64,000 nucleotides of DNA, taken from NCBI GenBank assembly GCA_016647705.1, contig CM028326.1, forward strand, positions 45,538,785 to 45,602,784. The letters run 5' to 3'. The position numbers and the translations under genes are program-made. Under the pieces are notes generated by a model, which was not told the origin of the DNA, ran no database searches, and worked only from the letters and a program-made list of their open reading frames with translations. Of the stretch, positions 1 to 64,000 are shown in pieces (position 1 is the stretch's first letter; each line of letters starts with the position of its first letter). This stretch comes from Eucommia ulmoides. Its lineage: Eukaryota; Streptophyta; Magnoliopsida; Garryales; Eucommiaceae.

Positions 1-59
1 TAGAATGGGTGATGCATAATCAATTCCAAAAATGTACACAAGATTTAATAATATCTATA

Positions 60-2558
60 ACAACTTTGGTAAACTCGGAAAGCCTTATTCTATATAGGAC
101 AAAGTATGAAAGTTTTTGAGATCGTTGACGAAAGTTTGGGAGCCAAAAGTGACTGCAAATGAGGAAGCTAAGGATCTCACAATGTATACCATTGACGAAC
201 TTATTGGCAACCTAATGACCCATGAGACGACTATTCGAGGATATAAGGATGAAATAGGGAATAACAAAAAGAAATCCTTGGCATTGAAGGTTCAAAAGAC
301 TGAGGAAGGAGATGATAGTGATGACATCAGACTTAACAGCGAGTAAGAAATAGATGTGGTGTTTCTAACAATTTTTTTTTAAAAAGATGACCAGACGAAA
401 GTTCCGTGGAAAGAAAACTTTCAACATGAATAATGTTGAGTACTTCAATTGTCATAAAATCGATCACTCTTAATCCAATTATCCCAAGCCAGAGAAGGAA
501 AAAACGAAAATGAGAAAGGAAAAAAAGAAGGTGAAGAAGAGTAAGAAGGAGTCGATGAAAGCCACTTGGGATGACTCGAAGTCAAGTAACTTAGGAAAAT
601 CGCACAATGATGATTCATCTATGCTTGCATTGATGGCAACTGGAGTTGATGTAACGAAATGTTCTAGTTCCTGTCTTTTAGATTACAATGATTTATTTGA
701 TATTATCAAGAACTAACACATGATTATAAAAATCAGTGTTCTCAAATTAATGCCCTACAAAGTACAATTAACACATTTAACAAGCAAGTGATGAAGTTCA
801 AATATGAAAACATTGGATTGAAATCCAACGTTTCAGATTTACATTCGATTGTTCTCAAATTTACGAGTGGTGAAAAGAATTTGAAAATGCTTTCAGGGAG
901 TTCAAGAGAGATTTTTGATAAAACTGGAATTGGTTTTCAAAATAATCTTATGTAAAAGAGATTTCATAAAAAAAAATCTGAAGACAGCAATCTTGTTAGA
1001 TATTTTAAATGTAATATTGTGGGGGCATACCATTAACAAATGTTTTTCAAAAGTGTCTAAATATAGACAAGTCTTGGTTCCTAAAGGAAACTAACAAGAT
1101 CGGACACACTTAGATTGGGTACCACCTAGGAACTTTTTTAGGTGCTCTATGCAGGTTAATCTAATAAACATCTATGAGTAAGGGCAAATTGTTCCTACGA
1201 AATGGTTGTTCTCAACACGTGACAGGGGATAAAAGTAAAATTTACATCTTTGACACCTAAAGATGAAAGTCATGTGATGTCTGGAGACTATACCATGAGT
1301 AAAAAAATCAGTTTAAATAAGCTAGTAAGGATTTCTAAGACCTGTGCCATTTTACATATTCTTTTGTTATCTTAGAATTATTGTATGATAATCAAATAAG
1401 TTTACATATTTATGTGTGATTTTCTTATGTTATGGTATATTAGATCCACTAAAAGCTATGCTTAAAAATATATAAAACATGTTATATCAATCCATGACTT
1501 GTTCATCATTGAATTAAGTTGATTTGTTGATTTGCATGATCTCTGAATATATATGGCTTATTAATCTATTGATACTATTGCAAATGGATATCCTTATAGG
1601 TATTAAGTGTCTAACATTAATCTGATGTCTTCTATTTTTTAATTGATTATTATTCTAAAAGGGAGTTGAAATTTTATGAGATAAATATGCACTTATCCAT
1701 GTTTAAAGCACGCACTAGATTTATGTTGATAGTTTCATAAACTATCATTGAGATATGCTTCCTATCCTAGTGATTTAAAGATTACATGTTTCTTGATTCT
1801 ATCTAAAAGAAAGATATTAATTGGTATCATGAAATAAAGTATGTTGACTTAATTGAAATTATATTATTTCATGCTATATTATTGAAATGTTTTGATAATC
1901 TCTTAAAATTGCCTCAAGATTGTTAGATTAATCTTAAAAGTTGTTCTCTTCACGATTTCCACTTTTTGATATAAAAAATGGGAAGAGAATATGATATTAA
2001 GGGAGAAAAGTTATATTACGTTATGATATTATATGTGTTCTCTTAAGCAAGAAGTAATGTTTACAATTATATAAGGGGAAAAGTTTTTATAAGTGGGACA
2101 ATAATATGTTATGCTTCAATTGAAAAGGGGAATATTGAATATGTTGATACCTTTGATCAGCTTGCCGATATTTTTACCAAACCTCTACGGAAGATCAACT
2201 TATGAAAATTATTCGAGGTTTAAGTATGGCTAGACATAACTATGTATGCCTAGAGTGAAGTTTTTGGGTCTCTGCCCCCACTTTTAGAGATGACAAAGGG
2301 GGAAAAGTTGGTGTTTAGGGATTTGTTCGCCTAAGCATTGCGTTGATTAAAGTGAGAAGTTATCATGGGGCTTACGTTGAATATCATTATTGTTTAATTA
2401 AGATTTTATTGAATATCTTTATTAGTATTCATTTATATCTTCATGTTTATGCTTAAATGAGTTTAAATACTCGTCCTCAGATTTAGGGAGAGCGTGGTTA
2501 CATTTTTTATTGAAGAAAACATCAAAGTTAATTGTCATCATTAAAAATAGGAAGATTG
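60..2558 (+). mobile_element. Ty1-copia (SIRE/Maximus-like) remnant, internal region
   Basis: A heavily decayed copia internal region. In order I see a gag segment, a zinc-knuckle-like remnant, a protease-like patch near 1200-1290 (reading NGCSQHVTGDKSK), and the extreme C-terminus of RNase H near 2125-2200 (EYVDTFDQLADIFTKPL). A purine-rich tract follows near 2290-2310. Integrase, reverse transcriptase and most of RNase H are missing. The stretch from about 1300 to 2090 is AT-rich with no coding match that I recognise. The gag style and the LTR beginning at 2559 suggest the SIRE/Maximus lineage; that lineage call is an inference from remembered family patterns. Confidence 0.75.
116..716 (+). 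pseudogene. gag remnant of SIRE-like copia
   Basis: The first frame carries WEPKVTANEEAKDL followed by DELIGNLMTHE, the typical end of the UBN2 gag domain of SIRE-type copia elements, then KKSLALK. A stop at about position 344 ends that frame. Another frame continues with RRKFRGKK and YFNCHKIDHS, a zinc knuckle that has lost part of its CCHC spacing, and then a lysine-rich stretch and a Ser/Asp-rich tail (510-716). In intact elements gag coats the RNA inside virus-like particles. At least one frameshift and several stops make this a pseudogene. The 5' end of gag lies beyond or near the left edge. Confidence 0.75.
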
Positions 2559-2842
2559 TTGAATCCAAGGTTTTGATGAACAATTAAGTATTGATATTTT
2601 TGGTGAAATTAATAGTTTTATTGAGTGTTTCAGATTTACAGTTCCATGCATGTGATAAATAAGAAGACCTTATGAAGAAAACATAAAGGATGCAAGACGA
2701 ACGTAAAGAAGATGTGAAGAGTTTTGAAGACCTTCAAGAAAAATAAGTAAAAACAACTCTTTACTTATATACTCTTAATACAACCCAAATTAGGATCACA
2801 CACTACACTTTAAATAGTTAATTATATGTGTATCATGGTAAG
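2559..2842 (+). repeat. SIRE-like copia 3' LTR, left part
   Basis: Begins TGTTGAATCCAAGG, the start typical of SIRE/Maximus LTRs, downstream of the RNase H tail and a purine tract. It stops abruptly at 2842, where element A begins. The LTR plausibly resumes at 18204 and ends near 19690; together that gives about 1.77 kb. The continuity is inferred from position and sequence style, not from an alignment. Confidence 0.6.
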
Positions 2843-3034
2843 TGATAAGTGTAAAATACCTATCTACTTCTAAGCCGAAATTGTCAGTTTTCAGGTGTTT
2901 TATTAATGTTTTAGTGTGTTTTTGTTAGTTTTTATATAATTCAGGTGTAGGGACGTTAACGATCTATAAACGAGCGAAATGGTAAAAAAAGGGCAGAGAA
3001 ATGATGGAAAAATACAAGATTTCAAGACAGTTTA

Positions 3035-3275
3035 GCCACCGCCGCAGTGGTGAGAATACAGAGAAGGGGTATTTGAGCCCAACATCCCACCACCGCAACA
3101 GGATTCCACCGCCGTGGTGGTAAAAGATCAGAGAGTTTGAAGACTGTTCCACTGTCGCGGTGGTAAAATGACAGAGAGTTTCTAAGTTCACCGCCTCCTC
3201 CAACACCGCAGTGAAGGTCAAACCGACTTACCCACCGTCGCGACGGTAAATCCTATCGCTATGGCGGTCAGCTTT
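3035..3275 (+). repeat. GC-rich palindrome cluster in U3 of element A (5' LTR)
   Basis: A run of variants of CCACCGCCGCGGTGG separated by short AT-richer spacers. It sits just upstream of the TATA-like box at 3321. Equivalent clusters occur at 16445-16725 in the 3' LTR and, with another core, in elements B and E. Function unknown; possibly regulatory. Confidence 0.7.
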
Positions 3276-3320
3276 GCACAGATAGGAAGATATTTTTAGA
3301 TCTTTTTGAAACCTTAGGCC

Positions 3321-3328
3321 TATAAATA
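3321..3328 (+). promoter_or_regulatory. TATA-like box of element A 5' LTR
   Basis: TATAAATA follows the GC-palindrome cluster. The same arrangement recurs at 16772 (3' LTR of A), 4321 and 8007 (the two LTRs of B) and 25108 (solo LTR E). The conserved placement supports a Pol II core promoter at the U3/R boundary. Confidence 0.65.
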
Positions 3329-4049
3329 CCACTCTCCCACGTCTGAAACAGGTTGTTGAACGTTCCTGACCCTAGTATAGTGTTTTTTAGCCATTCTTGA
3401 GAGATCAAGGAGAAGGTTCAACATTTGGACGAAGACGAAGCATTTGTGGAGCGATAATTAGCGACAGTGGACTGTTCTACTCTCAGATTTGATCATTCTT
3501 CTCTTGTTTTTATCTTTGTAATTACTCTTCATTATCTAATGATGTTGAATCACTCTTGTTTTGTATGTTTATATGGCTAAGATCATGTAGTATTAGATAA
3601 ATATTATCTAGGTGTTATTTTAAGTCATGTAATTTCTAGTTGATTGAATATATGTTACTTTAATGGTTGATTATCAAAATCCGATTGTGTTTACCGTTAT
3701 TCTTGTTATTATGCTAATTTAGACAATTAGAGAATACGGAGTTTGACACTCGGGAGAGGTAACTCATAGGTGTGAAAAACCTATCTATTTCCAATCCAAA
3801 TTTGTTAGTTTTTGAATATGTTTATAGTTATTTTTATTATGTTTTAATTAGTTTTTATCTTTTTGTATAAATCAGGCGTGTAGGGCAAAAAGATAGGAAA
3901 CTGGAGCTGAAACGATGAGATCGAACCAAAGTGGTTCGAAGTTACGGTGGATAAACAAGCTCGGAGGCTAAAAGATGAAACAGGCCCACCACTTAAGTGT
4001 CCAGACCACTGCCTAAGCGGTGAAAATGCAGAGAAGAGCAAAATGTTAT

Positions 4050-4275
4050 TGACGGACGATCGCCTAGGCCAAGATTCTATCGCCTAGGCGAAAATCCAGC
4101 AGAGGACGCAAATAGGCTACTGACAGCCGCTCGCCTAGGCGGAAATTCTACCGCCTAGGCGAAAATCTAACAGAATGTTCTCCAAGTCCACCGCCTACTT
4201 TACCGTCTAGGCGATCAGACCAAACCGACCTAACTCCGCCTAGGCGCAATTTCCACCGCCTAGGCGGATTTGCCC
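4050..4275 (+). repeat. CGCCTAGGCG palindrome cluster in U3 of element B
   Basis: About seven occurrences of CCGCCTAGGCGG or close variants within roughly 225 bp upstream of the TATA box. The frame CCGCC-NN-GGCGG is the same as in A and E, but the central bases are TA rather than GC. The 3' LTR has the same cluster at about 7735-7955. Confidence 0.75.
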
Positions 4276-4781
4276 TGCACAGTCTTGAGATATTTTTAGA
4301 TATTTTTAGGATATTTTTGCTATAAATATCCCCTCTCCTCCTCCTTGGCCGGTAGCTCTCTTCTCTCTCTTGCATTTTTTAGCCCCTTAGGCTATATTTA
4401 ATCCAAAGGTTAGGAATTTTAGTGGTGGAGCTCGCATCCCGAAGTGGAGAAGACGACGAATTGATCGTTGAGTGTTCTTAGCGGTTTATCTTCGGACGAG
4501 GCTAAGTTCTTCGATCGTTTTTCCTTATTTCTTTATCTTAGGAGCAAGTAAGCATATTTAGATCGTTATTTTATTGTATATGCGGCTATGGCCCCGAGTT
4601 AAATATGGATTGTAGTAGGGATTAATACAATATTTATAAATACGTTATTTGGATGATTTCGGTGTTTCGTTTGTGATTGTTCTTCGTAGTTTCATTGTAT
4701 TTATCGTATTATTTGTTTATTATGCTTGGATTGAGAAATGGAGAATACGGGGTTTTGAAAAAACCCCGGATTCGGATTAGG

Positions 4782-5180
4782 GTAAACAAACGCTATGATT
4801 CTATAACCCAGTCGGGGTTTGAATCATAGACAATCGATGACGTTGGGCAAGACACACGCTACCTAGGGTCGTTAAGACGTTGAGGGGGACTTCTTCGTTG
4901 ACTCGAAGTTACGTTATATCCCTCGTCTTATACTCGGAAGAGGTGGCGAGAGAGTTTTAGAACGGAGATTGTCGATAGGGTAAATACAATGCAACGATCC
5001 AATAACCCAGGAGGGAGTTGGATTGTGTGCAATCAATGACGCTGGGCTAGACTCACGTGACCTAGGGTCGTTAAGATGTTGAGAGGGACTTCTTCGTTGG
5101 CTCGAAGTCATGTATTCCCCCGTCTTACACTCGGAAGAGGTGGCGGTGGAGTTTACGTACCGAGGTTGTCAAATAGGTCG
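4782..5180 (+). repeat. Two tandem copies of a block of about 200 bp in B 5' LTR
   Basis: Each copy runs through a TCCAATAACCC-like start, GTTGGGC.AGAC, CGTTAAGACGTTGAG, CTTCTTCGTTG, a TACACTCGGAAGAGGTGGCG motif and GAG.TTGTC. Copy 1 is about 4782-4980 and copy 2 about 4981-5180. The 3' LTR has the same pair. Element A has one copy and solo LTR E three. Confidence 0.75.
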
Positions 5181-5499
5181 AACAACGTAAACGCGAGTAA
5201 ATCGGAATCGAACACGTATTTGTAAACACGTTAATCCCTATGTAATTCTTCACCCTAAAACATATTAACATAATAGTGTAGTTAATTTAGGATATATTAG
5301 TATTAGTTTAATTAATTAAATACATTTGTTTTTCGCCTAGATAAACTTAGGTCACGACAAACGCGGTATTTGATAGTAACGACAACAATCCTTGTGGATA
5401 CGATAACCCAATCTTAACGATCACACTATACTAAAACTTAAACCTTGTATACTTGCAAGTGTAAGTAGCGGCGTGTCATTTCCCGCGCTATCAAGTTTT

Positions 5500-5517
5500 T
5501 GGCGCCATTGCCGAGGA
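5500..5517 (+). promoter_or_regulatory. Primer-binding site of element B (tRNA-Asp type)
   Basis: TGGCGCCATTGCCGAGGA, 6 bp after the LTR end. It differs by two bases from TGGCGCCGTTGCCGGGGA, the complement of the 3' end of plant tRNA-Asp and the usual Athila primer site. Confidence 0.85.
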
Positions 5518-7449
5518 TTGTTTTGATGTTATTGTCGAAGAAACGCGGTAACGGCTCAGGACTTATGTTTTAGATAGGAGAAGCAAGTGTTTCGTATTGC
5601 TGGGATTGGTGATGTCATTCATTGTCGATATTGTGTGTAAATGACCTAATTTTATTTTAGGCATTTCTTTGTATATAATTTTTGTTTGTAGTTTTGTTTT
5701 TATTTCCAATGTAGGGTACTTGGCGATGTTAGATCGACGGGTATTGATGCATCCCTTTCGACGGGATTCCAAATCGTTTTATGTTGCTTGGCCAAGCACA
5801 TAAGCCGGTGAGGCGTTTCGTTGAAAGACCGAGCCATCGAAAGCAAAATCTCGTCAATATTGAGGGCATTCTGAATGTCGGGCTGAGGACATTAAACCAC
5901 ACGCTTCTTAGGAGGCAGCCCAAGAAATTATTTTTGATCCATCACATCCGACTTGATTCTGAGGCGAGATCCTCTCTCGCCTCCCAGGTAAGTGTTCTAA
6001 ACACCCTTCATCAGCATGCGTTAAATTTCATATGTTGAGATTGATGATTGGGTTCGCTGAGGACACTGTCCACTTTGAGTTTGGGAGTGATGTGTAGTAG
6101 TAGTATGTTAGTTTATGTGTTATTGTTTTTCCGTATTGCATGTTTGTTTAGGTTAGAATGTGTTTGCGTTTTTGTTTTCATGTTGAGTTTTGTGTTCATC
6201 TAGGCCGTCACCCGATGATGAAAATTACCCCTGGTTCTTTTTGAAGTGAAGGGTAATACCCATGCATGTGTGATTCTGTGTGCTTGACTATGCGTTTTGG
6301 TAAAAATTATTGTAGATCCTAATTTGCACGGGCACATAGACTCAATGTATAGTCATTCAATTGATTTGAGGACGATTATCGATTTACCAAATTCATGACA
6401 CATTAAGGATTCTAGAACTTGATTGAGGGGAAGCTTGAGGTGAAATCCTAGGCGAGGTAGTTCAGGAGACGTGATTTAGGCATTCGTTTTGTCGCTTGTG
6501 CCCTTGAAGCCTACCTTGATATATGTTTATCCCTCGTCACCCTGTCGAAGCCTAAACGCAAATTCAATTCAGAACACATAAACCGATACCATGGCCAATT
6601 GAATTCCTTCCAGTCCTTTATCGCTAGACCAAATGCACAATTTGAGCGAATCAAGTTAGCATTCATTATGCTTCTTGATGTGAGCGGTTGGGATTAGGGC
6701 GAACTTCAAATTGGTTCGGTACTTGAGTACTCACTTGTCGTTTTTCATTTGTATTTCACACACCCCTTTAATTGTAACAATCAAATAAGTTTGGGGGTGT
6801 GTTCGTTGAAAAGAAAAGAAAATAAAATAGAAAATAAAAAACTAAAATGTAAATACGGTTTTTATTTCCGTTTCTTTTTGACAAGTAAGTACGTAGGTCT
6901 TCAATGCATGTTCGGGATTATTTTCCAATCTTTCTATTGGGATTCGAGAGTGAATGTGCCAAGCGTTGAGCCTTGGGTAACGTTAACCCGTTTTCTATTC
7001 CAAATTACCCTTGGCCAAATAAACCAAAACCGAACCAAGTCCTAATGATCTTCATGAACTACTAAACCTACATTAGTGGAGAGTAGACCCCAATCCTACT
7101 TATGGTAATCCTTAACTCATGAATTTCGTTGGTGGATAATCCAATCCGATTGTTGTATAGTTATATTATTGAGTCTCGCACTAACACGTTTACAGGATCT
7201 AGAATAGTATTCACCATTATTGCATGTCGAAATTCTAGAACATTACATGCTGTGTGTTACCGCCAGAACTCGAAATAATTGGCGGTTGTTGAGGAAAAAA
7301 TAAATAGGCCGTTAGAAGAATTTAAAACTCGCATGTTGTTATGTTTAGATTGTTTTTCGGTTTTTTGTTATTTATTTCCGTTTGTGTATTTTTCATTTTA
7401 GTGTGTGTGTTTGGCTCGAGGACTAGCCAAATTTTGAGTTTGGGGGTAT
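5518..7449 (+). other. Internal region of element B, no coding capacity seen
   Basis: Only short, unrelated ORFs. From about 5960 onward it resembles the 3' non-coding part of element A: both carry CCCGATGATGAAAATTA, CATAGACTCA.TGTATA, CTAGAACTTGATTG and the GTTTGGGG tract before the 3' LTR. This segment probably holds packaging or replication signals supplied in cis, an inference from its retention in an otherwise stripped element. Confidence 0.7.
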
Positions 7450-9178
7450 TGATAGGTGTGAAAAACCTATCTATTTCCAATCTAAATTTGTTAGTTTTCG
7501 AATATGTTTATAGTTATTTTTATTATGTTTTAATTAGTTTTTATCTTTTTGTATAAATCAGGCGTGTGGAGCAAAAAGATAGGAAATTGGAGTTAAAACG
7601 ATGAGATCGAACTAAAGCAGTTCGAAGTTACAGTGGATAAACAAGCTCGGAGGCTAAAAGATGAAACAGGCCCACCGCTTAGGCGTCCAGACCACCGCCT
7701 AAGCGGTGAAAATGCAGAGAAAAGCAAAATGTTACTGACGGACGACCGCCTAGGCGAAGATTCTATCACCTAGGCAGAAATCCAGCAGAGGACACAAATG
7801 GGCTACTGACAGCCGCTCGCCTAGGCAAAAATTCTACCGCCTAGGTGAAAATCTAATAGAATGTTCTCCAAGTCCATCACCTACTTTACCGCCTAGGCGA
7901 TCAAACCAAACCGACCTAACTCCGCCTAGGCGCAATTTCCACCGCCTAGGCGGATTTGCCCTGCACAGTCTTGAAATATTTTTAGATATTTTTAGGATAT
8001 TTTTGCTATAAATATCCTCTCTCCTCCTCCTTGGCTGGTAGCTCTCTTCTCTCTCTTGCATTTTTTAGCCCTTTAGGCTATATTTAAGCCAAGGGTTAGG
8101 AATTTTAGTGGTGGAGCTCGCATCCCGAAGTGGAGAAGACGGTGAATCGATCGTTGAGTGTTCTTAGTGGTCTATCTTCGGACGAGACTAAGTTCTTCGA
8201 TCATTTTTCCTTATTTCTTTATCTTAGGAGCATGTGAGCATATTTAGCTCATTATTTCATTGTATATGCGGCTATGGCCCCGAGTTAAATATGGATTGTA
8301 GTAGGGATTAATACAATATTTATAAATATGTTGTTTGGATGATTTCGGTGTTTCGTTTGTGATTGTTCTTCGTAGTTTGATTGTATTTATCGTATTGTTT
8401 GTTTATTATGCTTGGATTGAGAAATGGAGAATACGGGGTTTTGAAAAAACCCTGGATTCGGATTAGGGTAAACAAACGCCATGATTCTATAACTCGGTCG
8501 AGGTTTGAATCATGGACAATCGATGACGTTGGGCAAGACACACGCTACCTACGGTCGTTAAGACGTTGAGGGGGACTTCTTCGTTGACTTGAAGTTGCAT
8601 TATATCCCTTGTCTTACACTCGGAAGAGGTGGCGAGGGAGTTTTAGAACGGAGATTGTCAATAGGGTAAATACAACGCGACGATCCAATAACCCGGGAGG
8701 GAGTTGGATTGTGTGCAATCAATGACGCTGGGCTAGACTCACGTGACCTAGGGTCGTTAAGTCATTGAGGGGGATTTCTTCATTGACTCGAAGTCATGTA
8801 TTCCCCCGTCTTACACTCGGAAGAGGTGGCGGTGGAGTTTACGTACCAAGGTTGTCAAATAGGTCGAACAACATAAACGCGAGTAAATCGGAATCAAACA
8901 CGTATTTGTAAACACGTTAATCCCTAAGCAATTCTTCACCCTAAAACATATTAACATAATAGTGTAGTTAATTTAGGATATATTAGTATTAGTTTAATTA
9001 ATTAAATACATTTGTTTTTCGCCTAGATAAACTTAGGTCACGACAAACGCGGTATTCGATAGTAATGACAACAATCCATATGGATACAATAACCCGATCT
9101 TAACGATCACACTATACTAAAACTTAGTCTTCGTATACTTGCGAGTGTAAGTAGCGGCGTATTTTTCCCGCGCTACCA
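7450..9178 (+). repeat. 3' LTR of element B
   Basis: Begins TGATAGGTGTG and ends GCTACCA, followed directly by the target duplication GTAAC. TATA-like box at about 8007. Same layout as the 5' LTR. Confidence 0.9.
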
Positions 9179-9710
9179 GTAACCCCCGATTTGGACTAGG
9201 GCAAACACAGCTCTACATTCTAACGACCCGGGAGGGTGTTAGAAGGTATGCAATCCATGACATTGGTTCAAGATGCATGTGACTATGTGTTCGAAAAGAC
9301 GTTCGAGGGGGACTTCGGCATCAACGTGAAGTCATATATTCGTTCGCTTTACACTCGGAAGAGAGAGTGAGCTAGTTGTAGATACAAAGATTGTCGAATA
9401 GGATAAACACCGTTATCGCTAACTAAACGAAGTTAAATATGTATTATTTGAAAGAAATCAATACCTAGGTAATCAATATAGTTAGAACTAACCCAATAGT
9501 TGTAATTTATCTTAGTTGTTAATTAGAATACAAACAATTCTTGAAAATTCGAGATAATATGAGACTATGAAAATCATGGTATTCAACTAATTTACACTAT
9601 CCTCAGTGGAACGATATCCGATCTCACAATCCATCTATACTAAAACTTGACCTAATGCACTTGCGAGTAATGTCAGACGTGAGCGTCTTAAATGGTCGCA
9701 TATAAGTTTT

Positions 9711-9782
9711 TGGCCCCGTTGCCGGGAATCGAACCTGGGTCACCTGCGTAATAGGCGAGAATACTCACCACTATACTACAAA
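9711..9782 (-). pseudogene. tRNA-Asp-derived sequence inside the LTR of element A (5' copy)
   Basis: Read on the minus strand this is a tRNA-Asp from about nucleotide 5 to the terminal CCA: the D-arm region GTAGTATAGTGGTGAGTA, an anticodon arm with a changed loop (CTATTAC in place of CTGTCAC), a T arm containing GGTTCGATTCC, and the CCA end. The first few nucleotides of the acceptor stem are replaced by LTR sequence. It starts exactly where the primer-binding site would start, 6 bp after an LTR end, so it is an extended primer-binding site running through nearly the whole primer tRNA. The acceptor stem is broken and the anticodon loop mutated, so a working tRNA is unlikely. Confidence 0.85.
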
Positions 9783-9850
9783 ATCCCTAGTATAGTATTC
9801 TTTAGACATTTTTGAGAGATCAATGAGGAGGTTCATCATTTGGACGAAGA

Positions 9851-10185
9851 CATTTCAAGAATTGTTTGTATTTTAATTACAACTAAGATAAATGACAATT
9901 ATATGGTTAGTTCTAATTATATTGATTACCTAGGTATTGATTTCTTTCATGTGATACATATTTAACTTCATTTAGTTAGCTATAACGGTGTTTATCCTAT
10001 CTGACAATCTCTGTATCTACAACTCGCTCACTCCCTCTTCCAAGTGTAAAAAAAACGAATATATGACTTCGCGTTGACGCCGAAGTCCCCCTCGAATGTC
10101 TTTCCGAACACATAGTCACATGCATCTTGAACCAACGTCATGGATTGCACACGTTCTAACGCCTTCCTGGGTCGTTAGAACGTCG
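9851..10185 (-). repeat. Inverted LTR segment in A 5' LTR
   Basis: Reverse complement of the LTR part at about 9230-9540 of the same element. It forms a long imperfect inverted repeat whose loop holds the LTR end, the tRNA-Asp sequence and the R-region copy. Confidence 0.8.
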
Positions 10186-10793
10186 CATTGTGTTTACCGT
10201 TATTCTTGTTATTATGCTAGTTTAGATAATTAGAGAATACGGGGCTTGACAGTTGGAAGAGATAACCCCGGATTCAGATTAGGATAAACACAACGTAACA
10301 TTCTAATGACCCGGGAGGGCGTTAGAAGGTGTGCAATCCATGACGGTGGTTCAAGACGCATGTGACTATGTGTTTGAAAAGACGTTCGAGGGGGACTTAG
10401 GCATCAACGCGAAGTCATATATTCGTTCGCTTTACACTCAGAAGAGGGAGTGAGCGAGTTATAAATACAGAGATTGTTGGATAGGATAAACACCGTTATC
10501 GCTAACTAAACGAAGTCAAATATGTATTATATGAAAGAAATCAATACCTAGGTAATCAATATAGTTAGAACTAACCCAATAGTTGTAATTTATCTTAGTT
10601 GTTAATTAGAATACAAACAATTCTTGAAAAGTTGAGATAATATGAGACTATGAAAATCACGGTATTCAACTAATTTATACTATCCTCAGTGGAACGATAT
10701 CTAATCTCACGATCCATCTATACTAAAACTTGACCTCATGCACTTGCAAGTAAAGTCAAACAAAAGCGTCTTAAATGGCTGCGTCCAAGTTTT

Positions 10794-10811
10794 TGGCTCC
10801 GTTACCGAGGA
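10794..10811 (+). promoter_or_regulatory. Primer-binding site of element A
   Basis: TGGCTCCGTTACCGAGGA, 6 bp after the LTR end CGTCCA at 10787. A degraded tRNA-Asp-complementary site. Unlike 9711 and 17741, it does not extend into the rest of the tRNA. Confidence 0.8.
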
Positions 10812-10984
10812 CAGTGTTTATATTTGGTTGATATTGTGACCAAGTGGTTGAATATTAATCATGAAAATTCTTTTGTTTTATTTTCATTCAATTCATTTGT
10901 TTATTTGATCTATCTATTGTGACTGAGTAGTGCATACGGCATAGTGAAAAGACATGAAAAAAGAAAGAAAATCAAACTGCTAAA

Positions 10985-12270
10985 ATGGCCGGTGGGGAAG
11001 AAAATGTCCAGCAACCGCCGGTGCTGCAGGCACTCCAACCTCCGGAACCAGAGTGCCCTCAAAGAGTCCTTTGGGATTATTACAGACCATTGATGCTGGA
11101 GAATTTCTCAGGTATCCGGAGGAAACCTATTCAGGCTAACAACTTCGAACTTAAGCCTACCCTCATTAATATGGTGCAACAGAACCAGTACAATGGAAAT
11201 CTGCATAAGGATCCCAATGTACATTTAGCTACTTTTCTGGAGATTTGTGATACAGTGAAGATTAACGGTGTTGCGGAAGATGTAATCCGGTTGCGGTTAT
11301 TTCCATTCTCACTTCGTGACAGAGCACGGGGTTGGTTTCAATCTATTCAGTCGGGAAGCATTAACACTCGGGAAGACCTTGCTCAAAGGTTCCTCACTAC
11401 ATTTTTCTCGTATTCAAAGAATTCTTAACTCCGCGGTAAGATTGCGTAGTTTTGCCAAAGGGATTATGAGCCGTTGTTTGAAGTGTGAGAGAGGTTCAAA
11501 GACTTATTGCGTAGGTGCCCTCAACATGGGTATCAGGATTAGTTTCAAACCCAACTCTTTTACAACGAGTTGGACAGCCAAACAAGAACAATTGTTGATG
11601 CTGCCTCTGGAGGATCGTTGCTATCTAAAACCCCAACTGAAGCAAAGCATTGTAAGAATAAATGGCGGCCAATAACTACCAGTGGCTAAACGAGAGGAAC
11701 ACAGGAAGAAGGGTCTCTTCCATTCAAGAATATGATCATCTCACGACCTTATCGGCCAAAGTCACCAAACTCTCGGTTTAATTGGTCACCTTGTCTACTA
11801 AGGGTGCTTCGTCAAGTTATGGAGAGGAGAATTTTGTAAGCAGTTCTCAAACCCGATTGGATAATGAGTTTGAGGAATGTCACTTTCTAAACAATTGAGC
11901 CTATACTTTCAGGTCCGCCACCAACATTCCAACTCACTTCAATCCTGGTCTTCGTAATCATGAAAATATGCGAACAATTAGAACACGTTGAGGCCACCGA
12001 TCGAATATGGGACTCAAACTCAAGGATTTCTAATGCAAAAAAAACCGTCAAATGCAACAACCTCCAATTCCTAATCAAAAGCCAAACTTGGATGAAGTGT
12101 TGGGTTCTTTCATGAAGGAGACTCAGATAATTGTGCGTGAGACGCATAGTCGGCTTAACCAACATGAGGCGAGGCTTGACGCGATTGAGACCACGTGTAC
12201 GAACACAAATGCAACCGTGAAAACTTTGAAAACTGAACGCGGTCAAATTAAAAGTGCTATCAAGTATTAA
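10985..12270 (+). pseudogene. Athila-like gag of element A
   Basis: The ATG at 10985 opens a 147-residue frame with NNFELKP.LI.MVQQNQ, then DPN.HL..FLEICDTVKINGV, and IRLRLFPFSLRDRARGW, the conserved core of Athila-type Gag (retrotrans_gag). This protein packages element RNA in virus-like particles. A frameshift near 11400 moves the reading to another frame, and more breaks follow. The C-terminal part resumes at 12052-12270 with QQPPIPNQKPNLDEVLGSF, a linker, and a heptad-like helix (SRLNQHEARLDAIETT). Upstream is the primer site at 10794. No protease or polymerase follows. The family call is firm; the exact number of breaks is not resolved. Confidence 0.85.
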
Positions 12271-12584
12271 TCCGCGGGAAAGTTTCCAAGTAATACAAAA
12301 ATCAACCCGAGAAAATACAAGTCCAGTGAGGGACGTTAAATCAGGGAAATCAAGTCCAGCTAGGGACGTTAAATTAAGCAAATATTTTTGATGTCTCTGA
12401 GGGTATGAATCTTGCCCACCTTTTGTATTAATTATTTTATTTTGGAGGCAGGAATGGTCTCGGAACATGTTTGGTGGTGAATCTAAAAGTATGGATATTC
12501 AGGGTTGTGTTTTATACTTGAAATCGCCAAGTGGAAGCGAGTGATGAGGCATTTTGTTGAGAAAAATAAAAAGAATTAGCAGAA
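12271..12584 (+). other. Non-coding stretch after gag of element A
   Basis: Contains a short repeated phrase, GTCCAG(T/C)(G/T)AGGGACGTTAAAT, twice near 12320-12375. No coding match. In autonomous Athila elements pol would follow gag, so a pol deletion probably lies around here. Confidence 0.5.
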
Positions 12585-12790
12585 GCTCACCGTCGCGGTG
12601 AGAAGCTCACTGCCACGGTGGTGACAATACAGGATAGCCCCATTTTTATACTGACAGCGGTGGGGTGGCAGAAGGTTTTTGTTCTAAAAAATTGCTCCAC
12701 CACCGCGACGGTGACACGACAGAAAATTTTGGGTTTTTGAAGGCACTTCACCGCCGTAGCAATGAATCCCAACGCTGTGGCGGTAAAAGC
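12585..12790 (+). repeat. GC-palindrome cluster inside element A, upstream of ORF2
   Basis: Variants of CACCGTCGCGGTG and CCACCGCGACGGTG spaced like the U3 cluster of the LTR, ending with an AATCCCAACGCTGTGGCGGT phrase that parallels the end of the LTR cluster (near 3250). It precedes the 5' leader and intron of ORF2 and may be a duplicated promoter-proximal region. Confidence 0.6.
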
Positions 12791-13030
12791 CTCTATTCGA
12801 TTAAAAACCTGTTCCTGCTTCATTTGTCTGAATTCCAACCTCCAAAATCCTCAAAACTCTCTAGTTTTCTCCTACCAAACCATTCCAAAACCCAAAATCC
12901 CACTTTCCTCATTCCAAATTAGAGATTTAAACCTCAAATCATCCACCAAATCTGAGCATCAAACCCCATTTTCGAATTTTTAGGGTTTGCGAACAAAAGG
13001 GGCAATTTCATCAAATTTCAAGCAGTTTGA

Positions 13031-14351
13031 TCCTATTTTTTCTATCAAGTAAGTGTTTTTCAACTTATATTTCATGTTTATCATGAAATTATATGATGAT
13101 TTGCATCTATATTTCAAAAATGGTTGAATTTGGAGACTGCCCAAAACCCTAGGCCCTTTTTTCTTGGTTTTTCTTTTCAAGTTTGGGGTTTATGCTTCAT
13201 CTTTGGTAATGATTATCATTAGAGATGGAGTTTGAGTTGTGTGAAGATGGATTTCTAGCTACATTGTCGAATTTTTGTGAAACCATTGTGGTTGGTATGT
13301 GTGGATTGTGAATAGGGGATATTCTCGACGGTTTGGATTCGTTATATTGATTTATGTTGTTCAGTTTTGATTGCATTGTTCTATTCTGTGACTATGATTA
13401 CTAGGGACCATACTAAAAAGAGTGGCTTCCAAAAGGGCAAGAAGATGAGAAGCTTCGGAGCCGATCCCGAATTTTGATTCAACAAAATTTGTGTCAAAAG
13501 CTGCGGAAGAACACTACAATCGTTATGAGCGCAACCGGCCTTGCAAAAAATAAAGAGGCTTCGGGCCTATGGATGCTCTTCCGACGAAATTTCGTGATGC
13601 TATCCAAGGAAGGGGATGGGAGAGATTCTGCAGATCGCCTCCCTTAGCTGAGGTAGCGTTAGTCCAGAAGTTTTATGCAAATATTGTTGAAAGGACGGGC
13701 AGCCATACTAGAGTCCGCAGCTGCCATGTTGATTTTAGTCCTGAACGGTTTATTTAGTTTTTGCAATTGGCACCGTTGGCATGGTCTAACGAGCCAGGAC
13801 TGAGTATGGAAACCGTTATCTGGGCCCTAACAACCAGAAATGTTGAATGGACTGTTACAGGGCCAGAGCAAGCCACCTTCCCGTCCAAATACCTCGATCC
13901 GATTCCAAAGATTTGGTACTATTTTATCTGTGGGAATCTCCTTCCAACCTCTCATCATTCAGATGTTTCGTTAGAGAGGGTTATGACGTTCTATGCAATC
14001 CAGACTGGGAACTTGATCAACGTAGGATTTTTGATTTATTCGTTGATTCTCCATGTCGTCAGAACGACGAAGTCCGGTCTTTCATTCCCCTCTTTCTTGA
14101 TTGAACTTTTCCGTCAAGCCAGTGTCGTAATCAGTGAGGATAATCTGTTGGTCCCTAATTCTCAGCTTAATTATGCATTGATAAAAAGAATATGGAAAGA
14201 GAGAGCACCAAGGCAGGCCGAAGAAATAGGGGAAGCACAAGAAGCACATGCGGGGTTTAAGGTAGGGCCTTCTAAGGCCTCGATTCCCAATGTACCCAGA
14301 CAAGCCCCAAGTGATGTGGAGCGTATTTATCAAAATATCCGGAATATTTAG
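13031..14351 (+). pseudogene. ORF2 of element A: 'putative plant transposon protein' domain (Transposase_32-like), broken
   Basis: From about 13412 a frame reads DHTKKSGFQKGKK, shifts near 13471 to EEHYNRYERNRP, meets a stop near 13550, then continues GWERFCRSPPLAEVALVQKFYANI and VDFSPERF, another stop at 13755, and a 196-residue stretch (13761-14351) with SMETVIWALTTRNVEWTVTG, IWYYFICGNLLPTSHHSDVS and GFLIYSLILHVV. This is the pattern of the plant transposon protein domain found downstream of pol in Athila-type elements (PF20167-like, from memory). Function is not established; it is often compared with Athila env-like ORFs. A likely leader intron begins at GTAAGTG (about 13048) and ends at an AG near 13406; 13031-13047 would be leader exon. 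Confidence 0.7.
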
Positions 14352-16255
14352 CTTGACAACCGTGTTCTACAACAAGCGTAGTATAATACGAATTTCTGGA
14401 TTACCGCGCTAGGGGCTTACATGGATCAATGCACGCAGTATCATGATCAAGTGCACCGGTTCATGTGCAAGCGTTTTGGCTATAACAGGAGTATTTTTCT
14501 GCAAAGGCCGTAAATGTTGCCCGACCTTTCGCAACCACCACAATTCCCTTTCACACAAGGCAATGTTCCCCCAGAAAAACAGTACGAGGTGAGACTTCTA
14601 CGTCTCATCTCCTAGGTATGTGTTCTAACCCAATATTTTTCGCTACATGCTATATATTGCAATTGGGTTCACTGCTCAGACAGTGGGGATACTGCCTCAT
14701 TTAAGTTTGGGGGGGGGGGGTGTTATGGTGTTTATCCATGGTGTTCATCCTTTTTTTTTATTTATTTAGTTTTTTTTTTTGTAGAAAATGATGAACCAAA
14801 ATTTTTGTATGCATAGTTATGCTTTGTAAACGTTCTAATTTATAATGTAGATGTTAATTTCTAGTTAAGTGGTATTTTAACCTTTGTTTATGTATGTGTA
14901 ATGTTTAGTTAGAGTATGTATGCTAGTTTTTAGATTTAGAGTAGATATGTTAATAAATGATGTTGTATGAGCATGTCAAGTTTTTGATTTCGTCTGAGCT
15001 ATGTCCCGATGATGAAAATTATCCCCTAATTGTATATTGAGGTCGGGGGTAATGCCATTCATGTGCGTTTTGTGTGCTTAGCATGTCTATTAGGTAAAAA
15101 TTATTTTGATCCTAAAATCGCACGATCGCATAGACTCAGTGTATAATTATTTGAATGATTTGACGACGATTATTCAGTAATAAGTTCATAACAGAAATGT
15201 GGAATCTAGAACTTGATTGGGGGAGGCTTGAGGCGAAATTATAGGTGAGGTAATTCCAAAGGCAGGATTTAGGCCTTCAATTTTATCGCTTGAACCTTTT
15301 TGAAACTAGCCTGAAAAATTTATTCTCTTGTTCCCCTGTTGAAGCCCATAAACTTTTCAATTCTGAACACATATCTATACTTTAGCTAATTAAATCTTTC
15401 CAAATCATTGTCGCTAAGCCTAAAAGTCGAAATTGAGTGAAATCAAGTAGCATTAGTTTATGCTAACTTGAAGTAAGCAGGCAGGGTTTAGGACGAAAGT
15501 TTATTGGTTCAGTATAAACGTATTCACTTGTCAAAATTTTAGTTCATTTTGCACGCCTCTAATTTGTAAAATTTTGAATAAGTTTGGGGGTGTGCTTGAA
15601 AAAAAAAACTGTGAATATAGTTTTTAATTCCGTTTGTTATGACAAGTGAATACAAGTTTATTAAATTCTTGTTCTGGGTTGTGTTTTCAAAGTTAGGGAG
15701 TTACGAGAGAGATGTAGCGACAAGCGTTTGTGCCTTAGGTATCGTTAAATTATAATGATTTTCTGTTTTCTAGTCCTACGATACCCTTGGTCGTTCTGCA
15801 AAGCAAAACCAAGCTCTATTGATCTCTATGAGTTTCCAAACCTACAGTAGTGGATAGTCGAGCCCAGTCAAGCATATGGTTTTCCAAATCCCTTGTGGTT
15901 TAAGTCATGAACTTAACTATTGAATAATGTAATCCGGTGTTTAAATGGTTATATATTTGAGTTCTCACACGCACACATTTCAAACGGATCTAGAATGGTT
16001 TTAACTGATATTGAGTATTAAAATTCTAGAACACCACGTAGTGTGTGTTATTCCTGAACTTGGTCTGATCAGGGGTTGTTGAGGGAAGAACTACTAGGTT
16101 TCTTCGATTGAAGTTGGAACTTGCATGCCTTTACTTCTTGTTTGTTAATGTTTATAATTTTTTAGATTAGTTGTTAGTTAATTAGCGTCGTTGGTTTATT
16201 TTAGTGTTAGGGTGTTTTGCTCAAGAACTAGCAAAATTCCAAGTTTGAGGGTATT
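14352..16255 (+). other. 3' non-coding region and polypurine tract of element A
   Basis: Coding traces of ORF2 continue weakly to about 14520, then only non-coding sequence. It is related to the internal region of element B. It contains a run of 12 G near 14709. The tract CAAGTTTGAGGGTATT immediately before the LTR at 16256 is the plus-strand primer. Confidence 0.7.
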
Positions 16256-17740
16256 TGATAGGTGTAAAATACCTATATACTTCTAAGCCGAATTTTCCGA
16301 TTTTCGAATGTTTATTAATGTTTTAGTGTGTTTTTGTTAGTTTTTATATAATTCAGGTGTAGGGATGTTAAGGAGCTATAAACGAGCAAAATGGTAGGAA
16401 AACGGCGGAGATACGATGGAAAAATACAAGGTTTTTGGACAGCTTAGCCACCGCCGTGGCGAGAAAGCCACTACCGCAGCGGTGAGAATGCAGAGAAGGG
16501 GTATTTGAGCCTAGCGTCCCACCGCCGCAGTGGGATTCCACCGCTACAGCGGTAAAAGATCACAGAGTTTAAAGACTGTTCTACCGCCGTAGCGGAATTC
16601 CACTACCGCAGCAGTAAAATGACAGAGAGTTCCTGAGTTCACTGCCTCCTCCACCACCATGGCGAAGGTCAAACCGACTTACCCACCATCGCGGCGGTAA
16701 ATCCCACCGCCGCGGTGGTCAACTATGCATAGACAAGAATATATTTTTAGATCTTTTTGAAGCCTTAGGCCTATAAATACCACTCTCCCATGTTTGAAAT
16801 AGGTTGCTGAACGTTCCTAACCCTAGTATAGTGTTCTTTAGCCATTCTTGAGAAATCAAGGAGGAGGTTCATCATTTGGACGAAGACGAAGCAGTTGCAG
16901 AGCGATACTTAGCGACAGTGGACCGTTCCACTCTCAGATTTGATCGTTCTTCTCTTGCATTTATCTTTGTAATTACTTTTTATTATGTAATTATGTTGAA
17001 TCACTCTTGTTTTGTATGTTTCTATGGCTAAGATCATGTAGTATTAGATAAATATTATCTAGGTGTTGTTGTAAGTTATGTAATTTCTAGTTGATTGAAT
17101 ATATGTTACTTTAATGGTTGTTTATCAAAATCCGATTGTGTTTACTGTTATTCTTGTTATTATGCTAGTTTAGATAATTATGGAATAGAGGTTTGACACT
17201 CGGGAGAGATAACCCCGGATTCGGACTAGGATAAACACAACGTGACGTTCTAACGACCAGGGAAGGTGTTAGAAGGTGTGCAATCCATGACGTTGGTTCA
17301 TGACACATGTGACTATGTGTTCGAAAAGACATTCGAGGGGGACTTCAGCGTCAACGCAAAGTCATATATTCGTTCACTTTACACTCGGAATAGAGAGTGA
17401 GCGAGTTATTGATACAGAGATTGTTGGATAGGAAAGACACCGTTATCGCTAACTAAACGAAGTCAAATATGTATTATATGAAAGAAATCAATACCTAGGT
17501 AATCAATATAGTTAGAAATAACGCAATAATTATAATTTATCTTAGTTGTTAATTAAAATACAAACAATTCTTGAAAAGTCGAGATAATATGAGACTATGA
17601 AAATCACGGTATTCAACTAATTTACACTATCCCCAGTAGAACGATATCCGATCTCACGATCCATCTATACTAAAACTTGACCTCGTGCACTTGCGAGTAA
17701 AGTCAGACGTGAGCGTCTTAAATGGCCGCGTTCAAGTTTT

Positions 17741-17812
17741 TGGCGCCGTTACCGGGGATCGAACCCGGGTCACCTGCATGATAGGCGGGAATACTCACCA
17801 CTATACTACAAA
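17741..17812 (-). pseudogene. tRNA-Asp-derived sequence inside the LTR of element A (3' copy)
   Basis: The better preserved copy. On the minus strand it has an A box (TAGTATAGTGG), anticodon stem CCCGC/GCAGG with loop CTATCAT (anticodon ATC in place of GTC), an intact T arm with B box GGTTCGATCC, and a 3' end that includes CCA. The 5' acceptor strand reads ATTTTTG instead of GTCGTTG and no longer pairs well. Pol III boxes look intact, so minus-strand transcription is possible, but a mature tRNA is unlikely. Confidence 0.88.
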
Positions 17813-17881
17813 AATCCTAGTATATTGTTTTTTAGCCATTTTTGAGAGATCAAGGAAGAGGTTCATCATTTGGACGAAGAC

Positions 17882-18203
17882 GTTTCAAGAATTGTTTGTA
17901 TTTTAATTACAACTAAGATAAATGACAACTATAGGGTTAGTTCTAACTATATTGATTATCTAGGTATTGATTTCTTTCATGTGATACATATTTGACTTTG
18001 TTTAGTTAGCTATAACGGTGTTTTTCCTATCCGACAATCTCTATATCTACAACTCGCTCACTCCCTCTTCCGAGTATAAAGCGAACGAATATATGACTTC
18101 GCGTTGACGCCGAAGTCCCCATCGAACGTCTTTTTGAACACATAGTCACATGCGTTTTGAACCAACGTCATGGATTGCTCATGTTCTAATGCCTTCCCAG
18201 GTC
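17882..18203 (-). repeat. Inverted LTR segment in A 3' LTR
   Basis: Reverse complement of about 17250-17578, matching the inverted arm at 9851-10185 of the 5' LTR. Ends at the truncation point of the LTR. Confidence 0.8.
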
Positions 18204-19690
18204 GATCAACCGTTTGAGTCAGTAGATGAATTGGTGGGAAAATGGATCACACAAATCCAATCGCTCAACCGATTGGGTGTGATTAGTGAACCGACCAGCT
18301 TAAAGCCAACGTTTATATTGGGAGCTGGACAGGTCGGTTAATCGACCTATAGGACTCGATCAACCGACTGAGTTAGTTAAAATTTTGGGTTATTTGGTCT
18401 CGTAGTAAAAAACTATCAATTTTTTATGATTCTAAGAGAGGAATTTTAGGGAATTTGAACTTAATTGAACTATTAACAACCTATTATGTTATTCCTATTG
18501 ATATGGTCCATATATTTTGAGATTATCCTAATTTAAATGGTTTAGTACTTCCTATTTCTATGGTTTTAAATTGAGAATAGTTTCATGGACTTAATTGAAA
18601 GGATTGAAAGTTATTTTTAAGTAAAATACACCTAAAATGAAATGTAATCATATATGGGGTCCAAGAGTGTCATTAAGTGGCATATCTTTGAGAAACTAGC
18701 CATTGGAGGGCTTTATTATAAGTTCTTGATCTAAAGAGCTTGTGGTTTGGCGTCACCAGCCTGAGTTCTATTGCTATTCTATCATTATCTTCGGTGTTTT
18801 CTGGTGAGATCTATCCAAACTTTATTATTTACTTTGAAGTTATTTTTTTATTGATTGCTTGGTATATGATTGATTAGAAAATCGTTTTAAGCTTAAAAGT
18901 GGGAAAATCTTTTTTAAACGATTTTTTGTTTGATTATTTGATTACGTACTTAAATTCTGCTACCCATTTTAGTAATTAATTAGATTTTATTTGTCTCATA
19001 TTGTATCTATCACAAAGTAATAGCGTTTTGTGGGAAAAAAAAAACTTGCAGTTTTTTGTATTTGTGAGTTTGAATGAATTAAACACATTTGGGACGGTGT
19101 CTACTCTGAGTTGCTAGGTTTCGATCTTTTTCCTGTGAAAAATATTAGGGTTTGATCTTTGTCTAGGTAAAAATATTAGGTTATTTTTTTCCCTTGAAAA
19201 GATCTAGGTTTTGATTCTTCTAGTAATTTAATTATTTTTTGAGTGAATTGTAAATGTTCATCCTCCCCTGTGAAAAGGATAAATGAGAGGGTGTTATGTT
19301 TTTCTTTAGCCTGGTAAAAAGATAAGGGTTCATCTTTGGCCTGAGAAAAGGGTAATTTGTAAAGGTTAATTCTGTGCATGTAGAAGATTTGTTGTAAGGG
19401 TTTGGTTCTTACCCAGTAAAAGGATCAAAGGATTTAGTGGATTGCGAATCTTTGTGGAACTCAGGGGACCGGATATAGGTAAAAGTAGCTTATTGAATCA
19501 GGATATATTGTTGTGTACTACATTACTTATTTTCTTATATTGTGTTTGGGTGTGCATTTAGTATTAAACACATTTTCGATGCGTAACAAGATAATAATTG
19601 ATTTAGAAAAATCGGTTATTAGTGTTTAAGTGTTTAAGTGTTTAATTATTTAAATTTAGTAACTACCCAATTCACCCCCCCTCTTGGGTC
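18204..19690 (+). repeat. SIRE-like copia LTR, right part
   Basis: Opens with several phrases of the type GATCAACCGACTGAGT, common in SIRE/Maximus LTRs, and ends with CCAATTCACCCCCCTCTTGG, the usual 3' end of such LTRs. It probably continues the LTR begun at 2559, interrupted by element A. No coding sequence. Confidence 0.6.
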
Positions 19691-19694
19691 GGTC

Positions 19695-20580
19695 TTTGGG
19701 CCAACACGTCCAGTGGGGTTTTAACCTACTTGGACCTTTCCCCTTAGCCATCGGGCAGACAAAATTCCTGGTCGTCGCGATCGACTATTTCACGAAGTGG
19801 GTAGAAGTTGATCTCCTGGCCCATATCACCAAGGAAAAATCTAGGACTTCGTGTGGAAGAGCATGATTTGCTATTTCAGGACACCCAAGGCCATCGTGTC
19901 TGACAATGGCACACAATTTAATAATAACCTCTTTGTTGAGTTCTGCTCTGGGCTAGGAGCTCAGACGCATTTCACCTCTCCAAGCTACCCCCAAGAAAAT
20001 GAGCAAGTAGAGGTCACAAACCGAACGATTCTGCATGGCATAAAGATGAGACTTGAGAAATCCAAAGGAAGATGGGTGGAAGACTTATACCCGGTGCTCT
20101 AGACGTATCACATGACATCAAGGACCCTTATAGGGGAGACACCCTTCTCAATGAAGTTCGACTCTAAGTCCATTGGCCTTGCAAAGATTGGCATCGCTTC
20201 GCACAAAATCGCGAGTGATTTTCAACCTAGTCGAGAACGATACAGAATTGTCTTTTAATCTCAACCACCTTAAGGAGAAAAGAGAGCAAGCCCGAGTACG
20301 ACAAGATTCCTAACAATAGAGGGCTGCTAGATACTACGACAAACGGGTTTGCCCACGATCTTTTGACTTCGGTGACCTTATCATGATGAAAGTAACTTTG
20401 GCCACCTAAGACCAAATGCTAAAAAACTGCCCCCACTTGGAAAGGGCCATATCTAGTCACAACAATAGCACGTCCAGGCACATACGAGCTTGAGACGGAA
20501 GACGAAGTACCACTAAGACACCCGTGGAATATCGAACACCTGAAGCACTACTTTTGTAGTGAAGAACTACTTTTATAAAA
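19695..20580 (+). pseudogene. Integrase of a Tat-lineage gypsy element, frameshifted
   Basis: Reading frames give QWGFNLLGPFP and KFLVVAIDYFTKWVE (first catalytic Asp), then IVSDNGTQFNN (second Asp), SYPQENEQVEVTNRTI (catalytic Glu), and KGRWVEDLYPVL. After a stop at 20101, other frames keep the C-terminal part: YYDKRV, a basic linker, and GTYELETEDEVPLRHPWNIEHLK, the usual end of Tat/Retand polyproteins. Integrase would join element cDNA to host DNA. The D-D-E residues are visible, but at least three frame changes or stops break it. Reverse transcriptase upstream is absent; the SIRE LTR ends here instead. Confidence 0.85.
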
Positions 20581-21385
20581 GTTTCAAAATTCTGTAAGTG
20601 TAAAAAATTTCCCTATCAATAAAAAATTGATTCAGTGCAATGTGTTCATAACTTATGCGTTTATCTACAAGAAGTGGAACCCCGACGAACAACGTCGAGG
20701 ATGATCTACAAAAAGAAGCGACATCCTAACGCACAACTTTGAGGGTGATAATCGGACCCCCTACACAGGTCGATAGTCCATACTCAGGGATAGACCAAGG
20801 TTATCCACCAAGGGTAGGACATCGATCGGGTCTGAGGGCTTGTGGCTAAGTATCTATCCCCTTACAGCCAACCAAGGTCAGGCGACATAAAAAGGAAGAT
20901 GCTCCTGTATGGACCAAATTAGGATAACCTAAAAAGGCTCAGGGACGACTATGGAGAACCCTCGAATGACCGACCATAGGGATCCAACTAGAGCGTCGTA
21001 CCCTTGGGACTGAGAGGATCAGATACTATAGAGAACCCATTGCCTTAAGCTCACGACACGAATCCAACTTTGTTAAACTCGTGTTTTGGGTTGGGGGAAA
21101 GAGGGCCATGGCCCAAAGAGGAAACAAAGAAAGACGATTTTTAAAAAAAAATACAAGTGTCATGATAATGTCATTCAGACAAACAAGTGAATTCAGACTA
21201 AAGATGATAGAAATTTACACAAAAAGAAGAGCTTGTATACTGATATGTTAAAAAAAAGTTATACATCTTTAGGTTCCAAGCCCACTACCATTCAGCTCAT
21301 TGAAAAAGAGAAGAAAAAAAAAAAGGATAAAAAAATAAGGGTTTATAAGAAATAAAAAAAAAAAAAAAAAACCCTAAGTGTTGAG
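20581..21385 (+). other. Spacer between Tat integrase and the antisense ORF
   Basis: No coding match on either strand. It includes oligo-A near 21350-21370. In Tat elements a long untranslated spacer is normal at this position. Confidence 0.5.
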
Positions 21386-23720
21386 ATGACGACGGGTTGG
21401 GGATCAGTTCTCTCTCCCCCCAGTGTTCCCTACAGTGTCCTCATAAGGGGAACGAGCTGTGACCTCACCCTCTTTAACATTTTTCTGCTTGACGTTTCCT
21501 GCATCATCGTCATCTTCTTACTCGCCCACCACGGCACCATCCCTCTGCTTAGAGAGCTCTATCTTGACGTGCTCAGTAGGGAACTCTGGGTAGAGGCGGT
21601 GGATGGCCCTTATGGTAGCCCGGTCCCCACATCCAAGAGGTTAGAGCCGATCTTCAGTTGGAACTCTACAAAGCAAGGCCCTTGCTTTCATTCCACGATG
21701 GCGTTTTTCTTACCGGTCTCAAGAGAAACCTTTGCCTTCCTAGCCTGCTCCACGAAGGCTCTACTTCTACCGATTTAGGCTCTGCCTTAAGTTATTGAAC
21801 TCAGCCTTAACTGTCTCGACCCAGTTAGTGAGATCTTTAATCTCCGAGCGCAATCCCAAGTTATCTATCCACGAGATGGATAAGCTGCCGTAGAGCTCAT
21901 CCTCCATCTTCTCATTTCTCTAGAGGGTGGTCCAGAAGGACTCCAGCTCGTACAACACACCATTCTCTGACAGAAGCAGGGTGGCGAGTGCGTGGAACTT
22001 GAACATGGCTTGACAAGAGAAACAAGTTAGAATACAAATGTTTTATGAAAAATCACAAGTGTAAAGGAAATAACATGCACTCACCCCAACCATTTGCCCA
22101 TAGATGTCCCCGGCGAGTCTCTCAAGGATGGTGTTCTCGATCTTTTTCCTGTCTGTTGGGGGAGTCACGTGACCAAAAAACAGTGACACCAACTTCAGGT
22201 TGTTGATAAGGTAGGTGCCGACCTCATGGCCCGTGTTTCCAACCCTGAAGAACTGGGGATTGGGATCTAGAAGTATAAGATTCTTGCTTTTGTGCCAGGA
22301 AGAGTGCTTGCTCTTTTTCTTTCTCTAGTAAGCCAAACTCTCAATGTGGTATTTTACCTCAGTCTTGCAAGGCCTCAGGGAGTGGATCCACATCCAGCAT
22401 GGGAGGATTGGATTGTCGGGAATCCCTGATTGATAACCCTATGGGCACAAGCGAACTGCTTTGACCTTGAGGAGCCTACTCCTGTGCGGCAGAAAAGCTT
22501 CCAGCACCCCCATCCTTCTTCTGAATGGCGAACATTTTGAGAATAGTAGCAGAGTCCATTCCTGCAAAAAACTAACACAGGATACCGTACATAAATTCAA
22601 GATGTCATACACAGATTAAAATTAGAACACAAGTACTAATGAAATGATAACCAGAAGAGGTGAGGTTCTACTTACTATTAGTTGGATCGGATGGGAGCTC
22701 GGTTGGAGGTAAAGAAGGTTCCCAATAGAATTATATGTCGAATAGAGTTGACTTAATGAGCTCATTCGCCTGATGGAAAATTGTTCGCAGCACCCACTCC
22801 TTTTGCTTGGTGATCTCCGGCCGAAGCCTCTCATTCTTCTTCTTTGAGGCCTTTTCATTCTATGCAATGTGAAACAAAAAGTCTAAGTTAGACAAAATCT
22901 TTGATCTGATAACCTTTTTCCACCTTGGAGGTTTCCTTACCAACTCTCCCCTAGTCCCGCAAAACGGGGTTCAAGCAATCCTTCTCCACCCTGAGGTAGA
23001 AGTACTTCAGTCTCCATCCATGGATCTTGGAATCCAGGCCCATTAAAAATGTTGACTAGAAGACACACAACACGACCCAGCACCTCAGGGCAGGGACTTA
23101 TCAAATAACAAAGCGCAGAAGATCTCTAAGCTCGGCTTTATACCTTCGGCCTTGAAAATAAGGTAGACTGCTACTACCACCCTCATGCTATTATGAGCGA
23201 TTTGAGACGAACACAAATCGTACTCCTTAAAGATTGCCCGGATCCACGGGTGAGTGGAGATATGAAATTCAGCCTCGAATTGGTGAATGTAAACGGAAAG
23301 AAAACTCGTAGCCTACTTGTGTGCTCTCTGCTCAGCAGTAGAGATCCTCGTCACCATTGAACTCAGGAAGGTGTACTTGCTGAAGACCTTCCTCAACTTT
23401 TGCTTAGTGACGTTGGACATGATCTCCCAAATAGGAATCTAGATGGGGATGGATGAGTATAGAATTTTAGGCCCCGCACTGCTAAATATTGACGGTCTCA
23501 GGAAAATCGCTTCTAGAACTCGCATCGTCGTCACAAGGTCCTCCTCTAGAACAGCACCAGAGTCCCACGAAGAACTCACTCCACCGGGATCATCAGGGTA
23601 CCTGGCCACGATCACCAATTCAATCACAGATTGGACGGCCTCACTAGATGTACATGTCCAATCTGCCGAGGACGAGGAGCGTGACTTCCAAAGGACCACA
23701 GCCAACCTGGCGTTCTAATC
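21386..23720 (-). pseudogene. Antisense, intron-containing ORF of the Tat element ('putative gypsy type transposon' domain, PF04195-like)
   Basis: On the minus strand, opposite to integrase, a protein can be followed through apparent introns. From about 23430 it reads MSNVTKQKLRKVFSKY and FLSVYIHQFEAEFHIS, then HPWIRAIFKEYDL and AVYLIFKAEGIKPSLEIF, which resembles the 'HPFF...Y.L.P.QL...G...L..F...G..PS...F' pattern of the gypsy-type transposon domain. Likely introns on the minus strand are near 22950-22858 (GTAAGG...CATAG), 22675-22566 (GTAAGT...TTGCAG) and 22083-22010 (GTGAGT...TCAAG). After the last, FKFHALATLLLSENGVLYELESF leads into a possible coiled coil (IKDLTNWVETVKAEFNNL). Several stops interrupt it. 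Antisense ORFs are known in some Tat elements; their function is unknown. Confidence 0.7.
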
Positions 23721-24630
23721 AGGAGCAAATATAGTCCTTTCTAAAGAACTATACCCTGAACTACCGCATGAGCGAGAAGAGGAATAATCTGAAGAGGTTG
23801 AATATCGAATAACCATTTTTTGCTAAGTGTTTGAAAATTAATGAGCAGAGGAACTAAGGGAGCTTCTCTCTAGAAAATTTAAAAACTCTCAAGAAAGTGT
23901 AAGTGTAAAGAATGAGCCCTTCAAACCACTTACTTATAATTGGAATGGGCGGAAGAAATGAGACGATCCCTCGATAAGTGTGATGTACCACATGCGAAGT
24001 GCCATGTGTAAATGTTTGGTAGTGTTCTTGAATAGCCGGCGCGGTTCTCGAAAGGGGGTTTTCACCGTAGGTTGTGCCAGATCTACTCCCCAACTCGACG
24101 TATGAAGTTCGAGCGGCACACCCCTCCAACCCGGCGCACGGAGTTTGACTGACATATCTCCCAAATCGGCGCATCATCCTAGGCCTCCTATCCACCAAGG
24201 TCGGCTCATCTTCCCAAAGCTAGGCACTGTGCTCAAGGTCGGCGTACTACTCGGGGCGACACCAAACCCGAGATTGACGTGCTACATGAGGCAGCGGGTA
24301 AACTGATACCACAGTGTCGGTGATGAAATTTAAGGAGTCGCCGTAGGGATCTCGATGGTTGAATGGCAATCGACGACAAGGATTTATTGCCAATAGTGAG
24401 AAAATGTGCCCACTACGCTGCCGTGGTACGTTTGGCTAGCAAAGAGTGGTGGGTGGTTGTATTTGAAATAGCTGAGCATGCTATAGCGGTGTTTTCCCAG
24501 TCACGACGAAAATTCTAAGCACAATTGAGTGAGGTTTTTGGACGGCGGGGTGAACAAATGCACCCACCGCACTGCAATGTTGCATCTGGATGGCAATGAG
24601 CGGTGGGGAGGCCTCGTTAAAGTCGTCGAG
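23721..24630. other. Tat element 3' region, non-coding
   Basis: GC-richer DNA with short ORFs on both strands and no recognisable domain. It probably continues after solo LTR E at 26397. Confidence 0.45.
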
Positions 24631-26396
24631 TGATAGGTGTAAATTACCTATCTATTTCCAAACCGAATTTGTTAATTTTCGAGTACATTTATTATGTTTT
24701 AATACATTTTAATGTGTTTTTATTCTTTTTGTATTAAAACAAGTGCATGGGGTGAAAAGGTATGAAATCGGAGCAAAAACGATGAGATCGAACCAAAAAA
24801 CGGTCGAAGAACGGTGGAAAAACAAGCTCGGAGGCAAAATTATGAAACAAGTCCACCGCCGTGGCGTCCGGACCACCGCCGCGGCGATGAAGATGCTGAG
24901 AAGACACCAAAGTTGCTGAACTTCCATGGCGGCGGCACAAGATCCACCACCGCAGCGCAAAAGATGCAGGATGTTCTTCCTATTCCACCGGCTTCTTCAT
25001 CGCCGCGGCGATCAACTAACCAACCTACCCACGGCCGCGGCGATGAATCCCACGGCTGCGGTGGTGGCCTCTGCACAGTTTAGATATTTGTTAGATATTT
25101 TTTAGCCTATAAATACCCTTCTCTCCTCCTCTCTTCCGACTTCTTCGGCCCCTAAGGCCTTAGGCCATATTTTAGGGTTCGGAATAGGGATTTTTCAAGG
25201 AGAGCTCTCAACCCTAGATGGAAGATGAAGAGGGAAATAACCGTTTGACGGTTTTAACAACTATTCTTCGGATATTTGCTAAGTCGCTCGTTTCTTCTCT
25301 TTGTTTTCTTCATTTTGGTAGTTGTTAAGCATGTTTAGGCTATTTTACATTGTATATGTGGTTATGGCCATTGGCTAAACATAGGTTGTATAGGGATTAT
25401 TAATATAATTTATGAGAACGTTGTTTAGTTGAGTTTGTATTTTGTTTGCAATTGTTCTTCGTTATGTTGATTTTGTGTGACGTATTGTTTGTTTATATTG
25501 CTTAGATTTACATATCGAGAATACGGGGTTTGATAAATCCCGGATTCGGACTAAAATAAACAAACGCCACAATCCTATAACCCAGTCGGGGTTTGGATTG
25601 TGGACAATCGATGACGTTAGGGAAAGACTCACGTGACCTAGAGTCGTTAAGACGTTGAGGGGGACTTCTTCATTGATTCGAAGTCGCGTATTCCCTCGTC
25701 TTACACTCAGGAGAGGTGGCGAGTGAGTTTTAGAACTGAGATTATCGATAAGGTAAATACAACGCACGAAATCAATGACATTGGGGCGAGACTCACGTGA
25801 CCTAGAGTCGTTAAGACATTGAGGGTGACTTCTTCGTTGATTCGAAATCACGTCATATCCCTCGTCTTACACTCGGGAGAAGTGGCGAGGGAGTTTACGA
25901 ATTGAGATTTTGTGTGCAAATCAATGAGGTTGGGGCAAGACTCACGCAACCTAGGGTTGTTAAGACGTTGATGGGGACTTCTTCGTTGATACGAAGTTGC
26001 GTTATATCCCCCGTCTTACACTCGAGAGAGGTGGCGGAGGAGTTTTAGATACCGAGATTATCGGATAAGTTGAACGCCGTTAACATAAACTAAAACGAGA
26101 CTAAACACGTATTCGTAAACGAAACTAATCCCTAGACAACCTATTCTCTCAAAACTATCTCATCTTAATATTAGTATTAGTATTAGTATAGATTAAATTA
26201 AGCTATATTAGTATTAGTATTACTTAATTATATTCCATTTTTGTCCCCTAGATAAAGTCAGGTTATGACAATCGCGGTACTCGATAGTAACAACATCAAT
26301 CCATGTGGATACGATACCCGACCGAAAGGTCCATTGTGCTAAAACTTGATCCGTATACTTGCGGTGAAAGTGGCAGCACTTAATTAGCGGCCACCA
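24631..26396 (+). mobile_element. Solo LTR E (A/B superfamily)
   Basis: Begins TGATAGGTGTAAATTACC and ends GGCCACCA. Flanks TCGAG (24626-24630) and CCGAG (26397-26401) look like a 5-bp target duplication with one change. The U3 palindromes (24854-25070) have CCGCCGCGGCG cores, the TATA-like box is at 25108, and the downstream block is present three times (25554-26070). No primer site or internal region follows, so it is a solo LTR, presumably formed by LTR-LTR recombination. Confidence 0.8.
25554..26070 (+). repeat. Three tandem copies of the LTR block in E
   Basis: Copies at about 25554-25751, 25752-25910 and 25911-26070 each carry GAC(G/A)TTG, GACTCACG, CGTTAAGAC, ACTTCTTC.TTGAT and CGTCTTACACTC. 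Copies 2 and 3 lack the first 40 bp or so of copy 1. Confidence 0.75.
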
Positions 26397-27160
26397 CCGA
26401 GTAAGAGGAGACGAACTCTAGCCGATGAAGAAAAGATGGCGTCCCTGGCCGGCAACAGCAAACACTCTGAATGATGCCTCATATGGGCAGACCTCTAGAC
26501 GACATCGCTAGAATGGGAACCCACCATACCGCTGTGTTGCTTCTGTCCGGCAGCGAGCGGCGGGGGACCCTTGATGAACGTTCTAATCTTAGGTAGGGTG
26601 TCTTATATCCAATGGAAACATACATGATGAACAGGGTCGACATCTTCTGGCCGGCACGGCGCAAATCGGTGTCCACTGTACTGCCATGTTGTTTCTAGCC
26701 AGCAGCATGTAGGTAGGGGGCCTTATTTCAAGTGCCGAGTAAGGCAGTGCCCTTTTTCTCTAGATGATGGTATTCCTAGATGGTAACATTGCAGTGCAAG
26801 CTGAAATCGCGGCCGATGGTGGCGAAATCGTCGAACAAAAATGTCGGACAAGACCGACATTGACGAATTAGCCTCGACACACCTCAACACTCCATGCCGC
26901 AAGAATTTTAGGCCAACGGAGCCTCTGTTCGGCAGCAATAATTGCGGTCCTCTCCCGAAACAACGCAAAGGCGTGAGAATTTCTTTGGCAGCCATCGGTG
27001 AAATGAGCGCTTACTGCCCTATCGCTTTGCTTCTATATGTCAAGGTTTGCAGGGTGACCCTATCTCTAAAGCGTTATTCAAAAAACATGAACCATGGAAA
27101 GTTTTTGGCACGATTCGAGAGTTGTAGTCCTGAGTACCTCTCTCCTTTCGGCGTCCAAGA
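26397..27160. other. Tat element 3' region, continued
   Basis: Short ORFs on both strands, none recognisable. It leads into the polypurine tract at 27161. Confidence 0.4.
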
Positions 27161-29395
27161 GTAGGGGGCAACTAATGATGGTATTTTTGGGCGTCACTTC
27201 GTTAGCACTTAAGCCTCATCCACGTGTCTATATCTGGTAGCAAATTATTTCGTCGCTACGTTACCGCAAGTATACGAGTCAGGTTTTAATAGTATAGGAA
27301 GAGTAGGGTTGTCGTATCCACAGGGATTGATTTAAATTATCGTTAAGCACCGTAATTGTCGTAACCTAACTTTATCTAGGCGATTCAATTTTGGATTTTT
27401 ATAGAAATAAAGCTAAAACTAAAATAAGTACAAAAACAAAATAAAATATGATATAGATTATTTATACACTAATGTTCTAAGGGCTTGATTTCATCTCGTT
27501 ATTCCCGTGTTATCCTATTAAGCAATTATTAGTTAATTCTATTCATTCAACAATCTAGGTTTCTAAAACTCACTACTTCTTCCGAGTGTAAAGTGAGTGA
27601 ATATGCAACCACATCAACACCGATATCCCTGTCAAGCGTTTAAACGATTACATGCATCTTGCCCCAACCTCATGGATTGCACACATTCTAATAATCTCAT
27701 GAAACATTAGAACTTGTGTTGTGTTTTAACCTAGTCCGAATCCAGAGTTACCTCTCTTGAGCATCAAACCCAGTATTCTCAAATCAACCATAATATCATA
27801 TACAAGCATACAATAGAAGTGATAAAACGGTAAACACAATTGAATGACGATTCTAATTGATCAATTTAGAACTCGATTACCTCCTGGTCTCACGAGATCC
27901 TAAATTTTGAACTCGAATACTTAAGTGTTGATTTTCTCCCGAATTCACAACAACCTACGTTATGCATTCCCAAATCTGGTTATGAATTCAACCTCTCCTG
28001 AGTGTCAAATTCGTAACTCAACATTGTCTAAATCATTGGCCACATGAATCAAACACATTAGGCCTAAGGAGTGCATAAAATAGAATTAAACCTAACAATA
28101 GACAAAATATTCACAGCACGGTTCAAATGAGACTACGTTAAGCCCTAGATCTAAATTACGAACACAACATAGACAAATCCTTAGCTAATCTTCTCAATAA
28201 ATTTATAAATGTAGTATGTTCCGCACAATATTACAAATATAAACTTAGAACAAAAGATTAGGGAGAGAAAATGGAAGAGAAAATCTTATTGAGGATTTGG
28301 GCTCCGAATCTTCAATCTTAAGTGCCACCGATGATGTTTTCTTCATCGATCTTGCATCAAAACGCCATCACCCAGTGTTTTCCCCTTCAAAATTGCCTCA
28401 AATAGCTCCAAAATATCGCCTCTTGTTGTTCCTCCTTTGGCCTCCTATTTTTTTCCCATGAAAATGAGCTTAAATAACATAAATTAGAGTTTAGATGCGA
28501 CCAATCTCGCTGCAGCGCGCTCATGGCAGCGCTGATATCAGATTCTTCTTTTAGCCGTATCTTTCTCGTCCGAACTTTGATTGAGATGATTCAAAAACCC
28601 ATGGAAAGCTAAGATGTAGATATACAACTTCCATGTTTTTAGATTGTCCAAAGTCAGATTACATCATTGTAAAAAATGGTCTTGAAGTTACTGTACCTAA
28701 ACCAATTTTGCACATTTTTACCAATTTATTCAAAAACCTATAAAATAATACAAAAACACATTAAACTAACAAAAATGCTTGAAAACACACAAATATTTGA
28801 ATCCAAAAGTACTTGATTTGTAGGTAAATAAACCACTCATCAATATATTTTCTCCTCTCCTGGTCTCTATACGACCATCCTCAAGGACTTAGCCATTTTT
28901 CTCCATCAAGAATAAGTATCCTTAAGTAATTTGGATCAAACCCATAGGCTTTCGCAATGGGCCACAAAGCCAAAGTCCATGATATTATCTCCTCAAACAC
29001 TCCATCATAGACTAAGCACATGGTTTCGACTAATTAACAATGCTCACCACTCCGATTAAGCAATCCTAAGTGTTCTTCGCTCCTATAAATACCAAGAGAC
29101 AATCAATGCCCTAAGGTAATGCTCATTATTCTTATAGAAGCAATTGTGTAGTTTTTTTCCCCTGAACTTTTACTCTCACGCCGGAGGGGCTTTGCCAAGC
29201 ACACACTTGACGGGTCCATAAGCAAGTACCCGTTTTCTGGACGTCAGTTCTCCAGATCTCAGCTAGGCATTTAAAGAACACTTAACAAATTTTGGATTCT
29301 CCAAGTCTTCGAACTCCACCTCATCACGTCAACTTAGCACTAACTCCTACGTAGAATTTGACAGGACCATACTGCTGGTGTACACCAATTCCCGA
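27161..29395 (+). repeat. Polypurine tract and 3' LTR of the Tat element, split by solo LTR F
   Basis: GTAGGGGGCA (27161-27170) is a typical gypsy plus-strand primer. The LTR would start about 27172, run to 27234, be interrupted by F, and resume at 28843. The right part has a TATA-like box (TATAAATA, about 29084) and the run CTCACGCCGGAGGGGCTTTGCC near 29171-29192, typical of the R/U5 of Tat elements. The end near 29395 is not sharp. The orientation agrees with the integrase at 19695. Confidence 0.5.
27235..28842 (-). mobile_element. Solo LTR F (A/B superfamily), minus strand
   Basis: Read on the minus strand it begins TGATGAGTGGTTTATTTACC and ends GCTACCA, the same end as element B. Flanks ATATC (27230-27234) and ATATA (28843-28847) are a near-perfect 5-bp duplication. 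The interior shares CATGGATTGCACAC and the TACACTCGGAAGA motif on the opposite strand. Its U3 palindromes are of the CAGCGCTG type rather than CCGCC-NN-GGCGG. Confidence 0.75.
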
Positions 29396-29404
29396 CACTA
29401 AAAA

Positions 29405-29766
29405 GTTGTAATTGTTCCTAAAATATAGACTAAATAATATGAATTAATTACTAAATTAATTACAATAATAAAAAGAGGTTTAATATGTGCAGGTATCTTG
29501 ATTCTTAGGAGAGTTAATAGGGAAAGTCTAATCCCATAGTCGGGGCCTCACGACAACTCTTATTTAGGTGAATCCTCCAAGTGTGGTTGTAATTGTTCCT
29601 AAAATATAGAGTAAATAATATGAATTAATTACTAAATTAATTACAATAATAAAAAGAGGTTTAATATGTGCAGGTATCTCGATTCTTAGGAGAGTTAATA
29701 GGGAAAGTCTAATCCCATAGTCGGGGCCTCACGACAACTCTTATTTACGTGAATCCTCCAAGAGTA
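29405..29766. repeat. Direct tandem duplication, 2 x 181 bp
   Basis: Copy 1 29405-29585 and copy 2 29586-29766, nearly identical. Each begins GTTGTAATTGTTCCTAAAA and ends near GAATCCTCCAAG. No coding sequence. The high identity points to a recent event. Confidence 0.9.
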
Positions 29767-30079
29767 TGTGTGACCTACACCCTACAAGAGTTTTGTTGTC
29801 TTGGTCTCATTAAGGGTTAAACTCATCCTTAATATCACACTATACAACACTAGCATCTTTGGAATGACCAAAAGAATCCTTAAATGATTTCTCTAAATTA
29901 TACAATGTTGTTTTATAATGCTTCTTTGGTAAGAATCCTTAAATGGTTCATCTCATTTACCTTCCGTTTTTCTTGCATATCAGACTAATTTTGGTTCCAT
30001 TCCACGAAATAATTTTTGCCACGAAGACCACAAAACACTGGTCGTCTATCCACTAATCGTGCCAATCCCTTGGGGTATT
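29767..30079. other. No recognisable feature
   Basis: AT-rich sequence between the tandem duplication and copia G. Nothing recognised. Confidence 0.4.
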
Positions 30080-32890
30080 CTTGACTCTGCTCCTACACTC
30101 ACATCCATGTCTCAATGTGAATTATGATTTGGGATTGGTTATTCTGCCCGCAATTGCTACCGACTTTCATCAATTCCACAACAATATGTTCTTCTATAGA
30201 TAAACTCTAAATTTGTAAACCTACAGATTGTCTTACCTCAGGCGCATCAGAATAAACAAACTTCATAGTGGTCACTCAATGATCCCAGTTGGTATCAAGA
30301 TACATGTGCATCTACCTATATAACAGGCAACCCCACTCTCCTGCAACAGTACACACTATAGAATGGACTTGACTCTGTTCAACTTGGCAATAGTAATCAC
30401 CTACCAAAAACTTATACGGTTAACATGACACTACCACTTGGCTCCTCTTCCTTTATTTTTAATAATGTCTATGTTGTTCCTCGATGCGTAAAAACTTACT
30501 CTCCATTGCTCAATTTCGCATTGATAATCATGTTCTTTGTGCTTTTGATGATCACCACTTCTATATCTTTGATCTCACCTATGGTTTTCTCCTCTATCAA
30601 GGCCTATGAAAGGATGGTATCTATAAGTTACCTACCCTCTCTCCCAACCTACATACTTTATCTGCCACTTTTAACTTGTCCACACTTTGGCGTAATCGGC
30701 TAGATTATCCATCTGCTAAAATCATGTCTTACTTGGGTTCTAATAAATTGTTATCTACTCCTTTTAAATTTAAATCATCTTGCTAATCGAGGTGTGTTTT
30801 GGATAAATCCGCACATCTCCTATTCCCAGCTCACATGAAATCAAAATCTCTTTTCCCGTTACTTTAGTTTACTCTAATGTATGGAAATCTCCTGTGATTT
30901 CAGTCTTTGATTATAAATATTATATGTTGTTCACTAATGAGTACACTCGTTTTACTTGACTATACTTCATGAAACAAACATTTAAAGTTCTCTACCATTT
31001 TAAAATCTTTTTAGCCTATATCAAAACTAAAAATTCCACACACGTCCAACAATTCCAAAGTGATGGTGGTGAAGAATATGATAGTGGTCCTTTCAAATCT
31101 ATTTGTTCTTCCCTATGTATTCATCATCTGCTCTTTTGTCCTTACACTCAACAACAAAATGAAATTGCCGAACAAAAACACTGCCATATTGCTGACATGG
31201 TCCGTACCCTTCTTCTCATAAGTCAAGTTCCCATCCATCACTGGCCTGAAGCAGTCTCCATTATTGTTCACCTAATCAATCGTCTCTATTCCTTTAAACT
31301 TCAGTAGTCCTCACCATTCTCCCATATTTATGGCCAAACTCCTTCCTACTATGAGCTACGTGTGTTTGGTTATGCATGTTATTCGCACTTAGGTGCTTCT
31401 TAACTAATAAACATTTGACACGAACTGTTGAATGTGTGTTTTCAGGTTATAGCTCCCAGCACAAGGGCTATCGTTGTTTGGACCACATAACTGACAAAGA
31501 TTATAGTTCCCGTCATGTTTGTTTTAATGAATAACACATTCTGTTCGCATCTAACACCAGACGCACTCCACTAGACCCACCATCATGGGCTTTTGTTCAT
31601 CTCCTACCACCAGCTCTTGTTCTACCTTGAAAATCAACTCCACAAAATAGTACTTGACATCCTATTCATCAACCATTTTTGTATCATTATCACACTAACA
31701 AAATCAATCCTTACAGACTAATCCTTCTGATACTGCCACCCCTGAGGCTCTTCTTTCTCCAGTTCCTCCACAATATTCAATGGTAACACGTCATCGAGAT
31801 GACACCCATCGTCCTCTTGTTCGGATAGATAATACAATTCGATATCCTCTCCTACAAGTTCTACTTGCACAGCTTCCATCTCCTATTACCGTGCCCACGT
31901 GTTATACTTAGGTTGTTCATGTCCCTAAATGGCGTAAAGCCATGACCAGTAAATTTAATGCCTTATTGAAGAACAAAACTTGGGTTTTTGTCCCTCTTTT
32001 CTCACATCAACATGTTGTGGGTTGTAAATGAGTATTCCAACTCAAGCGCAAAATAACCGATTCCATTGAATGGTACAAAGCTCGCCTAGTGGCTAATGGT
32101 TTCCATAAACAAACGAGTGTTGACTTTGATGAGACATTTAGTCCTATAATCAAACCTACTGTTGTTGGTACTGTGCAATCTTGTCATATCCTTTGGGAGG
32201 ACAATGCGCTAACTTAATGTGAAGAATGACTTTCTTCATGGGCATTTTGGATGAAACTGTCTATATGACATAACCACATGGTTTAATAGATCTGACTAGT
32301 TCTCATTATTTCTGTCATCTACAAAAGGCTATTTATGGCCTCAAACAAGCGCCCCAAGCTTGGTTTTGATCTCTCAGCACTTTCCTCTTACAATATGGTT
32401 TTATCCAGTGTCAAATTAATCATTCCTTGTTTATCTATCATTCAAACTATACAATGATCATCATTCTTTTATATGTTGATGACATTACACTCATTGGCAA
32501 TCAACCGTTTCTAGTTTCATCGTTCATCACCACTCTTGGAGGAGTTTGAGCTTAGTGACCTTGGTTTTGTATCTTTCTTTCGAGGCCTTGAAGCAACTAC
32601 CTCCTCTGCTGCCTTATGTGTCTCTCAACTCAAGTATAATGTCGATCTTCTTGCCCATTTCTTGATGACAAACTGCAAACATTGTAACACATCTTTATGT
32701 GCTAAGACTCAGTTGTCATCTCAAAGCGGGGATCTCTTGTCAAATGCCACAAAGTATTGCCAATTGATTGGCTTCTTACAGTATCTCGCCTTCACCAAAC
32801 CAGACATTGTCTATGTTGTTCTCCATGTTGCTCAATTCATGAGTCAACCTTGGACACACCACCTTATACCTGTCAAACGAAGGGTAGAGA
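30080..32890 (+). pseudogene. Copia G: degraded pol, zinc knuckle to reverse transcriptase
   Basis: In order: a damaged zinc knuckle (GYSARNCYRLSS, about 30150); protease tail (SSSFIFNNVYVVPR, 30445-30490); GAG-pre-integrase and integrase with VTLVYSNVWKSPVIS, QFQSDGGEEYDSGPF (second Asp) and TQQQNEIAEQKH (Glu); then reverse transcriptase with NKTWVFVPL, KRKITDSIEWYKARLVANGF, ILLYVDDITLIGN (about 32463-32504, catalytic YVDD retained) and ELSDLGFVSFFRGLEA. It stops in PDIVYVVLHVAQFMSQPW, so RNase H is missing. Many stops and frame changes. No LTR is visible on either side. Confidence 0.85.
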
Positions 32891-34465
32891 CTTAACTTTG
32901 ATTTGGGATTAAGTCATTTGATCATTTCCCTTCTTCTTCTTCTCTTAATCTTCTTCTTCTTTTTTTATTTTTATTTTTGAACTTGATCATATTTTTTTTA
33001 GGCTTAAGAGAGAAAGTTTAGGAATAATTATTCAGAATCATCCTAAGGCTTGAGTGCATGTGAAATGGGGAAGGAGATTGCCTTTTATAGGTAGCCCTCT
33101 TATCCTCGCATGCTTGGATGCACGGGCCTTATCAGTTGCTGACAGCCCCCCTATTATACATAATTACATGTTTTAGCCCCTTGGAAGTGTGATTTCGTAA
33201 ATGTTTCCCAAATCTAATCCATTAAGTTAATTCCAACTTGGAAAATGTCTAAAAGCACTCCCAAACAAACTCCCTCCACTCTTAAAATGGAATCCAAAGT
33301 TTTTCATATCAAAATTGGTGGGAGGAAGAAGCAAATTATTCCTAAATGAACTCTTTTCAAATTTTTTTTAATTGATGATAGATAAATTAAATTAAGTCAT
33401 CCAATAATTGATTGGATCCCCCAATTTGAGGAAAAAAAATTGAAATTTCTTGCCAAATTGATGAATTTTCGAAAATACCCAAACTTTAGGGTCAAGATAA
33501 TATTTTTCCAAACACTTTGATTCACTTGCCTTCTCAAAATTGACCTCTGGAAACTGGAATTAACCGAGTAAAACCAAGATACACTTTTAAAAATTTCTTC
33601 CAATCAATTTAGCCCAAAACAACTTTTCGCAAACTTTTAATTTTGACCCCAAAGTTATTTTTTACTTTCCGAACTTCTATTTGAGCTTCAATTTTTTTAT
33701 TTTTTTATTTTTTTTATTTTTTTTAAGAATAATCATTTTCTTAACTTTCATTGAAAAATTGAAATCAATATTGGTCCCTTTGAATGTTGAATTAAAGTTT
33801 CTCAAAAATTCAAATCCCTAAATGTTCAAATTTGACAAATTGTCTCAATTGACTTATTTGGGGGCCCTATTGCGTTTATGAGAGTTTCATAAAAGGTGAT
33901 TTGAGATAAATTAAACTTTTCAAAGATTAATTTTTGAAATTTGGGTCCCGATATTAATCTTTCGAATTTTCAATTTAATCCCAAATCTTTCGAAAGGCAC
34001 GATTATGGTTCCACATCTCTTAATTGAATAACTTTTTACTTAATTGGACTTCTTTGAAACATTAATTTAAACCCTCTAAATCAGTACCTCCTTATAAATT
34101 CAAGCATTTTTAAAAAATTCATTGGAAAAAGGGTTTGGCAGAATATATATTTTCTTATTTTCTTCACTTTTTCTTTTCCCCTTTTTTTCTTTTTATTATT
34201 TTTATATATATATTTTTAATGGGATTTTTATTATTTACTCTTCCAAAGTAATGTCAACTATTAAAAAAACCCAAACTATTGAAATAAATTTTTGATCCTC
34301 TAAGATTTTTTAGAAAACAATCCTCTCTTTGACCAACAATATTCCCTAATTTACATAATGTCTTTCTACAAAATCTGCAGCGGTATACATAAAAATGCGA
34401 AGTCCATTTATGATGAAACAAGACCAAGTCTAAAAGAAATAAAAATTATGAGCATTTTCAATGTC

Positions 34466-34519
<54 letters not shown>

Positions 34520-35949
34520 TACAACTCACACTCTTCATTTTGCTATACATATTGTACATTTTTTGAAAAAACAAAAAATAGATTTATGAATATTCAAACA
34601 ACAATAGCGTAAATGTTCACATGTAAGCAACAATAATGTTAACATTCAAATATACTGTTGTACCAATTATTATTTTCGAAATGATGTTAATATTTACACT
34701 GGTACAATAGTGTTATGAATGTTCACACAGATAAATATTCATTAAATCTAGTGTTTTAAGTTGTTTCAAAGTGGCATGAACGGTCCTTTCCTTATCAGAT
34801 GCAACGACAAAGAAAGAGAGAAGGAGAGAAGGCAATGGCAAAGTAGTGTTGTGAAACGCTAGCGTTGACGCGAGCGAGATGTTGTAAATTGACTAAACTA
34901 TCTATTATAATTGTCATGATTTACATAGTAGTAGTAATGTTCGTACTCACCATTTGTCCAACTATAAAGAACTATTTTCTCAACACATTCTACGAAAGAT
35001 TTTTTTACCAACGTATCTTTTTTGTTTAGTTAATTTCCTATACTAACTCTTAATATAGGGTTAAACAATAAAAAACTCATTTTTTATTGACAAAATACTT
35101 ACTGTGGACGAGACAAAATGCGGTATCTATACAACTCGACAATACACTCCACATGCCCCTAAGCCTGTCCTCGGTTTGGTTAGGTTGTGTAGTAATAGTT
35201 GGTTTATGTCGGCCATGCATGGGTCTGCCGAGGAAAGTCAACTCGAGAATTAACCCATCTTCTCTCTGTGGATATATTTCCCTCACTCAACAGACCATGC
35301 CCGAAAATGCAATAAAGTGAGGATTGAGTGCAGATACAAGGACCAAGAATCTAGAAACAACTATTTCTCCTCCACCACCCGCAAAATACCACCAACAAGA
35401 TCGGTTGAGAATCTATCAATCAGACTCTCAATTCGATTTAGTTTTCCCTACGCTACAAACTTGAGCATCCAAGGGACTACAACAAAACTAGATTTGAGCA
35501 TCAATAATATTATATTTGGATATCAGAAATTTATTTTTAAAAATTGGGATAGAAACATAAACTTTTTTTTTTTTAATTATTATTTTGTTTTGTTTTATCG
35601 TTGTATGTTTTATGACAATAGAAATAAATAAAACAAACTATATACTCATATTTACACAAAAATAGAATAACGAATCATCAAAAGTATAACCTACAGAAAT
35701 ATAAGACATGAAAACTATTAATGTGAAGGTTCCACAAATATTCGTCCAAAGCAAGTGTCGAACCTAAAAAGGTTCAATGCGGCTGATTGTATTCAAGTAC
35801 TTAGTACAAGAATAAATGACAATGGCAGCACCTTCTTCCACTATGCATCCGCTATCTATTTCAGGAAATAACTGTAGGAGAGCTTAATTTTTTTTTTTTT
35901 TTTTTTGAGTAAAGTAGCAAGTCCCATGATGAGTACCTAAATACTTTCA
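32891..35949. other. AT-rich non-coding DNA
   Basis: No coding match on either strand. It contains pyrimidine-rich runs (32930-32965), T-rich patches (33690-33725) and an AAT microsatellite. The last 250 bp or so may be the 3' untranslated region of the minus-strand gene ending at 35950. Confidence 0.5.
34466..34520. repeat. (AAT)n microsatellite
   Basis: About 18 uninterrupted AAT units. A second AAT tract of about ten units lies near 36676-36706. Confidence 0.95.
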
Positions 35950-36091
35950 TCAGCTTTGCAACTCCAGATCTCGATAGATATACCATTTCATGTATCTCTG
36001 ATGCCCTGGTAGCACTGGTCTAAGTCGAGTTGCTGTCGTACACTTGGTAGAACAACATCCTTTGAGATCATCCATGCAAGTTGGGCAACAT
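35950..36091 (-). CDS. Rhodanese-like (TrhO/STR8-type) gene, last coding exon
   Basis: The minus strand from 36091 reads CCPTCMDDLKGCCSTKC, then RLRPVLPGHQRYMKWYIYRDL and a TGA stop at 35950-35952. This cysteine-rich tail with RLRPVLPG is characteristic of plant rhodanese-like proteins related to bacterial TrhO (YceA), which hydroxylates uridine 34 of tRNA; plant relatives such as STR8 are thought to be plastid proteins. The acceptor CAG lies at 36094-36092. The split codon CT|A joins exactly to the exon ending at 39085, giving LLFL-CCPTC, which strongly supports a real spliced gene. The cysteines probably bind zinc. No stop or frameshift is present. Confidence 0.88.
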
Positions 36092-39084
36092 CTGATTCGG
36101 TTGAAATGAAAAATACTTAAATGACAAGTGCATTTGTGTTACATGAGCAACCGAAATAAAAACAATGAAAATAAACAATTAATACAACGGGACAATGTCA
36201 ATAGCAACCATATGAATTTCAATCAATTTCTACATTTAACCCATCCTTGAATTTATGCTAAGCCTGAATATGTCTCCGTATGAACAGTATTACATGGAAT
36301 GTTGCTTAATTATCACACACTAAACTCATGGGATGAGAATGGTTAAAACCGAGTTCTTCTAATATGGGTTTCAACCAAATCAACTACACGTGGTATGAGT
36401 CATAGCTCGATATTCTGATTTGGCACTTGATTGAGCTACCACACTCTATTTCTTACTCTTCCAAGAGACCACGTTACCTCCAACAAATACACAATAGCCT
36501 ATTATAGATAGTATGTTTGAAAGATATCCGGCCCAATCAACATCCATGTATCCCTCTGCATGAGTGTGTCCATGATTCTTATACAACAAACAATATTTTA
36601 GTTTCCCTTTCAAATATCTAAGAATATGGACAACACCTTCTTAATGACTCGTTCTTGGACAATCTAAAAACATAGCAATAATAATAATAATAATAATAAT
36701 AATAACTGCAAAGGATATATTATTGTCTATACTATCATGAGTCTGCCAATAACTCTTATTGATCTGCCTAGAATTTCGTGTTTGGATGCATTCGTAAGTG
36801 TATTGGTTTGGACCCTAACATCCCTGTTTCTTGAACAAGTCAAGAATATGTTTCCCTGGAGAAGGTAAATACCTTCACTTGACCAAGAAACTTTGATACC
36901 CGAGAAATAGTTCAACTAACCCAAGTCCTTAGTTTGAAACTTACCAAGAAAAAATTATTTGCTTAAATGTTGTTGTGGTCGTTTCCTATAATTACGATGT
37001 CATGAACATACACAATCCATAATATCCTCCCTACCATACCATCCATGTCTTTAGAACACCGAATGATCGGTTCCACATCGTTAAAGGCAAAACTTAGTGT
37101 GCACATCACTAAATCTCCCAAACGATGCTCTAAGAGAATGTTTGAGACCATAAATCATTTTCTTAAAACGACATATCAATCCTAACTCCCCCTAAGGAAC
37201 AAACTCTGGAGGTTGCTCCATATACACCTCTTAAGATAGATCTTCCTTTAGGAATGCATCCTTAATGTCTAACTGATATAACTACCAACGAAAAGTGGCT
37301 ACAAGAGAGATGAATAGGCGAACAAATGCAAGCTTGGCAGTTGGAGAAAAAGTCACCCAGTAATCAAGGTCATATCCATGAGTGTAACCTTTGACAACTA
37401 TGCGTGCCTTAAGTTGATCAATGGTATCATCTAGATGAACTTTGATGGTATACACCCACCTACAACCTACAATTGTCTTGCCAAGTGGGTCAGAGACAAA
37501 ATCTCAAGCACCATTCTAGTGTAAGGCAATCATTTCTTCCCCCATTCAAGTCTAGCAATCAGGGTAAGTCAGTGCATGTGAGATAGAGTTATGAAGAGAA
37601 ATGGAAGACAAAAGAAGCAACAAAAGCAAAATTAGAAGGGGTGTGCACGTGAAACAAAATAGGATATAGGACATTTAGTACATAAACGTGTGCCTTTCCT
37701 GACAGCATTGGTTATGTCCAAATCACACGGTGGTTGGATAGATAAGGAAGAATCTGGGGACACAGGGAGAATAAGCAAAGAGAGGAGGTCAAGGGCACAG
37801 ATGAGACTTTCGAACGACAAGAGTAAAGCAGCAAAAGAGGACAAGGGGGTGGATAAAGGGAATGGTTTCCATAGGGGACGTGGAAGGACTAGGGGCAAGT
37901 AAGCTAGGCAACGAAAGTGAACATCAAGGTCGACACGAGTAGGGGGCTCACAAAAGTAAGGAGCGGATTCAAAAGTAACATCAACAAGCGTAAAAGGACA
38001 CAGAGAGGGACTAAATCAAAGAAATTCTTGAAAAATCATTCACAAATGTGACAAAATAACAAGATCCTACGGTAGACGAGACACTGGAAGGACCCCAAAT
38101 ATCAAAATGGACTAAAATAAATGGACTCAGAACTCTTTGATTAACGTGGAAAACAAATGAATAAATGGACTCAGAACTCTTTGATAGTTGCCCCTCCATG
38201 TATCATTTATATTTGCATATGTATAAGTATGTTTTTCATATTTTATAATTATTTTATCATACAAGTGTGTGTATTTTTTTTAAATTAAAATTTATTTTTT
38301 AAATTATACTTATAACAAACAGTCAATATAAAGTTGTACTTCTCATCAACGGCTTTTACAAACAATCGCCATTCGCTACTTTCCAACAATTCTAAGGAGC
38401 CAAACTAAGCTTTAACAATTTTAGGAGTTAACGTTAAAAGGTCATAGAGAAATCTTCATCATTTCAGTACTTAATAGTTCATTATATAAGGACACCTAGC
38501 CAAAGTTTGAACGGTTCAAACAAGTTGTCTCCGCAGTGATGAGCCAAAATAATACATGGTTATCATTTGAAGTTACCAGCCCATAAATCTATTTCTTTGT
38601 CATAGGAGCCTACAAATCTTCTCATAATTACCCTGATACTTGAATCTTAAGAATGTTGAAGAACAAGTGATTTTGCTTCTCTTTTTTAAATTAAAGATTA
38701 GAAGTTACAGTATAATGGAAGCTATTGCAAACTTGTATACATGTAGAAGTTTTCCATCGCCATTAAAGGAAGTCGATGAACAAGATTTTAGCCAGTTTAG
38801 AGTCTAGAGCGGCAATATGTACATGCACAGATTTTTTAAGGTAGGTGATACCAAGACTAGGATCCTGACCAGAAGTAATTGGCTAAGGCTTACTGTGCGG
38901 CATTGTCTAAGTTAACAAGCTGTGCCTGAATGGAGAGAGGCACCTATGCAACTATTACAGGGCGTAGTGAATTCTTTGAGCCTTCCAGGCTGCAGAACCT
39001 TTCAACTTTATTACATTTCAGGACATAAGAACATTTGAAATCAGTTTTAGCAAATAAGAAATGATGGAGAAAATTAATACTTAC
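36092..39084 (-). other. Intron of the rhodanese-like gene (about 3.0 kb)
   Basis: Bounded by GTAAGT at 39084 and CAG at 36092 on the minus strand. About two thirds is a copia remnant in the same orientation as the gene (36240-38215). The rest (38216-39084) is AT-rich with no feature recognised. Confidence 0.8.
36240..38215 (-). pseudogene. Copia Q remnant within the intron
   Basis: On the minus strand, from high to low coordinate: an integrase piece (LVHFDIWGPSSV...FVTFVNDFSR, 38199-38011), a patch before reverse transcriptase (37898-37600), reverse transcriptase including RILWIVYVHDIVIIGNDH (about 37050, catalytic YVDD changed to YVHD), and RNase H to about 36300 with many stops. It belongs to the same broad copia group as elements I and N. 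No LTRs or target duplication are visible. Confidence 0.8.
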
Positions 39085-39351
39085 AGGAAAAGCAGGTTGC
39101 AATCAAGATTTGCACAATTACGGTGCCTCAATTCAGAGACTTGTGAACGACATATGTAGCACTTGGCAAATGAACCATTTCTGGGAAGTTGTGCTCTCCG
39201 CTCCTCGGTCATTAGTTCAGGCTTGTAGGCAGAAGGTGGCAAAGAAAGTCGGGAGTCAAAAACGAATAGATTCCCAACCCATCCCACTGGACCTTCAGTC
39301 TCAAGGTAATGAGAAACACCCCCATTTAAAGTATACAATTTTTTGAAGCCC
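39085..39351 (-). CDS. Rhodanese-like (TrhO/STR8-type) gene, penultimate coding exon
   Basis: The minus strand reads GFKKLYTLNGGVSHYL, then EGPVGWVGNLFVFDSRLSLP and FAKCYICRSQVSELRHRNC, ending LLF plus a split codon. This is the end of the catalytic rhodanese fold followed by the first cysteine pairs of the zinc-binding tail. The acceptor is AAG before 39351 and the donor GTAAGT at 39084-39079. The catalytic CTGG..C loop would be in the preceding exon, which I could not find up to the right edge. The gene is therefore either a 3' fragment or has very long repeat-filled upstream introns. The clean frame and consensus splice sites argue for recent or current constraint. Confidence 0.88.
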
Positions 39352-39830
39352 CTTTGTCTGTCTTATAATAATTGGAAAAAAAAATATGAATTAAAATATA
39401 AGCAACAAAGAAATCATTAGCTTCAAAATGAAATTTGAAATGCAAATAAATCTCCTGTTTGTCATATGAACATCAATCTTCATTTGTAAAAAAAACGAGT
39501 ACTGAAAAACATAACAATTTATGAGATTAAAATTTAAATCCAGGTTTTGCACTGTCGGAAATCAAAGACAGTTGCATCAAGCGTTCCACTGCAGATAATT
39601 AAACTGCCTAGCCATCCCACTTTTATTGCAAGAAGATTGGATCTGGTTTTACTGTAATACCACAAATAGGTTACTTGTAACTCATTTGTGCTATAGAGTC
39701 AGGCACATTGTAGTCCTTATGTTTGCTAGAATCCAGTCACCGTTCTCAGTATTTTCTGCTTCCGTTCAATATTGTATAACTTAAGTTTTATATCTGCTTC
39801 AGTTTATATTCGGTACTCTAACATGGTACT
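39352..39830. other. No recognisable feature (possible upstream intron)
   Basis: AT-rich sequence upstream of the rhodanese exon. No exon, repeat or element end recognised. Confidence 0.4.
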
Positions 39831-40934
39831 TATTGGAATATTTAATGTTTACAACAATGAATATTTAATATTTAGCATTTAGGTCATATTTCGTATTTAC
39901 GTCATGTTGACCAGTTTTAGTCCATTCATTAGGATTGATTTCCTTATTCAGCCTAATAATGGGTTATATAAGTGGGGGAAAATGGTCAAAAAGTAACAAA
40001 AGTATTTCTGAAGAGAAGGGGGTTTTGGGGGGGGGGGGGGGGGGGGGGGAACCTACCAAAACACTGCAGCGCTCCCATCCGGAAATACCGTTGTTGCCAC
40101 AGCGCCAAAAACACCGTGCGAAGCTCAAGCCTCACTATGCCCTCCGTCTCTGTTGCACCATGCCAGTCCAACCGTTGTTGCCCTGCAGATCCAGCCACTG
40201 CACTTCACTGTCTATCCCGCCACCGCTATCCCATCATCGCCTCACGGCTGTTTGGAGGTCCAGCTCATGCTGAGATCTAGTTTGTTGCCCAGTTGTTTGA
40301 CCATTGGCAGATTTGCAGTCCTAGTGTGCTGCCTTGTTCCTGCTTTGTTGTTCGGCTAATCCGTGGCCCCCTTAGCGGCATTGTCTAGTCACCAGTGCCT
40401 CCTTCGTTGTGCCAGATGTATCAGATGAGACCGAGCATCTATCTTCATCATATAGGTAACAGAGTATTACATTCGTCCTATCTCTGTTGCTTTTTCCAGC
40501 AATAACCGTTCTTCCGTTTTTTCCTTAGTACCATCAATCATCATGGCTACCAAAAAGGAAGAATATCTCCAATCAACTCTTACCAAGCTAGGACTCTGAA
40601 AAGTCCCCCCCCCCCCCCCCTGCCGCTTGAGGGGGAGTGTTGAAATATTTAATATTTACATTAATTATCTAGTATTTAGGTTGTAATTCGTACTTAGGTC
40701 ATGTTGACCAATTTGGTGATGTCCTTTATTTCATTAATTAGCCAATTCATTAAGATTGATTTCCTTCCTCATTCAGCCCATTGTTGGGCTATATAAACAA
40801 GGAGAATAGCCTCAAAGTAATATATCAAAGTATTCCTTTTAGCCTATATTCAGTTGTATCCAAGCCCTAATTTAGGGCATAATATATTAAATATACCATT
40901 ATTCTATTTTTCAGTTGTTCATTTGTCAACAATC
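39831..40934 (+). mobile_element. Element M: internally deleted LTR element
   Basis: A left LTR (39831 to about 40020, beginning TATTGGAATATTTAATG) and a right LTR (40638-40934, TGTTGAAATATTTAATA...GTCAACA) share GTCATGTTGACCA, GATTGATTTCCTT and a TATATAA-type box. Internally there is a C-rich leader, then ATGGCTACCAAAAAGGAAG (40542-40560), probably the start of gag, which stops after 18 codons. The polypurine tract CTTGAGGGGGAG sits just before the right LTR. So gag-pol is deleted. A run of 23 G (40027-40049) and one of 16 C (40605-40620) mark the edges of the retained interior. Confidence 0.7.
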
Positions 40935-41672
40935 TAAAAAAAAGTTTACTTTCTGTGCTTGAATTGAAACTGGACATATCATACCATCGTGTTCATGTTG
41001 TCCAGGTCTATGGAACCACGTTTGCCTCATTACCAACAAACCTCCCATGCACCGCATTTACTGTCACTGCCCGTTCTTGATCTTCCAGTCATCTTCTCCG
41101 GCAATCCTCCTCATCCATCCAACCAATTTACTGAATAAAAATCAGTCCCAACTTTTTCTTAGCCTTCTGCTTCAGCTCCATTGCCAGTTTGTCCTTCACG
41201 AGCTTACCGGCATCCTACACATACTAGGCCTACTTTGACGCTATGAAAATATTCTTTGTTGCTAATGCTTGGCGGTGTGGTACCATGGCTGTATTTGCTG
41301 CTATTGAGTTCTTTCATATCCTCAGTTATCTCTAAAACTACATTTTGAATAGATAAGGTGGTATGTCAAAAGACTTAAAAGAGCCTACCCAGAGACAAGT
41401 TTTCCTTCTTCTTTTTTTGGGGGGGGGCGGGGGGTTGGCGGGGGGCGCTGGACTCCCTTCCAAACACCATCATTCCCTTTCAAATTTTACTGTCCTCCAA
41501 TTATCCACGGGTTATGCCAACCAGGTTTGGATTTTTTATTTTCTGTTTTTGCTAAGTAACCGGTGGGGAATATGTTCCCACCGTTGCTTGCCTATCTGAA
41601 TTATCGGGTTTTATTTTGTGTTTCTGGAACCAGTTTGCTTTATTTTAAGCATGTTTCATCTTTAACCTCTTA
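40935..41672. other. Unassigned stretch with a G-rich tract
   Basis: Short ORFs only. At about 41420-41450 the plus strand has several runs of four or more G within about 30 bp, a potential G-quadruplex. No gene recognised. Confidence 0.4.
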
Positions 41673-42126
41673 CGCTGCGTTTTGTACACTGGAATGGAAT
41701 GTAATGACAATAGAATTGGAATTAGTATGGTAATGGAATGGAATGGAATGGTCATTATCATTCCTATGTTTGGTGATAAAAGGGATTACATGTAATATTG
41801 GAATGATATCAAAGGGTAAAATATAATTTAATTAAATTTTAAAATGGTATAATAATTACTTTAATTAAATTTCATTCCAATTCAAATATTTGGTTTGTAT
41901 TTTGTTTTGTTTTTTGGTCGACCAATTATTAAAACCTAATCCCATATAATTGGAATTAACTAATACCAAATTTATCCTGGTATTGGTTAATCCCATGTTT
42001 TTGTGCGATTAGGGAATCCTTGATAATAGGAATGTGATTTAATCCCACGTATCAAACATAGGAATGGAATGATCATTCTCATGGCTATTCTAATCTCATC
42101 TCGAATCCCGTGTACCAAACAAAACG
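41673..42126. mobile_element. Tourist-like MITE, 454 bp
   Basis: The ends are imperfect inverted repeats: the left starts CGCTGCGTTTTGTACAC, and the right, reverse-complemented, starts CGTTTTGTTTGGTACACGGG. TTA flanks both sides (41670-41672 and 42127-42129), the target duplication of PIF/Harbinger elements. Subterminal sequence is full of GGAATGGAATG and its complement, known from Tourist-type MITEs. No coding capacity. Confidence 0.75.
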
Positions 42127-43165
42127 TTAAAGTCCTCCAGTACATTCCCATGTTGGTTTGAGTATATTTTTCATTTTCTATTTAACTTCTCTATTAAAGT
42201 AAAGAGGAGAATACAAAAATATTGAGACGGATTGACAAATGTGTCAAACTATCCCTTTATTTATAACAAACATATCGAAACAATACCGTAACCCTAAACA
42301 ATACAAAAATGATGGAAGTACCTCCCCCACAAGCTAGAGCATACATATATGTTCCTGACTTTACTTTATCCTTGAATCCTGTAACGGTTTAGTAAACAAA
42401 TCAACTAACAGATTAACATGAATCACATATCTAGTCTCAATCAGTTCTCTCGTATGAAATGACAATCAACTTCAATGTCCTTCATTCCCTCATGAACGAC
42501 TAGATTGGATGCAACGTGATTGCTTAATTATCACAAATTAGATCCGTCGATCAAGAATGATCAAACCCAAGTTCTTCCAACAATTGTTGTAATCAAGTTA
42601 ACTCGCAAGGGGTATAATCCTTTCATTCTGATTCGGCATTTGACCAAGCCACCACGGTCTTCTTTTTACTCTTCCAAGAATCAGATTACCTCAAATGAAC
42701 ACACAATAACCCATAGTAAACTTTCTATCTGAGGGTGATCTGTCCCACCTTAGATCGATATCTACCTCAGTATATCCTTTTACTTCAGTGTCATCAAAGT
42801 TCTGGTATCGTAGACCACAACCAAATGCACCTTTCAAATATCTAAATATACGAACCACCACATCCTAGTGACAAGTCGAAGGACGATCCAAGAACTGGCT
42901 GATAATACTAACTGCAAAGGAGATGTCCGAACTCGTAACAGTCAAGTAGTTCAACTTCCCAACTAACCATCTAATTTGCACTGAATCTACTAGTGGTTCT
43001 CCTTGGTCTCCCAACAATTTTGTGTTTAGATCAATAGGCAAGTTAATTAGTTTAGCCCCTAGCATTTTTGTTGCTCTCAACAGATCAAGGACATATTTCC
43101 TCTAAAAAAGATAAACTTCTTGACTCGAACAAAACTTCAATTGTCCCGAATCTTTTAGCTAAAAC

Positions 43166-43982
43166 CAATATTGTAAAAGACGTTTGTGGGGCTCTCCCCA
43201 GGGCTAGCCCAATTGTAGGCAAACCTAAACTTCCCCATGGCGATTTTCTAGCAGGCATGCGCCCAAATGCAGCAGGGGGCACTTAACTCCACCCTAGGCA
43301 AAAATCGACGAGCGTACGACCTGTGTTGCCATTACTAGAAAAATCAAAAGATGAGACAAAACTAGATTTTGCTTCTATTTGGTGTGTTCGTCTTCGTTGT
43401 CATCGCTTCGTCAATGCCAAAACTCGAAGGTTGGAAGTGCAACCAAGATTTGGTGTAGTATAAGTTATCATTCCAATGAGGAAGCAGAGGTCGATGGTGG
43501 TGGAAATAGGAGAACTAGGGGTAAGTCATGCTATTTTTTTTATTTTTTATTTTATGTTTTATTTGAAAATAAAGTAGCTAACTCTTCTAATTAATATATT
43601 TTTTAAAAAAATTAATAAAGAAAAAATTATGAAGTTTTTTACCAAAATTCAAGAGAGATTATTACTTGTTAAATAATAGATAGCAAAATAAAGTATAATA
43701 TTTAATATCATCCGTAAATAGGTTGGCCTAATATGGACAATAAAATTTTAATTAAATTAATTTTTATAATTCATAATTTTTGTTAACTAATAATTTAATT
43801 TATATTTATTTTTCATATATATCATTTGTAATTATTTTTCGTATTTTTTTTAATTATATATTATATTGTTAAAATATTAAAAATTCATGTATCATGGAGA
43901 TTACACTCCACACCACAAGACTTACGCCTCACCCTGGACAAGTCAAAATGCCCCACCCAACTCTCCCGTCTTTATAACACTG
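43166..43982. mobile_element. hAT-like non-autonomous element in copia N
   Basis: An 817-bp insertion in the reverse transcriptase region of N. The left end is CAATATTGTAAAAGACG; the right end, reverse-complemented, is CAGTGTTATAAAGACGGG. Flanks GCTAAAAC (43158-43165) and GCTGAAAC (43983-43990) match at 7 of 8 bases, as expected for the 8-bp hAT target duplication. The copia reading resumes cleanly on both sides. No transposase domain is visible. Confidence 0.75.
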
Positions 43983-45772
43983 GCTGAAACTTACTATGCA
44001 AGAACTATTTGAGTTCTTGAATACCACTATGATCGTCTCTTGTAATCACAATATCATTCACATATACAATTAATAATATTCTCCAAATTATACCATGTTT
44101 GTATAACAATGAGTAATCGGTTCCACAATAAAGAAGTCCATACTTAGTGACCACGTCAGTGAATCTCCCAAACATGCTAAGATTACTTGAGACCATAGAT
44201 GGATCTCTTCAAGCGACATACCAAACTTGACTCCCCTTGGGCAACAAATCCATACGATTGCTCCATGTGCACTTCCTGAATTAGATCACCATTCAAGAAG
44301 GCATTCTTCATGTCGAGCTAAAGTAACAACCAAAAAAAGGTGGCAGCAAGAGATAACAAAGCGAGATGTGAGCTTGGCAACAGGAGAAAAAATCTCAAAG
44401 TAATCAAAACCATATGTCAGAGTATAACCCTTGGCAACTAAACGAGCCTTGAATCAATAAATAATGTCGTCTGGATGAACTTTGACTATATATACCCATT
44501 TATACCCAACAATCATTTCGTCGGACGGAAGCTAGGCGAGATCTGAAGTTCTATTTGGATGTAAGGCTAGCATTTTCTCCTCTACCGCAATCGTCCAACC
44601 AAAGTGCGAGAGGGGCTTTGAAACACAACTAGGGAGATAAACAGCAAAAAAATAAATAACAAAAAAAAAGTTGGAAGGGGATAGATGTGCATACAAGACA
44701 AAATTAGAGATTGAATGCTTATTATAGGAGCGCTTACCATTTCAGACGTCAATAGGCAACATCTAAATCAGAAGTGGATGCATCAACTGGGAAGAATTTG
44801 AGGACACAAGGTTGATAGGTACAACAATAAAAGTGACCTTTTGGCTACAAGAGTAGACTTGCGAGGAGGTGGAGAACGACTTGGCAGGACGAGTTCCAGA
44901 TTAAAGGAAGACGTAGTAGGGATAGGAAGATTCGACAAAGAAGGTGTCACATCAAAATCAACCTAAGAGTGAGGCTCATAGAAGCAAGGGATGGCCTGAA
45001 AAAAGGGTAACATATGCACACACAAGGGAGTGACATAAAGATGAACTTAGCAACGATAAGCCTTTTGTGTCCGAGAATAGCCGAGGAAGACATTTTTTAA
45101 GGCATTGGGATTTAACTTATTTGTACCCCGAGTTAACTGATGAACAAAACAAACACAACCAAGATACAAGGAGGTAAACCAAACAAAAGGAAACAGGAAA
45201 AAGAAAGGAATGGGGACCTTGCCATTTAGGGACGACATCCTATTTATCAAGAAGCAAGTTGTAAGAACCGCATCACCCCAACAGTGCTCAGGAATGTTTA
45301 TCTCAAAAAGTAGAGTATGAGTCACTTCTAGGAGATGTCGATTCTTACGCTCTACGACTCCATTTTGCTGCAGTGTGCCACAAGAAAAATGATGTAGGAC
45401 AATCGATTGTGACATAAAGGAAGTAAAAGATTTAGATAAATTTCTCAAGTATTATTACTTTGAAGTATACCCGATGCCATAAGTTTTAATTTCAACACAA
45501 AAAAAAAAATTGAGAACAACTTAGAACGATCTTTCATTAAATAAAGTCATGCAACTCTTAAAAACAATCACAAATGTGACAAAAAACAAAAAGCCAATGT
45601 AAAAGACGCACAGGAAGGATACTAAACGTCTGAATGAACCAAACTAAAATGATTCAATGCTAGAACATGAGCTCAGGAAGCAAATGAACTACAATAACAC
45701 TTTCTCAGCTAACAAGACTCATAATCTACGGGAGACAAATGACGTATACTATGTATAAGTAGCTTGAGATTA

Positions 45773-46262
45773 GCAAGTCCTGACTGACTTAGGCAACAAC
45801 AAATCTAGTAGACAGATGCAATAGCAGGATAGGTAACAGGCGGGGTAAGAAGACTATCGTCGTAATTGTCAAAATAGTAGAGGTTGTTTTCCTCACACCT
45901 TGCGACAATCGTCTTCTGCATCCCCAAAAAAATATATGGCAAAATATTTTCCGTATATCATTGAGGCATTCCATCCTAGAATATATAGCCCTAACAACAT
46001 AATGAAAAAGGCAACAAGCAAGTCCTGGCTGACTTAGGCAACAACAAATCTAGTAGACAGATGCAATAGCAGGATAAGTAACAGGCGGGGTAAGAAGACT
46101 ATCGTCGTAATTGTCAAAATAGTAGAGGTTGTTTTCCTCACACCTTGCGACAATCGTCTTCTGCATCCCCAAAAAAATATATGGCAAAATATTTTCCGTA
46201 TATCATTGAGGTATTCCATCCTAGAATATATAGCCCTAACAACATAATGAAAAAGGCAACAA
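45773..46262. repeat. Tandem duplication 2 x 245 bp in copia N
   Basis: Copy 1 45773-46017 and copy 2 46018-46262, differing at only a few positions (such as GGATAGG/GGATAAG and GGCATTCC/GGTATTCC). It duplicates part of the GAG-pre-integrase coding region and is younger than the insertion of N. Confidence 0.9.
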
Positions 46263-46299
46263 ACAACCACAATAACGAAGAATAAAACCCCATAATTAT

Positions 46300-46471
46300 A
46301 TTGTAAAGCGTGACTCAAAAATAACTATCAAAGAAAGGAATAATAAACTGGAAAAACAAATATTCCCACACTTCCCCCTCAAGCTGAAGTGAAGATGTTG
46401 ATAAGCCCCAACTAGACAAGAGAAGCTTGTAGTAATGATGGACCAACAGATTTAGTGAACATATCAGTAGC
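46300..46471 (-). pseudogene. Copia O: 3' end fragment
   Basis: ACTTCCCCCTCAAGCTGAAG near 46369 is a reverse-strand polypurine tract, followed to the right by the reverse-read end of RNase H (around YATDMFTKSVGP). The adjacent LTR is not sharply bounded. Truncated against the LINE at about 46472. Confidence 0.6.
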
Positions 46472-47669
46472 ATACTCATTTTAGGGATTCAAAAGTTAGA
46501 ATAGCACAAAGGAAAATGAGGTTTAGAAAAGTAGTAGGGCCATATGAGATCACTATAGAGGTGAGGAAAAGTTTGGGAGATCTTGAGATAAATTGGTTGA
46601 CTAGACTTTTCAATGACATTTTAAGGATTAAGAGAATGCCCAATGATTGGAGGAGGAGTTGAGTGTCCATCTATAAAAATAAAGGGGATGTTCAAAATTG
46701 TACGAACTATCGGGGCATAAAACTTATGAGTCAAACTATGAAACTTTGAGAGAGAGTGATTGAATATAGAATAAGACATGAAACGAACACATAAGAAAAC
46801 TAATTTGGATTAACAACCAGTCAATCAACCATAGAAGTTATTTATTTACTCAGAAGATTGATGGAGAAATATTGAGAAAATAAGAAAGACTTACATATGG
46901 TTTTTGTGGACTTAGAAAAGGCTTATGATCTGGTACCCAGAGAAACTTTGCAGTGGGTGTTAGAAAAGAAACAAACATCTAATGTGTATATTGAGGTAAT
47001 TAAATATATGTATAAAGGTATAGTCACTAGAATTCGAACAGGAGGAGGAGATACTTGTACATTTCCTATTAATATAGGCTTTATATCAATGATTATCTTT
47101 AAATTCTTACCTCTTTATTCTAATAACGGATGAGCTCACAAAATATATTCAAGATAGGGTACCTTAGAGTATGTTGTTTGTGGATGACATAATACTAGTT
47201 GATGAAAATAGAATAGACCTTAATATTAAGTTAGAAAGATAGAGAGAAGCCTTAGAGTCTAAACATTTGAAGGTTAGTAGAAGCAAGACGGATTACATGC
47301 ATTACAACTTTAGTAATGCTTGGAGAGATAATGGTGCGGTCAAAATTGGAGATAAGAAAGATCCTAAGGTTGATCATTTTAGATATTTAGGTTCCATGAT
47401 TCAAGGCAATGGAGAAATCGAGAAGGATATTACTTAAAAAGTCGAGGCAGGATGGTTAAAGTAAAGAAATGGAGTTGGGATAAAATGTGGTCGTAGAATG
47501 CTGTTGAAACTCAAAGGAAAATTCTACAACTGCAATAAAACCAACGATTCTGTATGGTTCAAAATGTTAGGCAGTAAACACAGTATTTTCGAAAAATTTG
47601 TGTTAGAAGTAAGGATGCTAAGGCGGATGGGGGGAAAATGATAATGGATAAAATTAAAAATGAAACTAC
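46472..47669 (+). pseudogene. LINE reverse transcriptase, left part
   Basis: The frame starts KVRIAQRKMRFRKVVGPYE and continues INWLTRLFNDILRIKRMP, NYRGIKLMSQTMK, and DLHMVFVDLEKAYDLVPRE (the LEKAYD block of LINE reverse transcriptase). It then gives SMLFVDDIILVDENR (about 47170-47214, catalytic FVDD kept) and RYLGSMIQGNGEIEKDI. Stops and frame changes make it dead. Copia H interrupts it at 47670; the rest is at 58412. Confidence 0.88.
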
Positions 47670-47995
47670 TGTTGGAAATTCGGTGATTAAGGCCTTGATT
47701 GGCCTAATTCAGCCACAATCCTAGGGATATTCTAGAATCTATCTTTCTATGTAAATGTTGATAGTAAATGCTATATAAAAACAGGAAAAATAGGAAAATA
47801 GAAGTTGTTAAATATTAGACTTAATTAGTTTCCTTATTAGCTTTAATTAGTTTCCTTTTATGTTGTAATTGCTTTGTTTATAAGAGAGAATCTGTACTCA
47901 TTCTTTGTAATAAGAAAATTATATTTCTTCCCCATATTTTCTGAGTTGGCATCAGCAGCCCCAGTACACAGCAGCCCCAGAAAACCTTTGTAGCC

Positions 47996-48905
47996 ATGTC
48001 GGAAGTCACGTCCGAAACCACTTCAATCTCTACCATTGCCATCCCGGTGAAAACATCTGAGACCCTGCAAAACCACTCCAACTTTCACTCTGTCCAAATC
48101 ACCACCATCCGCCTAAATGGAGATAACTTTCTTCGTTGGTCGCAATCCATCCGGATGTATATTCGTGGGCAAGGAAAGATAGGCTACATCACGGGTGACA
48201 AAAAGGCTCCTGCTATTGATGATCCGCAGTACGCTACTTGAGACGTTGAAAACTCCATGATTATGACATGGTTGGTTAATTCCATGGAAGAGGATATAAG
48301 CTCTAATAACATGCATTATCCTACTGCACAAGAGTTGTGGGATAATGTTAGTCAGATGTATTATGACCTAAGAAATCAATCTCAAATTTTTGAATTGACT
48401 TTGAAGTTGGGGGAGATTCGTCAAGGATATGATTCCGTCACCAAATATTTCAACTCGTTAAAAAGGTTGTGGCAAGATCTTGACATCTTCAACACATATG
48501 AATGGAAATCAGTTGACGACTGAAACCACCACAAGAAAACCGTGGAAGACAATCGTATTTACAAGTTTCTTGTCGGCCTCAACGTTGAGTTCAATGAAGC
48601 GCGGGGAAGAATTATTGGCAAACCTCCTCTCCCATCCATTGGCGAAGTATTTGCCGAAGTTAGAAGGGAAGAGAGCCGAACGAGCGTCATGCTTAAGAAA
48701 AGAGGTACCGGTGAGTCAATTGAAAATTCTGCCTTAATTAGTGATGTTGCAGCCTACAAGACTGCAAATTACCAGCGCAGATCTGATGATAAGCCACAGG
48801 TGTGGGTGCCATTTTTGCAACAAGCCTCGTCATACACGCAAAACATGTTAGAAGATCCATGGCGAACCTGCCAACTGGAAAAGCAGCAAACAAGGAGAGA
48901 AGTGA
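47996..48905 (+). pseudogene. gag of copia H, N-terminal part
   Basis: From the ATG at 47996 the frame reads LNGDNFLRWSQSIRMYIRG (DUF4219/UBN2 start), VENSMIMTWLVNSMEEDI, TAQELWDNVSQMY, and LKRLWQDLDIF. In-frame TGA codons at about 48239 and 48520 replace expected sense codons. Near 48801 another frame gives the zinc knuckle CHFCNKPRHTRKTC with correct CX2CX4HX4C spacing. Copia I interrupts it just after QGEK, at 48903. The reading resumes at 54650 with NCEFLAANEADSGPFN, confirming the insertion. Confidence 0.85.
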
Positions 48906-49184
48906 TAAAGTAAAAAAGTGACATGAGAAGAATGAGAAGGCTCCACATTGAGTTAGCCTCTCCATCTATTTATATTAATAATTAGAGAACAGTACAAGAG
49001 ATCCTAAATAATATGGGAAACCCTAAACAGTATTGATAAGACATGATTACCCTTTTAACACTCCCCCTCAAGTTGGAGCATATATATTGTATGCTCCTAC
49101 CTTGTTACAAATATACTTTATCCTTGAACTCCCGAACGGTTTAGTGAATAAATCAGCTAACTGATCAACTGACTTTACATCTAG

Positions 49185-49708
49185 GAAGCACAGACACGGA
49201 CACGACACGACACCGACACAGTGACATGACAATTTTTCAAAAACCCCGACACGGACACGGCATGGACACGTCAATAAAAAAATTAAAAAATAAATAAATA
49301 AAAATAAAAAATAAAAATATATATATATATATATATATATTAGTTTAATTAACGAAATATATATTATCATTAAGTAAATTGATTTAAAAAATATTAAGAT
49401 AATTATAATTATATATCAAAAATAAAAAAATAAAAACAGAAAATATCATTTAGTTTTTTTATTATTAACCTAGAGATGAAAGTTATAGTATAATAAGTAA
49501 TAATTTATAAATAAAATAATGCTATAATTTATAATTTAAAAAATATTATTACGAAAAATAAAACAGAAAAAATTTATAAAAAAAAAAAAAAAAAAGAGAA
49601 AAATTCAGATTAAAAAACAAAAACAAATAATAGAATAAAAAAAAATAGATTCAAAAAGATATTGGGTAATGGGCATTAGCTGTAACTTCTTTTTTTTTTT
49701 TTTTTTTT

Positions 49709-49743
<35 letters not shown>

Positions 49744-50357
49744 CTGAACAACTCATCAGCTGTATTCCACTAAGTTAAAAAACATATTCCCTATCTCGAT
49801 GTACTCCTGCATCAAATGACTTCCCTGTTTTTTTTTTTTTACCGACACCGTCGTCCAAGGAGAAGCATTCGTTGAAGCCGTCGCCGTCGTCCACCCACGT
49901 CATCGTCGCCGTCGTCGTCCACCCTCGTCATCGTCTCCATCGTCGTCCAACCTCGTCGTCGTCCACGCTCGAAGTCTTGCCGTCATCGTCCATGCTCAAG
50001 GTTGTCGCCATCATCATCCATTTCGAGGTTGTCGCCGTCGTCATCCACGTTTTATCACAGTTGACAACGAGACCTGATCGAAATCTACGTAGCAATCCCT
50101 CAATGCATGCTCGGTGAGTTCTCCATCCCGTTAGGTGTGGTAGATCGGAGGGTATCATCTCACCACTTGACCGACACGTTTACCTTCGCGTGTCCGACAC
50201 GGTTACTTCGCGTGTCTGCCCCGTGTCGGAATTAATAAAAAATAAATAAAAAATTCCGACACGTGTCGGACATGTGTCTGAGCCGTGTTGGAGGCATGTA
50301 GATATCCGACACGTGTCGGACACCGACATTCGGCCTCCAGCGGAGTGTCTGTGCTTC
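49185..50357. mobile_element. TIR element inserted in RNase H of copia I
   Basis: A 1173-bp insertion between FIREKVLQK and DVKSVDQLADLF. Perfect 13-bp inverted ends GAAGCACAGACAC, weaker similarity further out, and GACACG/CGTGTC repeats in both subterminal regions. The interior has an (AT)n tract (49317-49340), A-rich stretches, an (ATT)n tract (49700-49741) and a CGTCGTC-rich part (49860-50050). No transposase is visible. No clean target duplication could be fixed, so the superfamily is undetermined (MULE-like or hAT-like possible). Confidence 0.75.
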
Positions 50358-50382
50358 TTAGCTTTCAATGTTTAGTCTCAAT

Positions 50383-52294
50383 CTACTTCTGCAATACTTT
50401 TTCTCGAATGAAGTGACAATCAACTTCAATATGTTTTGTCATCTCATGAAAGACTGGATTGGATACAATGTGAAGTGCTGCTTGATTATCACATACTAGA
50501 TCCATCGATGAAGAGTGTTCGAATCCGAGTTCTTCCAACAAATGTTTCAACCAAGTTAACTCACAAGTAGCATGGGCTATCGCCCTATATTCTGATTTTG
50601 CATTTGACTGAGCCACAACTGTCTGCTTTTTACTCTTCCAAGAAACGAGATTACCTCCAACAAACACACAATACCCAGTAGTGGACTTTCTATCCGAGGG
50701 AGATCTGACCCAATTTGCATCTGTGTATCCCTTAATTTGAGTGTGACCAAAGTTTTGGTACAACAATCCACATCCTGGAGAACCTTTCAAATATCGAAGA
50801 ATACGAATTACTACATCCCAGTGATAAGTTGTGGGACGATCCAAGAACTGATTGATAACACTCACAGCAAACGAAATATCTGGTCTAGTAACTGTCAAGT
50901 AATTCAACTTTCCAATTAACCGTCTGTATTGCGCTGTATCTGTCAATGGTACACCTTGATCTGCCAATAGTTTACTATTTGGATCCATTGGTGAATCAAT
51001 CGGTTTAACTCCTAACATTCCTGTTTTACTCAACAGATCGAGAACATATTTCCTCTGATACAGGTAAATACCTTGACTTAATTGAGCAATTTCAATCCCC
51101 AAAAAATACTTCAATTGACCCAAATCTTTGGTTTAAAATTTGCTATGCAAAAACGTTTTGAGTTCCTGAATACCATGGTGGTCGTTTCCGGTAATCACGA
51201 TGTCATCCACATACCCAATCAACAATATTCGCCCGACTTTACTGTGCTTATAGAATACAGGGTGATCGACTCCACAACGGCGAAGACCAAATTCAGTGAC
51301 AACTTCACTGAATCTCCCAAACCATGCTCGAGGAGACTGTTTGAGGCCATAGATAGATTTCTTCAAGCGACATGCCAAACCAGACTCCCCCTAAGCAACA
51401 AACCCAGGAGGTTGCTCCATGTATACTTCCTCAGTCAAATCACCATTTAAGAACGCATTCTTGATATCAAGTTGATGCAACGGCCAACGAAAGATGGCAG
51501 CCAAAGAGATGAACAAGCGAACAGAAGCGAGTTTGGCAACGGGAGAAAAGGTCTCAGAATAATCAAGACCATATACCTCAATGTAACCTTTGGCAATGAA
51601 ACGAGCCTTAAGTCGATCAATGGTGCCATCCAGATAAATTTTGACTGTGTATACCCATTTACATCCAACGATTGTTTTGTCAGGCGGAAGCGAGACAAGA
51701 TCCCAAGTACTATTCTGACATAAGGCTAGCATTTCCTCCTCCATTGCAGTCGTCCAACCAAGGTGAGTAAGAGCTTTTGTGACAAAATGTGGAATAGAAA
51801 CAGAGAATAGAGAAGCAACAAAAGAGAAATAGGAAGGAGATAGGTGTGCATACGAAACAAAGTTAGAAATAGGATGTTGAGTACATGTACACTTACCCTT
51901 CCGGACAGCAATGGGTATGTCCAAATCAGACGCGGATGGATGAGCTGGCAAAGAATCTGAAGACACAGAGACGATTGGCTCAACGACGGAGACTACCTTC
52001 TGGCGACGAGTATACATGTAAAGGTGATGAACGACGACTAGGCGGGACAAGTGCGGGAGCGGAAGGGGATAGTGTCGGGTCAAAGAGGCTTGGTAAAGGA
52101 AGGGTGACATCCAGATCATCCCTAGAGGATAGGCCAGAAAAGTAAGGGGTGGACTCAAAGAAGGTGACATCTGCACAAATAAAAGAGCGACGTAGATAAG
52201 GAATATAACACCGATAACCCTTTTGTGTGCGAGAATAACCAAGGAAGACATATTTGATGGCACGAGGATCTAACTTATCCTTGCCAAGAGTCAA
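50383..52294 (-). pseudogene. Copia I: integrase end, reverse transcriptase and RNase H
   Basis: The minus strand reads DPRAIKYVFLGYSRTQKGY (integrase end), then a 290-residue stretch holding GWTTAMEEEMLAL, GCKWVYTVKIYLDGTIDRLKAR and [22 protein letters not shown] (reverse transcriptase start). A stop follows, then [29 protein letters not shown] (YVDD intact), and a 246-residue RNase H stretch with KGYTDANW, RKSTTGYCVF, DNQAALHIVSNPVFHEMTKH, ending FIREKVLQK. The end of RNase H (DVKSVDQLADLFTKPFGSS) lies at 49080-49180, beyond a DNA-element insertion. Confidence 0.9.
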
Positions 52295-52315
52295 CTGGTG
52301 GACAAAACAGACACA

Positions 52316-53697
52316 TCAAAAGATACGGAGAGGTAAAGCAAACCAGGGTGATCGAGGAAAAAGAATAGAATGAGGGACTTTTCCATTCAGGGTAGAAGAC
52401 AACATTCTATTGATCAAGAAGTAAGCTGTAAGAACTGCATCTGCCCAGAAGTGTTTGGGAACATTCATCTCAAACATCAGAGTTCGAGCCACTTCTAGAA
52501 GATATTGATTCTTACGCTCAGCAATTCCATTTTGTTGCAGTGTGTGAGGACAAGAAGACTGATGTAGTATATCAGACTGTGACATGAATGAAGTAAAGGG
52601 TTGCAAAAAATATTCTCGAGTATTGTCACTACGAAGTATACGCACAGGCACATTAACTTGAGTTTTAATTTCAGCACAGAAGGCAGAAAAAATGGAGAAC
52701 AATTCAAAACGATCTTTCATTAAATAGAGCCATGTAACCCTGGAAAAATCGACAAATGTGACAAAATAATGAAAGCCTAATGTAGAGGCATTACGAGAAG
52801 GACCCCAAACGTCTGAATGAACTAAACAAAAAGGACTCGATGCTCGAAACTGAGTCGGGGAAGTAAATGAAGTACGATGATATTTTCCCAACTGACAAGA
52901 CTCACAATCTAAGGAGGACAAATGACGTAAACTAGGAACAAGTACCTTTAGATTGGCAAGACAAGGATGACCTAAGCGGCAATGAATTTGGTGGGCAGAT
53001 GCAACAGCAGGACAAGTAGTGGGCGGGATAACATGTGTCTCGTTGTGATTGTCGAAGTAATAAAGGTCATTTTTCTTACACCCTATGCCAATCGTCTTCT
53101 ATGTTTTCAAATCCTGGGTAATGACAAAGTCAGGAAAGAAGCAAACAGAACAATTACGTTGTTGAGTAAGTTTACTCACGGATATCAAATTAAAAGCAGA
53201 AGAAGGAATATACAAGACAGAGGATAAAGAGAAAGGGGGTGAAAGTTCCACAGCGCCAATACCATGAATAGGGACGGTGGAACCATCAGTAACAATAACA
53301 GGGGTCAATAAGGGAGATGACTGAATATGCTTAAATAAAGAAGATATACCTGACATGTGATCAGTGGCAGCGGAGTCTATGATACAAGGTGTAGAAAGGG
53401 AAGGATGAAAAGAAAGACATGCGGTAAGATTACCTCGTTGAGCTAGCGAAGTAATGGGGGTAGATGTCTGCATGGATGCCTTAAGCTGGAGGAACTGAAT
53501 GTACTCGTCATCAAAAATAGGCTTGGGAGTTGAAGAGTTGGATGATGAAACGGGAGCAACTCTGAACCAACAAATATCTTGGGTATGATTTTTCTTGCCA
53601 CAAAGTAAACACTGACGATGTTGACCACAACAATGGCCACCTCGAAATTCATTACTACTACTTCCTCGGTCATCTCGTTTCCCTTGATTGGTAGCAA
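52316..53697 (-). pseudogene. Copia I: zinc knuckle, protease and integrase
   Basis: The minus strand shows the CCHC knuckle CLLCGKKNHTQDIC (about 53600), protease CIIDSAATDHMSG (about 53377; the usual DSGA reads DSAA), GAG-pre-integrase with CESCQLGKYHRTSF, and integrase LVHSDVWGPS, YFVTFVDFSR (one Asp of the usual DDFSR missing), RSDNTREYFLQPF and NGIAERKNQYLLEVARTLMF. The open stretch 52921-52316 is long, with one frame change between protease and integrase. Confidence 0.88.
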
Positions 53698-54649
53698 CTA
53701 CTTGTACAACTTCGGACCATTGTAAGTAATTGGTCTAACTTGCGGATCGTTAACAGTCAGGGGATAGCCGTCGACATTAATTCCCGCCAATACAACAACT
53801 AACAAACAACATGCACAAGGGAAATAAACCAACAACACAAACAATTGGAGGGCTTAAACAAAGAACATGAGAATCAGAACAATGCTCACGAATATCTGGG
53901 ATATTTTCACGAACAATAACCCTTGTGTTACTAACAGGTCTAGACAGAAGCAGCGGAGCAGCGACGAAGGTCGTGAGTCTCAAATTAGAGTAATTGAAGG
54001 CTAACGAAGGTCCGGCGAAGCCGGAGAAGGTTCAGGAAGGTCGGCGAAAGTCCGGCAAAGGTCCAACGAAGGCCGGCAAGGTGCCGGTGATGGTTGGCGA
54101 TGTCAGAGGAGATGGCGGCGACGTGGACGACATCGTTGGTGGACAGCAAGTAGGAGATCTTGGTTCGCAATGGTGGTACGGCTCGATTTTGAGGTCGATT
54201 AGGGTTTGCGATGATGACGGCGACTGGGCGACGGTCGGCGAGGCTCGAAATAGCCTGGGCGACAGTCGGCGTGGCACGAACAAGCTTGGGCGACGTGGAT
54301 CTGCGACGGCGGCGAGACAGATCTGATAGAGCAGCACGGTGGTTGTCGACGGTGAGTTGCTAGGGTTCCAGATTTCCCTTCTTCTTTTTTTCGTATGAAC
54401 AGTAGGTAGAGAAAAAGAAGAAAAGAGGAAAAAAAAATTGAGTTTGAACAGATCTATGGAATTAATCTCCCATAACCTGCTCTGGATACCATGATAAAGT
54501 AAAAAAGTGATATGAGAAAAATGAGAAGGCTCCACATTGAGTTAGCCTCTCCATCTATTTATATTAATAATTAAGGAACAATACAAGAGACCCTAAATAA
54601 TGTGGGAAACCCTAAACAGTACTGATAAGACATGATTACCTTTTTAACA

Positions 54650-57600
54650 AGAAGAATTGTGAATTTCTTGCTGCCAATGAAGCCGACTCAGGTCCCTTCA
54701 ACAAAGAGCAAATTAATCAACTCTTGAAGCTGATAAAATCCAACTCCTCATCCGGTACTCTTAGTGTTTCGTTGGCATAAACAGGTAGAAATTCTAAAGT
54801 CCTTTCTTGCCTAAACTTCTCTCTGTGGATCATAGATTCCGGAGCCTCCAATCACATGAGTAGTTTTTCCCATTTATTTAGTACCTATTTCCATTGTTCT
54901 GGACATGAAAAAATTAGAATACCCGATGATAGTTTTTCACTTATTGCAAGAAAATGACTTATTAAACTAACTGAGAAAATTAATCTCAATTATGTTCTTC
55001 ACGTCCCCAAATTAGCCTACAACCTTTTGTTTGTTAGTAAAATATCAAAGGATTCTAATTGTCATGTTACCTTTTTTGAATCCCATTGTGAATTTCAGGA
55101 CTAGAACTCGGGAATGATGATTGGGCGTGCTAGGATGATTGAAGGTCTTTACTACTTTGATGAAGTACCTTTCAGTAATAAAAGGGCTCAGAGCTTTAAT
55201 ATTACTAGTTCAATATCTATTCAAGAGAAAATAATGCTATGGCACCGTAAACTAGGACATCCTAGTTTTCTTTATCTAAAACACTTTTTTCCAGAATTAT
55301 TTAACAAAAAATCATCGCTCTACTTATTTGCCAAATCATTACCAGGCCTCTAAACCTTTTTATTTGATTCATAGTGATGTCTAGGGCCCTTCTAAGATTT
55401 CTTCTCTTTCTGGTAAAAGATGATTTGTTACATTTATTGATAACCATACTCGTCTATGTTAGATTTATTTGATGAATAAAAAATCTGACGTAAAAAATTT
55501 ATTCACAAATTTTTACAATATGATTGAAAACCAATATCAAACCAAAATAGGTATTTTACATTCTGACAATAGAACAAAATATTTTAATGAGCACTTGGGT
55601 GAGTTTTTGGGAAAAAAGGCATTTTTCATCAATCTACATGTCGAGATACCCCTCAACAAAATAGCATTGCAAAACGACAAAATAAACATTTACTTGAAGT
55701 AGTAAGTGGTATAATGTTTTACATGCATGTTCCTAAGTATTTATGGGGAGAAGCAGTTTTAACAGCCTCCTATTTGATAAACAGGATGCCTACTAAGGTG
55801 TTAACATATAAAACACCTCTTGATTGTCTAAACTCTTTTTCCTGAAACGAGGTTGTTTTTTGATTTACCTATCAAAGTTTTTGGATGTACTGCCCATGCT
55901 CGTGTTCGAAGTCAATTTCGTTCAAAACTTGACCCACGTGCTATAAAATGTGTTTTTTTGGGTTATTCAGGTTATTCACCAAACAAAAAAGGGTACTAGT
56001 GTTTCGACCCTCAAACAAAGAAATTCCATGTGAGTATCGATGTGTCATTTGTAGAAACAAAATCCTACTTCACCAAAAATTCTCTTTAGGGGGCGACAAG
56101 CTGAGTAGAAGACAATTTTTGGGATATTTTTATCCCACTTCCCATTGTTATTTATCCTACACAAGAACCACATATTTCTGAGAATGGTCACTTAGAAAAT
56201 CCAAATCCAAGTGTGTATGATAATGATCGCTTAGGAGAACCAGGTTCTTTGGTGCCTAGTAAAGAAGACTCTCATTCAGGGGGAGAAGTACTACAAACGG
56301 ATCAACGTGATCTAAATTCTGAGCCTCGGGGTTTATACTAGGAAGAGATTTCATCTAAGGAATAAAGACACGAATGTCAACCCTGCACAAAACGAATCTG
56401 AAAATCCGAGTTCTGGCACCAAAACTTCAGGTAATCTTATTCCTTCTATTTCTAACCTTGATGTTCCTATAGCAATTAGGAAAGGTGTCCGAAATTGCAT
56501 TAAACATCCTATTACAAATTATTTTTCCTATCAAAGACTGTCTAAAAACCACAACGCTTTCACATCTAGGATTTCACACTTGTTTGTTCAAATGAATATA
56601 CAGGAAGCATTGGATGATCCGAGTTGGAAATTAGCAATCATGGAGGAGATAAATGCTTTAAGGAGAAGTAGTACTTGGGAGATAGTTGATCTACCCAAAG
56701 GCAAGAAAATAGTTGGGTGTAAATAGGTGTTTACGATAAAATGTAAAGCTAATGGAAGCGTTGAGAGATACAAAAAGAGACTGGTGACTAAAGACTTCAC
56801 TCAAACTTAAGGTATCGACTATCAGGAGACTTTTGCTCTTGTTGCTAAAATAAATTTCATCAGAGTTCTGTTATCTCTTGCAGTAAATTCAGATTGGCCT
56901 CCACATCAACTTGACGTTAAAAATGTGTTTCTCAATGGTGATCTTGAAGAGAAGGGGTTCATGAGCCTATTGTCGGAATTTGAGAAGAGACTTGGTAGTG
57001 ACAAAGTATGCAAATTGAACAAGTCATTATACGGACTCAAATAATCACCAAGAGCGTGGTTTGAACGCTTTGGAAAGACAGTTATCAGTTATGGTATCTT
57101 GCAAAGTCAAGCAGATCACACAATATTTTATAAACATTCAAAAGACAGTAAGGTTGCAATTTTGATTGTTTATGTTGATGACATTATTTTAACTGGTGAT
57201 GATGAAACAGAATTAGTAGCCCTCAAGAAGAGACTCGCAAAAGAATTTCAAATTAAAGATCTGGGAGTCCTCAAGTATTTCCTCAGAATGGAATTTGCAG
57301 GATCCAAGGAAGGTAATTTCGTTAACCAGAGAAAATATGTTCTTGATCTCCTTGGAGAAACAAGTTTGCTTGGTTGTAAGATGGTGGAGACTTCGATTGA
57401 GCCTAACTTGAAGTTACAAGCTGCTAAGCCTGAAGAAGTAAAAAATAGGGAACAATATCAAAGACTTGTAGGGAAATTGATTTACTTGTCTCATACGCGG
57501 CTCGATATCGCTTTTGCAGTTAGCATGGTAAGTTAGTTCATGCACTCACCAGGGCAGATCACTTTGAGGCCATTTATAGGATCTTAAGATATCTGAAAAG

Positions 57601-58133
57601 AACTCCAGGGAGAGGCCTACTGTTCAAGAAACATGGACATCTTCAAGTTGAAGTCTACACAGATGTGGACTGGGTAGGAAGTGTTACAAATAGGAGATCA
57701 ACATCCAGATACTGTTCCTTCGTTGGTGGGAACCCAGTTACTTGGCGGAATGAAAAACAGAATGTGGTAGCTAGAAATAGTACAGAAGCAGAGTTCAGAG
57801 TTGTTGCCCATGAAATCTGTGAAGTAATGTGGATCAAAAGAATTCTTGAAGAATTGAAACTTTCTCACTCGACTCCTATTAAGGTTTATTGTGACAACAA
57901 AGCAGCTATATCTATAGCTTATAATCCAGTTCTACATGATTGCACAAAACATATAGAAGTGGATAAACATTTCATCAAGGAGAAACTTAATGTAGGAATA
58001 ATATGTATAACATATCTTCCAACAGATGAACAATTGGCTGATGTGTTAACGAATGGACTACACAAGAAGCAATTTGATAAGATGACTAGCAAGCTGGCTA
58101 TGGAAGATATCTTCAAACCAACTTGAGATGGAG
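54650..58133 (+). pseudogene. pol of copia H
   Basis: In order: end of gag; protease (SLWIIDSGASNHMS, about 54825-54865); GAG-pre-integrase (MLWHRKLGHPSFLYLKHFFP, 55220-55280); integrase with HSDNRTKYFNEHLG (second Asp) and a disrupted QQNSIAKRQNKH Glu motif; PKYLWGEAVLTASYLINRMPTK; reverse transcriptase with AILIVYVDDIILTGDD (57157-57204, YVDD intact); and RNase H with CDNKAAISIAYNPVLHDCTKH and TDEQLADVLTNGLHKKQF ending at 58126. Frame changes and several stops are present, but the 57099-57536 and 57665-58126 stretches are open. Confidence 0.88.
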
Positions 58134-58411
58134 TGTTGGAAATTCGGTGATTAAGGCCTTGATTGGCCTTGATTCAGCCACAATCCTAAGGATATTCTAG
58201 AATTTATCTTTCTATGTAAATGTTGATAGTAAATGCTATATAAAATCAGGAAAAATAGGAAAATAGAAGCTGTCAAATATTAGCCTTAATTAGTTTCCTT
58301 ATTAACTTTAATTAGTTTCCTTTTATGTTGTAATTGTTCTCTTTATATGAGAGAATCTGTACTCACTCTTTGTAATATGAAAATTATATTCCTTCCTCAT
58401 TATTTCTGAGT

Positions 58412-58730
58412 GCTATTAGAGGGAATTTAAGAGTACCCGTCGAAGAGAAGATGGGAGCAAATCATTTACTATGATTTGGACATGTGCATAAAAGACCCAT
58501 AAAAACATCAATGAGAAAATGTGATTTAGTTCAAGTGCGGGAAGCTACAAGAGAGAGAGGTAGGCCTAAGAAAACTTGGACGAAACTATTAGAATTGATT
58601 TGATGACATTAAACTTGACTGATGGAATGACCCTTAATCAATCACTATAGCGTAAAGCCGTAAACGCATTTATGTAACCGACCCTACTTAAGAGGGACAA
58701 AGACTTAGTTGTTGTTGTTGTAGTATCGGT
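58412..58730 (+). pseudogene. LINE, 3' end (right part)
   Basis: Continues the LINE interrupted at 47669: KMGANHLLWFGHVHKRPI, RERGRPKKTWTKLLELI, and a TDPT-type ending before a (GTT)n tail at about 58705-58725. The WFGH and RGRPK..W blocks are the usual C-terminus of plant LINE proteins. The short repeat tail marks the 3' end of the element. Confidence 0.88.
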
Positions 58731-58739
58731 AGCATGCTC

Positions 58740-58985
58740 AAATCATGAGACAAAACTCAGAGTGATAACTCTTGTGCATACTTTCTCCCAAATAAAATGA
58801 ATATCTACCTCTATATGTTTCGTTCTTTCATGAAGGATTGAAGTAGAAGATAACATAATGGTTGTGTTATTATCACAAACTAATGTAGACAAGTCCATTA
58901 CTGGGAAGTCTAACTCAGTCAAAACTGAACCAAACCAAAGAAGATCATGTACCCTAAGCCACGGCACAATACTCTGCTTCTACGA
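58740..58985 (-). pseudogene. Copia L: RNase H fragment
   Basis: The minus strand reads DLSTLVCDNNTTIMLSSTSILHERTKHIEVDIHFIWEKV, a copia RNase H segment from a different lineage than H or J. Truncated on both sides. Confidence 0.8.
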
Positions 58986-59072
58986 AAGATCGCAAGACAA
59001 TTACTTGTCATTACTTTTCTAGAAGATGAGATGACTCCCCTTGGAAAGTGCGCAGACAAGAATTACTTGTTT

Positions 59073-59433
59073 TTTCTTTTGTTTGTGATTTCTTCCTTTC
59101 ATCCATAATTCGACCGACAATTTAAAAGCTACAATACCTGTATATTTTTCTCTACCAAAAACTAGCAACTCTTAATCAACGTACTACACGGCATTGCAAA
59201 CGTGCCAGGTTTTGAATTGCCCAAGGGAGGGAAACCCTACCAGCAGATCATAGAATAAAAGTTTAAATTAAATAATATGGCCTTGTTACAGAACTTTCTT
59301 TTGTTCTTGACTTCTTCCGTTCATCCCTAACTCGACCACAATTTTAAAGTTAATGTACCTGTATATTTTTCTCTAGCCAAAACTAGCAATTCTTGATCAA
59401 CGTACTACACAGCATTGCAACTGTGCCTGGTTT
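59073..59433. repeat. Diverged duplication, two copies about 220 bp apart
   Basis: Copies about 59073-59213 and 59295-59433 share TACCTGTATATTTTTCTCTA, ATCAACGTACTACAC and GCATTGCAA. Identity looks near 85 percent by eye. Origin unknown. Confidence 0.75.
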
Positions 59434-59730
59434 TCCCACCATATTTAGGGTACTGAAAATATCCAATGAAGCTCCATTGTCTGTTCAACAATCAAACAAT
59501 GTCTGTAGACTTCATTCATTGAGGTGTACATTCTTATAGCTTGAAGAAACAAAATTCCCTATTTTTTTATGCGTTTTCTATTGATTCTCCTTTTTTCTCT
59601 TTATTGTTATCCAACAAGTATTTTTGGACTATTGCTTCGAAAATACTACCATCCACTCTCCTCAGTGTAATGTCATGTCCTGCAGAAACCAAATTATTTA
59701 AAATATTTAGGTGTGCAAATTATTTAAAAT

Positions 59731-62700
59731 TGTAATTTGAATACAATAAACAATCGTATTATTTTGTTAATTATACAATATGAGACTACATATAGAAAAA
59801 CTTAGGAACTAAAAAAGGTAACTAACTAATGACAATTAACTTTTCTTAATTTATATATTTGACTTCCTATATAAAAAATAATCAATCAAATAATCAATCA
59901 ATTATTCCAACACTCCTCCTCAAGCTGGTATGAAGATATCTTCCATTGTCAACTTGCGTACTAGATAGTCGAATCTTTTCTTTGGTAATCCTTTTGTTAG
60001 AATATCTGCGATCTGTTCGGTAGTCGATACATACGGCATACATATTTGTTTACTCTCAATCTTTTCCTTAATGAAATGCTTGTCCACTTCCACATGTTTT
60101 GCCCGATCATGTAGCACCGGATTGTAAGCGATTGCAATAGCTGATTTGTTGTTACAGTAGACTTTCATAGGTGCTGGATTAGACATCTTCAACTCTTCTA
60201 GTAATCTATTAATCCATAACACTTCACAGATGCCGTGAACTACAGATCTATACTCCGCTTCTGCACCACTTCTGGCTACGACATTTTGTTTTTTGCTTCG
60301 CCATGTGACGAGGTTCCCACCAACGAAAGTGCAATAACCAGATGTTGATCTCCTGTCCGTGATGCTCCCAGCCCAATTTGCATCAATATATACCTCTACT
60401 AGTTGGTGGCCACGTTTTTTTATACAAAATTCTTTTTCCGGGTGTACCCTTCAAATACCTCAGGATTCTATAGGCAGCTTCGAAATGTTCTTGTCTCGGT
60501 GAGTGCATGAATTGGCTGACCATGCTTACCGCGAAAGCTATATCCGGACGAGTATGTGATAAGTAGATTAACTGCCCCACTAGTCTTTGATATTGTTCTC
60601 GGTTTACCACTGCTTCAGGTTTGGCCGGTTGTAGCCTCTCATTCGGTTCGCTTGGAGTTTCTGCAGCTTTGCACCCTAGTAGCCCTGTTTCATTCAGTAG
60701 GTCGAGTACATACTTCATTTGACTTACAAATACGTCTTCCTTTGATCTAGCGAATTCCATTCCAAGAAAATACTTCAACGGACCTAGATCTTTGATCTCA
60801 AAGTCATCCGCAAGTTTCCTTTTAAGTCTTCCTAACTCATCACTATCACTTCCTGTTAAGATGATATCATATACATAGATAATTAAAATGGCAATCTTAC
60901 CATCAATTGAGTGTCTATAGAACATAGTATGACCTGCTTGACTTTGTTGATAACCGTAATCTTTTACAGTGGTTCCAAAGTATTAAAACCACGCTCTAGG
61001 AGACTGTTTTAGGCCATATAGTGACTTCTTTAGCTTACACACCTTTCTTTGTCCTATCTTTCTTTCAAAGCCTGGTGGTAAACTCATGAACACCTTCAAG
61101 TCTCCATTTAGAAAGGCATTTTTTACGTCTAATTAGTGTAGTGGCCAATCAAGATTCACTGCTAGGGACAATAGAATCCGAATCGAGTTTATCTTAACAA
61201 CTGGAGCAAATGTTTCTTGGTAGTCATCCCATATGTCTGTGTGAACCCTTTAGCCACGAGCCTTGCTTTGTACCGTTCTACGCTTCCATCTGCCTTACAC
61301 TTGACTGTGAATACCCACTTACATCCGACTATCTTTATATATTTTGGCGAATCAATTATTTCCCACGTACCACTCCTTTTAAGATCATTCATCTCTTCCA
61401 AAACTGTTAGCTTCCAACCTGGATCACCTAGTGCTTCCTCAATGTTCCTTGGGATAAACAGATTAGTAACTTTAGAAGTAAAGGCTCTATAAGGTTCGAA
61501 AAGTTTTGTGTAGGATACATATTTAGATATGAGATGATTGGTGCAGGTTCTAACTCTTTTCCTTATGGCTATAGGAATATTGAGATCTGAATGAATACTA
61601 GAATGAGAAGGTTCATTAGGAGGTAATAAAGAGATAGGATTACCTGGATCATTACTTGGGGAGTCGGATGGACCTTGTGCTAGAACGGTAGGCTGATTTG
61701 TATTGTTCTTTGTACCTCTCCGAGTATAAACCCACAACTCAGTACGTGATCCTGATATTTCTTCATCTGTTTGTAAGGGAATCATTCTTGGTACTAGTGT
61801 ATTAGTAGGGATCCCTTTTTGTTTTTCAATATTTTCATCACTTGTTTTTTACTGAGTTAGAGTAAAAATTTCTAAGACTGTGGTAGGGAGAGGATCATCA
61901 ATGACCCAAAAATTCTCTTCCATTAGATTCTCCCCCTGAAGGGAAGTTTTGTCAAAAAAAAGAAACATTTTCTAAAAATGTGACATCCATATTAACATGA
62001 ATTTTTTTTGTTTGTGGATTGTAACACTTATTCTCCTTTTGATTTGGTGCATAACCGATGAAAACATATTTTTCTACTCTAGAATTAAGTTTAGACCGAA
62101 ATTGGCTAGGAATATGAACATAGGAGGTGTAACCAAATACTTTAAGAGGTAGGTCAGCTGATATCCTAGAAGCTGGAAAATGTGTTTTGAAATTTTCAAA
62201 TGGTGTGGTGAAGTTTAGAATACGTGTAGGCATGCGATTTATTAAATATGCAGCTGTTAAAGGAGCATCGCCCCACAAATATTTTGGAATATGCATAGAA
62301 AACATGAGTGCACGTGCGACTTTAAATAAGTGTTTATTTTTTTGTTCAGTATTTTGTTGGGGTGTGTCACGACATGTGGATTGATGTAAAATGCCATTTG
62401 TTTTCAAAAAACTACCTAAACATTCGTTGAAGTATTCTATTCCATTATCTGTGCGAAGAATGCTAGGTTTCATTTAAAATTGGTTTTCGAGCATAATTCA
62501 AAAATCTTTACATAACGGTTCCACATTAGATTTTGCACGCATCAATATATCCAACATAAACATGTGTGATCATCAATAAATGTCACAAACCATCTTTTCC
62601 CGGATAGTATTGTTATTTTTGAGGGACCCCATATATCGCTGCGAATTAAATAGAAAGGTTTGGATGCACGATATAGTTTTGAAATATAAGGAGTACGCTG

Positions 62701-62774
62701 ACTTTTTGCAAACAAACAACTTTCACAATGAAAAAAAAGAATAATCCACATTTTTAAACAAAGTCAGAAACAAT
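59731..62774 (-). mobile_element. Copia J, minus strand, truncated by K
   Basis: The 3' LTR is at 59731-59912 (minus-strand start TGTTGGAATAATTG), with a polypurine tract at 59913. From high to low: GAG-pre and integrase start (SCLFAKSQRTPY, SDIWGPSKI, 62751-62542); integrase ILRTDNGIEYFNECLG with NTEQKNKH, where the usual NGIAEQKN has lost residues around the catalytic Glu (62473-61952); reverse transcriptase [18 protein letters not shown] (61785-61189); ILIIYVYDIILTGSD, catalytic YVDD changed to YVYD (60925-60383); and RNase H ending EQIADILTKGLPKKRF (60222-59920). gag and protease are cut off by K at 62775. Confidence 0.88.
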
Positions 62775-64000
62775 TGAAATTGAATAATCAATTGTGTATT
62801 TTTCTAATTGTACAATTAGACTACATATAGGAGTAATTAGAAATAAATAAGGAAACTAACTACAATAAATAATAACTTTCCTAATCTACATATTTGACTT
62901 TCATTATATACAAATAATAATACTAACAATATCGAATATTCCAACACTCCCCCTCAAGCTGGTATGAAGATATCTTCCATTGTCAGCTTACATACTAGAT
63001 AGTCGAATCTCTTCTTTGGTTATCCTTTTATTAGAATGTCTGCGATCTGTTCAGTAGTCGGTACATATGGCATACATATTTGTCCACTCTCGATCTTTTC
63101 CTTGATGAAATATTTGTCCACTTCCACATGTTTTGTCCGATCGTGCAGCATTGGATTGTGAGCAATCGCAATGGCTGATTTGTTATCACAGTAGACTTTC
63201 ATAGGTGTTGAATTAGATATCTTTAACTCTTCGAGTAATCTGTTAATCCATAACACTTCACAGATGCCGTGAGCCACTGATTTGTACTCCGCTTCTGCGC
63301 TACTTCTAGCTACGACATTCTGTTTCTTGCTCCGCCATGTGACAAGGTTCCCACCAACAAAAGTACAGTAACTGGAGGTCGATCTCCTGTCCATGATGCT
63401 CCTAGCCCAGTCTACAACGGTATAAACCTCTACAAGTTGGTGGCCACGTTTCTTGTACAAAATTCCCTTTCATTACATTATCCCCTCGAAAGGGATTTTT
63501 GTCAAAGAAAGAAACATTTTCCAAAAACGTGACGTCCATACTAACATGAATTTTTTTGGTTTGTGGATTGTAACACTTATACCCTTTTTGATTTGGTGCA
63601 TAATCGATTAATACACATTTTTCTGCTCTAGGATCAAGTTTAGACCGAAATTGGATAGGAATATGAACATTAGGAGGTGCAGCCAAATACTTTAAGAGGT
63701 AGGTCAGCTGATATTCTAGAAGTAGGAAAGTGTGTTTTGAAATTATCAAATGGTGTGGTGTAATTTAGAATACATGTAGGCATGCAATTTATTAAATATG
63801 AGGCTATTAAAAGAGTATCACCCCACAAATATTTTGGAATATGCATAGAAAACATGAGTGTACATGCGACTTCGAGTAAGTGTTTATTTTTTTGTTCAGC
63901 GATGCCATTTTGTTGGGACGTGTCACGACATGTGAATTGATGTAGAATACCATTTGTTTTCAAAAAAACTATCTAAACATTCGTTGAAATATTCTGTTCC
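62775..64000 (-). mobile_element. Copia K, minus strand, internally deleted, runs off the edge
   Basis: 3' LTR about 62775-62946, polypurine tract at 62947. The RNase H frame (63460-63020: SIMDRRSTSSYCTFVGG, CDNKSAIAIAHNPMLHDRTKH) is joined almost directly to integrase (63963-63470: KTNGILHQFTCRDTSQQNGIAEQKN, here with the Glu motif intact, and MHIPKYLWGDTLLIASYLINCMPT). The whole reverse transcriptase is deleted. The 5' part lies beyond the window. Closely related to J. Confidence 0.88.

Follow-up and report, generated by a model that had tools for sequence, protein, structure and literature searches.

Copies of primer tRNA-Asp between long terminal repeat sequences of Athila-like retrotransposons in a plant genome

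In textbook retroviral biology, the synthesis of plus-strand strong-stop DNA normally halts at the methylated A58 (m1A58) of the primer tRNA after 18 nt, and this stop has been tested in vitro and in HIV-infected cells. The locus described here raises the question of how both long terminal repeats (LTRs) of one retrotransposon could come to carry an almost complete copy of tRNA-Asp, followed by inverted LTR sequence, and whether this structure is an isolated accident or one case of a wider class.

Structure of the window element

The window, i.e., the whole stretch of 64,000 nt that was analysed (45538785–45602784), is part of a 947-Mb plant genome and contains, from 2843 to about 18203, an element that we take to be Athila-like, the name coming from an earlier sequence-only reading of this DNA. 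The hallmarks of an LTR retrotransposon (LTR pair, primer-binding site (PBS) and polypurine tract (PPT)) are all present, and the tRNA-Asp of its PBS is one of several primers used by non-chromoviruses. The order in the 5' LTR is U3-R-U5 (A5), reverse-complement tRNA (tRNA'), R copy, inverted U5, forward U5 (C5) and PBS; in the 3' LTR it is U3-R-U5 (A3), tRNA', R copy and inverted U5, with a break at 18203. The features, in window coordinates, are:

2838–2842, plus strand: GTAAG, candidate target site, 5 bp left of the 5' LTR; right-hand partner not found
2843–3763, plus strand: opening part of the 5' LTR as far as the nested insertion (U3, R, start of U5); 84.9% identity to 16256–17213
3764–9178, plus strand: a younger element, also Athila-like, inserted into the 5' LTR; its LTRs are 94.3% identical, and its target-site duplication (TSD), GTAAC, lies at 3759–3763 and 9179–9183
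9180–9710, plus strand: rest of U5 in the 5' LTR (A5) with an AGTTTT spacer before the tRNA; 90.6% identity to 17210–17741, ungapped
9711–9781, minus strand: reverse complement of tRNA-Asp plus CCA in the 5' LTR; 64/71 letters, Rfam 32.5 bits
9785–9851, plus strand: copy of the 5' part of R in the 5' LTR (about 68 nt); 92.5% identity to 16821–16887
9850–10196, minus strand: inverted U5 (inv5); 89.3% identity to the complement of 9546–9200
10188–10196, plus strand: TTGTGTTTA, microhomology where the inverted U5 returns to forward U5, as read from the sequence
10188–10788, plus strand: C5, the third copy of U5, in forward orientation ahead of the working PBS; 91.2% identity to 17135–17758
10794–10811, plus strand: working 18-nt PBS for tRNA-Asp, as read from the sequence; PBS-like match at 10794
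10985–11428, plus strand: fragment of gag (Retrotrans_gag, PF03732; score at the Pfam cut-off), within the 10958 frame
13758–14351, plus strand: open frame with Transposase_32 (PF20167), E 1.5e-20
16240–16255, plus strand: PPT region preceding the 3' LTR, as read from the sequence
16256–17735, plus strand: 3' LTR (A3); the LTR in locus L026 ends at the equivalent of 17735
17741–17811, minus strand: reverse complement of tRNA-Asp plus CCA after the 3' LTR; 67/71 letters, Rfam 34.7 bits, ARAGORN call
17813–17882, plus strand: copy of the 5' part of R on the 3' side (about 68 nt); 91.4% identity to 16819–16888
17880–18203, minus strand: inverted U5 (inv3), stopping at 18203 against non-LTR sequence, by alignment

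The sequence-only reading had claimed that the PBS runs on as almost the whole of tRNA-Asp to about nt 5, and comparison with the plant's own tRNA-Asp gene plus CCA bears this out: 64 of 71 letters match at 9711–9781 and 67 of 71 at 17741–17811. The reference tRNA-Asp agrees with this plant's own tRNA-Asp genes. The similarity does not stop at the length of a normal primer site, since past the first 18 nt the copies still match at 48/53 and 50/53 positions, respectively. Both copies are reverse complements, CCA first, running from nt 75 to nt 5, the last common base; LTR end, PBS and tRNA are continuous, in CCA-first orientation, and extend past A58. Scanning of the minus strand, a check that the same reading had proposed, identified a tRNA in both copies with Rfam cmscan (9719–9781, 32.5 bits; 17749–17811, 34.7 bits; gathering score 29), and ARAGORN called the 17741 copy tRNA-Asp and made no call for the 9711 copy. 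The working PBS (10794–10811, TGGCTCCGTTACCGAGGA) has the ordinary length of 18 nt and is complementary to tRNA-Asp; over-extension of the lentiviral type is absent, the letters that follow its end at 10811 (CAGTGTTTATA) being non-tRNA.

Each tRNA copy is followed by an R copy and then by inverted LTR sequence, as had been claimed (R copies of 92.5% and 91.4% identity; inverted U5 at 9850–10196 and 17880–18203). The predicted return of the 5' LTR to forward orientation at a motif present on both strands also holds: in the normal LTR, TTGTGTTTA (17136) and the complementary TAAACACAA (17232) form an inverted pair. The further claim that both LTRs have the same structure stands in part. From U5 through tRNA and R to inverted U5 (17210–18204), the two LTRs align over 995 bp, ungapped, at 90.75% identity, and the first two junctions are therefore common to both. 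The third junction, with the segment 10188–10788, is found in the 5' LTR only, as the 3' LTR ends at 18203 and no counterpart of C5 lies to its right in the window. No copy of GTAAG was found on the right between 18150 and 18700; loss of this right-hand TSD copy is likely, because the right end is cut off at 18203. We read the missing third segment in the same way, as a putative loss of the right end. For an element with neither a demonstrated TSD nor a third segment in its 3' LTR, a later loss or an unusual end has to be assumed, which weighs against the mechanism proposed below. L026 contains an LTR of this subfamily, interpreted as a solo LTR, that lacks the tRNA and ends where A3 does.

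The window copy looks non-autonomous or decayed. No reverse transcriptase, RNase H or integrase was detected in the five of eight stop-to-stop frames of at least 85 aa that were scanned (three minus-strand frames were left out), and among the scanned frames of the element gag and Transposase_32 were above the cut-off, with no polymerase or integrase domain. A protein homologue search with the Transposase_32 frame returned nothing at E 0.001.

Several other features were observed in the window. The Athila-like internal region contains, on the minus strand at 11426–11532, a match to Rfam snoR71 (40.7 against a gathering score of 40), which may be due to chance or to a captured snoRNA. More Athila-like LTR sequence occupies 24631–27810, with an inverted U5-like piece at 27545–27810. 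Two short tandem duplications look recent (29405–29765, 180 bp at 97.8%; 45772–46266, 250 bp at 98.4%), and 55305–64000 contains several inverted and direct repeats of 0.5–1.7 kb with 68–88% identity.

Recurrence of read-through and age of the window structure

A 32-mer of LTR end, PBS and T-loop of tRNA-Asp (up to 3 mismatches) occurs at 128 places in the genome, and a 25-mer of LTR end and PBS (up to 2 mismatches) at 8478; reversed control patterns gave 0 matches genome-wide. A total of 92 loci were fetched, 20 from matches to the junction query of the window and 72 from the 100 listed 32-mer places. The 20 loci cover 16 more of these 100 places and the window covers two; ten listed places with 3 mismatches, whose letters after the PBS were the least tRNA-like, were left out. 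The other 28 of the 128 places were counted and lie outside the 100 listed. L026, one of the 20 loci, was picked up through R alone and contains no read-through.

The 97 anchored rows obtained include the two window LTRs, W5 and W3. A tRNA copy of at least 27 nt is present in 87 of the 97 (85 loci with W5 and W3 counted apart). Shared junctions are limited to two pairs among the 94 rows with at least 23 nt, namely L013 with itself and W5 with W3. With each shared junction counted once and the two arms of L030 taken as one structure, the rows examined represent 84 distinct events of at least 27 nt, including that of the window; a threshold of at least 23 nt would give 91. The rows with less than 27 nt of tRNA (10/97) were excluded from the 84, because matches of 19–26 nt may be chance or ordinary leader. 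Read-through of tRNA-Asp is thus a recurrent class, of which the window is one case. It amounts to about 1% of the sites with a tRNA-Asp PBS (87 rows against 8478 sites), the two numbers being based on different match criteria.

Breakpoints are spread from just past A58 to nt 1 of the tRNA, with peaks at nt 5 (9 rows and 8 events, including W5 and W3) and at nt 1 (7 rows, 6 loci). The base opposite A58 is T in 85 of the 87 copies, i.e., the correct one, and misincorporation at modified tRNA bases was rejected on this ground. C-to-T changes opposite G34 (12/75) were likewise rejected as a mark of modification: they stand in a CAG context, and methylated cytosines of plants decay in such a context.

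Capture of a chromosomal tRNA-Asp gene by recombination at the PBS would offer another source of the tRNA sequence, and at least ten such genes, sharing 15 nt with the PBS, are among the matches listed. The six tRNA-Asp genes fetched, however, lack the CCA; none of the seven rows (6 loci) that reach nt 1 runs into the 5' flanks of these genes, as judged by eye, and 84 different LTR junctions would demand as many separate captures. This origin is hardly conceivable.

Read-through is not specific to tRNA-Asp, an idea rejected because elements primed by tRNA-iMet show it too. The corresponding tRNA-iMet 32-mer has 21 places, nine of which, beginning with TGG (eight) or TGA (one), were read; the other twelve, tRNA genes by the look of their first three letters, were left out. 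All nine (L147–L155) extend 32 to 75 nt into tRNA-iMet, past A58, behind repeated LTR-end sequence, and L148 reaches the tRNA 5' end (nt 1). For six of the nine, the upstream sequence recurs at another place of the set, and the upstream sequences of L150, L151 and L153 have at least 39 further genome matches each, in the manner of LTR ends. One junction is common to L149 and L152, the only two such loci in the search and the one hint of propagation observed, and a read-through structure may occasionally be copied. Since the denominators differ (913 exact 14-mers for iMet; 8478 matches to a 25-mer with 2 mismatches for Asp), the rates for the two primers are not comparable.

The age of the window structure can be judged from 325 columns common to the five U5 copies. 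Identity is 90.8% between A5 and A3, 93.8% between A5 and C5, 92.0% between A3 and C5, 91.7% between inv5 and inv3, and 89.2–90.8% between either A or C copies and the inverted ones. As A5 and C5 are not less alike than A5 and A3, no measurable time separates duplication from insertion; with the five copies about equally diverged, the structure appears not measurably older than the insertion. To judge from these identities, the aberrant LTR would have been born in, or just before, the reverse-transcription round of the window insertion, and there is no apparent sign of long inheritance. Common to the inverted copies inv5 and inv3, and unseen in the other U5 copies, are 4 to 6 substitutions and a 1-bp deletion, which is evidence against pure self-copying in the window. 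These changes would fit a second template that differed slightly from the first; the alternative is that the structure was inherited for a short time.

An old heritable variant, amplified as a subfamily, would be expected in both LTRs, as observed, and could explain the changes common to inv5 and inv3; the iMet-type junction found at two loci also speaks for inheritance of this kind. Against such a history stand the A5–C5 identity, not lower than that of A5 and A3, and the genome search for the same junctions that the sequence-only reading had called for: among the 41 matches listed (best 40 of 1057 candidates), the whole junction query is found nowhere but in the window's two LTRs. We consider an old variant quite improbable.

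Partners of the tRNA copies and LTR-tRNA-LTR palindromes

An inverted LTR end follows the tRNA within 250 bp in 34 of 96 rows (32 loci, L030 and L064 contributing two rows each), a forward LTR end in 6/96, and neither orientation in 56/96. In 84 of 94 rows, Athila-like sequence covers at least 50% of the partner, compared with 13 of 32 target flanks (Fisher p 1.2e-7; one flank, of L013, is counted twice); this contrast is indicative, because the recognition set was built from the window and the very loci fetched and contains many LTR ends, a bias towards partners and away from flanks. The remaining partners (10/94) were not recognised as element sequence.

In three loci (L033, L037, L065) the partner matches only the LTR end of another subfamily, and in L090 and L099 it matches such an LTR end far better than its own. 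These five indicate a switch between molecules and led to the rejection of single-molecule snap-back as the sole mechanism. For L016, L100, L054 and L083, where no other arm of the set matches as well as the locus' own, snap-back may apply. The inverted pieces of L037 and L091 have their starts no more than 2 nt away from the complement of an 18-nt PBS, as read from the letters; in our reading, this would be the point where a normally stopped plus-strand strong-stop DNA ends.

Other arrangements are diverse. An LTR start follows the tRNA in the 6-kb loci L019 and L025, and L013 contains tandem tRNA'-U5 units. In L012 the sequence restarts upstream of the PPT after the tRNA, so that the 3' end of the element is repeated (a tandem 3'-end product); L024 was dropped as a further repeated 3' end, its arms being more tangled. 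L011 comes closest to the window: it has a forward LTR piece and, after it, a complete LTR in inverted orientation. In L030 and L064 both arms are read-throughs, and antisense tRNA meets sense tRNA between tail-to-tail LTR ends; the paired LTR ends are about 81% (L030) and 95% (L064) alike.

Microhomology of 2–5 nt is present in only 13 of 30 inverted junctions; others have filler. Many junctions with filler or without microhomology would suit end joining, in which linear cDNA with a tRNA copy at its right end is joined by host repair to another cDNA or to the chromosome, and the products are inserted later. The read-through end does sit at the right end of linear cDNA, ligation could produce tail-to-tail LTR pairs, and tRNA-bearing retroviral circle junctions are described (PMC12220202). 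However, the partner frequently starts within U5, R or internal sequence rather than at a cDNA end, the structures of the window and L011 need at least two switches in one LTR, and the starts in L037 and L091 lie at the PBS end expected on strong-stop DNA, not on finished cDNA. End joining is thus an unlikely, though not negligible, source of these loci.

Loci in which both outer LTR starts were found, with no PPT on either side (partly judged by eye), form a set of 11 palindromes, for which the 5 bases outside both outer LTR starts were compared. A perfect 5-bp TSD flanks six of the 11 (L011, L016, L036, L047, L059, L099). The palindrome in L027 has a TSD matching at 4/5 positions, and a homologous, uninterrupted target is present at 7171–7187 of the window. 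A TSD is absent in the other four (L028, L051, L053, L090): the right outer flank of L053 is sense tRNA, that of L090 is element sequence normally located before the PPT, and for L028 and L051 no reason is apparent. In a batch of 20 pairs, 14 of them with both LTR starts, the TSDs matched in 4/14, against 0/182 mismatched pairs. One or both arms run into the PPT and internal sequence in L017, L021, L033, L034, L044, L054, L082, L093, L096 and L100. In L122, the right-hand piece of L053, an inverted LTR start is directly flanked by sense tRNA-Asp; its sequence suggests a further tRNA-LTR joint in the same product as L053.

Since a U3 start lies at both outer ends of a palindrome, integrase can insert it. 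The chances seem to us even that the palindromes are a distinct, hitherto unrecognised insertion class, in which a plus-strand strong-stop DNA that had been extended through a full-length primer tRNA was joined to a second strong-stop DNA in one particle, sometimes across subfamilies, and the product was inserted by integrase via the outer U3 starts. If so, such scars across plants would record the frequency of primer tRNAs without the m1A58 block, and full-length mature tRNAs, not 3' fragments, would have primed these elements. No report of genomic LTR-tRNA-LTR palindromes was found in the titles and abstract starts of the open-licence literature, a body that leaves most subscription papers outside. 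Integrated, recurrent tRNA-bridged LTR palindromes in a plant genome may be new; the kinds of step involved are already known from retroviruses.

Proposed mechanism and comparison with known systems

The scars very probably arose from plus-strand DNA that was read past A58 of a full-length primer and then switched template. The sequence-only reading had proposed primer read-through followed by template switching, and the 84 events in the same register of LTR end, CCA and tRNA, the Athila-like partners and the TSDs agree with this proposal. Anatomy, recurrence, partner identity and TSDs are observed; the strand, the order of events and a primer unmethylated at A58 are inferred.

According to this model, the minus strand of the LTR element would start on a host tRNA, here tRNA-Asp. 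Plus-strand DNA initiated at the PPT would copy U3-R-U5 and then the still-attached tRNA, running past the position of m1A58, often to near the tRNA 5' end. Read-through would deprive the DNA of the clean end on which the second strand transfer depends, and the nascent 3' end would move to another template (cDNA) in the same particle. The most visible target would be plus-strand strong-stop DNA of the second genome, giving LTR-tRNA-inverted LTR; other targets would include LTR starts, internal sequence or R. Palindromes formed from two strong-stop DNAs would have a U3 start at each outer end and could be inserted by integrase.

For the window, the favoured order runs along the minus strand, because both LTRs would then gain the structure in one round. 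Self-priming on the TAAACACAA/TTGTGTTTA inverted repeat in U5 (17232/17136) would come first; synthesis would then cross into R at GTC, run off close to the RNA 5' end and finally transfer to the tRNA end of a read-through strong-stop DNA; this strand and order are reconstructed from the finished product. The R copy starts about 47 nt downstream of a TATA box, a position that is not decisive for a start exactly at the RNA 5' end, and this more precise reading was dropped. Bypass of m1A is error-prone, and with T opposite A58 in nearly all copies, unmethylated primers are the simpler reading; the T is compatible with such primers, and faithful bypass could also give it.

On this reading, the genome keeps a natural record of failure of the A58 stop for two primer tRNAs, showing the stop sites along the tRNA and which templates were reached next. 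The record also shows that sequence passes between different subfamilies during this step and that LTR-tRNA-LTR palindromes are acceptable to integrase. Some primers, at least, would have been full-length tRNAs with mature 5' ends; primer length is a live question in plants, where tRNA fragments are described as primers in a recent review (PMC12786077). For annotation, reverse-transcription products may lie behind minus-strand tRNA-Asp calls beside LTRs, inverted LTR pairs and double PBSs, which would then be neither genes nor nested insertions.

The window element resembles the Athila clade of Ty3/gypsy, as described (PMC6317226), in its tRNA-Asp PBS, its gag and its relatives in the window and genome. 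It differs in having no polymerase or integrase frame among those scanned and in LTRs broken by tRNA and inverted U5. The complex LTR retrotransposons of Triticeae (Sabot and Schulman, 2007; PMC1950507) are also composites produced by aberrant template switching, there the fusion of two parent sequences; the main text of that paper does not mention tRNA, PBS, inversion, strong-stop DNA or palindromes.

In HIV with a primer lacking m1A58, plus-strand synthesis is described as passing A58 and able to reach the tRNA 5' end (PMC13191261). Such products are laboratory intermediates, and according to the same source the full-length one is not an active template, whereas the structures in this plant are integrated end products. 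The closest molecules are a circle junction of MMLV (Colicelli and Goff) and an HIV case, both with copied tRNA-Gly, in which 4 and 5 nt, respectively, are missing at the tRNA 5' end (as described in PMC12220202). Like the window, they carry reverse-transcribed tRNA with CCA beside an LTR end, and their missing nucleotides resemble the 4 nt missing in the window and the peak of breakpoints at nt 5. Each of the two is, however, a single molecule, a circle or a provirus flank, and tRNA-Gly is not the usual primer (PMC12220202). In the plant genome, by contrast, the copied tRNA is that of the usual primer and lies between LTR pieces, in 84 distinct germline events, several of them with 5-bp TSDs.
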